A DNA stretch of 43,035 nt, taken from NCBI GenBank assembly GCA_019244745.1, contig JAFASF010000126.1, forward strand, positions 1 to 43,035, in the 5' to 3' direction. The stretch is from Solirubrobacterales bacterium. Its GTDB lineage: Bacteria; Actinomycetota; Thermoleophilia; Solirubrobacterales; Solirubrobacteraceae. Below are positions 1-43,035 of this stretch, piece after piece. The notes beneath the pieces are model-generated. The model was not told where the DNA came from, ran no database searches, and saw nothing but the letters and a program-made list of their open reading frames with translations. The position numbers and the translations under genes are program-made. Numbering within the stretch: position 1 is the first letter of the stretch; every line of letters starts with the position of its first letter.

Positions 1-70
1 CGCTTCTTGGTGTGTCGATGGTTGCTTCTGCCCGGTGAGAGCATCCAGCGCGCGCTAGGCGTGGGCTTCC

Positions 71-1657
71 TTACCTCACCGTGTATGCCACGACCTGCGG
101 GTCTCCGGCTCCGGTACGCACGATGGGGCCGCCCGCCGGAACGATCACGGTGTTGCCGGCGATCGCGATCGGCGAGTTGGCCGATGTGGGCAGGTGACGG
201 CGATAGACCACGGCGCCAGTGCTGCGGTCCAATGCGATCAGCACACCGTTGTAGAGCGTTGTGAGGACGAGATCGTGGGAAACCGTGACGGCGCCGAGCG
301 GCAACTGTGGCAGCCTTGTATCCCATTCGACCTTGCCTGTTGCGAGGCTGAGCGCCTCCACCTCGCCGGTCGCTGAGCCTGCCGCCTTGGTCGGGGTTGC
401 GAGATTCAAGTTGGTGTACGTCAGCGGTACGTCCAAGGTGGCCACGTAGACGGTGTTGCTCGCGATGGCCAGGTCGGTCAAGACGCCGCCGAGCGACCCG
501 GGAAGGATCGTGAGGGGGGCCTTGAGCATGCTGCGATGCTCGAGCGCATGGAGTGAGTCTTTGTCATGGCCGTTGTGCGCGCCCACCGGCGTCTTCCAGA
601 TCAGCTTGCCGGTACCGGCGTTTATCTCGTACACATAGCCCATCTTGCCGCTGCCGATCACGACGGAGAGGCCGCTGATGCGCGCCGAGATCGGCGAGCC
701 TTGCATGTCGTAGTCCTTGAAGTCGTCGGGAACGCCCTGGTAGTACCAACGGAGCTTCCCGGTTGCGGCGTCGAGGTTCACGTCGCTGTCGGTGTAGAGC
801 TCCACCGCCGGTTTCGCGATCGCCGCGGCGGGGGTCTGGTAGGGGTTGCCGATCCCGTAGGTCACCGACCCGTCGCCACTGACCAGCGGTGTCTCCCACG
901 CGCCGCCCGAGCCGACGCCCAGCGACTGCACGCCCGGCTCTGGGCCGACGACCGTATTGAACCTCCAGAGCACTGCTCCGCTTGACGAGTTCAGCGCAAG
1001 CAGCACCCCGCCGCCGGAGCCCGAGCCGTATTGACTTGCCAGGTACACCCGCCCGTTCGCCACCTGTGGCTGGATACCGAACGTACCTTGGCCTGTGCGG
1101 AGGAGATCGTCGTTGACCCAGATTGACCGGCCGGTGGTGGCACTCAGCGCAAAGGCCGCCGTGGGGGTGAGCCCGTACACCTTTCCGTCGGCGACGGCCA
1201 CGCCGTTCGGGCCCGGCCCGCTCCTTTCCGGCTGATCGCATCGATACTCCCACTGGAGCTTCCCGGTCGCGAGCGCGAGCGCGTACACGTTGGAGTCGAG
1301 ATCCTGGAGATAGACGACCCCGTTCTGCACGATTGGGTTCGCGGTCAACGACCCGTACGGGCGCACGCCAGCTGCGGCCTTCCCAGTGAGCTTGAACGTC
1401 CAGGACGGCGCGAGCCTGGACACGTTTGCCGAGGAGATCGTCGACCCAGTGGCCTCCCGGGTGTTCGCGAGGTCGGCGTTTGAGTACGGCCACGAGCCAG
1501 AGAAGCGCACCGCCGAAGCAGCCACGTTCGTGGTGACCGTCTTGCAGCCGGAGCTCGCGCCCGCGGTCCCATTCCCGCCGCAAGCCGTACCCAGCAACCC
1601 CGCCGCCACAAGCAGGGCCGCGCGGAGCGTGATGCGACGATTCGTGCTCGTTTTCAT
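71..1657 (-). CDS. PQQ-type beta-propeller lipoprotein (quinoprotein-like)
   Basis: A 528-residue exported protein. Residues 1-26 form a lipoprotein signal: a basic start, a hydrophobic core and the lipobox LLGTAC, with Cys26 as the lipidation site. The rest is repetitive blade-like sequence of the PQQ/BamB propeller type, with recurring motifs such as ALALATGKLQWEY, LDAATGKLRWYYQ and LSLATGKVEWDTR (A-x-T-G-K-x-x-W). The stretch around PDDFKDYDMQGSPI recalls PQQ-dependent alcohol dehydrogenases, but I cannot locate a full set of catalytic residues or an adjacent Cys pair. It may therefore be a structural or binding propeller rather than an enzyme. The ATG is supported by AGGAG about 8 nt upstream. 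It probably acts anchored on the outer face of the membrane. No operon partner is visible; the next same-strand gene is about 700 bp upstream. Confidence 0.85.
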   Translation of the reverse strand: MKTSTNRRITLRAALLVAAGLLGTACGGNGTAGASSGCKTVTTNVAASAVRFSGSWPYSNADLANTREATGSTISSANVSRLAPSWTFKLTGKAAAGVRPYGSLTANPIVQNGVVYLQDLDSNVYALALATGKLQWEYRCDQPERSGPGPNGVAVADGKVYGLTPTAAFALSATTGRSIWVNDDLLRTGQGTFGIQPQVANGRVYLASQYGSGSGGGVLLALNSSSGAVLWRFNTVVGPEPGVQSLGVGSGGAWETPLVSGDGSVTYGIGNPYQTPAAAIAKPAVELYTDSDVNLDAATGKLRWYYQGVPDDFKDYDMQGSPISARISGLSVVIGSGKMGYVYEINAGTGKLIWKTPVGAHNGHDKDSLHALEHRSMLKAPLTILPGSLGGVLTDLAIASNTVYVATLDVPLTYTNLNLATPTKAAGSATGEVEALSLATGKVEWDTRLPQLPLGAVTVSHDLVLTTLYNGVLIALDRSTGAVVYRRHLPTSANSPIAIAGNTVIVPAGGPIVRTGAGDPQVVAYTVR

Positions 1658-1934
1658 CTCGTTCAGCTCCTAAAGATGTAAGGCCAGCGCGCCTGTCGTG
1701 CACGATGACAATGGGTCAGGTGTGTACAGCCCGCCGATCAGGTCGCGTAACGCGTCTGTATTGGTGTCGGGCGCGACGCGGCTTCGCGGACGGGCTTCCG
1801 AACCCGCGAAGGGGTTGTCGCGCCATCCTCCATCGACTTGCCCGTATTCAGCTGCGCTTCTCGCTCCGCCTCAGGACCGCCGCGGCGCGGGATGGATTGC
1901 CAGGCACGGAGCCGGCACTCGATCGGCACGATGG

Positions 1935-2173
1935 TCACGTCGCGTCCCTCGACGCGTTCGTGGCTCTGATCGTTCGTGGTCGGCGATAGGCGACGTGGAA
2001 GGGCAGCGCTGCTAGCGCTACCAGCACGACGGGCCACCCGCCGGCGGTGAGATAGTCCAACAGAATGCGCGACGAGGACGAGTAGGCACACACCGCCGGC
2101 GAATCGCACCCAGGCGAACGACTGCGGCTTCGAGCGCTCTCATCGGAGCTTCGGCCAGCCATCTGAAGTCCAT
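1935..2173 (-). pseudogene. Possible frameshifted small membrane protein
   Basis: An ATG at 2173 follows a strong GGGAGG ribosome-binding site and reads MDFRWLAEAPMRALEAAVVR, then becomes Arg/Pro-rich and stops at 2018. The two other minus-strand frames over the same DNA contain hydrophobic, membrane-like stretches (GGVCLLVLVA in one; AGGWPVVLVALAALPFHVAY ending at 1935 in the other). Joining the start to these segments would need one or two frameshifts and would give a small protein with two membrane segments. This may be a decayed gene, a sequencing error or chance. The good ribosome-binding site and the hydrophobic tail are the only support. Confidence 0.3.
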
Positions 2174-2207
2174 GATCCCTCCCAGAGAATATTTGAATGT
2201 AATAGTC

Positions 2208-2221
2208 AAATGATATCATTT
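2208..2221. promoter_or_regulatory. AT-rich perfect palindrome, possible operator
   Basis: AAATGATATCATTT is a perfect 14-bp palindrome in an AT-rich patch of otherwise GC-rich DNA, about 35 bp upstream of the ATG at 2173. A TTGACT sequence lies next to it on the minus strand. Its size and position fit a repressor site over a promoter. No regulator can be assigned. Confidence 0.35.
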
Positions 2222-2350
2222 TGCTACCAGCACGCAAGTCCTCACAGAGCAGGCCCGCGACGCGGGATGGCCGCACCTGCTTGCGTTCCTCCGCGGAATG
2301 GGCTAGGGGGAAAGTCGCCGCGTGGCGCTGACGCGGACCACGGTCGCCAC

Positions 2351-2764
2351 TCAGCGAGGGATGAGCACGAGGACCGGGATCAGCCGGTCCGTCTTCTGCT
2401 GGTACTCGGCGAACTGAGGCGAGCGCTCCACCTGAGCGGCGAACAGCCGATCTCGCTCCTCGCCCCTGACCTCACGAACGGTCACGGGAACGGTCTCGCC
2501 GGCGACTTCAATCACCGTCTCGGGATGCGCCTTGAGGTTGTGATACCAGCCCGGGTTGGTCCGCGCCCCTGCCTTGGAAGCGAAAATCACGTACCGACCG
2601 TTCTCCTCCAGGTAGGCGACCGGGTTGACGCGCTCGACTCCGGATCTGGCTCCGCGATGGTGTACCAGCAGCAGCGGCGAAGTCCCGCCCCAGCTCGGCA
2701 CCTTCCCGCGGTTGGCCCGAAACTCATTGATGATCCGCTGGTTGTAGTCGGCCGTGGAGGACAT
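2351..2764 (-). CDS. Deazaflavin-dependent nitroreductase family protein (Ddn/DUF385)
   Basis: A 137-residue protein, the usual length for the split-barrel family that includes mycobacterial Ddn and F420H2-dependent quinone reductases. Family-like features are the N-terminal NQRIINEFRANRGKV, the core PLLLVHHRGARSG with VNPVAYLEENGRYVIFASKAG, and NPGWYHNLKAHPETVIEVAG, followed by a C-terminal segment typical of the group (SPQFAEYQQKTDRLIPVLVL). Family members use F420 or another flavin to reduce quinones or nitro compounds near the membrane; the substrate here is unknown. I chose the ATG at 2764 because the conserved domain begins right after it and the longer upstream reading is low-complexity. 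The LLM-class enzyme at 35-36 kb is another potential F420 user, but no F420 biosynthesis gene lies in the window. Confidence 0.85.
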   Translation of the reverse strand: MSSTADYNQRIINEFRANRGKVPSWGGTSPLLLVHHRGARSGVERVNPVAYLEENGRYVIFASKAGARTNPGWYHNLKAHPETVIEVAGETVPVTVREVRGEERDRLFAAQVERSPQFAEYQQKTDRLIPVLVLIPR

Positions 2765-3138
2765 GGCGCAGCAACCTACCACCCGCGAGCCGTGCGAAGC
2801 CCAGAGGGGTATCGGTGCCCGCCAGCACCTGAGGGTCGGGGATCGCCGCGATCGCGCCCACACTGTCAACAGGAACCGAATTGTGCGCGAGCGCTGTCGG
2901 CCCGAGCTACCCGTCCTGGCAGCGCTAGCCCCAAGACAGCCGGCTCCACCGATGCGACAAACAAGGGGGGCGGTCAAACCGGATCGGTCAAAACGGATCG
3001 CGAGCTGCTCCTACGACCGTGACCGTTCGTGACCGACCCCACCGTCTGGGGGCCCTCGGCCGTATCCTCGGCCGGGTCGGCCCCGACCTCCGGATCGGTT
3101 TCAAAGCGTGGCTCCGACGGCATATAGTCGGCTCCGGG
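2765..3138. other. Divergent intergenic region with short repeats
   Basis: About 370 bp between divergent genes, so it should contain both promoters. At 2971-2998 a 14-bp unit is repeated in tandem with one mismatch (CGGTCAAACCGGAT, then CGGTCAAAACGGAT). Just downstream, around 3015-3037, GTGACCG and GACCG words recur. These could be regulator-binding direct repeats. I see no coding sequence here that I would defend. Confidence 0.4.
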
Positions 3139-3696
3139 ATGCGCACGAACCACACCACGCGGCGCACTGGAGTCGCGGTTTTGGTGATGGCGCCGCTGCT
3201 GGCGCTTATCGGCATGGCCGGCTCGGCCGCGGGATACTCGGTTCAGTACTGCGCAGAGATTCCGATCGTCGGCGGCATTCCGCCGTGGGGCTTCCACACC
3301 GGCGCGCCGATCGCGGGAGCGAGCGGCAGCTACGCCCGCGGCCATGGTGACATCAACCTGGCCGCCAACACCGTGTCGGGGATCCTCTGCCAGGTCGACC
3401 GTGTCCGCCACCGGCCTGATCGCCTGATCGTCATGACGGCTGAGCATCACCTGGTCTACCACTCGCACCACGCCCTGATGTGGGGCGTCCCCGGGAACGT
3501 CATGAAGATCATCGTGCGGGTGCAGAACAGCACCGACCCGCGGTGCAAGGTCGGCGCGCTCGGCCGCGTCACGCTGTTCGCAAGCTACAACGGCGTGCGC
3601 AGCGACAGCGTCCAGTTCACCTTCCCGGCCGCCTGCGAGGATCACGACCACATGTACCACGGGCCGCAGGTCAATAACCAGGTTCCGCCGCTCTAG
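3139..3696 (+). CDS. Secreted hypothetical protein
   Basis: A 185-residue protein I do not recognise. The start MRTNHTTRRTGVAVLVMAPL has a basic N-terminus and a hydrophobic core ending near AGSAAGYS, a likely Sec signal peptide cleaved around residues 28-32. The mature part has four cysteines (YCAEIP, ILCQVD, PRCKVG, AACEDH) that could form two disulfides. It also has a His-rich segment, HHLVYHSHHALMWG, and a His/Asp-rich tail (CEDHDHMYHG) that could bind metal. The ATG at 3139 is preferred because the signal peptide begins there. The gene is followed immediately by the 20-bp tandem repeat array. Confidence 0.7.
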   Translation: MRTNHTTRRTGVAVLVMAPLLALIGMAGSAAGYSVQYCAEIPIVGGIPPWGFHTGAPIAGASGSYARGHGDINLAANTVSGILCQVDRVRHRPDRLIVMTAEHHLVYHSHHALMWGVPGNVMKIIVRVQNSTDPRCKVGALGRVTLFASYNGVRSDSVQFTFPAACEDHDHMYHGPQVNNQVPPL

Positions 3697-3697
3697 C

Positions 3698-3817
3698 TTG
3701 ACGTTCCCCGCGGTGCTTTGACGTTCCCGGCCGTGCTTTAACGTTCCCGGCCGTGCTTTGACGTTCCCGCCGGCGCTTTGACGTTCCCGCCGGCGCTTTG
3801 ACGTTCCCGCGCCCGCG
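3698..3817. repeat. Tandem array, six 20-bp units
   Basis: Six head-to-tail 20-bp units begin two bases after the stop of the secreted-protein gene: 3698, 3718, 3738, 3758, 3778 and 3798. The type unit is TTGACGTTCCCGCCGGCGCT. Positions 1-11 (TTGACGTTCCC) are almost invariant (one TTAACG variant), while the second half varies as CGCGGTG, GGCCGTG or GCCGGCG. A conserved half beside a drifting half suggests a protein-binding word at fixed 20-bp spacing (about two helical turns), a replicated IS-end motif, or a decayed repeat family. The SPFH gene promoter lies 40-60 bp downstream. Confidence 0.9.
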
Positions 3818-3878
3818 AAGCACGTCTGTCTCTGAAATCGCACGATAGCGTATTGATATCACATCCCGTTGATTCTGA

Positions 3879-3884
3879 TACAAT
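3879..3884 (+). promoter_or_regulatory. -10 hexamer for SPFH gene (possibly leaderless)
   Basis: TACAAT matches a housekeeping -10 element. Transcription would start about 6-7 nt downstream, at or next to the in-frame GTG at 3891, so the ATG at 3885 would not be transcribed. A TTGATA (3853-3858) lies 20 bp upstream, a wide spacing for a -35. The same geometry (-10, 6-7 nt, GTG) recurs at both MarR genes in this window. Confidence 0.45.
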
Positions 3885-4823
3885 ATGAGTGTGATATCGG
3901 ATACCGATGCAGTCGGCGAGGCGGCGGGCCAGAGTCCCTCTTCGGCGCGCCGCGCTCACGAGCAACGCTCCGCTCGGGTCATCCGGGGGTTGTCCGCGGT
4001 GGGAGGAGTGGTCGCGGGGATCGCGCTCGGCGTCGCGCTGATCACCGTGGGCACCACCAGCCACACCACGCCGCTGAAGATCGTCGGTGTCGTCCTGCTG
4101 GTGCTAGCGGCCGCGCTCGCCGGCGGATTATTCGTCGTGCCGCCAAACGAGTCGCGGGTGCTGATCCTCTTCGGCCGCTACGTCGGCACCGTCGCCGAAG
4201 CCGGGTGGTGGTGGTGCAACCCGTTCACCAAGCGCGAGCGCGTCTCGCTGCGCGTGCGCAACTTCCAAAGCGAGCGCATCAAGGTCAACGACGCCAGCGG
4301 TAACCCCATCGAGATCGCCGCCGTCGTCGTTTGGCACATCATCGACACCGCCAGAGCGGTGTTTGACGTTGCCGATTACGAGCAGTTCGTGGTCGTGCAG
4401 AGCGAAACGTCACTGCGCCAGCTCGCCAGCCAGTACGCCTACGACGATTACAAGCAGGACTCCATCTCCCTGCGCGCCAACGCCGACGAGGTCCGTGAGA
4501 GCCTCCAGGCCGAGTTGCAGGCACGGCTGCGGGTGGCGGGCATCGAGATCCTCGAGACCAGACTGACCCACCTCGCCTACGCGCCCGAGATCGCCGAGGT
4601 GATGCTCCGCCGCCAGCAGGCCGAGGCAATCCTGGCCGCCCGCAAGACGATGGTTCAGGGCGCGGTCACTCTCGTGCAGATGGCCGTCTCGCAACTGGCC
4701 GACTCAGACCTGATTGAGCTCGACCCCGAGCGCAAGGCCGCGATGGTGTCAAACCTGATGGTCGTCCTCTCCGGCGACCACTCACCGACTCCTGTCCTCA
4801 ACACCGGCAGCCTCTACACCTGA
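3885..4823 (+). CDS. SPFH/band 7 (stomatin-prohibitin) membrane protein
   Basis: A 312-residue protein. Two hydrophobic segments (about residues 33-60 and 66-85) are followed by an SPFH domain, about 85-265. The domain begins [24 protein letters not shown], continues through [20 protein letters not shown] and [19 protein letters not shown], and has the characteristic [19 protein letters not shown] and [20 protein letters not shown] region before an Ala-rich helix ([15 protein letters not shown]). Such proteins oligomerise into membrane microdomain scaffolds and often modulate proteases. The gene is followed 12 bp later by a ribbon-helix-helix gene, a pairing I recall as common in actinobacteria. 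A TACAAT hexamer (3879-3884) abuts the ATG. The real start may instead be the in-frame GTG at 3891, giving a leaderless mRNA. Confidence 0.93.
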
Positions 4824-4835
4824 CGACGCTGAAGA

Positions 4836-5081
4836 ATGGCTGAGAGTAAGAAGTTTCTGCTCCGACTCGATCCCCGCCTGTTCGAGGCGCTGCGCCGGTG
4901 GGCCGACGACGACCTGCGGAGCATCAACGCCCAGATCGAATACCTCCTCACCGACCAGGCGCGTCGCGCCGGACGCCTGCCCAGGCAAAACACCCGGCGC
5001 TCCTCCCGCGACAGCTCCACGGATGCGATAGACCTCGTCGAGCCGACTGCGGTCACGACGAGTGGGAGAGCGCGTCGCTGA
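4836..5081 (+). CDS. Ribbon-helix-helix (Arc-like) protein partnered with SPFH
   Basis: An 81-residue protein. Residues 1-48 ([20 protein letters not shown], then [25 protein letters not shown]) match an Arc/MetJ ribbon-helix-helix fold: a short beta strand KFLLRLD, helix A, then helix B preceded by the SIN turn. The C-terminal 30 residues are basic and Ser/Arg-rich with no recognisable fold. Arc-like proteins bind DNA as dimers through the strand. Here the family often sits downstream of SPFH genes, so it may instead be an adaptor or a local regulator of the operon. It starts 12 nt after the SPFH stop, so the two genes are almost certainly co-transcribed. Confidence 0.85.
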
Positions 5082-5180
5082 GCAGTGGCGGCAGCGCGTT
5101 CACACGGGCAACGCTCGCCGCCGGCCGTCGTGATCGAACGGTAATCCCGCTCGCCGGCTCGAACGGCCAAACGGAGGGAG

Positions 5181-5483
5181 CTACCAGCCCGAGTCGGAGG
5201 CTTCCTCGCGGCGGCCCGGGGACGCGGCCGACACCGGGCTGGTCTCAGGCGTCGGCGCGGCGACATCCGGACTCTCGAGCAGCGCGCCCGGGGAACCGTC
5301 GGCGGCAGGTGGCACCGATGGAACCTGATCCTCGCGGTGTTCTCCGCTGATCGAGTTTCGGAACTCCTTGAGTCCCTGACCGAGGGCACGACCGGCGTCG
5401 GGCAGTCGCCTCGGGCCGAGTAAGACAAGGGCAACGATCAAAACGATGAGTAGGTGAGTGGGTTGAAGGATGTTGGTGAACAA
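5181..5483 (-). CDS. tatA: Sec-independent translocase TatA/E family subunit
   Basis: A 100-residue protein with the classic TatA plan: a short periplasmic N-terminus, one membrane helix (THLLIVLIVALVLLGPRRLP), the hinge motif LGPRRLPDAGRALGQGLKEF with the conserved Gly-Pro and amphipathic helix, and a flexible acidic/Pro/Ser-rich tail from about residue 50. TatA forms the pore that passes folded RR-signal proteins across the membrane. The gene just upstream on the same strand encodes a protein with a clear twin-arginine signal, so this may be a copy dedicated to that cargo. No tatB or tatC is visible nearby, so a full translocase must be encoded elsewhere. Confidence 0.93.
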   Translation of the reverse strand: MFTNILQPTHLLIVLIVALVLLGPRRLPDAGRALGQGLKEFRNSISGEHREDQVPSVPPAADGSPGALLESPDVAAPTPETSPVSAASPGRREEASDSGW

Positions 5484-5506
5484 GTCGGCTGCTCCTTAGA
5501 TCGTGA

Positions 5507-5539
5507 GCGGGCCGGCGTTCGGTGGCAAGACCGGCCCGC
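5507..5539 (-). terminator. Hairpin between ferritin-like gene and tatA
   Basis: GCGGGCCGG (5507-5515) and CCGGCCCGC (5531-5539) form a perfect 9-bp GC stem with a 15-nt loop, without a T tract. It lies between the ferritin-like stop and the tatA start on the same strand. It could terminate or attenuate transcription and set a lower tatA level, or stabilise the upstream message. Confidence 0.55.
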
Positions 5540-5557
5540 CCACAGCTGCATTGCTTC

Positions 5558-6748
5558 CTAAGAGGTCACCTCGCGACGAGCGGCGTCCGCTCGGACGGCA
5601 AGGTCCATCAGCTTGCGGAAGAACCTTGGCGGCTGGCCATCGAAGAGGTTGTCATCCGTGAAGGCCTTCACCGCGGCGACCGCCCCGGAATTGGCCGTCG
5701 AGGACGGCCGGATGACCGACACCTTCGGAAGGCCTGAGCTGATGAACGTGCAAGGCTCCGGCAGGATGAGGTTGGTCTGCTGGAGCTCATTGGTGTTGGA
5801 GCTCAAATCGGGGAAGCTAAGCCCGGTCACCGGATCGGTCACGTTGTTGGGCGGAGCCACCGCAGTTGACACCTTGTCGTGCCAAAGCGAGAAGTGATCG
5901 ATCTCGGTGCCCCCGATGCTCGCCACGATTCGCAGCACCTCGACACTCGATACCTGCTGGAGCAGGGTCGTGTAAAGACTCGAGCCACCCTGCTCGATGA
6001 ACGCGAAGTGAAATGCCGCTGTGTTCGCGATCGCTTGAATCCGCGCCGGGTTGTTCTCGTCCGCCTTGGTCGGGGGGATCGCCGGCTGGTTCTTGATCGT
6101 CAGCAGCTGGGCGAACGACGCCCCGCCGAAGTCCACGTTCGCGGTGCTGCGATATCGCGTGTACCAGCTGGTGTCGACGTTGAGGTTCATGAGGTTCGTC
6201 AGCCGGCCTTTGTTCCTGGCCCCGGTTGCCGTGCTGCTGGGCAGCTTTCGAAATTCGTCCAGGTCGACCTTTCGCCTGCCGTGGGCCTCGAGGTACGCGT
6301 TGAGGAAGGCGGCGTGGCTGAACTCGTCGTCGGTGTTATCGGTGACGTACTGCGGCATGTCACCGTCGATGCTCTGCAGTGCGGCCACGTAGTGCGGGTT
6401 CCCCCCGCCGGCGGGCACGCCCGGCGACTCTCCGTCGGATTTGCCGTTGACTGAGACGCCGCCCAGCTCGGTGTACTGCTCCCAGAGATCACTCTCGATG
6501 AGCTCTGCCGCGGCCAGGAGCCGCAGGATTGCCGCGTCGCCGTCGGTGAGCCGGGCTGGGTCGCTCGCCGCGGCCTCTGACGCCAACAACGCGCTACCCG
6601 GCACCGCCGCAGCGCCAGCAATGGTCATTCCCTTCAAAAACGAGCGGCGTTTGATGACCTGATTCCAGTGGGCCTGGACATCGTCGCCGGGGGCGACGGT
6701 GCTGAACGACGCACGCCCATTGGTCGAGAGCTGGTCGGAGCTCCGCAT
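5558..6748 (-). CDS. Tat-exported ferritin-like domain protein
   Basis: A 396-residue protein. The signal has an unusually long n-region: 32 residues precede KRRSFLKG (Arg34-Arg35), followed by a mild hydrophobic stretch GMTIAGAAAVPGSALLA and an Ala-rich cleavage region near residue 60. The ATG at 6748 is nevertheless well supported by AGGAGG 8 nt upstream. The body resembles the ferritin-like/desiccation-related group: ILRLLAAAELIESDLWEQYTELG, DEFSHAAFLNAYLEAHG, then FHFAFIEQGGSSLYTTLLQQ and GTEIDHFSLWHD, giving Glu/His pairs spaced like a four-helix di-metal bundle. Tat export fits a protein that folds with metal inside the cytoplasm. The neighbour tatA lies 74 bp downstream. Its function (metal storage, oxidative or desiccation stress) is unproven. 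Confidence 0.85.
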   Translation of the reverse strand: MRSSDQLSTNGRASFSTVAPGDDVQAHWNQVIKRRSFLKGMTIAGAAAVPGSALLASEAAASDPARLTDGDAAILRLLAAAELIESDLWEQYTELGGVSVNGKSDGESPGVPAGGGNPHYVAALQSIDGDMPQYVTDNTDDEFSHAAFLNAYLEAHGRRKVDLDEFRKLPSSTATGARNKGRLTNLMNLNVDTSWYTRYRSTANVDFGGASFAQLLTIKNQPAIPPTKADENNPARIQAIANTAAFHFAFIEQGGSSLYTTLLQQVSSVEVLRIVASIGGTEIDHFSLWHDKVSTAVAPPNNVTDPVTGLSFPDLSSNTNELQQTNLILPEPCTFISSGLPKVSVIRPSSTANSGAVAAVKAFTDDNLFDGQPPRFFRKLMDLAVRADAARREVTS

Positions 6749-6957
6749 GGTGTGGCCTCCTCTGAGGTCTGAGTTGGCGGTCTCGGGGCCCCACCCCCGT
6801 CCTCACCTATGACGCCACCGGTGACAAATCCTTCCCGCTCTCGCGAAACAATTCCACGCTGGCGGAGACGGCATAGAGGGCCCCGGATCCGGCCGCTCGA
6901 CGCGACGCCGCGCGACTGCGGCTCTGGCGCAGCCTTGCGCCTGTCCATCGCTATCCG

Positions 6958-6981
6958 GATCAGGCGGCCGCCCGCCTGATC
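6958..6981 (-). terminator. Terminator hairpin after epimerase gene
   Basis: GATCAGGCGG (6958-6967), a 4-nt loop CCGC, and CCGCCTGATC (6972-6981) form a perfect 10-bp stem that begins one base after the stop codon of the epimerase gene. There is no obvious T tract, as is common in GC-rich actinobacteria. Confidence 0.7.
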
Positions 6982-6982
6982 G

Positions 6983-7951
6983 CTAGCGGTCGTTGCCCGC
7001 TCGCAACCAGGTGATGTAGTCGGCTACGGCGCGGTCGGTGGTGTATTCGGGTTGGTAGCCGGTGTCGCGCTGAAGCCGGCCGATGTCGAGGTACGTATCC
7101 CCGCCTGGGCCGTTGGGGTCGCGGCCCTCGGACAGCGTCGGCCTCGCCCCGGGCACGTGCTCGGCGATCGCCGCCAGCAGCTCTGCATTGCTGGTGGCGC
7201 GGCCCGACCCGACGTTATACGTGGTGTGCGCGAGCCTGCCGCGGGTTTGCAGGAGCGCCACCGCTCGTGCGCAGTCTTTGACGTAGCACAGGTCGATGCC
7301 GTCCGCGGCGTACCGGTTCTGCTGGCGCGGGTCGAACTCCGCAGCTCTTCCGCTCACCGCGGCGTGAATCATCGCCGGGGCGATGAAGAACGGCGATTGC
7401 TTGCGACCGAGTGGACCCCAGATGGCGGAGAAACGCATGTTGATCACCTCGAAGTCCGCGCGAGCGCCGACGAAGCTCGCGAGGAGCTCGGCGCTTCGCT
7501 TAACGGTGGGAATCGAGAGCGGCGCGCTGGCCGCCAGCGGCAGCGGCAGGTCCTCGGAAAGGGGGCTCGGCTGATCGAACGCGCCGGCATAGACCCCAAT
7601 CGTGCTTGCGAGGCACACGCGCCCGACCGCCCACTGCTGGGCCGCATCGAGCACGTTGAACAGCGTCTCGGAACTCAGCTTGACGTACTCGAGCGGCGCG
7701 GCTCCATCGAACACCTCGGCGGCGAGATGCACGATGCCGTCGATTCTGTGGCGCTCGCCAAGCTCGAGTAGTCCGCCGCGATCGGCCAGGTCGAGCCGCT
7801 CGACGAACACCCGCTTGCCGAGGTCGTCTTCGAGGAAGGCAGGCACCCGCGTCCCGTGCCGGCGCGTGAGGACGCAATTCTGGCCGAGGTCGAGCAAGGC
7901 CCGCGCGGTATTTGGGCCGACGAACCCGAGACCCCCCGTCACGAGGATCAT
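6983..7951 (-). CDS. NAD-dependent epimerase/dehydratase family protein
   Basis: A 322-residue extended-SDR protein. The nucleotide-binding motif TGGLGFVG lies at residues 5-12. The strand-4 region has DGIVHLAAEVFDG, and the ST dyad is in VCLASTIGVYAG (Ser116, Thr117). At the usual YxxxK position the sequence reads SIPTVK (Lys151), so the catalytic Tyr appears to be Ile147. Either the tyrosine is supplied from elsewhere or the protein is a binding/atypical member rather than a classic epimerase. The C-terminal half (YCVKDCARAV-like region, YNVGSG) is family-typical. The start has GGGAGA upstream. It is divergent from a MarR gene across three operators, so that regulator very likely controls it. 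Confidence 0.85.
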   Translation of the reverse strand: MILVTGGLGFVGPNTARALLDLGQNCVLTRRHGTRVPAFLEDDLGKRVFVERLDLADRGGLLELGERHRIDGIVHLAAEVFDGAAPLEYVKLSSETLFNVLDAAQQWAVGRVCLASTIGVYAGAFDQPSPLSEDLPLPLAASAPLSIPTVKRSAELLASFVGARADFEVINMRFSAIWGPLGRKQSPFFIAPAMIHAAVSGRAAEFDPRQQNRYAADGIDLCYVKDCARAVALLQTRGRLAHTTYNVGSGRATSNAELLAAIAEHVPGARPTLSEGRDPNGPGGDTYLDIGRLQRDTGYQPEYTTDRAVADYITWLRAGNDR

Positions 7952-7965
7952 GTGGTATCTCCCAG

Positions 7966-8045
7966 ATCGTTAGCGAGCTAGTGATCGTATCAGAATCGTT
8001 AGCGAGCTAGTGATCGTTCCAGAATCGTTAGTGAGCTAACGATCG
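7966..8045. promoter_or_regulatory. Three phased MarR operators in divergent promoter
   Basis: Three 22-bp sites start at 7966, 7995 and 8024 (exactly 29 bp apart). Sites 1 and 2 are identical over ATCGTTAGCGAGCTAGTGAT. Site 3 is a perfect inverted repeat, ATCGTTAG-TGAG-CTAACGAT, and the other two are the same palindrome with a changed right arm. The array fills the gap between the epimerase ribosome-binding site and the MarR -10. This is the pattern expected for cooperative autorepression plus control of the divergent gene. Assigning it to the adjacent MarR is inference from position. Confidence 0.85.
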
Positions 8046-8048
8046 CTC

Positions 8049-8061
8049 TAGACTCCGGCGG
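8049..8061 (+). promoter_or_regulatory. -10 element for leaderless marR transcript
   Basis: TAGACT (8049-8054) lies 7 nt before the GTG at 8062, so transcription should begin on or next to the start codon. The region where a -35 would sit is covered by operator 3, so repressor binding would block RNA polymerase directly. There is no ribosome-binding site, consistent with a leaderless mRNA. Confidence 0.5.
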
Positions 8062-8514
8062 GTGAGCGAGTTCCTCACCCTCTTCACCCGCGCCTCGAAG
8101 GTCCTGCGCGCCGCCGCCGACGACGCCATGAGCCGACACGGAGTCCGCGTGGGACAGAACATCATCCTCGAGGCGCTCTGGCAGGAGGACGGCCTGACGC
8201 CGGGGGAGATCGCGCGGCGCCTCCAGCTCGCCACCCCAACGATCGTGAATGCCGCCACCCGCATGGAAGCCGCCGGCCTTTTGACGCGAAAACGCGACGG
8301 CGCGGACGCACGCTTGGTTCGTCTGCACCTGACCCCCCGTGCCCGCTCGGTGCAAACCGCGATCCAGCGCGAGCGATCAGCGCTCGAACGCCGCGCCACA
8401 CGCACGTTATCCAGCCAGGAGCGGCGCCTCCTTCACTCCGCGCTCACGAAGATCATCGACGCCCTCTCCGGCGACCAGGAACCCCCGTCCGAACCCCCCT
8501 CCGCAGGAACCTGA
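8062..8514 (+). CDS. MarR family transcriptional regulator
   Basis: A 150-residue regulator of normal MarR length. An N-terminal dimerisation helix (SEFLTLFTRASKVLRAAADD) precedes a winged helix at about residues 38-105: helix 3/4 LTPGEIARRLQLATPTIVNAA, then MEAAGLLTRKRDGADARLVRLHLT, which is the beta-wing with the Asp-Ala-Arg signature. The C-terminal helices (LSSQERRLLHSALTKIIDAL) complete the dimer interface. MarR proteins usually lose DNA affinity when a phenolic or other small ligand binds. The three palindromic operators directly upstream indicate autoregulation and control of the divergent epimerase gene. The GTG start appears leaderless. Confidence 0.93.
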   Translation: MSEFLTLFTRASKVLRAAADDAMSRHGVRVGQNIILEALWQEDGLTPGEIARRLQLATPTIVNAATRMEAAGLLTRKRDGADARLVRLHLTPRARSVQTAIQRERSALERRATRTLSSQERRLLHSALTKIIDALSGDQEPPSEPPSAGT

Positions 8515-8733
8515 GCGCCGGCGGAACCTCGGCCGCGAGCCGCCGGCGGCGACGGCCCCGACGGAGCCACCGAACAAACACGGCGCCGAGCTCTGAGTTC
8601 GGGCTGTTCATTCGGGATTAGCGCCCGCACGCGGTGGGCGCGCGCGTCAGGCCGCGCGTTTGCCCCGGACGGTGTCCCGGTGGCATCCACGCCAGACGCG
8701 CCGGCCCGCGACACCCCGGGGAACGCAGAAAGC

Positions 8734-8766
8734 GCGGCGGGCGCGTCCACTAGACGCGCCCGCCGC
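8734..8766. terminator. Strong bidirectional terminator hairpin
   Basis: A perfect 14-bp stem, GCGGCGGGCGCGTC (8734-8747) with GACGCGCCCGCCGC (8753-8766), and a 5-nt loop CACTA. It lies between the convergent marR and MFS genes, 22 bp beyond the MFS stop, so it can serve both. The remaining 8515-8733 stretch holds no gene that I can support. Confidence 0.8.
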
Positions 8767-8788
8767 TTGGCGTCCCGTACGTTTTCCG

Positions 8789-10225
8789 CTATGCGGTCTG
8801 TGCTTCGGGAAGTGCGACCGCGATCGACACGTCGGGTTGCGACCGGCGGTGTCCGCTGGTCAGCGTGGCCGCGACAATCCCCAGGGCAGAGAACCCGACG
8901 GCGACCCAAACCGCGGGAGTGAACCCGTGGATGAATGTGTGAGGGCCCGCGTACCCGCCGTTGTGGATGAACACGGAAGCGAGGAGCGCGACGCCGAAGA
9001 CGCCGCCCAGCTCGCGGAGCGCACTGTTGGTGCCCGAGGCGACGCCGGCCTCCTGCGCCGGGACCGAGCTCATGATCGCGTTCGCAACGGTGGGGAAGCA
9101 GAACGAGGTGCCGACGCCGGCGGTGGTGAACGCCGCGCCGAGTTCGAGGTAGTCGACCCCACCGGAGACGATGCTCGCCACCCACGCCAGGCCGGCCGCC
9201 TGGAGCGCGAGTCCGAGCACCATGAACGGCCGGTTGCCGTAGCGCTCGGCGAGCGTGCCGGCGATCGGCGCGACGATCATGGGCGGGAACGTCCACGGCA
9301 GCAGCCGGAGCCCAGCCTGAAGCGGCGAGTTGCCCAGGGCGGTCTGCAGCAGCTGCGACATCAGGAACAGGGCACCGAACAGCCCCGCGTACATGAAGAA
9401 GCTGACGGCGTTGGCGGCGGAGAACCCGCGGGAGCGGAACAGCGACGGCGGAACCATCGGGTGCTCAGCCCGCCGCTCCCAGGCGATGAACGCCGCGAGC
9501 AGGATCACGCCGCCGAGGAGGGCCGAGAGTACCTCGCTGCCGGTCCAGCCGACGCTGTTGGCCCGCACGAGGCCCCAAGTGAGACAGAGAGCGCCGCCCG
9601 CAGCCAGGACGAGCCCGGGCAGGTCGAGCTGGGGCCGCGGACCGTAGCTTTCGGTCAGTCGCCTCGCGGCGGTCGGGACGAGGGCAACGCCGATGGGGAC
9701 GTTCAGCCAGAAGATCCAGTGCCAGTCGATCCCGCTGACGACCGCGCCGCCGACGAGCGGCCCAGCCGCGACGGCCAGCCCGGCGATCCCTCCCCAGAGG
9801 CCGATCGCGGTCGCGCGCTTCTCAGCCGGGAACGCCTCCGAAATCAGGGTGAGCGTGAGCGGCGTGACGATCGCCGCGCCGGCGCCCTGCAGCACCCTCG
9901 AGATCACGAGCGCCTGCAGGCTGGGCGAAAGCGCCGAGGCGACCGACGCCAAGGTGAACACGGACAGTCCGATCGTGAACATGCGCCGGCGGCCGAACCG
10001 GTCGCCGAGCGCCGCTCCGGTCAGCAGCAGGCACGCGAACGCGAGGTTGTACCCATTGACGGTCCACTCGAGTCCCGACAGGCCGGCGTGCAGATCGGCG
10101 CGGAGCACCGGCAGCGCCGTGGTCACAACCAGAGTGTCGAGCGCGGTCATGAACGTGGCCAGACCGGCCAGGACGAGCGTCCAGCGCTGATGCCGGGCGC
10201 CGTGGGTGTCTGAGCTAGGTCTCAT
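8789..10225 (-). CDS. MFS drug:H+ antiporter, DHA2 (14-TMS) family
   Basis: A 478-residue membrane exporter with the DHA2/EmrB-QacA pattern. TM1 carries the motif LATFMTALDTLVVTTALPVL (the D1 motif). The loop 2-3 motif A is GDRFGRRRMF, motif B is ISRVLQGAGAA, and motif C in TM5 is GGIAGLAVAAGPLVGGAVV, which marks an antiporter. WHWIFWLNVPIG follows. A ribosome-binding site (GAGGAG) precedes the ATG at 10225. Its promoter carries the same ECF-type elements as the sigma-YCII operon and the small gene upstream, so the pump is probably induced by that sigma factor. The promoter lies inside the 3' end of the upstream gene. The substrate is unknown. Confidence 0.92.
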   Translation of the reverse strand: MRPSSDTHGARHQRWTLVLAGLATFMTALDTLVVTTALPVLRADLHAGLSGLEWTVNGYNLAFACLLLTGAALGDRFGRRRMFTIGLSVFTLASVASALSPSLQALVISRVLQGAGAAIVTPLTLTLISEAFPAEKRATAIGLWGGIAGLAVAAGPLVGGAVVSGIDWHWIFWLNVPIGVALVPTAARRLTESYGPRPQLDLPGLVLAAGGALCLTWGLVRANSVGWTGSEVLSALLGGVILLAAFIAWERRAEHPMVPPSLFRSRGFSAANAVSFFMYAGLFGALFLMSQLLQTALGNSPLQAGLRLLPWTFPPMIVAPIAGTLAERYGNRPFMVLGLALQAAGLAWVASIVSGGVDYLELGAAFTTAGVGTSFCFPTVANAIMSSVPAQEAGVASGTNSALRELGGVFGVALLASVFIHNGGYAGPHTFIHGFTPAVWVAVGFSALGIVAATLTSGHRRSQPDVSIAVALPEAQTA

Positions 10226-10257
10226 CAGATTCCTCTCCTTCGACAGGGTTGACGTGC

Positions 10258-10560
10258 CTACGACGAACGGGAAGCCGTGCTGGGGACAAGGTCGCTCCAG
10301 ATCCCGGCCCCACCATGGCCCGCATACGCGAAGGGGTGGTGAAAGACGTCGAGGGGGGACTGACCCTGGCGGACGGCCAACTCGAACGCCTCGCCCGTCT
10401 TCGTGTCGCTGACCGCCACCGACACGCGGTTCTCGCTCGAGTGCCAGAGAAGGCGCACGTCGATCCCGTCGCTCGTGCGGCTGTCAAGCTCGCGTGTCGT
10501 CCTCGCACCCCCAGGCTCGAGGCGATCCGGATTCGAGTGCTGAAGCTGTGAATACATCAT
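10258..10560 (-). CDS. Conserved small protein in the ECF regulon
   Basis: A 100-residue protein of unknown function. It starts MMYSQLQHSN; the core DGIDVRLLWHSSENRVSVAV, then DTKTGEAFELAVRQGQSPLDVFHHPFAYA, looks like a compact beta-rich domain. It has no signal peptide, membrane segment or catalytic motif that I can name. I recall similar short proteins in actinobacteria, but I cannot name the family. The first ATG (10560) is set by GGGAGG 9 nt upstream. It has its own ECF-type promoter 40 nt upstream, and its final codons overlap the promoter of the MFS gene. This arrangement suggests a shared stress or antibiotic response. Confidence 0.75.
   Translation of the reverse strand: MMYSQLQHSNPDRLEPGGARTTRELDSRTSDGIDVRLLWHSSENRVSVAVSDTKTGEAFELAVRQGQSPLDVFHHPFAYAGHGGAGIWSDLVPSTASRSS
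10260..10288 (-). promoter_or_regulatory. ECF sigma promoter A (for MFS gene)
   Basis: On the minus strand: TGTCCCC (-35, 10282-10288), a 16-bp spacer, CGTCGT (-10, 10260-10265). The end of the -10 is 35 nt before the ATG at 10225. Two further copies with the same elements and the same 16-bp spacing precede 10560 and 12185. TGTC at -35 and CGTC at -10 match the style of promoters known for ECF41/ECF42-type sigma factors. Confidence 0.8.
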
Positions 10561-10599
10561 GTTCGTTGTCCTCCCGGAACGTTTGACCTCCATGTCCAC

Positions 10600-10628
10600 A
10601 CGACGAACGGGAGGGCGCCGCGGGGACA
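10600..10628 (-). promoter_or_regulatory. ECF sigma promoter B (for small conserved gene)
   Basis: On the minus strand: TGTCCCC (10622-10628), 16-bp spacer, CGTCGT (10600-10605), followed 40 nt later by the ATG at 10560. The spacer shares its last bases (CCCGTT) with copy A. It is one of three copies in 2 kb. Confidence 0.8.
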
Positions 10629-10686
10629 GCTCACGGTGGGCGCCGGCGTGATGGCACCTGGCCGCGCCGGCCGGCGACGGGAGCGA

Positions 10687-11808
10687 CTACAACTCGGCGA
10701 TCCGCCGCTCGAGGAAGCGCCGCTCGCGCTCGGAGGACGCGAGCTCAAGCGCGCGCTCGTAGGCCGCGCGGGCTTCTTCGTAGCGGCCTTGGCGACGCAG
10801 CAGCTCGGCGCGGGTCGAGTGCAGGTACTGGTAGTCGTCGAGCTCCAGGCGCTCGACGATCTCGAGTGCCCGGTCGGTGGCGCCCGACTGCGCGATCGCC
10901 ACCGCGCGGTTCAGCTCCACGACCGGCGAACCGGTGAGGGCCGCCAGCTGCTCATACAGCGCCGCGACCTCGGCCCAGTCGATCTCCTCTTCGCTCTGAA
11001 GTGAGGCGATTGCGGCCTGGAGCACGTACGGCCCGCGGCCGTGCAGCGCGAGCGCGCGCTCGAGCGCTGCGCGCCCGGTCGCGAGATCCGAGCCATCCCA
11101 CAGCGACCGATCCTGGTCCTCGAGCAGGACGAGATCGTCCTGCGCGAACCTCGCCTTGCGCCGGGCGTGCTGGACCAGCATCAACGCCAGCAGCCCCTGA
11201 ACCTCCGACTCGTCGGGCATCAGCGTCGCCATCAGTCGCCCGAGCCGGATCGCCTCCACCGCCAGGTCGACGCGGCCGCTGTAGCCCTCGTTGTAGATCA
11301 GGTAGACGACCGCCAGCACCGCATCCAGCCGGTCGGGCAACAGGTGCTCGGCCGGCACCGCGAACGGAATCCCGGTCGCTTTGATCTTCGTCTTTGCCCT
11401 TGAGAGACGCCGCTTCATGGTCTCCTCGGAGACGAGGAACGCGCGAGCGATCTCTTCCGTCGAGAGCCCCCCGAGCGCCCGGAGGGTGAGCGCGACCTGG
11501 GCCTCCAGCGCCAGCGCGGGGTGACAACAGGTGAAGATCAGCTCGAGGCGCTCGTCCTCGATCACGGTCTCGTCGATCTCATCAACGGTTGCCTCCTCGA
11601 ACTCGAGCAATCGGGTCTTCTCGGCAAGCGTCCGCTCGCGGCGGATCCGGTCGATCGCCCGATTACGCGCTGTGACCATGAGCCAGGCGCCCGGGTTCGC
11701 CGGGACACCCTCCCGAGGCCACCGCTCGGCGGCAACCGCGAATGCTTCCTGGGCGGCCTCCTCGGCGAGGTCAAAGTCGCCGAGGAAGCCGACCAGCGAA
11801 GCCAGCAC
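10687..11808 (-). CDS. ECF sigma factor with C-terminal TPR-like extension (ECF42-like)
   Basis: At least 373 residues, about twice a normal ECF sigma. Sigma region 2 is at about residues 5-60 (DFDLAEEAAQEAFAVAAERW, AWLMVTARNRAIDRIRRER). Region 4 is at about 85-145 (EAQVALTLRALGGLSTEEIA, then FLVSEETMKRRLSRAKTKI). The rest is a helical, TPR-like C-terminal domain (LYEQLAALTGSPVVELNRAV, RAAYERALELASSERERRFL). This plan is that of the ECF42 group, which is encoded beside DGPF/YCII genes and has no classic anti-sigma factor. The coding frame stays open and family-like upstream of 11808 (LLDRAFRDEWGR), so the true start probably lies near 11850 at a non-ATG codon or overlaps the YCII stop. Three matching promoters nearby are its likely targets. 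Confidence 0.92.
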   Translation of the reverse strand: MLASLVGFLGDFDLAEEAAQEAFAVAAERWPREGVPANPGAWLMVTARNRAIDRIRRERTLAEKTRLLEFEEATVDEIDETVIEDERLELIFTCCHPALALEAQVALTLRALGGLSTEEIARAFLVSEETMKRRLSRAKTKIKATGIPFAVPAEHLLPDRLDAVLAVVYLIYNEGYSGRVDLAVEAIRLGRLMATLMPDESEVQGLLALMLVQHARRKARFAQDDLVLLEDQDRSLWDGSDLATGRAALERALALHGRGPYVLQAAIASLQSEEEIDWAEVAALYEQLAALTGSPVVELNRAVAIAQSGATDRALEIVERLELDDYQYLHSTRAELLRRQGRYEEARAAYERALELASSERERRFLERRIAEL

Positions 11809-11846
11809 CCGGCCCCACTCATCGCGAAAGGCCCGATCCAGCAGCG

Positions 11847-12185
11847 CTACTGCTCCACGAGCGGCCGGATCTCGACCGAGCCTCCGAGGCGTGCCGAGGG
11901 GACCCGCGAGGCGAGCTCGATCGCCTCATCCAGATTGTCCGCCTCGAACACGTAGTATCCGCCGAACACCTCTTTGGTGTCGGCGAATGGGCCATCGGTG
12001 GTCAGCGTCCGCCCGTCCTGCACGCGCACCGTGGTGGCGGTCGACACCGGCTGTAGCTGGCCCCCCTGGACACAGCGCGGATCGGTCCGCAACGCCATGT
12101 ACTGGCCCAACGCCTCCTCGTACTCGTCCTTCGGAAGCGCCTCGTGTGAGCCGGGTTGTGCGTAGATCAACAGGGCGTACTTCAC
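11847..12185 (-). CDS. YCII/DGPF-domain protein
   Basis: A 112-residue protein of the YCII-like family. It begins MKYALLIYAQPGSHEALPKD, carries the DGPF motif at residues 64-67 followed by ADTKEVFGGYYVFEADNLDE, and ends with a ferredoxin-like last strand (GGSVEIRPLVEQ). The GTG at 12185 follows AGGAGG. Homologues sit next to ECF42-type sigma genes in many bacteria and have been proposed to sense or process a signal, but no biochemical role is established. Its stop is about 40 nt before the first annotated sigma start and may overlap the real one, so the two genes are translationally coupled. It is first in the operon behind ECF promoter C. Confidence 0.92.
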   Translation of the reverse strand: MKYALLIYAQPGSHEALPKDEYEEALGQYMALRTDPRCVQGGQLQPVSTATTVRVQDGRTLTTDGPFADTKEVFGGYYVFEADNLDEAIELASRVPSARLGGSVEIRPLVEQ

Positions 12186-12218
12186 CTCGAACCTCCTGAG
12201 AATTGGATTGTCGCCCTT

Positions 12219-12247
12219 ACGACGAATCGGAATCCCCGCAGGGGACA
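12219..12247 (-). promoter_or_regulatory. ECF sigma promoter C (for YCII-sigma operon)
   Basis: On the minus strand: TGTCCCC (12241-12247), 16-bp spacer, CGTCGT (12219-12224), then 34 nt to the GTG at 12185. It indicates positive autoregulation of the sigma factor operon. Confidence 0.82.
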
Positions 12248-12249
12248 GC

Positions 12250-12282
12250 GGGCCGGGGCAGCTTGCGTGCATGCCCCGGCCC
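12250..12282 (-). terminator. Hairpin between KAS III gene and sigma operon
   Basis: GGGCCGGGGCA (12250-12260) pairs perfectly with TGCCCCGGCCC (12272-12282) around an 11-nt loop. It lies downstream of the KAS III gene and 2 bp upstream of ECF promoter C. It would insulate the sigma promoter from read-through. Confidence 0.65.
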
Positions 12283-12380
12283 GGCCGGCGATCGGTCCCG
12301 CGGAGCGAAGAACATCCCTGCTCGGCTTGATCTTGTCGAGTTCGTCCAGCAAAGCAGGAACGGCCGCGCGCCCGAGAGCG

Positions 12381-13406
12381 TCAGCGCGTGGCGGTGCGGC
12401 ACCACTGGACGGTCGTGGCGCCCCAGGTGAATCCGCCGCCGAACGCAGCCATCAGCACCCGATCGCCGGGCCGCAGCCGACCCTCTCGCTCGGCAACCGA
12501 GAGCGCGATCGGAAGCGTGGCCGCCGAGGCGTTCGCATAGCGCTCCACGTAGTCGACGACCCGTTCCGGCGGCAGGGCCAGGCGCTGCCCGACGGCGCGG
12601 ATGATCCGCGAGTTGGCCTGGTGGTAGACGAACAGGTCGATGTCCTCGATAGTCAGGTCGGCGAGCTCGAGCGCCTGGAGGGTCACGTCGGCGAGCGACT
12701 TCACCGCGGCTCGGAACGTGTCCTGCCCGCGCATCTGGATGCGGCCGGCGCGCTCGAGCCTGATCAGGTCAGCCCCTCCGGCGTCGGTTTGGAGCACTAG
12801 CGGGCCCACGCGGCCGTCGGCCTCCACGCGCGCGCTCACGATCGCCGCGGCGGCGCCGTCGGCGAACAGCGGCGTCGTCTCGCGATCGGAGAGCTCCAGG
12901 AACCTCGAAAGGAAGTCGGCGCCCACCACGAGTGCGTGCCGGGCACGACCGGATTCGATCTGTCCGCAGGCCGTGGCGAGTCCCGCGAGCCATCCCGTGC
13001 AGGCGGAGCCGACGTCGAATGCCCCGGCCTGGTCGGCTCCGACGAGCCCGGCGACCACCGGCGCGGCATTGGGGGTGATGTCGTCCGCGGTCGAGGTCGC
13101 GACGATCACGAGGTCCAGGTCATGCGCGGCGACTCCCGCCCGCGAAAGCGCCTCGCGTCCGGCTCGCGCGGCGAACTCGCTCAGCCGTTCGTCCGGGGCT
13201 GCCCAGGGGCGTTCGCCCGTGCCGGTGCGCTTGGTGATCCAGGACTCCTCGACGCCGAGCAGCGCCGCGATCTCGCGGTTCGGGACGAGCCGCGCCGGGA
13301 GCGCCATGGCGACGCCCGTGATCGCGGCGCCGGTCGCGGCTCCGGGAGACCCGTGAGGGCCTCCGCGCACGGCCAGCGGGGCCGAAGTTGCAGGGCCGCG
13401 AGCCAC
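12381..13406 (-). CDS. fabH: 3-oxoacyl-ACP synthase III (KAS III) family
   Basis: A 341-residue thiolase-fold condensing enzyme. The catalytic triad is visible: Cys136 in DVGSACTGW, His262 in YHQANSRII and Asn292 in RYANASAAT. An N-terminal ITGVAMALPARLVPNREIA, the ESWITKRTGTGERPWA loop and a C-terminal GDRVLMAAFGGGFTWGA are KAS III hallmarks. The enzyme condenses a short acyl-CoA with malonyl-ACP to start fatty-acid synthesis. With no fab cluster nearby it may serve a secondary or branched-chain pathway. The first 25 residues are atypical, so the true start may be a GTG further in, near VRGGPHGSPG. No acyl carrier protein gene is adjacent. Confidence 0.92.
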   Translation of the reverse strand: MARGPATSAPLAVRGGPHGSPGAATGAAITGVAMALPARLVPNREIAALLGVEESWITKRTGTGERPWAAPDERLSEFAARAGREALSRAGVAAHDLDLVIVATSTADDITPNAAPVVAGLVGADQAGAFDVGSACTGWLAGLATACGQIESGRARHALVVGADFLSRFLELSDRETTPLFADGAAAAIVSARVEADGRVGPLVLQTDAGGADLIRLERAGRIQMRGQDTFRAAVKSLADVTLQALELADLTIEDIDLFVYHQANSRIIRAVGQRLALPPERVVDYVERYANASAATLPIALSVAEREGRLRPGDRVLMAAFGGGFTWGATTVQWCRTATR

Positions 13407-13489
13407 GGCCCGAGTCTAACCTGGCCCTCGACCTCCCAACGGCGCCAGCCCGCGGCCACGCAGGCGCGCCGCTCTCGCATGTCAACGGA

Positions 13490-14752
13490 CTAGGGGTGGG
13501 TGAGGCGCCAGAGCAGAGACGGGGACGGCAGGTCGCGCGCCGCAACGAGGCGAACCGTGTCGTGCTGGGTACCGGCGGCAATCACGGCACTCCCCACTTC
13601 CTGGCCGGTGATGACGGAGCCTGAGATCACGGTCCTCTCAACGATCGTGGTGTGGGTACGCAGTCCCGGCCAACCGACGAGCGCGGCCGAAGCCGCGGCC
13701 TGCAGCGGTACTCGATCGGCCCACGGCGCCTTGATCCACGCGAGCGTCGTGCCCCGCCTGAGAACGCGGCGCTTCACGACGACGCGCCGGGCGCTGTCGA
13801 GCAGCGCGGTGCTGGCGGCGAACGCCGCCGCGATGATGCTCGGCTGCGCTCCGCTCGCCAGTTGATGCAGCACCGCTCCCACGATCGTCACCGTGCGCCC
13901 CGCTAGCCGATCCTCCGCGGCGAACAGGAAGCATCCGCCCGCCTCTGATGTGGTGCCGGTCTTTATCCCGACGATGCCGTTCCGGCCCAGCAGCGCGTTT
14001 TTGTTGTACTGGCGCCCGGCCACGGGCAGATTCGTTTGCGCCATTCCCACGATCTGGGCGAACACCGGAACCGCCATCGCCCGCATTCCGAGGTGCACCT
14101 GGTCGCCAGCAGTGCTGACCGTGCTCGCCGCCACCCCGCTCGCGTCGCTGTAGTGCGTGTGGGCGAGGCCCATCGCCCCCGCTGTGGCGTTCATCCTGGC
14201 CACGAAGGCGCCCTCGCTTCCCGCGTCCCACCTGGCGAGCATGGCCGCGATGTTGTTACCCGAGGGAAGCAGCATGCCCTCCAACGCCTGGCGCTCCGTG
14301 AGGCGCTCACCCGGCTGGACGGGCACCACCGACTGCCCCGTGCCGCGGTCGGCGTCGAAGACCGCCGCGTCCGCTGGCGTGACCGTGATCTGCGGGCCAG
14401 CCGCGCCAACGTGCAGAGGGTGATCGTGCAGCACAACGTACGCCGTCATCACCTTCGCGATGCTGGCGATTGGGGTCGGCTGCCCCGGACCGTGAGAACC
14501 GATGAAGCCGACTCCGCGCACGGCGAGCGCGGCCTCGCCCTGGTTCGGCCAGGCAAGGGGCGACCGTGGTCCGGCGAACGCCGCGGCGCGCGACACCGGG
14601 ACCACCGTGGCGCCGGGGGGAGAGCGAACGAGCGCATACACGACGTAAGCAGCCGCCGCCAGCAACAGCACCAGCCCAGCCAGCACGCCCCACCACAGTC
14701 GCGGCAAGCGCCGCCTCTTGTCGGGCGGACGGATTAGGCGAAGCGTGGTCAA
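13490..14752 (-). CDS. D-alanyl-D-alanine carboxypeptidase (serine-type, S11)
   Basis: A 420-residue penicillin-binding protein of low-molecular-mass type. A basic N-terminus and one membrane helix (WWGVLAGLVLLLAAAAYVVY, about residues 20-40) anchor it outside the membrane. The active-site motifs are in order and complete: SIAK (Ser97-Lys100), SGN (164-166) and KTG (264-266). It trims the terminal D-Ala from peptidoglycan stem peptides and so limits cross-linking. The C-terminal part (about 300-420) is a beta-rich extension of the type that positions the catalytic domain. The start is TTG at 14752 with GAGG upstream. It stands as a single gene, divergent from a small Cys-rich protein gene. 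Confidence 0.92.
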   Translation of the reverse strand: MTTLRLIRPPDKRRRLPRLWWGVLAGLVLLLAAAAYVVYALVRSPPGATVVPVSRAAAFAGPRSPLAWPNQGEAALAVRGVGFIGSHGPGQPTPIASIAKVMTAYVVLHDHPLHVGAAGPQITVTPADAAVFDADRGTGQSVVPVQPGERLTERQALEGMLLPSGNNIAAMLARWDAGSEGAFVARMNATAGAMGLAHTHYSDASGVAASTVSTAGDQVHLGMRAMAVPVFAQIVGMAQTNLPVAGRQYNKNALLGRNGIVGIKTGTTSEAGGCFLFAAEDRLAGRTVTIVGAVLHQLASGAQPSIIAAAFAASTALLDSARRVVVKRRVLRRGTTLAWIKAPWADRVPLQAAASAALVGWPGLRTHTTIVERTVISGSVITGQEVGSAVIAAGTQHDTVRLVAARDLPSPSLLWRLTHP

Positions 14753-14874
14753 CGAACCGACCTCGATGCTTCCGGTAGCGGTCCCCCGCGCCCTCGTATA
14801 GCACCGAGTGGACGGCGCCGCAACCGCCCGCGGCAGTTTTATGAACCGCCGTGCGTTAACAGAAGTAGAGGAGC

Positions 14875-15084
14875 ATGGACTGCGACCACTCAGGGACCTA
14901 CAGCGGGGCGAGCCGGTACCTCCGGGAGACTGGTCAACTGCGGTTCGTACTGGTGTGCGACCAGTGCGGAGCCGAGCGCAGCGAGCTGACGAGGCTCAGC
15001 TATCGCCCGCACGCGCGTCGCGCCATTGCCCAGGCGCCCGCAACGACCCCCGGAAAGCCCGGGCTCACTCGGGCGGACGTCTAG
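14875..15084 (+). CDS. Small CxxC protein, hypothetical
   Basis: A 69-residue protein starting MDCDHSGTYSGASRYLRETG. It has Cys3 and His5 near the start and a CDQC pair at about residues 29-32 (VLVCDQCGAERSEL), so four potential zinc ligands make a small zinc-ribbon-like unit. The C-terminal 20 residues are low-complexity. GAGGAG just upstream of the ATG supports the start. I recall similar short zinc-ribbon proteins in actinobacteria, but no function is known to me. Its upstream neighbour is divergent, so it has its own promoter. Confidence 0.7.
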   Translation: MDCDHSGTYSGASRYLRETGQLRFVLVCDQCGAERSELTRLSYRPHARRAIAQAPATTPGKPGLTRADV

Positions 15085-15161
15085 CCCAGCTGGCGCGTCC
15101 GTCGCCGCCCCCGCCCCCGCGCTAGCGCGCGAGTGCGTTCGAGTCGCCGACCGGACTCCAC

Positions 15162-16778
15162 CTAGACAGCGCTCGCCGCGGCCGCCGCTGCGCCCGCGGC
15201 CGGCAAAACCGCGCGCCCGCGCACCAGGTCGGCAGCCTTCTCGGCGATCGCGATCGTCGGGGCGTTCGTGTTGCCGCGGGGCACGGCGGGCATCACCGAG
15301 GCGTCGACGACGCGGAGCGCCTCGAGGCCGCGCACTCGGAGCTCTGGATCGACCACCGCCAGGGGGTCGTGGCCCATCTTGCAGCTGCCGACGGGGTGGT
15401 AGAGCGTCTGCATCGACCAGCGGGTGTACTCGAGGATCTCGTCGTCGCTGTCTCCCTCAGGCGCATACAGCGCGCGCTGCGAGTAGCGGGCGAGCGGCTC
15501 GGTGTGCCCGATCTCCTGGCACAGCCGTACTCCCTCGATGATCGAGCGCCGGTCCTCCTCCTCGGCGAGATAGTTGTGCAGGATCAGCGGCCGCGCCAGC
15601 GGGTCCGGCGAGACGACCGCGACCTGACCGCGGCTCGCTGGCTTCAGCACGCACGCACCCGCCGCCCAGCCGTGCTCGGGCGCCGGCATCAGGCCCTCAT
15701 CCATGTACAACGCCGGGACCGCGTGGAACTGGATGTCCGGTGCCGTCAATCCATCGCGGGTGCGGTGAAAACCACCGACCTCGGCAATGTTGGACGTCAG
15801 CGGCCCCCGGCCCTGTTGCAGTAGGGCCAGGTTCTCCTCGGTCGCCGCGTCCTTGAGGCTCACCGGATCGTCGCAGGCGTAATTGACACCCGTGTTCGGG
15901 TGGTCCTGCAGGTTCAGGCCGACCCCCGGCAGCTCGTGCACCGGCTGGATCAGAAGGGCCATCAACTCGTCGGGCCGGCCGATGCCGGAGTGGGTGAGGA
16001 TGACCGGCGATAGGTAGGCGCCGGCGGAGAGGATGACCTCGCGCTCGGCGCTGAAGCGGATCAGGTCATCGAGCCGAACGCCCTCGATGCCGGTTGCGCG
16101 GCCGTTCTCGACCACCACGCGGGTCGCCTGGAAGTGGGTGACGAGCTCGAGGTTGGGGCGCTCCAAGGCGGGGTGCAGATAGGCGACCGCGGCCGAGCAG
16201 CGCATCCCGCCACGGCAGGTCACCTGATACCAGCCCACACCATCCTGGCTTGGGCCGTTGAAGTCGAGGTTCTCGGGCAGACCCACCGCTCGCGCGGCGT
16301 CGAGCCAGGCCTCACACAGCAGACTGCGGGCGCGTCCGTCTTGAACCGACAGCGGGCCGCCGACGCCGTGATACTCGTCGGCTCCGCGCTCGTTGTCCTC
16401 GGCGCGTTTGAAGTAGGGCAGCAGGTCGTCGTACCCCCACCCCTCGCAGCCGTACACGTCGCGCCATTCGTCGTAGTCGACGCGGTTGCCGCGGATGTAG
16501 ATCATGGCGTTGATCGACGACGATCCGCCGAGCACCCGGCCGCGCGGCAGGTAGATCCGCCGCCGGTCGGCGAACGGCTCGTGGTGCGTGGACAGGTCCC
16601 AGTCGTGGCGGCTGCGAAACAGGGACCCGTAGCCCGCGGGCATGTGGATCAGGTCATCGTCGTCGCGGCCGCCCGCCTCGACGAGCAGCACCTTGACGTC
16701 GCGGTCCTCGCTCAGGCGGTTGGCGAGCACACAGCCCGCGGACCCGGCCCCAACGATGATGTAGTCGTAGCTCTGCAC
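15162..16778 (-). CDS. GMC family FAD oxidoreductase (choline dehydrogenase-like)
   Basis: A 538-residue enzyme of full family length. The N-terminal dinucleotide motif is [20 protein letters not shown] (residues 5-24), followed by LLVEAGG. The GMC signature region is [19 protein letters not shown] at about 80-100, and the C-terminal region includes [13 protein letters not shown] (catalytic His) and [22 protein letters not shown]. Family members oxidise primary alcohols such as choline, or other alcohols, to aldehydes. With no betaine-aldehyde dehydrogenase or transporter next to it, the substrate cannot be fixed. The GTG start at 16778 has GGAGGAG upstream. Confidence 0.92.
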
Positions 16779-16850
16779 CGGTCTCCTCCGTGCGATCGTG
16801 GTGGCATCCGATTCTCGCCGCCCGGCAACGGCGGGTCAAGATGAGCGCGA

Positions 16851-17531
16851 CTATGGGCCGTGCTCGATGTCGATCGCCGGCAGGTCGCGCACCTGGTCCC
16901 TGCTCAGGTTCAGCCGGACCCCGTCGTCGACGCTCGTGACCGCGCCGATCGGGATCGCCACGGTCTTCGCGCCGAACAGATGGCCCTCGTCGAGCAGGAA
17001 ATGCGTCACGTGATGGTCGCTGGGGTCGATCACGAGTCCGCGGACCCGCCCGATGTTCCCATCGGTGGCGTGCACGTGCTCGCCGCGCCGCACCTCGACC
17101 TCGCCCACGGGCACGCGGTCGAACGTCTCCTCCTCGCGGTGAATGGTTCTTCCGATCTCGCCGACGCCGGCGCGTCCCACACCGCCCACCGAGCCCATGC
17201 CCGACACGCCGAGCCCGTAGTACGGGAGCGAGAGCATGTCCTGCTGGCTATAGCCGTAGTCGCCGGGCGCCCCGGAAAGCAACTGCGTCTCGTCGGCCTC
17301 CTCCAGGACCTCGAACTGAGCGAGCGTGCATTTCAGCCGTATCTCATCTCCCGCCGAGACCACTGAATCGATCGGCACGAGTCGACCCTCGCCCTTCCGG
17401 TGCCGCGGCTCGACCGCGAGGTGCGTGATCGCCCGCGCTACCGGATTCACCACGACGCGCCGGAGCTCGCCGCAGATCCCGTCGGTACAGGCGACCTGGC
17501 TGCCAATGACGAACTCGGTGGCCTCGCTCAA
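16851..17531 (-). CDS. PRC-barrel domain protein (two barrels)
   Basis: A protein of about 226 residues with two PRC-barrel-like domains. The first is TEFVIGSQVACTDGICGELR, then VVVNPVARAITHLAVEPRH and GRLVPIDSV; the second is GEHVHATDGNIGRVRGLVID, then HHVTHFLLDEGHLFGAKTVA with IPIGAVTSV. A Gly-rich linker (GLGVSGMGSVGGVGRAGVGE) joins them. PRC barrels are small beta domains found in ribosome maturation, photosynthetic and stress proteins; the two-barrel actinobacterial form has no firm function. The start is uncertain: TTG at 17531 fits the domain boundary, while the frame stays open to a TTG at 17582. The gene is divergent from the aminotransferase. Confidence 0.82.
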   Translation of the reverse strand: MSEATEFVIGSQVACTDGICGELRRVVVNPVARAITHLAVEPRHRKGEGRLVPIDSVVSAGDEIRLKCTLAQFEVLEEADETQLLSGAPGDYGYSQQDMLSLPYYGLGVSGMGSVGGVGRAGVGEIGRTIHREEETFDRVPVGEVEVRRGEHVHATDGNIGRVRGLVIDPSDHHVTHFLLDEGHLFGAKTVAIPIGAVTSVDDGVRLNLSRDQVRDLPAIDIEHGP

Positions 17532-17627
17532 GGCGAGGGAGCCTACAACGAGACCGCGGACGGCGCCGGCGCCGGCCCACAACTCAAAACCGCGTCTGGT
17601 CTAATTGGGTCGACCGTGCCGAACGAG

Positions 17628-18821
17628 ATGGCCTTGACGCCCGCGCCCGGGCTCGCCGAAAGCGCGGCTCGCCTCGGCACCGAGTCAGCGTTCTCGGTCC
17701 TGGCGAGGGCGAAGGAACTGGAGCGTCTCGGGCGGTCGATCGTTCACCTCGAGATCGGCGAGCCGGATTTTCCGACGCCCGCGCACATTGCCGAGGCGGC
17801 CATCGACGCTATTCGGAGGGGCGAGACTCACTACACCCCCAGCGCCGGGCTGAAGGAGTTCCGCGAGGCCATTGCCGCCGACCTTGCGGACAGCCGGGCG
17901 ATCGACGTCTCGCCCGACCGGATCCTGGTCAGCAACGGGGCTAAGCCCCTGCTGTTCTTCACCATCCTCGCCGTGTGCGACCCGGGGGACGAGATCGTCT
18001 ATCCGGATCCCGGCTTTCCCATCTACGAATCGGCGATTCGCTGGGCGGGTGGAGTGCCCGTGCCGTTGCCGCTCCGGGAGGAGCTTGATTTCACGTTCTC
18101 ACTGGAGGACCTGAGTGAGCGTCTGGGAGCGCGAACCAAGCTTGTGATCCTCAACTCGCCGAACAATCCAACCGGCGCCGTCATTCCCGCTGGCGTTCTG
18201 CGCGCAGCGCGTGACTTGATCCTGCAGACGCCGGCCTGGGTGTTGAGTGACGAGGTTTACCGGAGGATCGCCTATGACACCGAGGTGGTCTCGATCGCCA
18301 GCATGCCCGGCATGCTCGAGCGCTGTGTCCTACTCGACGGACTGTCGAAGACTTACGCGATGACGGGCTGGCGTTGTGGGTACGCCGCCGTTCCCGAAAC
18401 CCTGGTCGAGCCGCTCACCCGCTTCATCGTCAACTCGGTTTCGTGCGTTCCGGCGTTCGTGCAGGCTGCCGGTGTGGCGGCGCTGACCGGCCCGCAGGAA
18501 ACGGTTGCGGCGATGGTGGAGGAGTTCCACGCCAGACGCGACCTGGTCCTATCGGGCTTGAACGCCTTACCTGGCGTCTGGAGTCGAGTCCCCCAGGGAG
18601 CGTTCTACGCCTTTCCCGATGTCTCGAAGGTGCCCCTGGGAGCTGAGGAGCTGGCGGATCAGTTGCTCGAGAAGGCCGGCGTCGCGCTACTCGCGGGGGT
18701 GGGCTTCGGCGCTTGCGGTGCCGATCACCTGCGGATCTCGTATGCCAACTCTCGGGACCGGCTCGAGGTGGCGCTCGAGCGGATGGAGAAGTTTCTGCGC
18801 GCCCTCGATTACGAGCATTGA
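17628..18821 (+). CDS. Class I/II pyridoxal-phosphate aminotransferase
   Basis: A 397-residue fold-type I aminotransferase of the aspartate-aminotransferase family (subgroup I-gamma style). Visible features are GEPDFPTP near residue 44-51, HYTPSAGL, SNGAKPLLF, the NSPNNPTGA motif at 177-184, DEVYRRIAYD, the Schiff-base lysine Lys241 in LDGLSKTYAMTGWRCGY, and a C-terminal RISYANS with the substrate carboxylate-binding Arg. It exchanges amino groups between an amino acid and 2-oxoglutarate; exact specificity cannot be read here. The ATG at 17628 is used; an in-frame GTG at 17616 is an alternative. The gene is divergent from the PRC-barrel gene. Confidence 0.93.
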   Translation: MALTPAPGLAESAARLGTESAFSVLARAKELERLGRSIVHLEIGEPDFPTPAHIAEAAIDAIRRGETHYTPSAGLKEFREAIAADLADSRAIDVSPDRILVSNGAKPLLFFTILAVCDPGDEIVYPDPGFPIYESAIRWAGGVPVPLPLREELDFTFSLEDLSERLGARTKLVILNSPNNPTGAVIPAGVLRAARDLILQTPAWVLSDEVYRRIAYDTEVVSIASMPGMLERCVLLDGLSKTYAMTGWRCGYAAVPETLVEPLTRFIVNSVSCVPAFVQAAGVAALTGPQETVAAMVEEFHARRDLVLSGLNALPGVWSRVPQGAFYAFPDVSKVPLGAEELADQLLEKAGVALLAGVGFGACGADHLRISYANSRDRLEVALERMEKFLRALDYEH

Positions 18822-18985
18822 GCTCCCCGAGCGGCGCTCCCCCCGCCTGCACGCGGGCGCAGCGTTTGACGCGCCGGCAACGAAAGTTGCAAGACCGCTG
18901 GCGTGGCGCGCCTGTACATAGGGATCGCGTCACGTGCGGCGAAAAGTCCTCCTCGTCCCTGAGAATCACACTGAGAGGAGGCGTT

Positions 18986-19786
18986 GTGGCCGACTTCAAC
19001 AGGCGTGGCGCGGTGCTCGAGGAGCCGGCGGAACGTCGCTCACGATTTGGCGATCTAGGTGATCGCCTCACCCGGACCTTTTCCCCCAAGCCCGATCAGG
19101 GTCGAGCGCGTCCGAAGCCGAGGGCACACGTAGATCGCACGCTCGACAGCCCGCGACCTGTGGACTGGGACGAGCCCATGCCGCGGTTCCCGATCACTCG
19201 GCAGGGTTACGACTGCGCGGCCGTGGACGAGCATGTGGCCGAGCTCGAGCAGGAGCTCATGGACCTCGATCGGGAACTGGCGGACACCCGTGCCCGAACG
19301 GCGTCGAAGGGCGACGTTGCCGCGGAGATGGAGCGGATCGGAGAACAGACGTCGGCGATTCTGATCGCCGCCCACGAACAGGCTAAGGAAACCACGCGGC
19401 GCGCCAAAGAGGAGGCCGACCGCTGCATCGCCGACGCTGCGTCCAACGCGGTCGCGACCACGGCGGACGCGCAGCGCCAGCTCCGCGATCTGGAGACCGA
19501 GAAGCTGTCGCTGGGCCGCGAACGCGACCGGTTGGTCGAGGACATCCGGAGCATCGCCGCTTCGCTCACCTCGCTCGCCGACGGCGCCGCCGACCGGTAC
19601 CAGCCGAGTCCAGACCACGTCGGTCCGATGACCGCGGCGGCGTCGCAGCCCGCTCCGGCCTCAAAGCCCGCGGTCGTCGCACAACCCCCGACGAACTCGC
19701 AACCCCGGAGCCCGATCGTCTCCGAACCCCAAGAAGCATCGAGCTCCGCGGACCAGCCCACGGTCGAGGACATCCACGAGGATTAG
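18986..19786 (+). CDS. DivIVA-like coiled-coil protein
   Basis: A 266-residue cytoplasmic protein. A disordered basic N-terminus (1-64) precedes a DivIVA-type N-domain, PRFPITRQGYDCAAVDEHVA, with the conserved F and GYD (74-76). A long coiled coil (about 80-190: AELEQELMDLDRELADTRAR and RRAKEEADRCIADAASNAVA) follows, then a Pro/Ala/Ser-rich tail. DivIVA proteins recognise curved membrane at poles or septa and recruit growth machinery. This one has a long pre-domain extension, so it is a paralogue rather than canonical Wag31. The GTG at 18986 has AGGAGG five nt upstream. A small GCAAC-GAAA-GTTGC hairpin lies at 18877-18890 in the leader region. Confidence 0.82.
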   Translation: MADFNRRGAVLEEPAERRSRFGDLGDRLTRTFSPKPDQGRARPKPRAHVDRTLDSPRPVDWDEPMPRFPITRQGYDCAAVDEHVAELEQELMDLDRELADTRARTASKGDVAAEMERIGEQTSAILIAAHEQAKETTRRAKEEADRCIADAASNAVATTADAQRQLRDLETEKLSLGRERDRLVEDIRSIAASLTSLADGAADRYQPSPDHVGPMTAAASQPAPASKPAVVAQPPTNSQPRSPIVSEPQEASSSADQPTVEDIHED

Positions 19787-19820
19787 CGTCCCGGGATAGC
19801 CCCCGATAGAGCGACGCCCG

Positions 19821-19840
19821 CGGCCGGGCATCCCCGGCCG
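19821..19840 (+). terminator. Hairpin after DivIVA-like gene
   Basis: CGGCCGGG (19821-19828), loop CATC, CCCGGCCG (19833-19840): a perfect 8-bp GC stem 35 bp downstream of the DivIVA-like stop and 26 bp before the cupin gene. Confidence 0.6.
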
Positions 19841-19865
19841 GCGATCGCGTGGCAAGATCCAACTG

Positions 19866-20303
19866 ATGCAGGATGGCACCACGCGGGCGCGGCTCGATCC
19901 CGATACCGATGACCGGTTCCTGCCGCTTCGCCGCCAGCTCGAAGTCACATCGTTCGGGCTCAACCAGATCGTGCTTGCACCCGGGCAGCGAGGGCGGATT
20001 CATCGTCATCAGCGCCAGGAGGAGGTCTATCTCGTCCTCGAGGGGCGCCTGACACTCGCGATCGAAGGGCAAGAGACAGAGCTCGAGCAGGGCGAGTTGA
20101 TCCGGGTGGCGCCACGACTTCGTCGACAGCTTGTCAATCGAGGGCCGGGACGGCTGGTGCTGATCGCGCTCGGAGGCGCGGGCGAGCACGAGGGGCGCGA
20201 TGGCGAGGCCTTCGCATCCTGGGAAGGCGACGTCCCGCTCTCGCCGCAGGAGCTCCCGCTCCCGTCGGATCTGAGCCCCGAGGAGCTTAGGGCCCGCCGA
20301 TGA
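19866..20303 (+). CDS. Cupin domain protein
   Basis: A 145-residue single-domain cupin. Motif 1 is PGQRGRIHRHQRQEEVYLVL with metal ligands His46, His48 and Glu52/53, followed by Gly60. Motif 2 is degenerate (LIRVAPRLRRQLVNRGPGRL) with no obvious second-motif His, the usual His being replaced by Arg. The metal site may therefore be three-coordinate or changed. Small cupins of this form act as isomerases, dioxygenases or sugar/ligand sensors; the substrate is unknown. The stop codon lies inside the left arm of a 143-bp palindrome. Confidence 0.85.
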   Translation: MQDGTTRARLDPDTDDRFLPLRRQLEVTSFGLNQIVLAPGQRGRIHRHQRQEEVYLVLEGRLTLAIEGQETELEQGELIRVAPRLRRQLVNRGPGRLVLIALGGAGEHEGRDGEAFASWEGDVPLSPQELPLPSDLSPEELRARR

Positions 20304-20440
20304 ATAACTGTGATCTGAGGCGCCCGATGAGCGTCGCGGATGCTTCGTCCTCGGATCTCGCTGTAGCGCTGCTACAGCTTCGATCCTGCGTCCTCGCCCC
20401 GCTCGCTCCTCGGACCCCTCATCCGCACACTTATTCATCG
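20298..20440. repeat. 143-bp imperfect palindrome with matching ends
   Basis: The left end CGATGAATAACTGTG (20298-20312) and the right end CACACTTATTCATCG (20426-20440) are inverted copies with one mismatch. The centre CTGTAG-CGCTG-CTACAG (20361-20377) is a perfect hairpin on exactly the same axis (20369). Between them, CGCTC.TCGG...CCTCA and GATCC also match across the axis with small gaps. It overlaps the cupin stop and lies between convergent genes. It could be a MITE-like element, a very large bidirectional terminator, or a structured RNA. No clear target-site duplication was seen. Confidence 0.75.
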
Positions 20441-20496
20441 TCGGACCCTTAGGACCCAACGATCATGAGCCTCAGACGATCCGTCGATCGCGAGCC

Positions 20497-20865
20497 TCAG
20501 ACACGCACCCCGCGGTCGGCGAGCCACTCGACCACGCTGGCCGGCGGATCCCCGTGCCATTCAGCCCTCGCGGCTAGTCGCAACACCTCCTGAGGATCGC
20601 GTTCGCTCGCGCCGTGGCCCCGCCTAGAGGCCAGGTACAACACCAACGCGTTGGCCATGGAGACGGCGGGGTTCTCGATCTCATAGTCGACACCCTCGCT
20701 CGCCCAGGCGAGGCGCTCCTCGAGATTCTGGACGGCCGTGATCGGCGCATCGTCATCCTCGAACTGCTCCTCGAACCGGCCCAAGTCCGGATCGAGATCG
20801 TCTGGATCACAGATCTCGACCGCGCGCCGGACGAGGTCGGAGACGGTCGGCGTCTTAGGGTCCAT
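20497..20865 (-). CDS. Hypothetical protein downstream of MetE-like gene
   Basis: A 122-residue, acidic, probably all-helical soluble protein: PTVSDLVRRAVEICDPDDLD, then an Asp/Glu-rich segment, NLEERLAWASEGVDYEIENP, and EVLRLAARAEWHGDPPASVV. I see no motif with a known function and no membrane or signal segment. Its ATG (20865) overlaps the end of the upstream MetE-like gene by 11 bp, and the ribosome-binding site AAGGAGGAG lies inside that gene. Translation of the two is therefore coupled and they probably work together or are needed in fixed ratio. Confidence 0.75.
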   Translation of the reverse strand: MDPKTPTVSDLVRRAVEICDPDDLDPDLGRFEEQFEDDDAPITAVQNLEERLAWASEGVDYEIENPAVSMANALVLYLASRRGHGASERDPQEVLRLAARAEWHGDPPASVVEWLADRGVRV

Positions 20866-21943
20866 TCCTCTCCTCCTTCATATCAGAGTCCCGGAGCGCG
20901 CGGGCCATGCGTCGGTGTTCGCGCATCGTCTCCATCCCATTCGCGCCCGGCTGACGCCCGAACCCGCAGTACATCGCGACGCCGAAGTCCGAGAGGTACT
21001 GCGAGGCCGTGGCGTGGCGGCGCTTCAAGCCCGGGATGCCGTCGAGCGGGAGCACGATGCCGAGGTAGACACGCGTGTCAGGAGTGTTCAGATCGCTCAG
21101 CGGCCGAAAGAAGCTCTCATCCTCGCTTCGCAGGTAGCGGGGCCCGGCCATGTGCACCCAGTCGACCGCGCGCCCCGATTGAGCCACCGCATGGTTTGCC
21201 ATCCGGACCAGGAGGCTCATGTCCCTGGCCTCATACATGGGCCACTCGGGAAACGTGCCGTAGCAGAAGTGGTATCCGAGCAGCACGTCTTCGGGTACAA
21301 GGTGAGTCAGGCTCGCGACTGGGCCGGTGAACCGCTCCCACGCCCCGTCCGAGGTCCACGCCAACACGCCCTCGAGATCGAGCACCTCGTAGCACACGTC
21401 CCACTGGATCGCCAGATCCTTGGGCGGGATCTCGCTGGTTAGCCGCTCGAGCTCCCGGCGGACCAGATCCGCGAACGCGCGCTCGGCCACTGGGTAATCG
21501 GCGCCGAAGTTCGCCTTGAAGCCGTTGAGCGCGCTGGCCGGGAACGGCAGCCCGACTTGGAAGCGGAGACCGTCCGGAATTGCCGACTGATCGCGCAGGG
21601 CCCGAAACAGCCGGTAGGACGCGATCGCATCATCGATTCGGGGCCATGAATCCCACCGAAGATCGGTGACCCCGTCGCGGATGCGGAAGATCGGAGTCTC
21701 GTAGGCGTGTCGTGGGATGCCGGTCGGCGACTCGGTAACCGCGACCGTCTCTACGTCGGGATGCGGTCGGACAAGCCGCTCGCGCTCATACCCAACCCAT
21801 GCGGCTCTCGGGCCCGTCTCGCCGTCGGGAAGCGCGAACACCATGTCGCCGAACAACTCGCCGGCGGCACGCAGTGCCGTCTCCGTGGAATCGGCGGGCA
21901 GGCTGCCGACGAGCAGCAGATCGCTCCTGACTCGCGAACTCAT
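20855..21943 (-). CDS. MetE-like (cobalamin-independent methionine synthase fold) protein
   Basis: A 362-residue single-domain protein, half the size of MetE. It resembles the MetE/UROD barrel: FALPDGETGPRAAWVGYERE near the start, LAIQWDVCYEVLDLEG (the strand that carries the DEPA-like site), LGYHFCYGTFPEWPM with an HxC pair (His225, Cys227) and GVAMYCGFGRQPG with Cys326. These match in order the zinc ligands His-x-Cys ... Cys of MetE. A thiol methyltransferase or other zinc-thiolate chemistry is plausible, but no folate-binding domain is present. The start has AAGGAG upstream. It is co-transcribed with the overlapping gene at 20497-20865 and divergent from a winged-helix gene. Confidence 0.7.
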   Translation of the reverse strand: MSSRVRSDLLLVGSLPADSTETALRAAGELFGDMVFALPDGETGPRAAWVGYERERLVRPHPDVETVAVTESPTGIPRHAYETPIFRIRDGVTDLRWDSWPRIDDAIASYRLFRALRDQSAIPDGLRFQVGLPFPASALNGFKANFGADYPVAERAFADLVRRELERLTSEIPPKDLAIQWDVCYEVLDLEGVLAWTSDGAWERFTGPVASLTHLVPEDVLLGYHFCYGTFPEWPMYEARDMSLLVRMANHAVAQSGRAVDWVHMAGPRYLRSEDESFFRPLSDLNTPDTRVYLGIVLPLDGIPGLKRRHATASQYLSDFGVAMYCGFGRQPGANGMETMREHRRMARALRDSDMKEERNGP

Positions 21944-22049
21944 TGGTCGTCTCCTTGGTCTCCGAACGACTGGTGCGCTCTGAGTAACACATCGGCGGAT
22001 GCGTTGTCTGCTTTCATGACTGCCACCTATTGCTATCGAAAGGAATCTG

Positions 22050-22409
22050 ATGGAGCACACTCAGGAGCTGGCACAGCAAATTCGCGCTCGTATCAGCGAG
22101 CTGGAATCCGATCTCGAAGCTCACCGTCGCGCGCTGGCGGTGCTCGAACAACCACAGTCCGGTGCGCAACCGAGCCCCAACGGCGCCCGCCGGCGTCGCG
22201 CTCCCCGCCGTCGGCGCGCGGCAGTCTCGACCGAGGCGGTCTTTGGTGCCCTGAACGACGGCAGCGATCAGGCGGCGGTGATCGCGAAAGAGTTTGGTGT
22301 GTCAACTGCTGTAGTGCGCCACCGGCTCGAGCAGCTCGAGCAAGCGGGCCGCGTAAGCAGATCGGGTCAGCGTCGCGGTACTCGTTGGCGCAGCCACGCC
22401 GCGAGCTGA
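22050..22409 (+). CDS. Winged-helix protein with N-terminal coiled coil
   Basis: A 119-residue protein. Residues 1-33 (MEHTQELAQQIRARISELES, EAHRRALAVLEQ) form a coiled coil. Residues 45-58 are strongly basic (RRRRAPRRRRA). Residues 60-115 look like a winged helix-turn-helix: VFGALNDGSDQAAVIAKEFG, then VSTAVVRHRLEQLEQAGRVS and RSGQRRGTRWR as the wing. It is likely a DNA-binding protein of nucleoid-associated or local regulatory type. AAAGGAA precedes the ATG. It is divergent from the MetE-like operon across about 100 bp and could regulate it; that is inference only. Confidence 0.7.
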   Translation: MEHTQELAQQIRARISELESDLEAHRRALAVLEQPQSGAQPSPNGARRRRAPRRRRAAVSTEAVFGALNDGSDQAAVIAKEFGVSTAVVRHRLEQLEQAGRVSRSGQRRGTRWRSHAAS

Positions 22410-22439
22410 CGGGTCCCGAGCGCGCAGACCTCGCGCGCA

Positions 22440-23054
22440 TCACTCGGGTCGGCGAAACGCGATCCAGCTTTTCGCGAGCGGACCGAACCGTTCGGCAAAT
22501 GCCGGCCCGAAGAGCGCCTCGAACTCACGACGTCCAAGTAGGGAAATGGCGTCCGGGTCGCTTCCCGACGCTCCCAGTCGCCAGTACCGTCGCCGCCAGG
22601 GCGGGGGCAACCAGTGCGCCCCTGGCAGCAGCGAGTGCGGCTCCACCGGGAAGCCAAACGCCGGAGTCTGCACGTACCAGCCGCGCGCGACCCGCCGAAC
22701 CTCGCGCGCAAAAGCCGCTCTGGCGTCGGGGGCGATGTGCTCGATGACGCTGTTTGCGTAGGCGAGGTCGAATTCGTCATCGAAAAAAGGCAGGCGCTCG
22801 GTGGCGTCCGCGCACACGAAAGGCCCCGGGTATTCAGGATGCTCGTTCACGTCGACACCGGTGATGTCGAGGTCCGGTGCAAGCTCTCTCAGACCGAGCC
22901 TGCCGCAGCCGATGTCGACGATCCGGGTGCTTGGACCGATGGCGGCCAGACGGACGAACTGCTCGACGCGGCGACGCCGCGCGGGCTGTGCGAACCGCTC
23001 CGCCACGCGCACGAGTGGTCCCTGGGCAGTCGGGTAGACGCGCGGATTCGACAC
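22440..23054 (-). CDS. Class I SAM-dependent methyltransferase
   Basis: About 204 residues of the Methyltransf_11 type. The SAM-binding motif I is TRIVDIGCGRLGLRELAPDL, motif II is ITGVDVNEHPEYPGPFVCAD, then ATERLPFFDDEFDLAYANSV and the post-motif IEHIAPDARAAFAREVRRVA. The C-terminal part (WYVQTPAFGFPVEPHSLLPG, WLPPPWRRRYW) resembles methyltransferases acting on sugars or lipids. The start is uncertain: GTG at 23054 gives a sensible N-terminus but has no good ribosome-binding site, and the frame stays open further into the divergent gene. The substrate is unknown. Confidence 0.85.
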   Translation of the reverse strand: MSNPRVYPTAQGPLVRVAERFAQPARRRRVEQFVRLAAIGPSTRIVDIGCGRLGLRELAPDLDITGVDVNEHPEYPGPFVCADATERLPFFDDEFDLAYANSVIEHIAPDARAAFAREVRRVARGWYVQTPAFGFPVEPHSLLPGAHWLPPPWRRRYWRLGASGSDPDAISLLGRREFEALFGPAFAERFGPLAKSWIAFRRPE

Positions 23055-23156
23055 GCGCCGAGCAATTCTGGCATCAGGACAATTCTCCGCGGGCGGTAGT
23101 TCCCCAAAGGACACGAGGGGGTGGACCGGCGGCCGCTTAAGCGAGATCCTCCAGGC

Positions 23157-24773
23157 ATGGTCACCCCGACACGGCGCAAGTTCTGGGGCTGGGGCCTCGA
23201 GGGAGAGGGGCTCGACGACGCCGAGGTCGAGCAGCTCGGCAATGCGTTTGTGCGGCGCTTCGCCATCGATGGTGTCCGCATGCAGGAACCGCCTCGAGTC
23301 GATGAGCTGGAGCTCTCGCCGCCGCGGTTGGCGCCGCCCGAGTCGCTGCAAGCGGCGTTCAGCGCCCATCCGTACGAACGGGCCGCTCACACCTATGGCC
23401 GGTCGTTTCGCGATCTGATCCGCGCCTTTCGTCGTGATTACGCGCATGCTCCCGATCTAGTGGCCTTCCCCCGCGACGAGGACGAGCTCGTCGCGATCCT
23501 CGATTGGTGCAGCAGCATCGGCGCCGCGGCGATTCCGTTCGGGGGCGGCTCGAGCGTGGTTGGCGGCGTGGAGCCCGATGTCGGTGACGGCTACCGGGGG
23601 GCCGTCAGCGTCGACCTGCGCAACCTCGGGGGCGTGCTGGAGATCGACCAGGTCTCCCGCGCGGCGCGGATCGCGGCGGGAACGCTCGGCCCCGCCTTGG
23701 AGGCGGAGCTGAAGCCGCACGGGCTGACGCTGCGCCATTTCCCCCAGTCGTTTGAGTTCTCGACCCTCGGAGGGTGGATCGCGACCCGGTCGGGGGGTCA
23801 TTTCGCGACCCTTTACACCCACATCGATGAGTTCGTCGAGGCGGTGCGCGTGGTGACGCCGCGCGGGGCGCTCGAGACGAGACGGCTCCCGGCCTCGGGC
23901 GCCGGCCCGTCCGTCGAGCGGCTGTTTTGCGGCTCTGAGGGCACGCTCGGGGTGATCACCGAGGCGTGGATGCGGCTTCAGCCCCGGCCCCGATATCGCG
24001 CCGGCGCCTCGGTGTACTTCGCGGATTTCGCGGACGCGGTCGAGGCCGCCCGCGAGGTCGCGCAGTCTGGCCTGCATCCCAGCAACTGTCGATTGCTCGA
24101 CCACGACGAGGCGCTTCTGTCGGCAAGCGGCGACGGATCGCACTCGATCCTGGTGCTCGGCTTCGAGTCGGCCGACCACGAGCTCGGGCCGTGGATCTCG
24201 CGCGCGCTCGAGATCTGCAGGGGGCACAAAGGCGAGCAGCGCGAGGAGGCGGAAGACCCGGCGGCGTTGTGGCGTGCCTCGTTTCTGCGGGGTCCCCACA
24301 TGCGCGACGCCTTCGCGCGCCTGGGCCTGATCCACGAGACGTTCGAGACCGCCGTGACATGGGACCGCTTCTGGGACCTTCACGAGGGCGTGCAGGACGC
24401 CGCGCGCCAGGCCGCGCGCGAGGTGTGCGGTGGCGTCGCGATTTCGTCTCGCTTCGCGTACGTGTACCCCGATGGGCCGGCACCGTATTACTCGGTCTAC
24501 GCACCCGGCCGTCCCGGCCAGGAGCTCGAGCAATGGGATCAGATCAAGGCCGCGGCGGCGGAGGCGATCCTCAGGCTGGGGGGGACGATCACTCATCACC
24601 ACGCGGTCGGGCGCGATCACCGCCCGTGGTACCTGCGCGGGGTGCCCGAGCTGTTCACCGGCGCGCTCCGCACCGCTAAGGCGGAGCTCGATCCTGCCGG
24701 GATAATGAACCCAGGAGTGCTGATGCGGCCGCTCGGTGCCGCTGACTTCAACCGAGGGGGAAATGGACAATGA
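23157..24773 (+). CDS. FAD-linked oxidase, alkyl-DHAP synthase-like
   Basis: A 538-residue VAO/PCMH-type flavoprotein. The FAD-binding region is VAFPRDEDELVAILDWCSSI, PFGGGSSVVGGVEP and FSTLGGWIATRSGGHFATLY. The C-terminal domain contains SRFAYVYPDGPAPYYSVYAP and the His-rich TITHHHAVGRDHRPWYLRG, which matches the HHxxGxxR motif of alkyldihydroxyacetonephosphate synthases, and LDPAGIMNPGVL. Alkyl-DHAP synthases exchange an acyl for an alkyl group in ether-lipid formation; actinobacterial relatives are mostly uncharacterised. The stop overlaps the ATG of an acyl-CoA ligase (ATGA), so the two form a functional pair. The ATG at 23157 is chosen because the family N-terminus (RKFWGWG) starts here. 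Confidence 0.85.
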   Translation: MVTPTRRKFWGWGLEGEGLDDAEVEQLGNAFVRRFAIDGVRMQEPPRVDELELSPPRLAPPESLQAAFSAHPYERAAHTYGRSFRDLIRAFRRDYAHAPDLVAFPRDEDELVAILDWCSSIGAAAIPFGGGSSVVGGVEPDVGDGYRGAVSVDLRNLGGVLEIDQVSRAARIAAGTLGPALEAELKPHGLTLRHFPQSFEFSTLGGWIATRSGGHFATLYTHIDEFVEAVRVVTPRGALETRRLPASGAGPSVERLFCGSEGTLGVITEAWMRLQPRPRYRAGASVYFADFADAVEAAREVAQSGLHPSNCRLLDHDEALLSASGDGSHSILVLGFESADHELGPWISRALEICRGHKGEQREEAEDPAALWRASFLRGPHMRDAFARLGLIHETFETAVTWDRFWDLHEGVQDAARQAAREVCGGVAISSRFAYVYPDGPAPYYSVYAPGRPGQELEQWDQIKAAAAEAILRLGGTITHHHAVGRDHRPWYLRGVPELFTGALRTAKAELDPAGIMNPGVLMRPLGAADFNRGGNGQ

Positions 24774-26404
24774 CCAACGTGCTCTCGCAGACTCCGGAGA
24801 CACCCGGGGGCCAAGCCGCCGTACCCGGCAAGGTGTTTCGATCGGAGCTGAACCCTGTGGACTTCCTTCATAGGACGGCGTACATGTATCCCACGAAGAT
24901 CGCGGTCGTGGAGGGAGAGCGACGCTTCTCCTACGCGCAGCTCGCGGAGCGATCCTGGCGACTGGCCAACGCTCTGCGCTCGGCCGGGCTACGCAAGGGG
25001 GACCGCGTCGCGACGCTGCTCTTCAACTCATCGCCAATGCTCGAGGCTCATCACGGAGTGCCGGCCGCCGGCGGAATTCTGGTCGCGGTCAACAACCGCC
25101 TCTCGAGCGACGAGATCGGATACATCCTCGAGCACAGCGGCGCACGTTTCCTGCTGCTCGACACCGAACTGGAGCCTCTAGTCGCGCCGCTCGAGCTCCC
25201 CGGCGTGACCATGATCCGCTCCGTGAACGAAGGGGGCCCCGGCGACCCCTACGAGGAGTTCCTGGCCAACGCATCCCCCGAGGTGCCGGCGAGCTGGCTG
25301 GAGCACGAGGAGGAAACGATCTCGATCAACTACACCTCTGGGACAACGGGACGTCCCAAGGGCGTTCAGTACACCTACCGCGGCGCCTACCTCAATGCGC
25401 TTGGCGAAGTCGTTCACGCCGGTATGGGGACCGACTCGGTGTACCTCTGGACGCTGCCGATGTTTCACTGCAACGGCTGGTGTTTCCCGTGGGCGGTGAC
25501 CGCGGTCGCCGCCCGACATGTGACACTCAAGGCCGTAGACCCCGAACTCGTCTGGAAGCTGATCGACGAGGAGGGGGTAACCCATTACAACGGCGCACCC
25601 ACCGTGCAGCTCATGATCATCAACCACGCCAAGGCACACCGATTGGAGCAGCCGGTAACAGTGATGGTGGCCGCCGCCCCGCCCTCGCCCACCCTGTTCG
25701 CCCGGATGCGCGAGCTCAACTTCCGCGTTGTGCACGTGTACGGCTTGACCGAGACGTACGGTCCGGTCACCGTATGCCCCGACCAGCCGGCGTGGCGGGC
25801 ACTACCGCTCGAGCAGTACGCCAAGCTGCTGGCGCGCCAGGGACAGGGCTACATCTCCTCCGATCTGGTGCGTGTGGTCGACGAACAGATGAACGACGTC
25901 CCCCAGGACGGTGAGACGATGGGCGAGGTGCTGATGCGCGGCAACAACGTGATGAGCGGCTACCTCAATGACGACGCGGCCACGAACAAGGCGTTCGCCG
26001 GGGGCTGGTTTCACTCAGGAGACCTCGCCGTGTGGCATGAGGACGGGAACATCGAGCTACGAGATCGGGGAAAGGACGTCATCATTTCTGGCGGCGAGAA
26101 CATCTCGAGCATCGAGGTCGAGCAGACGATCGTTGCTCATCCCGCAGTGCTCGAGTGTGCGGTGGTCGGCATTCCGCACGAGTTCTGGGGCGAGCGGCCC
26201 AAGGCGTTTGTCACGCTGAAGGACGGGCCACAGCCCACGGCGGAGGAGATCATCGCCTTCTGTCGCGAGCGCCTGGCCCACTACAAGTGCCCCGACGCGA
26301 TCGAGTTCGGCCCACTCCCCAAGACATCCACCGGCAAGGTGCAGAAGTTCGTGCTGCGCGAACGCGAGTGGGCAGGTCGCGACAAGCGCATCGGCGCGGC
26401 TTGA
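24770..26404 (+). CDS. Acyl-CoA synthetase / AMP-dependent ligase
   Basis: A 544-residue ANL-superfamily enzyme. The ATP-binding P-loop INYTSGTTGRPKG lies at about residues 185-197, VYGLTETYGPVTVCP is the A5 region, GWFHSGDLAVWHEDGNIELR the A7 region, DVIISGGENISSIEVEQTI the A8 hinge and LPKTSTGKVQKFVLRERE the A10 lysine. The overall shape is that of medium/long-chain or aromatic acyl-CoA ligases (FadD-like). It adenylates a carboxylic acid and transfers it to CoA. Overlap with the FAD oxidase gene upstream and a ferredoxin reductase 46 bp downstream suggest a lipid or aromatic-acid pathway. Confidence 0.93.
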   Translation: MTNVLSQTPETPGGQAAVPGKVFRSELNPVDFLHRTAYMYPTKIAVVEGERRFSYAQLAERSWRLANALRSAGLRKGDRVATLLFNSSPMLEAHHGVPAAGGILVAVNNRLSSDEIGYILEHSGARFLLLDTELEPLVAPLELPGVTMIRSVNEGGPGDPYEEFLANASPEVPASWLEHEEETISINYTSGTTGRPKGVQYTYRGAYLNALGEVVHAGMGTDSVYLWTLPMFHCNGWCFPWAVTAVAARHVTLKAVDPELVWKLIDEEGVTHYNGAPTVQLMIINHAKAHRLEQPVTVMVAAAPPSPTLFARMRELNFRVVHVYGLTETYGPVTVCPDQPAWRALPLEQYAKLLARQGQGYISSDLVRVVDEQMNDVPQDGETMGEVLMRGNNVMSGYLNDDAATNKAFAGGWFHSGDLAVWHEDGNIELRDRGKDVIISGGENISSIEVEQTIVAHPAVLECAVVGIPHEFWGERPKAFVTLKDGPQPTAEEIIAFCRERLAHYKCPDAIEFGPLPKTSTGKVQKFVLREREWAGRDKRIGAA

Positions 26405-26450
26405 GAATCCGGGTGCTTGCGTTCACTGAACCGAAGCGTAGGAGGGATCG

Positions 26451-27692
26451 ATGACCACACAGAGCTTTGTAATCGTTGGCGCTGCCCTGGCCGGCGGTAA
26501 GGCCGCCGAAGAGCTGCGCAGCGAAGGGTTCGACGGCAAGGTGTTCCTGATCGGCGAAGAGCCCGAGCTCCCCTACGAGCGCCCGCCGCTGAGCAAGGAG
26601 TACCTCCGCGGGGAGGCACCGCGCGAGAAGGCGTTCGTGCACCCCCCGGAGTACTACGCCGAGCAGGAGATCGATCTCCTGGGCGAGACTCCGGTGACCG
26701 CGATCGATCCCGGACGCTCGCGAATCTCGCTGGCGGACGGGGGCGAGCTCTCGTACGACCGACTGCTGCTCGTCACCGGGGCCGCGCCGCGCCAGATCTC
26801 GGTCCCGGGCGCGGATCTCGACGGCGTCTGCTACCTGCGCACGTTCGCCGACTGCGACCTGCTGCGGGAGCGCCTCAAGGAAAGCGAGCGCGTGGTGGTC
26901 GTCGGTGCTGGCTGGATCGGAGCCGAGGTCGCCGCATCGGCGCGGCAGCTCGGCGCGAAGGTCTCCGTGGTCGAGCCTATGAAGGTGCCGCTCGAGCGCG
27001 TACTCGGCCCGGAGCTGGGCGCCTTCTACCGTGACGTGCACCTCGAACACGGCGTCGAGTTTCTCCTCGGCACCGGCGTCGAGGCGTTTGAGGGCGACGG
27101 CTCGGTCCAGCGCGTGAGGACCAGCGACGGGCGCTCGCTCGAGTGCGATTTCGTGGTGGTGGGAATCGGCGTGACCCCACGGGTGGAGCTGGCCGAGGCC
27201 GCTGGCCTCGAGATCGACGACGGGATCGCGGTCGACCAGTCGCTGCAGACGAGTGCCCCGGGTGTGTTCGCCGCCGGTGACGTCGCCAACGCCTGGCACC
27301 CTTTCTACGACCGGCGGATCCGCATCGAGCACTGGGCCAACGCGCTGAACCAGGGTCCCGCGGCGGCCCGCGCGATGCTCGGCCGCGACACCGTCTACGA
27401 CCGCACGCCGTATTTCTTCTCAGACCAGTACGACGTCGGGATGGAGTATCGCGGGTATGCCTCCGACTGGGACCAGGTCGTGTTCCGAGGCGATCCCGCG
27501 AGCCGCGAGTTCATCGCGTTTTGGCTGAGAGCGGGAACGGTACTCGCGGGAATGAACGTCAACATCTGGGACGCCGGCGACCAGATCGCCGCCCTGGTCC
27601 GACACCGAGCGCCGGTTGACGCGCGCCGCTTGAGCGATCCCGATACGGCGCTCGACGAGCTCGCGCCCGCCGATGTTCACCAGGCTCCTTGA
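26451..27692 (+). CDS. Ferredoxin reductase-type FAD/NAD(P) oxidoreductase
   Basis: A 413-residue pyridine-nucleotide-disulfide-family reductase without the redox disulfide. The FAD motif is FVIVGAALAGGKAAEELR, followed by LPYERPPLSKEYLRG typical of rubredoxin/ferredoxin reductases. The NAD motif is VVVVGAGWIGAEVAASARQL, and TSAPGVFAAGDVANAWHPFY closes the FAD site; a C-terminal reductase domain (about 325-410) follows. Such enzymes pass electrons from NAD(P)H to a ferredoxin that feeds P450s or oxygenases; a cytochrome P450 lies 9 kb away, but no ferredoxin gene is visible. GGAGGGATCG precedes the ATG. It is probably co-transcribed with the ligase. Confidence 0.92.
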   Translation: MTTQSFVIVGAALAGGKAAEELRSEGFDGKVFLIGEEPELPYERPPLSKEYLRGEAPREKAFVHPPEYYAEQEIDLLGETPVTAIDPGRSRISLADGGELSYDRLLLVTGAAPRQISVPGADLDGVCYLRTFADCDLLRERLKESERVVVVGAGWIGAEVAASARQLGAKVSVVEPMKVPLERVLGPELGAFYRDVHLEHGVEFLLGTGVEAFEGDGSVQRVRTSDGRSLECDFVVVGIGVTPRVELAEAAGLEIDDGIAVDQSLQTSAPGVFAAGDVANAWHPFYDRRIRIEHWANALNQGPAAARAMLGRDTVYDRTPYFFSDQYDVGMEYRGYASDWDQVVFRGDPASREFIAFWLRAGTVLAGMNVNIWDAGDQIAALVRHRAPVDARRLSDPDTALDELAPADVHQAP

Positions 27693-27785
27693 GTTCACAG
27701 TTCGTCAACACCCGGCGCTGAGGGCTCGCCTAGGCTGAGCCGCGAGCAAGCATCCAGGAGCTCACGGTCTACGAGAGGAGTGACG

Positions 27786-29720
27786 ATGCCTGGTTTGGTA
27801 CGACGTCGCGCACTTGCGGCGGCATCGGCGGTGGCGCTCGCGGGCGCCCTCGCCCTGGTTGGCACGGGCGCGGCGGCATCCGGCCACAGACGCGCGCCGG
27901 CGGTGCGGGGCGCCTCGGATTCGACCACCTCGCCGATCAAGCACGTGATCGTGATCATCGGCGAGAACCACACGTTCGACAACGTATTCGCGACCTATCG
28001 GGCGCCCTCCGGCCAGCACGTCAAGAACCTTCTCGCGGAAGGGATCGTGACGGCGTCGGGCGCCCCGGGGCCGAATGTCTCCAAGGCGCTCCAGCAGACG
28101 GCGAGCGACCGCACCACCTACCAGATCGACCCCACCGATACCGGCCCCTATCAAACGCTTCCTCAGCCCAACACGACGTCGGTCTCGCAGGCTTGTAGCG
28201 GTCAGGCCAAGGACGTCCCGGACGCGCGCTTCCCCTCGGATCTGCCGAACGCGCCGTATCAGATCACCAAGTACGTCCCGTATTTCGATTCCCATGGTCA
28301 GTACAACCAGTTCGGGACGTGCGAATTCAACGGGGCATATGTCGGTGATCCGCTCCATCGCTTCTATCAGATGTACCAGGAGGTCTCGAACGGCAGGAGC
28401 GATCTTTGGACCTGGGTGCACGGGACCGCGGGTGACTCGAACGGAGCGCCACCGCCCAGCCCCTTCACCGACGAGTCGACGAATCAGGGCGCGCTCGAGA
28501 TGGGCTTCTACAACATGGCCGCGGGCGACGCTCCCGCGTTGAACTTCCTGGCCCGGCACTACGCGATCTCCGATAACTATCACCAGGCGGTGATGGGGGG
28601 CACGGGCGCCAACCACATCGCGCTGGGCACCGGTTACGCGGCCTTCTACCAGGACTCAGGCGGCAACCCGACCTCACCTCCCGCCGGCGAGATCGAGAAC
28701 CCCAATCCGCAGCCGGGCACCAACAACTTCTACACGCAGGACGGCTACGGTCAGAGCGGCACCACCAACGGCGGCAGCTACTCGAATTGCTCCGATCATT
28801 CGGCGCCGGGCGTGAAAGGCGTGTTCGACTACCTGGACAGCCTCTCGTACAGCACCTTCCGCAACGGTGACTGCGCGCCTGGCCACTATTACCTGTTGAA
28901 CAACTACAACCCGGGCTACAACGTCGATGGTTCGCTCAACACCTCGACGTTCACCGTCCCGCCGCAGCACTCGTGGCCCACGATCGGCGATGAGCTCTCG
29001 GCTCACAACATCAGCTGGGGTTACTTCGGCGAGGGGTTCGACAATGGCAAGCCCGGGCCGAATTACTGTGGCATCTGTGACCCCATGCAGTACGCGAGTT
29101 CGATCATGACCAACGCGGCGAAGCGCGCGAACATCGAGCATGGAACGGAGGACTTCGACGCCGACGCTACGAGCGGCGACCTGCCCGCGGTCACGTTTCT
29201 CAAGCCGGGCGATGACGATGGCCATCCCGGTTATTCGACGCTTGCGGCGTTCGAGGCGTTCGTGACTCACGCCGTCGATGAGGTCCAGAACAACCCCGCG
29301 CTGTGGCGGAGCACCGCGATCTTCGTCACGTTCGACGAGGGCGGCGGCTATTACGACTCGGGTTACATCCAGCCGGTGTCGTTCTTCGGCGACGGCACCC
29401 GCGTGCCGATGATCCTCATCTCCCCGTACGCCAAGCCCGGTTATGTCAGCCACACCTACACCGACCACGTGTCGATTCTGAAGTTCATCGAGCGCAACTG
29501 GCAGCTCCCCTCGCTCTCGCCGCGCAGCCTCGACAACCTCCCCGACCCGATCATCCGCCGCTCGAACGCGTACGTGCCCGCGAACCGTCCGGCGATTGGC
29601 GATCTGTTCGACATGTTCACATTCGGTAGGGCTGAGGCCTCGGGGCGGCCGCCCGCTGAGAGAGGTAGAGGCAGACGCACCGCCGCAAGGGTCGCTCGGG
29701 TGAGCGACCAGCAGCGATAG
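27786..29720 (+). CDS. Exported phosphoesterase (phospholipase C / acid phosphatase family)
   Basis: A 644-residue secreted enzyme. The signal peptide is PGLVRRRALAAASAVALAGA with cleavage likely near residue 33. The phosphoesterase domain begins IKHVIVIIGENHTFDNVFAT (Glu-Asn and the Thr nucleophile position of the PLC/AcpA fold), continues with FLARHYAISDNYHQAVMGGT, and ends FVTFDEGGGYYDSG, VPMILISPYAKPGYVSHTYT and DHVSILKFIERNW. The family cleaves phospholipids or phosphomonoesters outside the cell using metal ions. The ATG at 27786 is preferred to an upstream GTG (27780) because of the spacing from AGAGGAG. A possible PhoP-type direct repeat at 27693-27714 hints at phosphate regulation. 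The C-terminus is basic and Arg/Gly-rich. Confidence 0.9.
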   Translation: MPGLVRRRALAAASAVALAGALALVGTGAAASGHRRAPAVRGASDSTTSPIKHVIVIIGENHTFDNVFATYRAPSGQHVKNLLAEGIVTASGAPGPNVSKALQQTASDRTTYQIDPTDTGPYQTLPQPNTTSVSQACSGQAKDVPDARFPSDLPNAPYQITKYVPYFDSHGQYNQFGTCEFNGAYVGDPLHRFYQMYQEVSNGRSDLWTWVHGTAGDSNGAPPPSPFTDESTNQGALEMGFYNMAAGDAPALNFLARHYAISDNYHQAVMGGTGANHIALGTGYAAFYQDSGGNPTSPPAGEIENPNPQPGTNNFYTQDGYGQSGTTNGGSYSNCSDHSAPGVKGVFDYLDSLSYSTFRNGDCAPGHYYLLNNYNPGYNVDGSLNTSTFTVPPQHSWPTIGDELSAHNISWGYFGEGFDNGKPGPNYCGICDPMQYASSIMTNAAKRANIEHGTEDFDADATSGDLPAVTFLKPGDDDGHPGYSTLAAFEAFVTHAVDEVQNNPALWRSTAIFVTFDEGGGYYDSGYIQPVSFFGDGTRVPMILISPYAKPGYVSHTYTDHVSILKFIERNWQLPSLSPRSLDNLPDPIIRRSNAYVPANRPAIGDLFDMFTFGRAEASGRPPAERGRGRRTAARVARVSDQQR

Positions 29721-29729
29721 TTGCCTGCG

Positions 29730-29762
29730 ATCCCGGCCGGCCCGCGTGGCCGGCCGGGATCG
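29730..29762 (+). terminator. Strong terminator after phosphoesterase gene
   Basis: GATCCCGGCCGGCC (29730-29743), loop CGCGT, GGCCGGCCGGGATC (29749-29762): a perfect 14-bp stem starting 10 bp after the stop codon. Confidence 0.85.
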
Positions 29763-29837
29763 TCATCGCTTCTGACTCGAGCGCTCCGCGCAGCGCCTCG
29801 CGGGACACCGCGACGAGATCGTCTGCCGCAGAACTTC

Positions 29838-29864
29838 TAGCAAGCTAACTATTTGCGCTAGGAT
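29838..29864 (+). promoter_or_regulatory. MarR operator and leaderless promoter
   Basis: TAGC-AA-GCTA (29838-29847) sits where a -35 would be, and TAGGAT (29859-29864) is a good -10 ending 6 nt before the GTG at 29871. The transcript should thus start at the GTG. The operator core TAGCRAGCTA is shared with the first two sites in the other marR promoter at 7966-8045. Confidence 0.55.
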
Positions 29865-29870
29865 GGCTTT

Positions 29871-30395
29871 GTGGCTTCGATGGTCGATACATCCGTTCGC
29901 TCCGCCGCCGGCGCCAACCTCCCCACGTCCGCGCCGGAGCCATTGGCGTCCGATCTCTGCTGGCTGCTCGCGCGCGCGAGCCACGCGCTGATGACCGAAC
30001 TGACCGCCGCCCTCGAGGGATCGGGGATCTCACCGCGCGAGCACTCGGTTCTCGCCACGGCATTGACCGGGGACTTCACCCAGACCGAGCTCGCCCGCAT
30101 GGTCGGGCTGGACAAAACCACGATGGTCGTGACCGTCGACGAGCTCGAGGCGGCCGGCCTGGCCGAGAGGCGCCAGTCGAGCACCGATCGCCGGGCACGT
30201 GTGATCGCCGTGACCGACGCCGGCGTGCAGAAGGTGAAGGAGGCCGAAGAGGTCCTCGATCGCGTCCGCGACGAAGTTCTGGCCACGCTCCCGGAATCCG
30301 ACCGCACGGTGTTCCTCCGGGCCCTCGGGCAACTCGCGCGCGGCCGGCTCGCGGAGCCGGTCCCCTGCGCGCATCCGGTGCGCCGGCGCGCGTAA
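29871..30395 (+). CDS. MarR family transcriptional regulator
   Basis: A 174-residue regulator. After a 25-residue variable N-terminus, the MarR fold runs from about residue 27: LCWLLARASHALMTELTAAL, ISPREHSVLATALTGDFTQT, the recognition helix ELARMVGLDKTTMVVTVDEL, and the wing LAERRQSSTDRRARVIAVTD with the conserved D-R-R-A sequence. The C-terminal helices VLDRVRDEVLATLPESDRTV complete the dimerisation region. The gene begins with GTG at 29871 (or ATG at 29880) behind a probable leaderless promoter overlapped by an operator. The next gene downstream encodes a 14-TM exporter, a common MarR target. Confidence 0.93.
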   Translation: MASMVDTSVRSAAGANLPTSAPEPLASDLCWLLARASHALMTELTAALEGSGISPREHSVLATALTGDFTQTELARMVGLDKTTMVVTVDELEAAGLAERRQSSTDRRARVIAVTDAGVQKVKEAEEVLDRVRDEVLATLPESDRTVFLRALGQLARGRLAEPVPCAHPVRRRA

Positions 30396-30504
30396 GCAGG
30401 TAAGGCCCGCCGGCTCTCCGGCTAAGGCCTCGGGCAACGACATCGGCACCGAACTGCCGATGCGCCGGGCCCCTTCGCAGCGCATCCTCTTGGAAGACGT
30501 TTGT

Positions 30505-30531
30505 CGAGATTATCTCGTAACAGATGATCTG
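30505..30531. promoter_or_regulatory. Two adjacent palindromes upstream of MFS gene
   Basis: CGAGAT-T-ATCTCG (30505-30517) and CAGAT-G-ATCTG (30521-30531) are perfect inverted repeats sharing the AGAT/ATCT arms, with centres 15 bp apart. They lie 46-72 bp before the MFS ATG, where a promoter is expected. They differ from the TAGC/GCTA sites of the MarR genes, so another regulator may act here. Confidence 0.6.
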
Positions 30532-30576
30532 CTACGGTTCTTTCTCGATATCCGACCAAGACACAGGAGGACCTCG

Positions 30577-32073
30577 ATGACCTCACCGGCGGCCACGGCC
30601 CCGAACCAACTGGAAAGCCGGAGCGATCGCCAGCGCTGGATCGCGCTCGTGGTGCTCTGCGCCGGCTTCTTGATGATCATCCTCGACCAGACGATCGTGA
30701 ACGTCGCCCTGCCGACGATCCAGAACGATCTGCACTTCTCGCAGACGAATCTGGCCTGGGTCGTCAACGCCTACCTGATCGCGTTCGGCGGCCTGCTGCT
30801 GCTCGTCGGGCGACTCGGCGATCTGATCGGACGCAGGCGGATCTTCCTCGTCGGCCTCACCGTCTTCACCGTCGCGTCGCTCGTGTGCGGCCTGTCCTCC
30901 AGCCAGGGCCTGCTCATCGGCGCGCGGTTCGTACAGGGCGCCGGCGGCGCCATGACGGCGGCCGTGATCCTCGGCATGATCGTGACGATGTTCCCGAAGC
31001 CTTCGGAGCAGGCCAAGGCGATCGGCGTCTACAGCTTCGTCGCCGCGGCGGGCGGGGCGCTGGGCCTGTTGCTCGGCGGCGTCCTCACCCAAGGGATCAA
31101 TTGGCACTGGATCTTCTTCGTCAACGTTCCGATCGGGATCGTGACGGGCTTCTTCTCGCTCCGGCTGCTGCCCTCCGATAAGGGGATCGGCCTCAGCGAG
31201 GGCGCGGACCTGCCGGGAGCGGTGCTGCTGGTGAGCGCGTTGATGCTGGCCGTCTACACGATCGTCGAGGCCAGCCACTATGGCTGGGGCTCGGCGCACA
31301 CGCTGGGACTCGGTGCGGTCGCGGTCGGGTTGCTGGCGGCATTCGTCGCGCGCCAAGCTCGGGCGGCGAACCCGCTGATGCCGCTGCGCGTGTTCAGCTC
31401 GCGTACGGTCACGGTGGCGAACCTGATCCAGGCGCTGTTCGTCGCCGGTCTGTTCGGAATGTTCTTCCTCGGCGCGCTCGAGATGCAGCGAGTCCTCCAC
31501 TACGACGCGATAGAGGTCGGCCTTGCCTTCCTGCCCGTCGCACTCGGGATCGCGGCACTGTCGCTCGGCTTCTCGGCGCGGCTGATCATGCGATTCGGCG
31601 CCAAGCCCACGCTGATCGTGGGCACCGCCCTGGCGGTGGCGGGCCTGGTGCTGTTCCGCGACGCGCCGGTGCACGCCCACTACCTCGCCGACCTGCTGCC
31701 GACGATGGTGTTGCTAGGGATCGGGGCCGGGCTGGCCTTCCCGTCCGTGATGACGCTCGCGATGTCGGCGGCGACGCCCGAGGACTCCGGGCTCGCCTCC
31801 GGGATGGTCAACACCACTCAGCAGGTCGGGGGTGCACTCGGGCTTGCGGTGCTGGCGACGCTGGCCACGACCAGGACCAACCACCTGCTGGCGCACGGTG
31901 GCTCGTTCGCCTCCTCGCTGACCAGCGGCTATCACCTCGCGTTCACGATCGGGGCGATTCTGGTGATCGTGGCGCTCGTGCTGGCGGTCGCGGTCCTGCG
32001 CCCCCAGACTGCCGAACCCGCCCAGCACCCGGTCGTGGAGCCCGACCCGGTGTTACTCGAAGAGGCGGCGTAG
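30577..32073 (+). CDS. MFS drug:H+ antiporter, DHA2 (14-TMS) family
   Basis: A 498-residue exporter. TM1 is LVVLCAGFLMIILDQTIVNV, with the DHA2 motif LDQTIVNVALPTI. Motif A is GRLGDLIGRRRIF, motif B ARFVQGAGGAM, and motif C GGALGLLLGGVLTQGINWHW. There are about 14 hydrophobic helices, then a short Pro/Glu tail. CAGGAGG lies 6 nt before the ATG at 30577. Preceded by marR and two palindromic sites, it is likely a regulated multidrug or metabolite pump. The other MFS exporter at 8.8-10.2 kb belongs to the same family but is controlled by the ECF sigma factor instead. Confidence 0.93.
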   Translation: MTSPAATAPNQLESRSDRQRWIALVVLCAGFLMIILDQTIVNVALPTIQNDLHFSQTNLAWVVNAYLIAFGGLLLLVGRLGDLIGRRRIFLVGLTVFTVASLVCGLSSSQGLLIGARFVQGAGGAMTAAVILGMIVTMFPKPSEQAKAIGVYSFVAAAGGALGLLLGGVLTQGINWHWIFFVNVPIGIVTGFFSLRLLPSDKGIGLSEGADLPGAVLLVSALMLAVYTIVEASHYGWGSAHTLGLGAVAVGLLAAFVARQARAANPLMPLRVFSSRTVTVANLIQALFVAGLFGMFFLGALEMQRVLHYDAIEVGLAFLPVALGIAALSLGFSARLIMRFGAKPTLIVGTALAVAGLVLFRDAPVHAHYLADLLPTMVLLGIGAGLAFPSVMTLAMSAATPEDSGLASGMVNTTQQVGGALGLAVLATLATTRTNHLLAHGGSFASSLTSGYHLAFTIGAILVIVALVLAVAVLRPQTAEPAQHPVVEPDPVLLEEAA

Positions 32074-32083
32074 CCCGCCACAT

Positions 32084-32116
32084 CGGCCGCGCCGCTACCG
32101 CCAGGCGGCGCGGCCG
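32084..32116 (+). terminator. Terminator after MFS gene
   Basis: CGGCCGCGCCGC (32084-32095), loop of 9 nt, GCGGCGCGGCCG (32105-32116): a perfect 12-bp stem 11 bp after the MFS stop. It separates the exporter from the decarboxylase operon. Confidence 0.8.
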
Positions 32117-32172
32117 AAGTCCACCCTTTGCCGGGCCGCGCCCGACGATGGAGCCCGTATCGTTGCCGGGGG

Positions 32173-33615
32173 ATGACGACCGAACCGGAGACCGAGCAGG
32201 GCCCGGCGCTTCCGCTCCCGGATCGCGAGCGAGTGCTCGAGCACGCTGAGGAGCTCATCCTCTCCGCCTGGCGCAGCTTCGACCGTTTCCGTCCCCATCA
32301 GCCTCTTCCCGACGACCGGCATCTCGAGCTGCTGAGCGCTCCCGTCCCCACCGCTCCGTCAGACCCGATCGCGGCGCTCGACGCCGCTGCCGACGTGCTC
32401 GACGTCTCGATCGCGCAGACCCGACCGCGCTTCTTCGCCTACATCGGGTCATCGGGCCTGGAGATCGGGGTGCTCGCCGACGCTCTGATGGCCTCACACG
32501 ACGTGAACGTCGCGGTCAGCTCCGGAGCGGCGGACCTGCTCGAGGCCCAGACGGTCCGGTGGGTGGGGCAGTTCGTGGGGTTCGACGACGAGGCCGGCGG
32601 GCTGGTGGCGTCCGGAGGGACGATCTCGAACTTGACCGCCCTGACCGCCGCTCGCGAGCGTGCGATTCCCGGATTCCGCCACGAGGGTGCGGGCGGACGG
32701 CGTATGGCGCTGTACTGCTCGGCCGAGGCCCACTACTCGGTCCGCAGGGCGGCGGAGGTGCTGGGCATCGGTGGAAACCAGGTGCGCGGGATCGAGCTTG
32801 ACTCAGAGCGCCGGATGGCCATCACCGCCTGCGCGCAGGCGATCGACCGAGATCGCCGGGCGGGCATGGTTCCGGTCGCGGTGGTGGCCACCGCGGGGAC
32901 GACGCTGACCGGCGCCGTCGACGACCTCGAGGGATTGGCCGATGCGTGTGCCGAGCGCGACGTGTGGCTGCACGTAGACGGCGCCTACGGGCTGCCCGCT
33001 GCGGCCACCCGGACGGCCGCCCACCTCTTCAAAGGGCTGTCGCGAGCCGACTCCGCGACCGTCGACGCTCACAAGTGGCTCTACGTCCCCAAGGCCTGCA
33101 GCGTCCTGCTGGTGCACGATCTGGCGGCGCTGGAGCACGCCTTCTCGCATCACGAGGGTTACCTGCCTCACGGCGAGCAGCTGCATGCCGTCGACCGCAC
33201 CCTCGAGTACTCCCGCCCGCTGAATGGGTTGAAGCTCTGGCTCGCCTTCACCGTGCACGGCGCCGATGCCATCCGCACCGCCGTCGAGCGCAACCTCCAC
33301 GAGGCCCAGCTGCTCGCGTCGCTGCTCGCTGGAGACGAGCGCTTCGAGCTGTTCGCCGAACCGCAGCTCTCCGCGGTGTGCTTCCGCCGCCGGACCCCCA
33401 CAGGGCTCTCGCCGGACGCGGTCAACGAGGCGCTGGCGCGCGCGGTCGCAGCGGACGGGAGGATCCTGCTCGCGCCCGCCGAGGTCGACGGCCGCATCTG
33501 GCTGCGGGCGTGCTTCGTCAACCACCGCACCACCGACGGGGATGTCTACGCGATCCCGGAGGTCGTGGGAGAGCTGTCGGAGACTATGGCCGGCACGGCC
33601 GAGGTGCGGCGGTGA
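32173..33615 (+). CDS. PLP-dependent group II amino acid decarboxylase
   Basis: A 480-residue decarboxylase of the aromatic-amino-acid/glutamate type. The PLP residues are visible: His187 in AEAHYSVRRAAEVLG (ring stacking), Asp269 in WLHVDGAYG, and the Schiff-base Lys301 in VDAHKWLYVPKACS. The N-terminal segment (PRFFAYIGSSGLEIGVLADA) and SGGTISNLTALTAAR are typical of this family. It converts an L-amino acid to its amine and CO2, probably an aromatic or acidic one. The ATG at 32173 has a G-rich leader. Its stop overlaps the start of an aldehyde dehydrogenase gene (GTGA), so the two are co-translated, linking amine production or use to aldehyde oxidation. Confidence 0.9.
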   Translation: MTTEPETEQGPALPLPDRERVLEHAEELILSAWRSFDRFRPHQPLPDDRHLELLSAPVPTAPSDPIAALDAAADVLDVSIAQTRPRFFAYIGSSGLEIGVLADALMASHDVNVAVSSGAADLLEAQTVRWVGQFVGFDDEAGGLVASGGTISNLTALTAARERAIPGFRHEGAGGRRMALYCSAEAHYSVRRAAEVLGIGGNQVRGIELDSERRMAITACAQAIDRDRRAGMVPVAVVATAGTTLTGAVDDLEGLADACAERDVWLHVDGAYGLPAAATRTAAHLFKGLSRADSATVDAHKWLYVPKACSVLLVHDLAALEHAFSHHEGYLPHGEQLHAVDRTLEYSRPLNGLKLWLAFTVHGADAIRTAVERNLHEAQLLASLLAGDERFELFAEPQLSAVCFRRRTPTGLSPDAVNEALARAVAADGRILLAPAEVDGRIWLRACFVNHRTTDGDVYAIPEVVGELSETMAGTAEVRR

Positions 33616-35132
33616 GTGGGCGGGCGGTCAGCCAGGCGCGCGGCCGGGTCGACGTCGAGGGCGTGAGCGTGCCCCTCGAGCACTTCATCGAGGGCCGGCG
33701 TGTCCGCTCCGAGGAGCGCTTCGAGGTTCGCAGCCCGATCGATTGGGACGGGTGGAAGCTCGCCGACGTCGCGGCCGGCGGGCGGCTCGAGGTCGACGCC
33801 GCTGTCGCCGCCGCCCGCCGCGCATTTCCGGCGTGGGCGGCGATGGGACCGGAAGGACGCCACTCGGTCCTCGCCCGGCTGGCCGATGCGATCGACGCCG
33901 AGGTCCCCGTGCTGGCAAGAGTAGAGACCGTCGACAACGGCTCCCTCTACGAGGCCATGCGCTTGCGCGTCCTGCCGCGCGCCGCCAACAACCTGCGCTT
34001 CTTCGCCGATTACGCCGTCGAGCGCCTCGGGGAGCCGGATCGCACGCTCCCCGGCGGCGAACGCAACCGGGTCCGGTACGACCCCTGCGGGGTGGTGGCG
34101 GTCTCGACGCCATGGAACGCGCCCTTTATGCTCGCGACCTGGCGCGTGGGACCGGCGCTCGCCGCCGGCAACACGGTGGTGCTCAAGCCCCCCGATTGGG
34201 CGCCGCTGACCTGTTCATTGCTCGGCGAAATAGCCAATCAAGCGGGACTGCCGCCCGGGGTCCTGAACATCGTCCACGGCACGGGCATCGGCGCCGGCGC
34301 GCCGCTCACGGGTCATCCCGGAGTCGACCGAGTGGCGTTCACCGGCTCGCCGACGACGGCGCGAATCGTCTACGGCGACGCCGCGCCTAATCTCGTGCCG
34401 GTGTCACTCGAGCTCGGCGGCAAGTCGCCGTTCATCGTGTTCGAGGACGCGGACCTCGACGCGGCCGCGGGCACCGCGAGCTACCAGTACGACAACTCCG
34501 GCCAGGTTTGCCTCGCGGGCACGCGTCTCCTGGTCCAGAGCTCGGTCCTGGACGACTTCCTCGAGCGGTTCAAGGCCCGCGTCGGGGAAATCCGAGTCGG
34601 TGATCCACGCGAGGCGGAGACGACGTACGGACCCCTGATTCACCCGGTCGCGCTCGAGCGGGTGACCGGTCACGTGGAGCGGGCGATCGCCGCCGGCGCG
34701 CAGCTCGCGTTCGGCGGCCACTCGCTCGGCGGCCTGTACTACGCGCCGACCCTGTTCGTCGATGTTCCGAACTCGGCCGAGATTCTTCAGCGCGAGGTGT
34801 TCGGTCCGGTGCTGACGCTCCAGAGCTTCGACGATGAGGCCGAGGCCATCCGGCTGGCGAACGCCACCGAGTACGGCCTCGCCGCCACCGTCTACACCCG
34901 CTCCGAAGCCCGCGCGGACCGGGTCAGCGCGTCGGTCGTGGCGGGCACCGTGTGGGTCAATTGCTTCTATGTCCGCGACCTCGAGACGCCTTTCGGGGGT
35001 GCCCGGCATTCGGGAATAGGGCGCGAGGGCGGCCGCCACTCGTTCGACTTCTACTGCGATGTCAAGACCGTATGCGAGCGCACGGTGCTGTTCACCGGCG
35101 GGGATACCGGGTCCGGCTCGTCAGCTGAATGA
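33612..35132 (+). CDS. NAD(P)-dependent aldehyde dehydrogenase
   Basis: A 506-residue ALDH with full-length architecture. The substrate and cofactor sequences are VVAVSTPWNAPFMLATWRVG, VVLKPPDWAPLTC and FTGSPTTARIVYG. The catalytic Glu267 lies in VSLELGGKSPF and the nucleophile Cys300 in NSGQVCLAGTRLLV. C-terminal motifs REVFGPVLTLQSF and TPFGGARHSGIGREGG are present. It oxidises an aldehyde to an acid; the group resembles semialdehyde dehydrogenases of aromatic degradation (HpaE-like). The start is GTG, sharing GTGA with the decarboxylase stop. The 3' end overlaps the convergent LLM gene by 12 bp. Confidence 0.93.
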   Translation: MSGRAVSQARGRVDVEGVSVPLEHFIEGRRVRSEERFEVRSPIDWDGWKLADVAAGGRLEVDAAVAAARRAFPAWAAMGPEGRHSVLARLADAIDAEVPVLARVETVDNGSLYEAMRLRVLPRAANNLRFFADYAVERLGEPDRTLPGGERNRVRYDPCGVVAVSTPWNAPFMLATWRVGPALAAGNTVVLKPPDWAPLTCSLLGEIANQAGLPPGVLNIVHGTGIGAGAPLTGHPGVDRVAFTGSPTTARIVYGDAAPNLVPVSLELGGKSPFIVFEDADLDAAAGTASYQYDNSGQVCLAGTRLLVQSSVLDDFLERFKARVGEIRVGDPREAETTYGPLIHPVALERVTGHVERAIAAGAQLAFGGHSLGGLYYAPTLFVDVPNSAEILQREVFGPVLTLQSFDDEAEAIRLANATEYGLAATVYTRSEARADRVSASVVAGTVWVNCFYVRDLETPFGGARHSGIGREGGRHSFDFYCDVKTVCERTVLFTGGDTGSGSSAE

Positions 35133-36041
35133 GCCGACCAGCCGCCGGCAAAGCCGTCCAACCTCCGCCGGGTCGTCGGTGAACTGCGAGGGCTTGAAGC
35201 AGATCGTCGTGTAGCCAGCCTCGAGCTGGGCGGGTATGGCCTCGGCGGCCTCATCCAGATCGGCCACGCCTCCTGCGGCCGGGAACCGCCCCCGGATTCC
35301 CCCGACCACCTCGAGCTCGGCGAAGTCGCGCCCGGCATTGCCCATCGCCTCGGCGAGCGGCCGCATCTCTTCCGCCGTCGGCTGACCAAACGGATGAAAG
35401 CCGTGGCCATAGGCGACCAGGCGCCGGATGATCCACGGCCCAACCGAGCTCCCGCCGAACCACAGCCGGGGTCCGTGCGGCCGGAAGGGCTTCGGCTCGA
35501 GGTACACGTCGTGGAACCGGTAGTGGCGCCCCTCGAAGCCGGCCGGCGTGTGAAGCCACAGCTCTCTCCAGGCGCTCAGGTGCTCGTCGAGGAGCTCTCC
35601 GCGGCGCTCGAACGGCACCCCCAGCGCGTCGTACTCCTCGCGATGCCAGCTCACGGTGGGCTGGACGACCAAGCGCCCGTCGGACAGGAGATCGAGCGTG
35701 GCCAGCTGGTGCGCCAGCAACAGCGGATGGCGAAGGGGCGCGATGATCGCCGCCCCGACCAGTCGCAAGGTGCTCGTCGCCGCGGCGATCGCGGCCATCA
35801 ACACGATCGAGTCCGGCCATGGCGTCGCCGGGTCCTGGTTGCCCGGCGCCGCGTAGTCGCGCGGGTTAGCGGGTCGGCCTCGGGCGCCGGCGCTCGCTCC
35901 GAGCACGACGTGCTCGCTGAGCATCACGCCGTCGATGCCCGCGGCCTCGGCATCCTGGGCGATCCTGACGAGCGCCCGCAGGTCGCGCGGGGAGGTCATC
36001 GTCCAGTTCTCGCTGAGGACGAGTACGAACCGGGGTGGCAT
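35121..36041 (-). CDS. LLM-class flavin-dependent oxidoreductase
   Basis: A 306-residue luciferase-like TIM-barrel protein, likely F420-dependent by its subgroup (short, with ELWLHTPAGFEGRHYRF near the middle). Visible features are GIDGVMLSEHVVLGA, the TSTLRLVGAAIIAPLRHPLL core, ATLDLLSDGRLVVQPTVSWH, the EYDALGVPFERRGELLDEHL helix and PRLWFGGSS. Members reduce or monooxygenate diverse substrates. The ATG at 36041 starts the recognisable domain. It lies 38 bp downstream of the cytochrome P450 on the same strand, so the two are probably one operon acting on the same compound. Confidence 0.9.
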   Translation of the reverse strand: MPPRFVLVLSENWTMTSPRDLRALVRIAQDAEAAGIDGVMLSEHVVLGASAGARGRPANPRDYAAPGNQDPATPWPDSIVLMAAIAAATSTLRLVGAAIIAPLRHPLLLAHQLATLDLLSDGRLVVQPTVSWHREEYDALGVPFERRGELLDEHLSAWRELWLHTPAGFEGRHYRFHDVYLEPKPFRPHGPRLWFGGSSVGPWIIRRLVAYGHGFHPFGQPTAEEMRPLAEAMGNAGRDFAELEVVGGIRGRFPAAGGVADLDEAAEAIPAQLEAGYTTICFKPSQFTDDPAEVGRLCRRLVGSFS

Positions 36042-36079
36042 CTTGGGCGGGCTCGCGGGCGCGATCTCGAGGGCTCGTG

Positions 36080-37339
36080 CTAGTCGGGTGCGACCGCGAT
36101 TGGCAGGTGCCTCAGTCCGTTGGCGAAGTTCGAACGCAGCCGCACCGGATCGCCGGCGAGCTCGATCCGCGCCACCCGGGAGACCAGCTCCTCGAGGTAC
36201 ACCCGCACTTCGAGCCGCGCGAGGTGAGCGCCGAGGCAGTGGTGTGGCCCTCCCCGCCCGAACGTGAGCTGGTCGGTGGGGTTGCGCCCGATGTCGAGGC
36301 GATGGGGATCGGGATAGTGCTCGGGATCGCGGTTGGCGGCTGCGAACCACACCACGACCTTGTCGCCGGCGGCGATCTCGGTGCTCCGCACCGTCACCGC
36401 CTTGGTCGCGGTGCGCCGGAAGAACCACACCGGCGAGGAGTAGCGCAGCAGCTCCTCGACCGCGGACGGGATCAGGGTCGGGTCGGCCCGCAGTCGTGCG
36501 TACTGGTCGGGGTTGCGGGCCAGGGCCAGGGTGCCGAGGCTGATCGCCTGCCGGGTGGTCTCGTTGCCGGCGACGATCAGGAGGGCGAACGTGTTGTCGA
36601 GGTCGCGCTGGGACAGCGGCTGGCCCTCGATCTCCGCGCGGGCCAGCAGCGTGAGGACGTCATCGCGCGGGCAGGCGCGCCGGTCGGCGTAGAAAGCCCG
36701 CCCGATCTGGCACATCTCGTCGGCCCAGGGCGAGCCGAACGGCTTGTAGCGATCCTCCTCGCGCTCGGCCGCGAACGCCAGCTCGCCCACGAGCGCTGGG
36801 TCGGTGTCGACGAGCAGACGGTCTCCGAGCTCGATCAGGTGAGGGAGGATCTCCTCGGGCAGGCCCAGCACGTGGGCCAGGACCCGGATCGGGATCGGCG
36901 CCGCGAGCTCGCGCGCGAGGTCGAACGACCCCGTCGGCAGCGTACGCTCGAGCAGGTTCGTGATCAGCGCGCGGAGCCACTCCTCGTAGCGGCCGACCGC
37001 GCCCGGCGTGAAGTTCGTGGAGATCAGCCGCCGGTAGCGGCCGTGCTTGGGAGGGTCAAACTCGAGAAAGTTTCGCCGAGCGTCGAGGACATCCTCGGGC
37101 AGGTCCTCGATCGTCGCCGCGCCGCCGACCTCGGAAGAGAACGTCTTGGGATCGCGCAGCACCGCGAGGACGTCGTCGTACTTGGTCAGCGCCCAGAACC
37201 CGCGACCCTCGGGCTCGGGGTGGAAATAGACCGGCGCCTCGCGCTGGAGGCGATCGAACACCTCCCACGGCTCGTGGTCGGCGAACAGGTCGTGGTCGAG
37301 GAGATCGACCGAGGTGAGGTCCGCCGCGCTCGCTCCCAT
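36080..37339 (-). CDS. Cytochrome P450
   Basis: A 419-residue soluble bacterial P450. The I-helix oxygen-activation motif is AGNETT (257-262), the K-helix ExxR is Glu296-Arg299 in EELLR, and the heme loop FGRGGPHHCLG has the thiolate Cys368. The C-helix region PKHGRYRRLISTNF is typical. It resembles mycobacterial CYP124/125/142-like enzymes that oxidise sterol side chains or branched lipids, but the substrate cannot be fixed from sequence alone. The ATG at 37339 has a poor ribosome-binding site; the longer upstream reading enters a repeat array and is rejected. Electron partners may include the ferredoxin reductase at 26.5 kb. Next to it is an LLM oxidoreductase. Confidence 0.92.
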   Translation of the reverse strand: MGASAADLTSVDLLDHDLFADHEPWEVFDRLQREAPVYFHPEPEGRGFWALTKYDDVLAVLRDPKTFSSEVGGAATIEDLPEDVLDARRNFLEFDPPKHGRYRRLISTNFTPGAVGRYEEWLRALITNLLERTLPTGSFDLARELAAPIPIRVLAHVLGLPEEILPHLIELGDRLLVDTDPALVGELAFAAEREEDRYKPFGSPWADEMCQIGRAFYADRRACPRDDVLTLLARAEIEGQPLSQRDLDNTFALLIVAGNETTRQAISLGTLALARNPDQYARLRADPTLIPSAVEELLRYSSPVWFFRRTATKAVTVRSTEIAAGDKVVVWFAAANRDPEHYPDPHRLDIGRNPTDQLTFGRGGPHHCLGAHLARLEVRVYLEELVSRVARIELAGDPVRLRSNFANGLRHLPIAVAPD

Positions 37340-37401
37340 TCCCGGGGGAGCGTACCACGCTGTGCGTAATGTATCCAAAAGTGCTTTATACGCGCCGTGC
37401 C

Positions 37402-37512
37402 AGCGGACCTGGTCGCTCGAATGGGCGCTATATGACCCCTTCGAGCGACCACGTCCGCGCGACTTCGATCCGACCACGTCCGCTCGACTTCGAGCGACCA
37501 CGTCCGCTCGCG
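37402..37512. repeat. Direct and inverted 24-bp repeats between P450 and permease
   Basis: Three direct units begin at 37440, 37464 and 37489, each containing CGACCACGTCCGC, spaced 24-25 bp. A fourth copy is inverted at 37402-37421 (AGCGGACCTGGTCGCTCGAA), so it can pair with any of the direct units at 18-19 of 20 positions, with an 18-nt loop to the nearest. The array fills the gap of the divergent genes. It could be a regulator array, an RNA structure or a decayed mobile-element end. Confidence 0.85.
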
Positions 37513-37521
37513 CTGCTCGCC

Positions 37522-37555
37522 TTGACTCCTCCGGCAGCGTATGAGTAATGTATCC
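37522..37555 (+). promoter_or_regulatory. Permease promoter with duplicated element
   Basis: TTGACT (37522-37527), an 18-bp spacer and TAATGT (37546-37551) form a reasonable promoter about 35 nt before the permease ATG. The -10 lies inside GTAATGTATCC (37545-37555), which is repeated exactly at 37366-37376, only 27 bp upstream of the P450 start codon on the other strand. A shared regulator for both genes is possible. Confidence 0.5.
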
Positions 37556-37586
37556 GAAACGTCGGACCGGGTGGTAAGGAGAGGCA

Positions 37587-39110
37587 ATGGCAACTGAGGC
37601 TGTCGGCGGATCGGCAGGCGCGCTCGGCGGAGCGTCACGTGAGCACCTGGGGGCGGCGCACCTGACCACCACGCACGCGATCGGCCAGGCGCTGGCAATC
37701 GGGCCGATCTTCTCGGTGGGCCTGGTGAGCGGGTTGGTCGCGCACGTGGCGGGCTACTCGACCCCGATCTCGATCCTCCTCGGTTGCATTGGATCGCTGG
37801 GACTCGGCTACGTGATCGCGATCTATGCCCGTCGCTATGCCGGCGCCGGCGCGATCTTCGAGTATCTCTCTCAGGCCGTTCACAACTCGTTCGGGATCTT
37901 CTCCGCCGGCGTGTACTTCCTCGGCACGCTGTTCCTCGGGGCCGGCGGGATCTACATCGGGCTGGGGTTTCTCATCCAGGGGTTCTTTCAGACCCACATC
38001 CACACCACGATCCCGTGGTGGACGGGCGGCGCCGTCTGCCTGGCGATCGCGTTCCTGCTCAACCACTTCGGGGTGCGGCTGGCGATTCGCGGGGTCCTGA
38101 CCCTTGCCTGCGTGTCGACGATCCCGTTCCTGATCCTCGCGGTGGTGATCATCGCCAAGGGCGGCGTCGGCGGGAACACCCTGAGCGTGTTCAACCCGAA
38201 CGTGACCTCGTGGAACACGGTGTTCAACGGGATCCTGTTCGCGGTGACGCTGTTCATCGGGTTCGAGGCGGCGGCGTCGATCGCCGAGGAGACCGAGAAC
38301 CCGCGCAAGTCGATCCCGATCGCGGTCGTCGGCGCCGTGGCGCTCAGCGCGGCGCTCTACCTGCTCGTCACCTACGCCGCGACGATCGGCTTCGGCAAGG
38401 CCGCGCTGGCCAAGGACGCCTGGTTCTCCGCCCCCAGTCCGATGGGAGTGCTCGCCACCACCTACGTCGGCAAATGGCTGAGCGTGCTGATCGATCTCGT
38501 GATCATCTTCGCCGCGCTGTCGCTCGGCATCGCGATCATGGTGACGGCCTCGCGGATCATCTTCGCGCTCGGCCGCGACGGGCTGCTCCCCAAGGTCGCC
38601 GCACGGACCTCGCGCTACGACACGCCGGTCGTCGGCAACCTTGTGATCGTCGTCTGGAGCGCGGCGCTGCTCGTGTGGGCGGGGACCACCAACTACGGCA
38701 AGACGGTCCCGCTGCCCAACCCGATCGAGGCGTTCAACATCACCACGGCGGCGGGGAGCTATCTCGTCGAGCTGATCTATGTGTTCCTCGCGATCTTCGC
38801 GCTGAAGCTGCTGTGGGACAGCCGCCACGACGAACGCGGCCTGTGGTGGAAGGTGATCGCGGTGCTGCTCGGCCTGGCGACGCCGATCCTCGCGTTCAAG
38901 GGCGCGCTCGATCCGTTTCCGACCTTCCCCAACAACCGCGGCGTGTTCTTCGCGATCGGGTGCATCGTGCTCTCGGCGGTCTGGTACGGGATCCTCCACT
39001 TCACGCGTCCGCGGCAGGTGCGCCTCGCCGCTCGCCACGCCGTCGAGCACGAGGGGGTGCCGGCGCTCGACGAGCCGATCCCGCTGCCCGCCGACGCCGG
39101 CTCAAGCTGA
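37587..39110 (+). CDS. APC-family amino acid/amine permease
   Basis: A 507-residue membrane transporter of the amino-acid/polyamine/organocation superfamily. It starts LGAAHLTTTHAIGQALAIGP and has about 12 hydrophobic helices, including VAHVAGYSTPISILLGCIGS, FGVRLAIRGVLTLACVSTIP and the family-typical FIGFEAAASIAEETENPRKS at about residue 222-241 (TM6 region: GFE-A-EE-NP). It imports amino acids or amines with protons. AAGGAGAGG precedes the ATG. Neighbours on both sides encode a decarboxylase, ALDH, P450 and a gamma-glutamyl ligase-like enzyme, so its substrate is probably the compound these enzymes process. Confidence 0.92.
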   Translation: MATEAVGGSAGALGGASREHLGAAHLTTTHAIGQALAIGPIFSVGLVSGLVAHVAGYSTPISILLGCIGSLGLGYVIAIYARRYAGAGAIFEYLSQAVHNSFGIFSAGVYFLGTLFLGAGGIYIGLGFLIQGFFQTHIHTTIPWWTGGAVCLAIAFLLNHFGVRLAIRGVLTLACVSTIPFLILAVVIIAKGGVGGNTLSVFNPNVTSWNTVFNGILFAVTLFIGFEAAASIAEETENPRKSIPIAVVGAVALSAALYLLVTYAATIGFGKAALAKDAWFSAPSPMGVLATTYVGKWLSVLIDLVIIFAALSLGIAIMVTASRIIFALGRDGLLPKVAARTSRYDTPVVGNLVIVVWSAALLVWAGTTNYGKTVPLPNPIEAFNITTAAGSYLVELIYVFLAIFALKLLWDSRHDERGLWWKVIAVLLGLATPILAFKGALDPFPTFPNNRGVFFAIGCIVLSAVWYGILHFTRPRQVRLAARHAVEHEGVPALDEPIPLPADAGSS

Positions 39111-39173
39111 GCCGCGCGGTCGTCTCCTAGCCGCGCCGCGCGGTCGTCTCCCAACCGCGCCGCGCGGTCGTCT
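39111..39173. repeat. Three 24-bp tandem repeats between convergent genes
   Basis: GCCGCGCGGTCGTCT recurs exactly at 39111, 39135 and 39159, period 24 bp, filling the whole 61-bp gap between the permease stop and the flavin-reductase stop. Each unit contains the self-complementary CCGCGCGG. It might act as a bidirectional terminator or be an expanded spacer. Confidence 0.9.
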
Positions 39174-39708
39174 ACCACCCGGCGCCCTCTACCAACGCGA
39201 TGGGGTGTCCGGGCGGCACGGCGGCATCCGCCACCAGTCCCCCGAAGCGCCCTCGATGGAAGATCAGGGGCTCGCCGCCATGGTGGGTGATCCCGACCAC
39301 GATCCCGAGCACGAGGTCGTGATCTCCGGCCCGGACCACTTGGCGCAGAATGCACTGAAGCGTGGCGGCCGCACCCGCCACGACCATGAAGCCGTCGTAG
39401 GCGCGGGTCACGTGGCGCCGCGGGAACGGCGCGCCGGCGGTGGCGAAGTCGATGGCCACCTCGCGCTGCTCGCGGCCGAGCACGCTGATCGTAAAGCGCC
39501 CGCTCGCCTGCACCGCGTACAGCGTTCGCGAGCCGTGGCCGAGCGACACCAGCACGAGCAGCGGATCGAGCGACACCGACGCGAAGGAGTTGAGCGTCAT
39601 CCCGGCCGCCTCGCCATCGTGCTCGGCGATCACGACGGTTACGCCGGTCGCGAACTCGCCGGCGCAGTCGCGATACGCGCGCGGCGGAATTGCGGATCCG
39701 TCACTCAC
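39172..39708 (-). CDS. Flavin reductase (HpaC-type, FMN/FAD)
   Basis: A 178-residue flavin reductase-domain protein of standard length. AYRDCAGEFATGVTVVIAEH, then GMTLNSFASVSLDPLLVLVS, GRFTISVLGREQREVAIDFA and DHDLVLGIVVGI match the family from end to end. It reduces free flavin with NAD(P)H for use by a separate monooxygenase. The gene is last in the overlapping operon that begins with the HpaB-type monooxygenase, the natural partner. The GTG start at 39708 overlaps the stop of the glutamine-synthetase-like gene (GTGA). Confidence 0.9.
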   Translation of the reverse strand: MSDGSAIPPRAYRDCAGEFATGVTVVIAEHDGEAAGMTLNSFASVSLDPLLVLVSLGHGSRTLYAVQASGRFTISVLGREQREVAIDFATAGAPFPRRHVTRAYDGFMVVAGAAATLQCILRQVVRAGDHDLVLGIVVGITHHGGEPLIFHRGRFGGLVADAAVPPGHPIALVEGAGW

Positions 39709-41078
39709 AGCCGCGGCGCGTACTCCGCGAACTCCCAGTCGGTCACCCAGGCGTTGAATCGCTCGAGCTCGGCCGCCTTGATCGTCTTGAACGTCTCGAC
39801 CAGCTTCTCGCCCACGCCCTCCGCGATCACCGGATCGTCCTCGAGCGCGGCCAGGGCCCGCTCGAACGACACCGGCAGCGCCTCGCCCAGCATCTCCTCG
39901 GGCAGCTCGTAGATCATGCCCTCCAGGGGCTCGGGAGGCTCGAGCTCGCGCCGGATGCCGTCGAGCCCGGCCGCGAGCGCCGCGGTGTAGGCCAGGTATG
40001 GGTTGGCGGTGCCGTCGCCGAGGCGGATCTCAACACGGGTTCCAGGACCGCGGTCCTTGGGGACCCGGACCAGCGTCATCCGGTGATCGTGGCCCCAACA
40101 GCAGCGGGTCGGCACCAGCGCCTCGGCGCTGATCCGCCGGTACGCGTTGACCGTCGGATTGAAGAACCCCATCATCGCGGGAGCGTGGTCGAGCACGCCG
40201 GCGATGAAGTGGCGGGTGATCGCAGTCAGCCCCTGCGCGCCGGCAGGGTCCTCGCACGCGTTGGCGCCATCGCCGTCCACGAGCGAGATGTGCAGGTGGA
40301 GACCGGAGCCCTCGTCGTCGTTGAATGGCTTGCCAATGAACGTGGCCAGGAGTCCGTCGCGCGCGGCCAGCTCCTTGACCAGCGCCTTGTAGCGAAACGC
40401 CCGGTCGGCGGAGTCGAGGGCCAGCGTGTGCCGGAGGTTGATCTCGAACTGGCTCCGGCCGTATTCGTGGGCCGCGGCGATCGCTCCCAAGCCCAGCTCC
40501 ACCGCGGCGTCGAGCATGCGCGAGAGCGTCCCCTTCGGATCGGCCACCTCGCCGACCGTGTAGACGGGGCTCTCCTGGCGGGCATACGCTCGATAGCCGT
40601 TCGGCGCGGAGGCGTCGGCCTCGCAGAGGTAGAACTCGAGCTCGGGCGCGATTACCGGCGAGACCCCGAGCCCGGCGAACTCCGCGAGCGTGCGCTTCAA
40701 CGCGCCTCTCGAGTCCACCGGCCACGGCTCGTGGGTCACGGGATCTTCGAGATCGACGATGCACGCCGCCACGCCCGGCTGCCACGGGAGGCGCACGAGC
40801 GTGTTCAGGTCCGGCCGGGCGAGGAGGTCGGGGAAGCCCTCCTCGAATCCCGCGATCACGTTGTGGGCGAGGTCGACGGTCATGGTCGCGGCCACGAAAC
40901 CGATGCCCTCCTCGGCCGCGTGGGCGAACGCCGAGCTCGGGATGTCCTTGCCGCGGCAGACGCCGTGCAGGTCGGCGTACTGGAGCCGCACGGCGCGGAT
41001 GCCCACCTCGCTCAGGTCCGCGAGGCTGCCCGCCAGATCGCCGCCTGCGGCCGCGCGCGCGTCGAGATCGTGGCTCAT
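39705..41078 (-). CDS. Glutamine synthetase-like gamma-glutamyl ligase
   Basis: A 457-residue GS-I-fold protein. The N-terminal beta-grasp begins VGIRAVRLQYADLHGVCRGK. The metal and ATP site motifs are present: VIAPELEFYLCE, HEYGRSQFEINLRHT, EGSGLHLHISL, NPTVNAYRRI and VEIRLGDGTANPYLAYTAAL. Members outside the true GlnA group glutamylate amines such as putrescine, isopropylamine or aniline. Placement in an operon with a monooxygenase, SDR and flavin reductase, and beside a permease, favours such a catabolic role over nitrogen assimilation. No GlnB or nitrogen-control gene is nearby. Its ATG overlaps the SDR stop (ATGA). Confidence 0.9.
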   Translation of the reverse strand: MSHDLDARAAAGGDLAGSLADLSEVGIRAVRLQYADLHGVCRGKDIPSSAFAHAAEEGIGFVAATMTVDLAHNVIAGFEEGFPDLLARPDLNTLVRLPWQPGVAACIVDLEDPVTHEPWPVDSRGALKRTLAEFAGLGVSPVIAPELEFYLCEADASAPNGYRAYARQESPVYTVGEVADPKGTLSRMLDAAVELGLGAIAAAHEYGRSQFEINLRHTLALDSADRAFRYKALVKELAARDGLLATFIGKPFNDDEGSGLHLHISLVDGDGANACEDPAGAQGLTAITRHFIAGVLDHAPAMMGFFNPTVNAYRRISAEALVPTRCCWGHDHRMTLVRVPKDRGPGTRVEIRLGDGTANPYLAYTAALAAGLDGIRRELEPPEPLEGMIYELPEEMLGEALPVSFERALAALEDDPVIAEGVGEKLVETFKTIKAAELERFNAWVTDWEFAEYAPRL

Positions 41079-41887
41079 GACTCTCCTCTGAGTTCCGGGT
41101 GTGCGAAGGCCAGCGTACCCACGTCGACGACGGCGGCGCCACCGTCGACCGTGAGCACCGCGCCGTTGACGTACGAGGCCGCGGGGGACGCCAGCCAGGC
41201 GATCGCCTCGGCGGCCTCTTCTGCGGCGCCGGCGCGTCCCGCGGGAACCTCGGTGTGGGCGAGCGTGTACGCGCCCTCGCGGTCGGTCCCGCGCTCGGCG
41301 CCGAGCTCGTCCATGGCCGCGTCGGCCATCGGGGTGCGGATCCAGCCCGGGCACACGCAGTTGGCGCGGATCCCGGCTCGCGCGTAGTCGAGCGCGATGC
41401 ACTGGGTGAGCATGATCAGCCCCGCCTTGGAAGCGCAATAGGCCGCCGACGCGGGGTCGGCGCGCAACCCCGCGAGGGAGGCCACGGTCACGATCGCGCC
41501 ACGTGATTCGGCGAGCAGGGGGAGCGCCGCCTGGCAGGCGAGAAACGCGCCGGTCAGATTCGTCGCCAAGACCCCGTTCCAGCGCTCGAGCGTCTGCTCC
41601 ACGACCGTCCCGGACGCGCCCACGCCCGCGCTCACCACGAGCGCGTCGAGCCGCCCGAAGCGCTCGACGCACCGCTCGACCGCGTGCCGCGCGTCCCCGG
41701 GATTGCTGGTGTCGACCGCGACCCAGCTCCCGCCGACCTCGCCGGCGACCTGCTCGAGCGGCTCTCGCCGGCGGCCGGCCACGCACACCCGGTAACCGTC
41801 GCGCGCCATCCGCCGAGCCACCGCCGCGCCAATGCCCGTGCCGCCCCCCGTGATCAGCACGCTCGGAGTCGGCGCGCGTTCCTCCAT
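41075..41887 (-). CDS. Short-chain dehydrogenase/reductase (classical SDR)
   Basis: A 270-residue classical SDR with all key parts: cofactor motif GGGTGIG (residues 14-20), the NAD-type VSAGVG, NLTG, and the catalytic Ser137, Tyr150 and Lys154 (VASLAG ... YCASK). The C-terminal PGWIRTPMADAAMDEL and YVNGAVLTVDGGAAVVDVG are usual. The Arg pair in VCVAGRRREP after strand 2 suggests NADP(H). It interconverts an alcohol and a ketone or aldehyde in the same pathway as its operon partners. The ATG shares one base with the HpaB stop, and its stop overlaps the ligase start. Confidence 0.92.
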   Translation of the reverse strand: MEERAPTPSVLITGGGTGIGAAVARRMARDGYRVCVAGRRREPLEQVAGEVGGSWVAVDTSNPGDARHAVERCVERFGRLDALVVSAGVGASGTVVEQTLERWNGVLATNLTGAFLACQAALPLLAESRGAIVTVASLAGLRADPASAAYCASKAGLIMLTQCIALDYARAGIRANCVCPGWIRTPMADAAMDELGAERGTDREGAYTLAHTEVPAGRAGAAEEAAEAIAWLASPAASYVNGAVLTVDGGAAVVDVGTLAFAHPELRGES

Positions 41888-43035
41888 CAGTCGCGCAGGA
41901 ACTGCTCGACCAGCGACTCGGCAAACGCCTTGTCGGCGAGCTGGTAGGCGAGCGCGGTCATCCGCCAGGAGTCGGAGAGGTAAAAGCGCTCATAGAGCTC
42001 ACCGCGTCCGCCCAGCTCGGAGCCGAGGAAGTCCCAGGCGAGGCGAAACAGGCGGATCCGGCGTTCGGCGCCGGCGCCCGCGGCCTGGAAGTACTGCTCG
42101 ATCTGCTCGCGGAGCGGACCGTCGACGTCTGCCTTGGCAGGGGTGGCCATGAACCCGCCCCCGCCGATCAGCTGCAGGAATTCGTTGCAACGCGGCAGCC
42201 ACTTCGGCATCTCCCCGCGGAGGGCCAGGAAGGGGCGGTCGTCGGGGTACATGACTCCGCCTTCGTCCAGCGACGCGCCCGCTTCGGCCGCCACCATCGC
42301 GGAGCGGGCGAGCTCGCACATCGCCCAGATCTGGCCGAGCTTCTCCTGGATGTGGTCGAACCGCACGACGCCAGTGGTGTTCGCGATCACGTGGCCGAGG
42401 CCGAAGGCGAAGCAGAGCTTGACGTACGCGCGGGTGAACGCCTGGTGCATGATGTGACCGCGCCAGCCGGTGTCCGAGATCACCTCGCTGTAGCCGATCG
42501 TGTCCCCGTCCAGGAACACTCGCTCCTTGGGGATCTCGACGTCGTCGAAGATCACCACCGCGTCCATCTCGTCGAAACGCGAGGACAACGGGTAGTCGTA
42601 GCCGTCGCGCTGCTTGGAGTAGCTGTCACGGCAGATGAAGCGCAGACCGGGAGTGGCGATCGGCACCGCGAACGAGAGGGCGTAGCGGCCATCCTGGGGT
42701 CGGATGTCCGAGCCCGGGTAGATGAGCAGCTCGTCGGCGAACGGTGCCAGCGTGGCCAGCATCCGGGCCCCGCGCACGACGATCGAATCCGAGGTGTCAC
42801 CGACCTTGTGGAGGGCCACCTGCCCCATCGCCTGCTCGGCCTCGGGCTTCGTGCGGTCGACCTGCGGGTTCATCAGCGCGTGCGTAGTCGAGAGGTCGCG
42901 GTCGCGCATGTAGGCCTGGTAGGCGACGAGGTTGGCGGCGCCCTGCTCGTTGCCGCGCCGCGCCCACACGTCCGGGCGGCCGGCGAAACAGGCGAAGGTG
43001 ACGTTCAGGTAGTCGGGGGTTCGCCCCATCACGCC
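41887..43035 (-). CDS. hpaB: HpaB-type FADH2-dependent aromatic monooxygenase (5' end beyond window)
   Basis: The window holds 382 codons of the C-terminal part of a 4-hydroxyphenylacetate 3-monooxygenase oxygenase-family protein (family about 480-520 residues); the frame is open to the right edge, so roughly 90-110 N-terminal residues are missing. The start of the visible part, GRTPDYLNVTFACFAGRPDV, and the FAD-site signature STTHALMNPQVDRTKPE are typical, as are YDYPLSSRFDEMDAVVIFDD and the C-terminal FYLSDSWRMTALAYQLADKA. The enzyme uses reduced flavin from a partner reductase to ortho-hydroxylate a phenol (or to attack related aromatics). It heads the operon ending in the flavin reductase at 39172-39708. 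Confidence 0.92.
   Translation of the reverse strand, partial: GVMGRTPDYLNVTFACFAGRPDVWARRGNEQGAANLVAYQAYMRDRDLSTTHALMNPQVDRTKPEAEQAMGQVALHKVGDTSDSIVVRGARMLATLAPFADELLIYPGSDIRPQDGRYALSFAVPIATPGLRFICRDSYSKQRDGYDYPLSSRFDEMDAVVIFDDVEIPKERVFLDGDTIGYSEVISDTGWRGHIMHQAFTRAYVKLCFAFGLGHVIANTTGVVRFDHIQEKLGQIWAMCELARSAMVAAEAGASLDEGGVMYPDDRPFLALRGEMPKWLPRCNEFLQLIGGGGFMATPAKADVDGPLREQIEQYFQAAGAGAERRIRLFRLAWDFLGSELGGRGELYERFYLSDSWRMTALAYQLADKAFAESLVEQFLRD

What the first reader, a model, noticed from the sequence alone, without database searches (positions are those of the whole stretch)
39172..43035. Four-gene overlapping operon joins HpaB/HpaC hydroxylation with a glutamine-synthetase-like ligase
Seen: HpaB-type oxygenase, SDR, GS-like ligase and flavin reductase overlap by 1, 4 and 4 bp, so they are translated as one unit. 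Known: HpaB needs the reduced flavin made by HpaC-type reductases; GS-like enzymes of the PuuA, IpuC and aniline-oxygenase systems glutamylate amines. Inferred: an aromatic amine or phenolic amino-acid derivative is gamma-glutamylated and hydroxylated, with the SDR handling an alcohol/ketone step. I do not know a described pathway with this exact gene set.
Basis: partly seen in the sequence, partly recalled or inferred. Interest (0 to 1): 0.8.

Follow-up and report, generated by a model that had tools for sequence, protein, structure and literature searches.

The report
Glutamate-tagged aromatic amine breakdown pathway
This gene cluster most likely lets soil bacteria eat tyramine- or dopamine-like amines by first tagging them with glutamate and then opening the aromatic ring, a route for which I found no description and which recurs in several bacterial phyla.

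Summary
The operon is real, and its overlaps are 1, 4 and 4 bp as stated. But the window ends inside the HpaB-type gene. The next contig of the same genome completes it and adds a fifth overlapping gene, an HpaD-like extradiol (ring-opening) dioxygenase. Around it lie relatives of HpaE and HpaG, a MppR-like acetoacetate-decarboxylase-family (ADC) protein, a permease, a P450 and a PLP decarboxylase.

The GS-like protein has lost both ammonia-handling residues of glutamine synthetase (Asp50, Glu327; kept in 0 of 78 and 0 of 80 relatives) but keeps the metal-binding residues. HpaB keeps its catalytic triad but lacks the residues that hold 4-hydroxyphenylacetate. In 60 of 80 related loci, from four phyla, GS lies near an extradiol dioxygenase plus at least two of ALDH, FAH and ADC; none of 20 GS paralogue loci has such a dioxygenase.

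Best reading: gamma-glutamylation of a phenethylamine-type amine (tyramine/dopamine), catechol formation, meta-cleavage with the glutamyl tail kept on, and release as gamma-glutamyl-aminobutyraldehyde, the PuuC/PuuD substrate. Hydrolase relatives (PuuD-like or GATase) occur in 49 of 80 loci, PuuC-like genes in 7; neither is linked here. The substrate is inferred, not shown. Six keyword searches of an open-access library found no matching paper.

The parts
39172..39708 (-). Flavin reductase (HpaC-type partner), GTG start, overlaps GS by 4 bp
   Evidence: PF01613 E 5.5e-34; best NCBIfam FerA, HsaB, HpaC-type, all below cut-off; overlap; family in 5 of 80 loci
39705..41078 (-). GS-like gamma-glutamyl-amine ligase (457 aa), overlaps SDR by 4 bp
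   Evidence: PF00120 E 8.2e-96; Asp50->Val, Glu327->Leu, metal-site residues kept; clade 100/99 apart from GlnA
41075..41887 (-). Short-chain dehydrogenase (SDR), role unknown
   Evidence: PF13561/PF00106; SDR family in 12 of 80 loci
41887..43035 (-). HpaB-type flavin monooxygenase, C-terminal part; the N-terminal 105 residues are on contig C313 (L007:148-462)
   Evidence: HpaB_N/HpaB; full length 487 aa; triad kept, tail-binding loop YPGSDIR
37587..39110 (+). APC amino-acid/amine permease, convergent with the operon
   Evidence: PF13520; PERM family in 12 of 80 loci, a second APC family in 28 of 80
36080..37339 (-). Cytochrome P450 (start codon estimated), part of the wider conserved set
   Evidence: PF00067; family in 63 of 80 loci, mean 48% identity
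35121..36041 (-). LLM-class (TIGR03619, F420-type) oxidoreductase (start estimated)
   Evidence: TIGR03619 above cut-off; in 8 of 80 loci
33645..35132 (+). HpaE-like ring-fission-aldehyde dehydrogenase (start estimated)
   Evidence: HpaE best NCBIfam, 510 bits, cut-off 638; in 64 of 80 loci
32173..33615 (+). PLP decarboxylase, group II (aromatic-amino-acid/diaminobutyrate decarboxylase type)
   Evidence: PF00282; best NCBIfam diaminobutyrate decarboxylase, far below cut-off; nearest solved chain 4obu, then DOPA and other group II decarboxylases; family in 15 of 80 loci
26451..27692 (+). Ferredoxin reductase, possible electron supplier of the P450 (tentative, about 8 kb from it)
   Evidence: PF07992+PF14759; 360 bits to the FdR family of related clusters

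Best explanation
A catabolic pathway for phenethylamine-type amines (tyramine/dopamine class) in which the amine is first gamma-glutamylated. Proposed steps: (1) the amine is imported by the permease or made by the PLP decarboxylase; (2) the GS-like ligase joins glutamate to the amine with ATP; (3) HpaB with its flavin reductase (P450 with ferredoxin and reductase in clusters without HpaB) makes the catechol; (4) the HpaD-like dioxygenase opens the ring; (5) HpaE-like ALDH, FAH (HpaG-like) and the ADC-family protein oxidise, decarboxylate and split off pyruvate. With a CH2CH2NH-Glu side chain in place of CH2COOH, the homoprotocatechuate route ends not in succinic semialdehyde but in gamma-glutamyl-gamma-aminobutyraldehyde; (6) PuuC-like and PuuD-like (or GATase) enzymes turn that into GABA and give the glutamate back. 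The tag would stop the free amine from cyclising onto the carbonyls made by ring opening. Shown by sequence: gene set, linkage, residue changes. Inferred: every reaction, the exact substrate, the end product.
For: GS-like: Asp50 kept in 0 of 78 and Glu327 in 0 of 80 relatives, while E129, E131, E212, E220, H269, R321, R339, R344, R355, E357 and R359 are kept in 79-80 of 80; loss of the catalytic Asp50' and of the flap Glu is described for glutamyl-organic-amine synthetases, which do not use ammonia (PMC11335346, passages). Linkage: of 80 GS loci 64 have the ALDH, 60 FAH, 57 ADC, 63 P450 and 63 an extradiol dioxygenase, either VOC (43) or LigB type (20), never both. Of 20 GS paralogue loci none has P450, FAH, ADC, VOC, LigB, HpaB or the PLP decarboxylase. 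Bacillota loci L109 and L116: HpaB, ALDH, LigB, GS and PuuD in a row, no P450 in the fetched stretch; L109 also has the flavin reductase. HpaB: R100/Y104/H142 kept in 10 of 10; S197/T198, which hold the 4-HPA carboxylate in Thermus HpaB (PMC10537072, passages), are Gly/Ser in 10 of 10, and the loop is YPGSD(I/L)R in 11 of 11 against FPST in a Deinococcus hpa operon and 5 other HpaBs. HpaH and HpaI are found in none of 81 sequences, in which HpaE is found in 65. Hydrolase relatives (PuuD-like 28, GATase 30; 49 of 80 with either) keep the Cys in 28 of 28 and 30 of 30; a PuuC-like ALDH, 46-52% identical to E. coli PuuC, is in 7 loci, next to PuuD in 5 of them.
Against: No biochemistry. PuuC-like genes are in only 7 of 80 loci and PLP decarboxylases in 15 (19 with a second family that I read as decarboxylase). 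Of 60 well-covered loci 16, this one included, have no linked hydrolase; this genome has PuuD-family genes on three other contigs and GATase plus PuuC-like genes on C132 and C329, none shown to belong to the pathway. The P450 is present together with HpaB in 6 of the 7 well-covered HpaB loci, so it is not simply a replacement for HpaB; 5 of 60 well-covered loci have neither, among them Aneurinibacillus L118. HpaB is in only 10 of 80 loci. Puu-type genes also occur at control GS loci (PuuD 2, PuuC 2, APC 2, GATase 1 of 20 at 150 bits; GATase 3 at 80 bits). The SDR, LLM and CMD genes have no assigned step. The ADC step rests on family behaviour only. The residue tests argue against the textbook substrates but do not identify tyramine.
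Confidence: 0.6

Rival explanations
1. Same logic, different amine: the ligase tags a ring-bound or benzylic amine (anilines, aminophenols, benzylamines) or a beta-hydroxylated amine (octopamine, synephrine), and the pathway ends in something other than GABA.
For: GS-like aniline and naphthylamine enzymes are the described aromatic precedents, and they too have a GATase-like partner; the VOC dioxygenase scores almost equally as HpaD and catechol 2,3-dioxygenase (115 and 111 bits) and its best PDB matches are not HpaD; P450 and SDR could act on the side chain, as a GS-SDR-hydrolase-P450 set on a Paenarthrobacter plasmid suggests.
Against: No Rieske oxygenase on the 139,613-base S. canus plasmid that carries a near-complete cluster; eight other carriers were searched: six genomes have Rieske matches, nine of the 13 matches were checked and lie outside the cluster loci, the other four (Conexibacter arvalis) lie outside the locus by position. 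LigB and ALDH are nearest to HpaD_Fe and HpaE, enzymes of a para-substituted catechol, though below cut-off; PuuC-like genes and the PLP decarboxylases fit a two-carbon side chain better.
Confidence: 0.25
2. The GS-like enzyme belongs to a polyamine or alkylamine (Puu-type) function that merely sits beside a separate 4-hydroxyphenylacetate-like operon.
For: PuuC, PuuD and APC genes are classical Puu partners, and 3 of 20 control GS loci carry some of them (L151, L153, L162).
Against: Here the GS gene overlaps SDR and flavin reductase by 4 bp each, within one operon with HpaB; in 60 loci the nearest core gene is a median 51 bases away (between homologous segments) and on the same strand in 49; linkage recurs in four phyla with two non-homologous dioxygenases; HpaB lacks the 4-HPA tail site.
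Confidence: 0.08
3. Detoxification or assembly function: the ligase protects the cell from reactive catecholamines, or the cluster makes a natural product, as ADC-family MppR does.
For: ADC best NCBIfam match is the biosynthetic MppR (below cut-off); the S. lunaelactis plasmid locus has an NRPS gene about 12 kb from its GS gene.
Against: Permease, FAH proteins, ALDH and hydrolase look catabolic; among the representative sequences of families seen in 5 or more loci I recognised no NRPS or PKS (read by eye).
Confidence: 0.07

Closest known systems
4-Hydroxyphenylacetate / homoprotocatechuate (hpa) meta-cleavage pathway
   Same: HpaB-like hydroxylase, flavin reductase, HpaD-like (VOC or LigB) dioxygenase, HpaE-like ALDH, HpaG-like FAH; a MarR whose best family is HpaR in 16 of 20 LigB loci
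   Different: Own HpaB, HpaD and HpaE relatives score below the NCBIfam cut-offs (424/480, 115/321, 510/638) that a Deinococcus hpa operon passes (863, 387, 815); no HpaH/HpaI, an ADC-family gene instead; a GS-like ligase added; 4-HPA tail-binding residues lost
Puu putrescine pathway (PuuA, PuuC, PuuD of E. coli)
   Same: Logic: glutamylate the amine, oxidise, release as gamma-Glu-GABA; PuuC-like and PuuD-like genes in related loci
   Different: GS-like is only 30.5% identical to PuuA; aromatic ring cleavage in place of PuuB; no family of 5 or more loci was labelled PuuB
Aniline / 1-naphthylamine dioxygenase systems (AtdA, TdnQ, NpaA1)
   Same: GS-like ligase plus GATase-like protein, then ring oxidation of the glutamylated amine (PMC11335346, passages)
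   Different: Flavin monooxygenase and/or P450 in place of the Rieske dioxygenase; in the proposed route the glutamyl group stays on past ring cleavage
GS/P450 cluster on Paenarthrobacter ureafaciens plasmid pA
   Same: GS-like, SDR, PuuD-family hydrolase, P450, ferredoxin, reductase, ALDH, class III aminotransferase, APC permease
   Different: No annotated aromatic hydroxylase, dioxygenase, FAH or ADC in that stretch; the GS is 34% identical. That such plasmid sets handle alkylamines is recalled, not from a call

Membership tests
Glutamyl-organic-amine synthetase (GoaS) class | Loss of the GS ammonia residues Asp50' and the flap Glu | tested here: met
   0 of 78 Asp50, 0 of 80 Glu327 (Leu in 78). 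The paper passage prints the flap residue as Glu357; Glu327 is the number I recall, and the position I one search is kept in 80 of 80
Glutamyl-organic-amine synthetase (GoaS) class | Metal, glutamate and ATP residues of GS retained | tested here: met
   E129, E131, E212, E220, H269, R321, R339, R344, R355, E357, R359 in 79-80 of 80; against: Asn264 is Gly in 60, Glu in 12, and Tyr179 is Val in 72 (PuuA differs at both too). Residue roles recalled
Glutamyl-organic-amine synthetase (GoaS) class | Extra N-terminal motif (15th motif) of most GoaS members | not tested
   named in a passage of PMC11335346
Glutamyl-organic-amine synthetase (GoaS) class | ATP-dependent ligation of glutamate to an organic amine | not testable with these tools
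   needs enzyme assay
True glutamine synthetase | Asp50 and Glu327 present | tested here: not met
   also below NCBIfam cut-offs: GlnA 299 of 429, type III 316 of 470 bits
4-hydroxyphenylacetate 3-hydroxylase (HpaB) | Arg100-Tyr104-His142 triad | tested here: met
   10 of 10
4-hydroxyphenylacetate 3-hydroxylase (HpaB) | Ser197/Thr198 that hold the 4-HPA carboxylate | tested here: not met
   Gly/Ser in 10 of 10 cluster HpaBs; FPST in the Deinococcus HpaB and 5 of the other 11 comparison proteins not counting L168
4-hydroxyphenylacetate 3-hydroxylase (HpaB) | NCBIfam equivalog cut-off TIGR02309 480.2 bits | tested here: not met
   own full length 423.9, Brevibacillus locus 459.6, Deinococcus control 863.1
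Homoprotocatechuate 2,3-dioxygenase (VOC HpaD) | Fe ligands H155, H214, E267 and second-sphere N157, H200, H248, Y257 | tested here: met
   Aligned to own H142, H197, E249, N144, H183, H229, Y238; roles of H200, H248, Y257, the rest recalled
Homoprotocatechuate 2,3-dioxygenase (VOC HpaD) | Arg243 that binds the HPCA carboxylate | tested here: not met
   Position is an invariant Trp (own W224) in 20 of 20; the role of Arg243 is recalled, no paper found; Arg293 lies outside the alignment and was not tested
hpa catabolic operon | HpaH hydratase and HpaI aldolase | tested here: not met
   0 of 81 sequences at E 1e-5 with Deinococcus queries; ADC family in 57 of 80 loci
Aniline-dioxygenase type cluster | Rieske oxygenase in the cluster | tested here: not met
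   Family PF00848 sought in 9 genomes or records: matches in 6, none on the S. canus plasmid; 9 of 13 matches checked against the fetched loci, none inside, the other 4 outside by position
Puu-type release | PuuD-family hydrolase with catalytic Cys/His | tested here: inconclusive
   28 of 80 loci, Cys in 28 of 28, His in 27 of 28 (one gap); not linked in this genome

The most novel reading that the evidence does not exclude
A previously undescribed, multi-phylum route that degrades tyramine, dopamine and phenethylamine entirely as gamma-glutamyl conjugates: aromatic meta-cleavage run on a glutamate-tagged substrate and joined to the Puu pathway at gamma-glutamyl-aminobutyraldehyde, with an ADC-family enzyme replacing both HpaH and HpaI.
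Probability: 0.5. Interest if true: 0.85.

Novelty: new variant of a known kind. Interest (0 to 1): 0.76.

Why it matters
It would add another way, beside amine oxidase, for bacteria to use biogenic aromatic amines, and would explain why GS-like and HpaB/HpaD/HpaE-like genes travel together in Actinomycetota, Acidobacteriota, Thermomicrobiota and Bacillota. It predicts substrates for enzymes that now carry names such as glutamine synthetase family, 4-HPA hydroxylase and acetoacetate decarboxylase family protein, and the search named carriers from strain collections (Solirubrobacter soli, Conexibacter arvalis, Kibdelosporangium philippinense, Neobacillus massiliamazoniensis, Streptomyces canus) in which it can be tested.

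Tried and rejected
Rejected: the idea that the operon ends with HpaB (the next contig carries the dioxygenase). Rejected: P450 as a plain substitute for HpaB everywhere (both occur together in 6 of 60 well-covered loci). Rejected: an aniline-type Rieske system. Considered: SDR for an alcohol/ketone step; left open. Literature: nine paper searches were answered. Six bore on whether such a pathway is in print; they are keyword searches, and one search listed 15 of 15,773 papers. None of the listed titles describes gamma-glutamyl-tyramine or -dopamine catabolism; the 10 papers were judged by title and start of abstract only. sought the ADC family, and 55 residue roles. The morpholine/P450/GS precedent that I recalled found no paper. 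Promoter/terminator scan gave one weak promoter-like site, on the other strand, and no terminator.

Limits of the counts: 3 of 79 fetched loci (L143-L145, partial 37-39% matches) were left out. Many loci are cut by contig ends, so presence counts are lower bounds; some loci come from close relatives, so they are not independent. The first-round loci overlap with those. The HMMs were trained on the cluster loci, so its cluster column holds by construction; its control column is the informative one. L117 carries two GS genes, one of which is counted. Families shown by '.' or C-numbers were not all identified; some names (C16, C18, C19, C36, LysR) are from reading the sequence by eye. The aminotransferase family was not among the HMMs.
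Full report
WHAT IS THERE. The window is the whole of contig C389 of a 4.89 Mb, 463-contig genome (91% complete); the nearest relative of the GS gene in the species-genome scan is from an uncultured Solirubrobacteraceae bacterium (82%, L067). The HpaB frame is open at the window's end. Contig C313 begins with the last 147 bases of the window and continues: the HpaB start (105 residues), then an HpaD-like VOC extradiol dioxygenase overlapping HpaB by one base (TGATG), then divergent CMD and FAH genes, and on the minus strand a GntR/FCD regulator, a class III aminotransferase, a second FAH and an ADC-family (MppR-like) gene. The join is an assembly inference, but the dioxygenase gene lies beside HpaB in 5 of the other 79 loci and L067 carries nearly the whole arrangement on one contig. 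In the window, beyond the operon's 3' end, lie an APC permease, P450, LLM, HpaE-like ALDH and a PLP decarboxylase; the nearest solved chain of the last is 4obu (I recall this as the Ruminococcus gnavus tryptophan decarboxylase).

CONSERVATION. A search of 299 genomes of the class found GS matches at E 1e-60 or better in 64, many of them paralogues; the eight best outside this genome have 54-62% identity. Stretches around 20 of the best were fetched; 17 of 20 carry three or more of the neighbouring families, while L044, L048 and L055 do not. A scan of the species-genome collection returned 79 loci. Of these 76, plus three Streptomyces/Embleya plasmid loci and this one, were compared (80 loci): GS 80, ALDH 64, P450 63, FAH 60, ADC 57, VOC 43, GATase 30, PuuD-like 28, APC 28 and 12, ferredoxin reductase 22, LigB 20, PLP decarboxylase 15, SDR 12, HpaB 10, LLM 8, PuuC-like 7, CMD 6, flavin reductase 5. 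Four more loci have a second PLP family that I read as a decarboxylase (19 of 80 together); in S. lunaelactis it is annotated as an aminotransferase class V-fold enzyme. The two non-homologous dioxygenases never occur together (63 loci with one, 0 with both). Sixty loci have a dioxygenase and at least two of ALDH, FAH and ADC; 55 of them have HpaB or P450, 44 a PuuD-like or GATase gene, and the nearest core gene lies a median 51 bases from GS, on the same strand in 49. Named carriers include Solirubrobacter, Conexibacter, Rubrobacter, Kibdelosporangium, Amycolatopsis, Lentzea and Crossiella (Actinomycetota; Crossiella with ALDH and MarR only), Holophagales and other Acidobacteriota, Thermomicrobium (Thermomicrobiota), and Neobacillus, Brevibacillus and Aneurinibacillus (Bacillota). 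Control: 20 loci around more distant GS paralogues in genomes of the class, one of them this genome, hold none of P450, FAH, ADC, VOC, LigB, HpaB, FdR, PLP decarboxylase; they hold ALDH 1, PuuD 2, PuuC 2, APC 2, SDR 1 and GATase 1 at 150 bits, GATase 3 at 80 bits.

WHAT THE LIGASE IS. Against E. coli GlnA and PuuA the cluster GS proteins lack Asp50 (0 of 78) and Glu327 (0 of 80; Leu in 78), and keep eleven other active-site positions in 79-80 of 80; two more differ (Asn264, Tyr179), as they do in PuuA. NpaA1 and its relatives lack the catalytic Asp50' and the flap Glu, and are reported not to ligate ammonia (PMC11335346, passages seen; the passage names the flap residue Glu357, whereas I use Glu327 from memory). 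A tree of 40 sequences puts all 28 cluster proteins sampled in one clade (100/99), separate from GlnA; its nearest groups are one with PuuA and the Paenarthrobacter protein and one of two control proteins (drawn at the midpoint, PuuA and GlnA are long branches).

WHAT THE HYDROXYLASE AND DIOXYGENASE SEE. HpaB keeps Arg100, Tyr104 and His142 in 10 of 10. Ser197 and Thr198, which bind the carboxyl of 4-hydroxyphenylacetate in the Thermus enzyme (PMC10537072, passages), are Gly and Ser in 10 of 10. The loop reads YPGSD(I/L)R in 11 of 11 cluster HpaBs including L168, whose neighbourhood L180 has FAH, VOC, ADC, SDR and ALDH. It reads FPST in a Deinococcus hpa operon and in five further HpaBs of unknown function (L171-L175). 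Four more comparison proteins (L176, a Rhodococcus and two Thermomicrobium ones) have other loops, and one at 50% (L170, locus L181) has YPGQP and lies with LigB, ADC, FAH, ALDH and PuuC-like genes but no GS nearby. The VOC dioxygenase keeps the iron ligands and second-sphere residues of homoprotocatechuate dioxygenase, but Arg243 is an invariant Trp (the role of Arg243 is recalled). Own HpaB, HpaD and HpaE relatives fall below NCBIfam cut-offs that the Deinococcus operon passes. So the enzymes are sisters of the hpa enzymes that most likely take a substrate without the acetate tail.

PATHWAY LOGIC. In the hpa route the aldolase products are pyruvate and succinic semialdehyde, the latter made of two ring carbons and the two-carbon side chain (established pathway, recalled). 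With a CH2CH2-NH-gamma-Glu side chain the same chemistry gives gamma-glutamyl-gamma-aminobutyraldehyde. That is the substrate of PuuC, and gamma-Glu-GABA that of PuuD (names as annotated for E. coli); relatives of both sit in related clusters (PuuD-like 28 loci, PuuC-like 7, adjacent in L060, L061, L062, L128, L129). HpaH and HpaI are absent from all 81 sequences searched, and an ADC-family protein is present in 57 of 80 loci. This family includes MppR, described as an aldolase that condenses pyruvate with an aldehyde, and two relatives are strongly induced during growth on phenol in Saccharolobus, where however a 2-oxopent-4-enoate hydratase is induced too (PMC7820114, passages). L109 shows the shortest form: HpaB, ALDH, LigB-HpaD, GS, PuuD, flavin reductase; Aneurinibacillus L118 has ADC, ALDH, LigB, GS and PuuD but no HpaB on its 7.7 kb contig. 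S. canus carries PuuD-family and PuuC-like genes, permease, LLM, two P450s, two ferredoxins, reductase, FAH, dioxygenase, ALDH, ADC and GS on one plasmid.

WHAT DOES NOT FIT YET. The P450 sits with HpaB in 6 of 7 well-covered HpaB loci; it may para-hydroxylate phenethylamine or act on the side chain. Five well-covered loci have neither hydroxylase. This locus has no linked hydrolase, though relative L068 has a GATase beside its dioxygenase and ADC, and the genome has candidates elsewhere. SDR, LLM and CMD have no step. The substrate class is inferred from side-chain logic and the decarboxylase, not measured.

REGULATION. The gap between the dioxygenase and CMD holds GGATACAATATCC (L007:1512-1524). 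GGATA-N3-TATCC occurs once each in L007, L067, L130 and L180, in or beside the gap upstream of CMD or FAH, and not in L068, L069 or L071 (4 of 7 loci; L068 has TTGTATACAA). It is a candidate operator of the GntR/FCD protein encoded nearby.

NOVELTY. Each module is known. The combination, with glutamylation kept through ring cleavage, did not come up in six keyword searches of the open-access library; most subscription papers are not held there.

Noticed in passing
L007:1512-1524: Palindrome GGATA-N3-TATCC in the divergent dioxygenase/CMD promoter gap, found once each in 3 more loci at or beside the like place; candidate GntR/FCD operator.
   Followed up: partly
L181 (HpaB 9333-10721): A locus of another genome of the phylum with HpaB (50%, loop YPGQP), LigB, ADC, FAH, ALDH, PuuC-like and flavin reductase but no GS in the 19.9 kb fetched: maybe an untagged or differently tagged version.
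   Followed up: no
L074, L076, L078-L081, L084, L086, L101, L127: In Acidobacteriota MAGs the cluster is preceded by proteins that look like amidohydrolases by eye (C16 in 10, C18 and C19 in 9 loci), hinting that the amine may be released from amides.
   Followed up: no
L085, L087, L088, L091, L092, L102, L131, L132: A histone-deacetylase-domain protein (C21, PF00850 for the L102 member) recurs near GS in 8 of 80 loci, perhaps an N-acyl-amine deacylase.
   Followed up: no
L075, L077, L088, L092, L141: A peptidase M20 family protein (C29; PF01546 for the L088 member) follows the ALDH in 5 of 80 loci; another possible deglutamylase.
   Followed up: no
L166:9634-11830 (own genome, contig C132): GATase-like gene next to a PuuC-like aldehyde dehydrogenase, a possible unlinked end of the pathway; C329 (L167) has a second such pair about 4 kb apart.
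   Followed up: partly
window 24770-27692: AMP-binding ligase followed by a ferredoxin reductase that scores 360 bits with the reductase family of related clusters.
   Followed up: no
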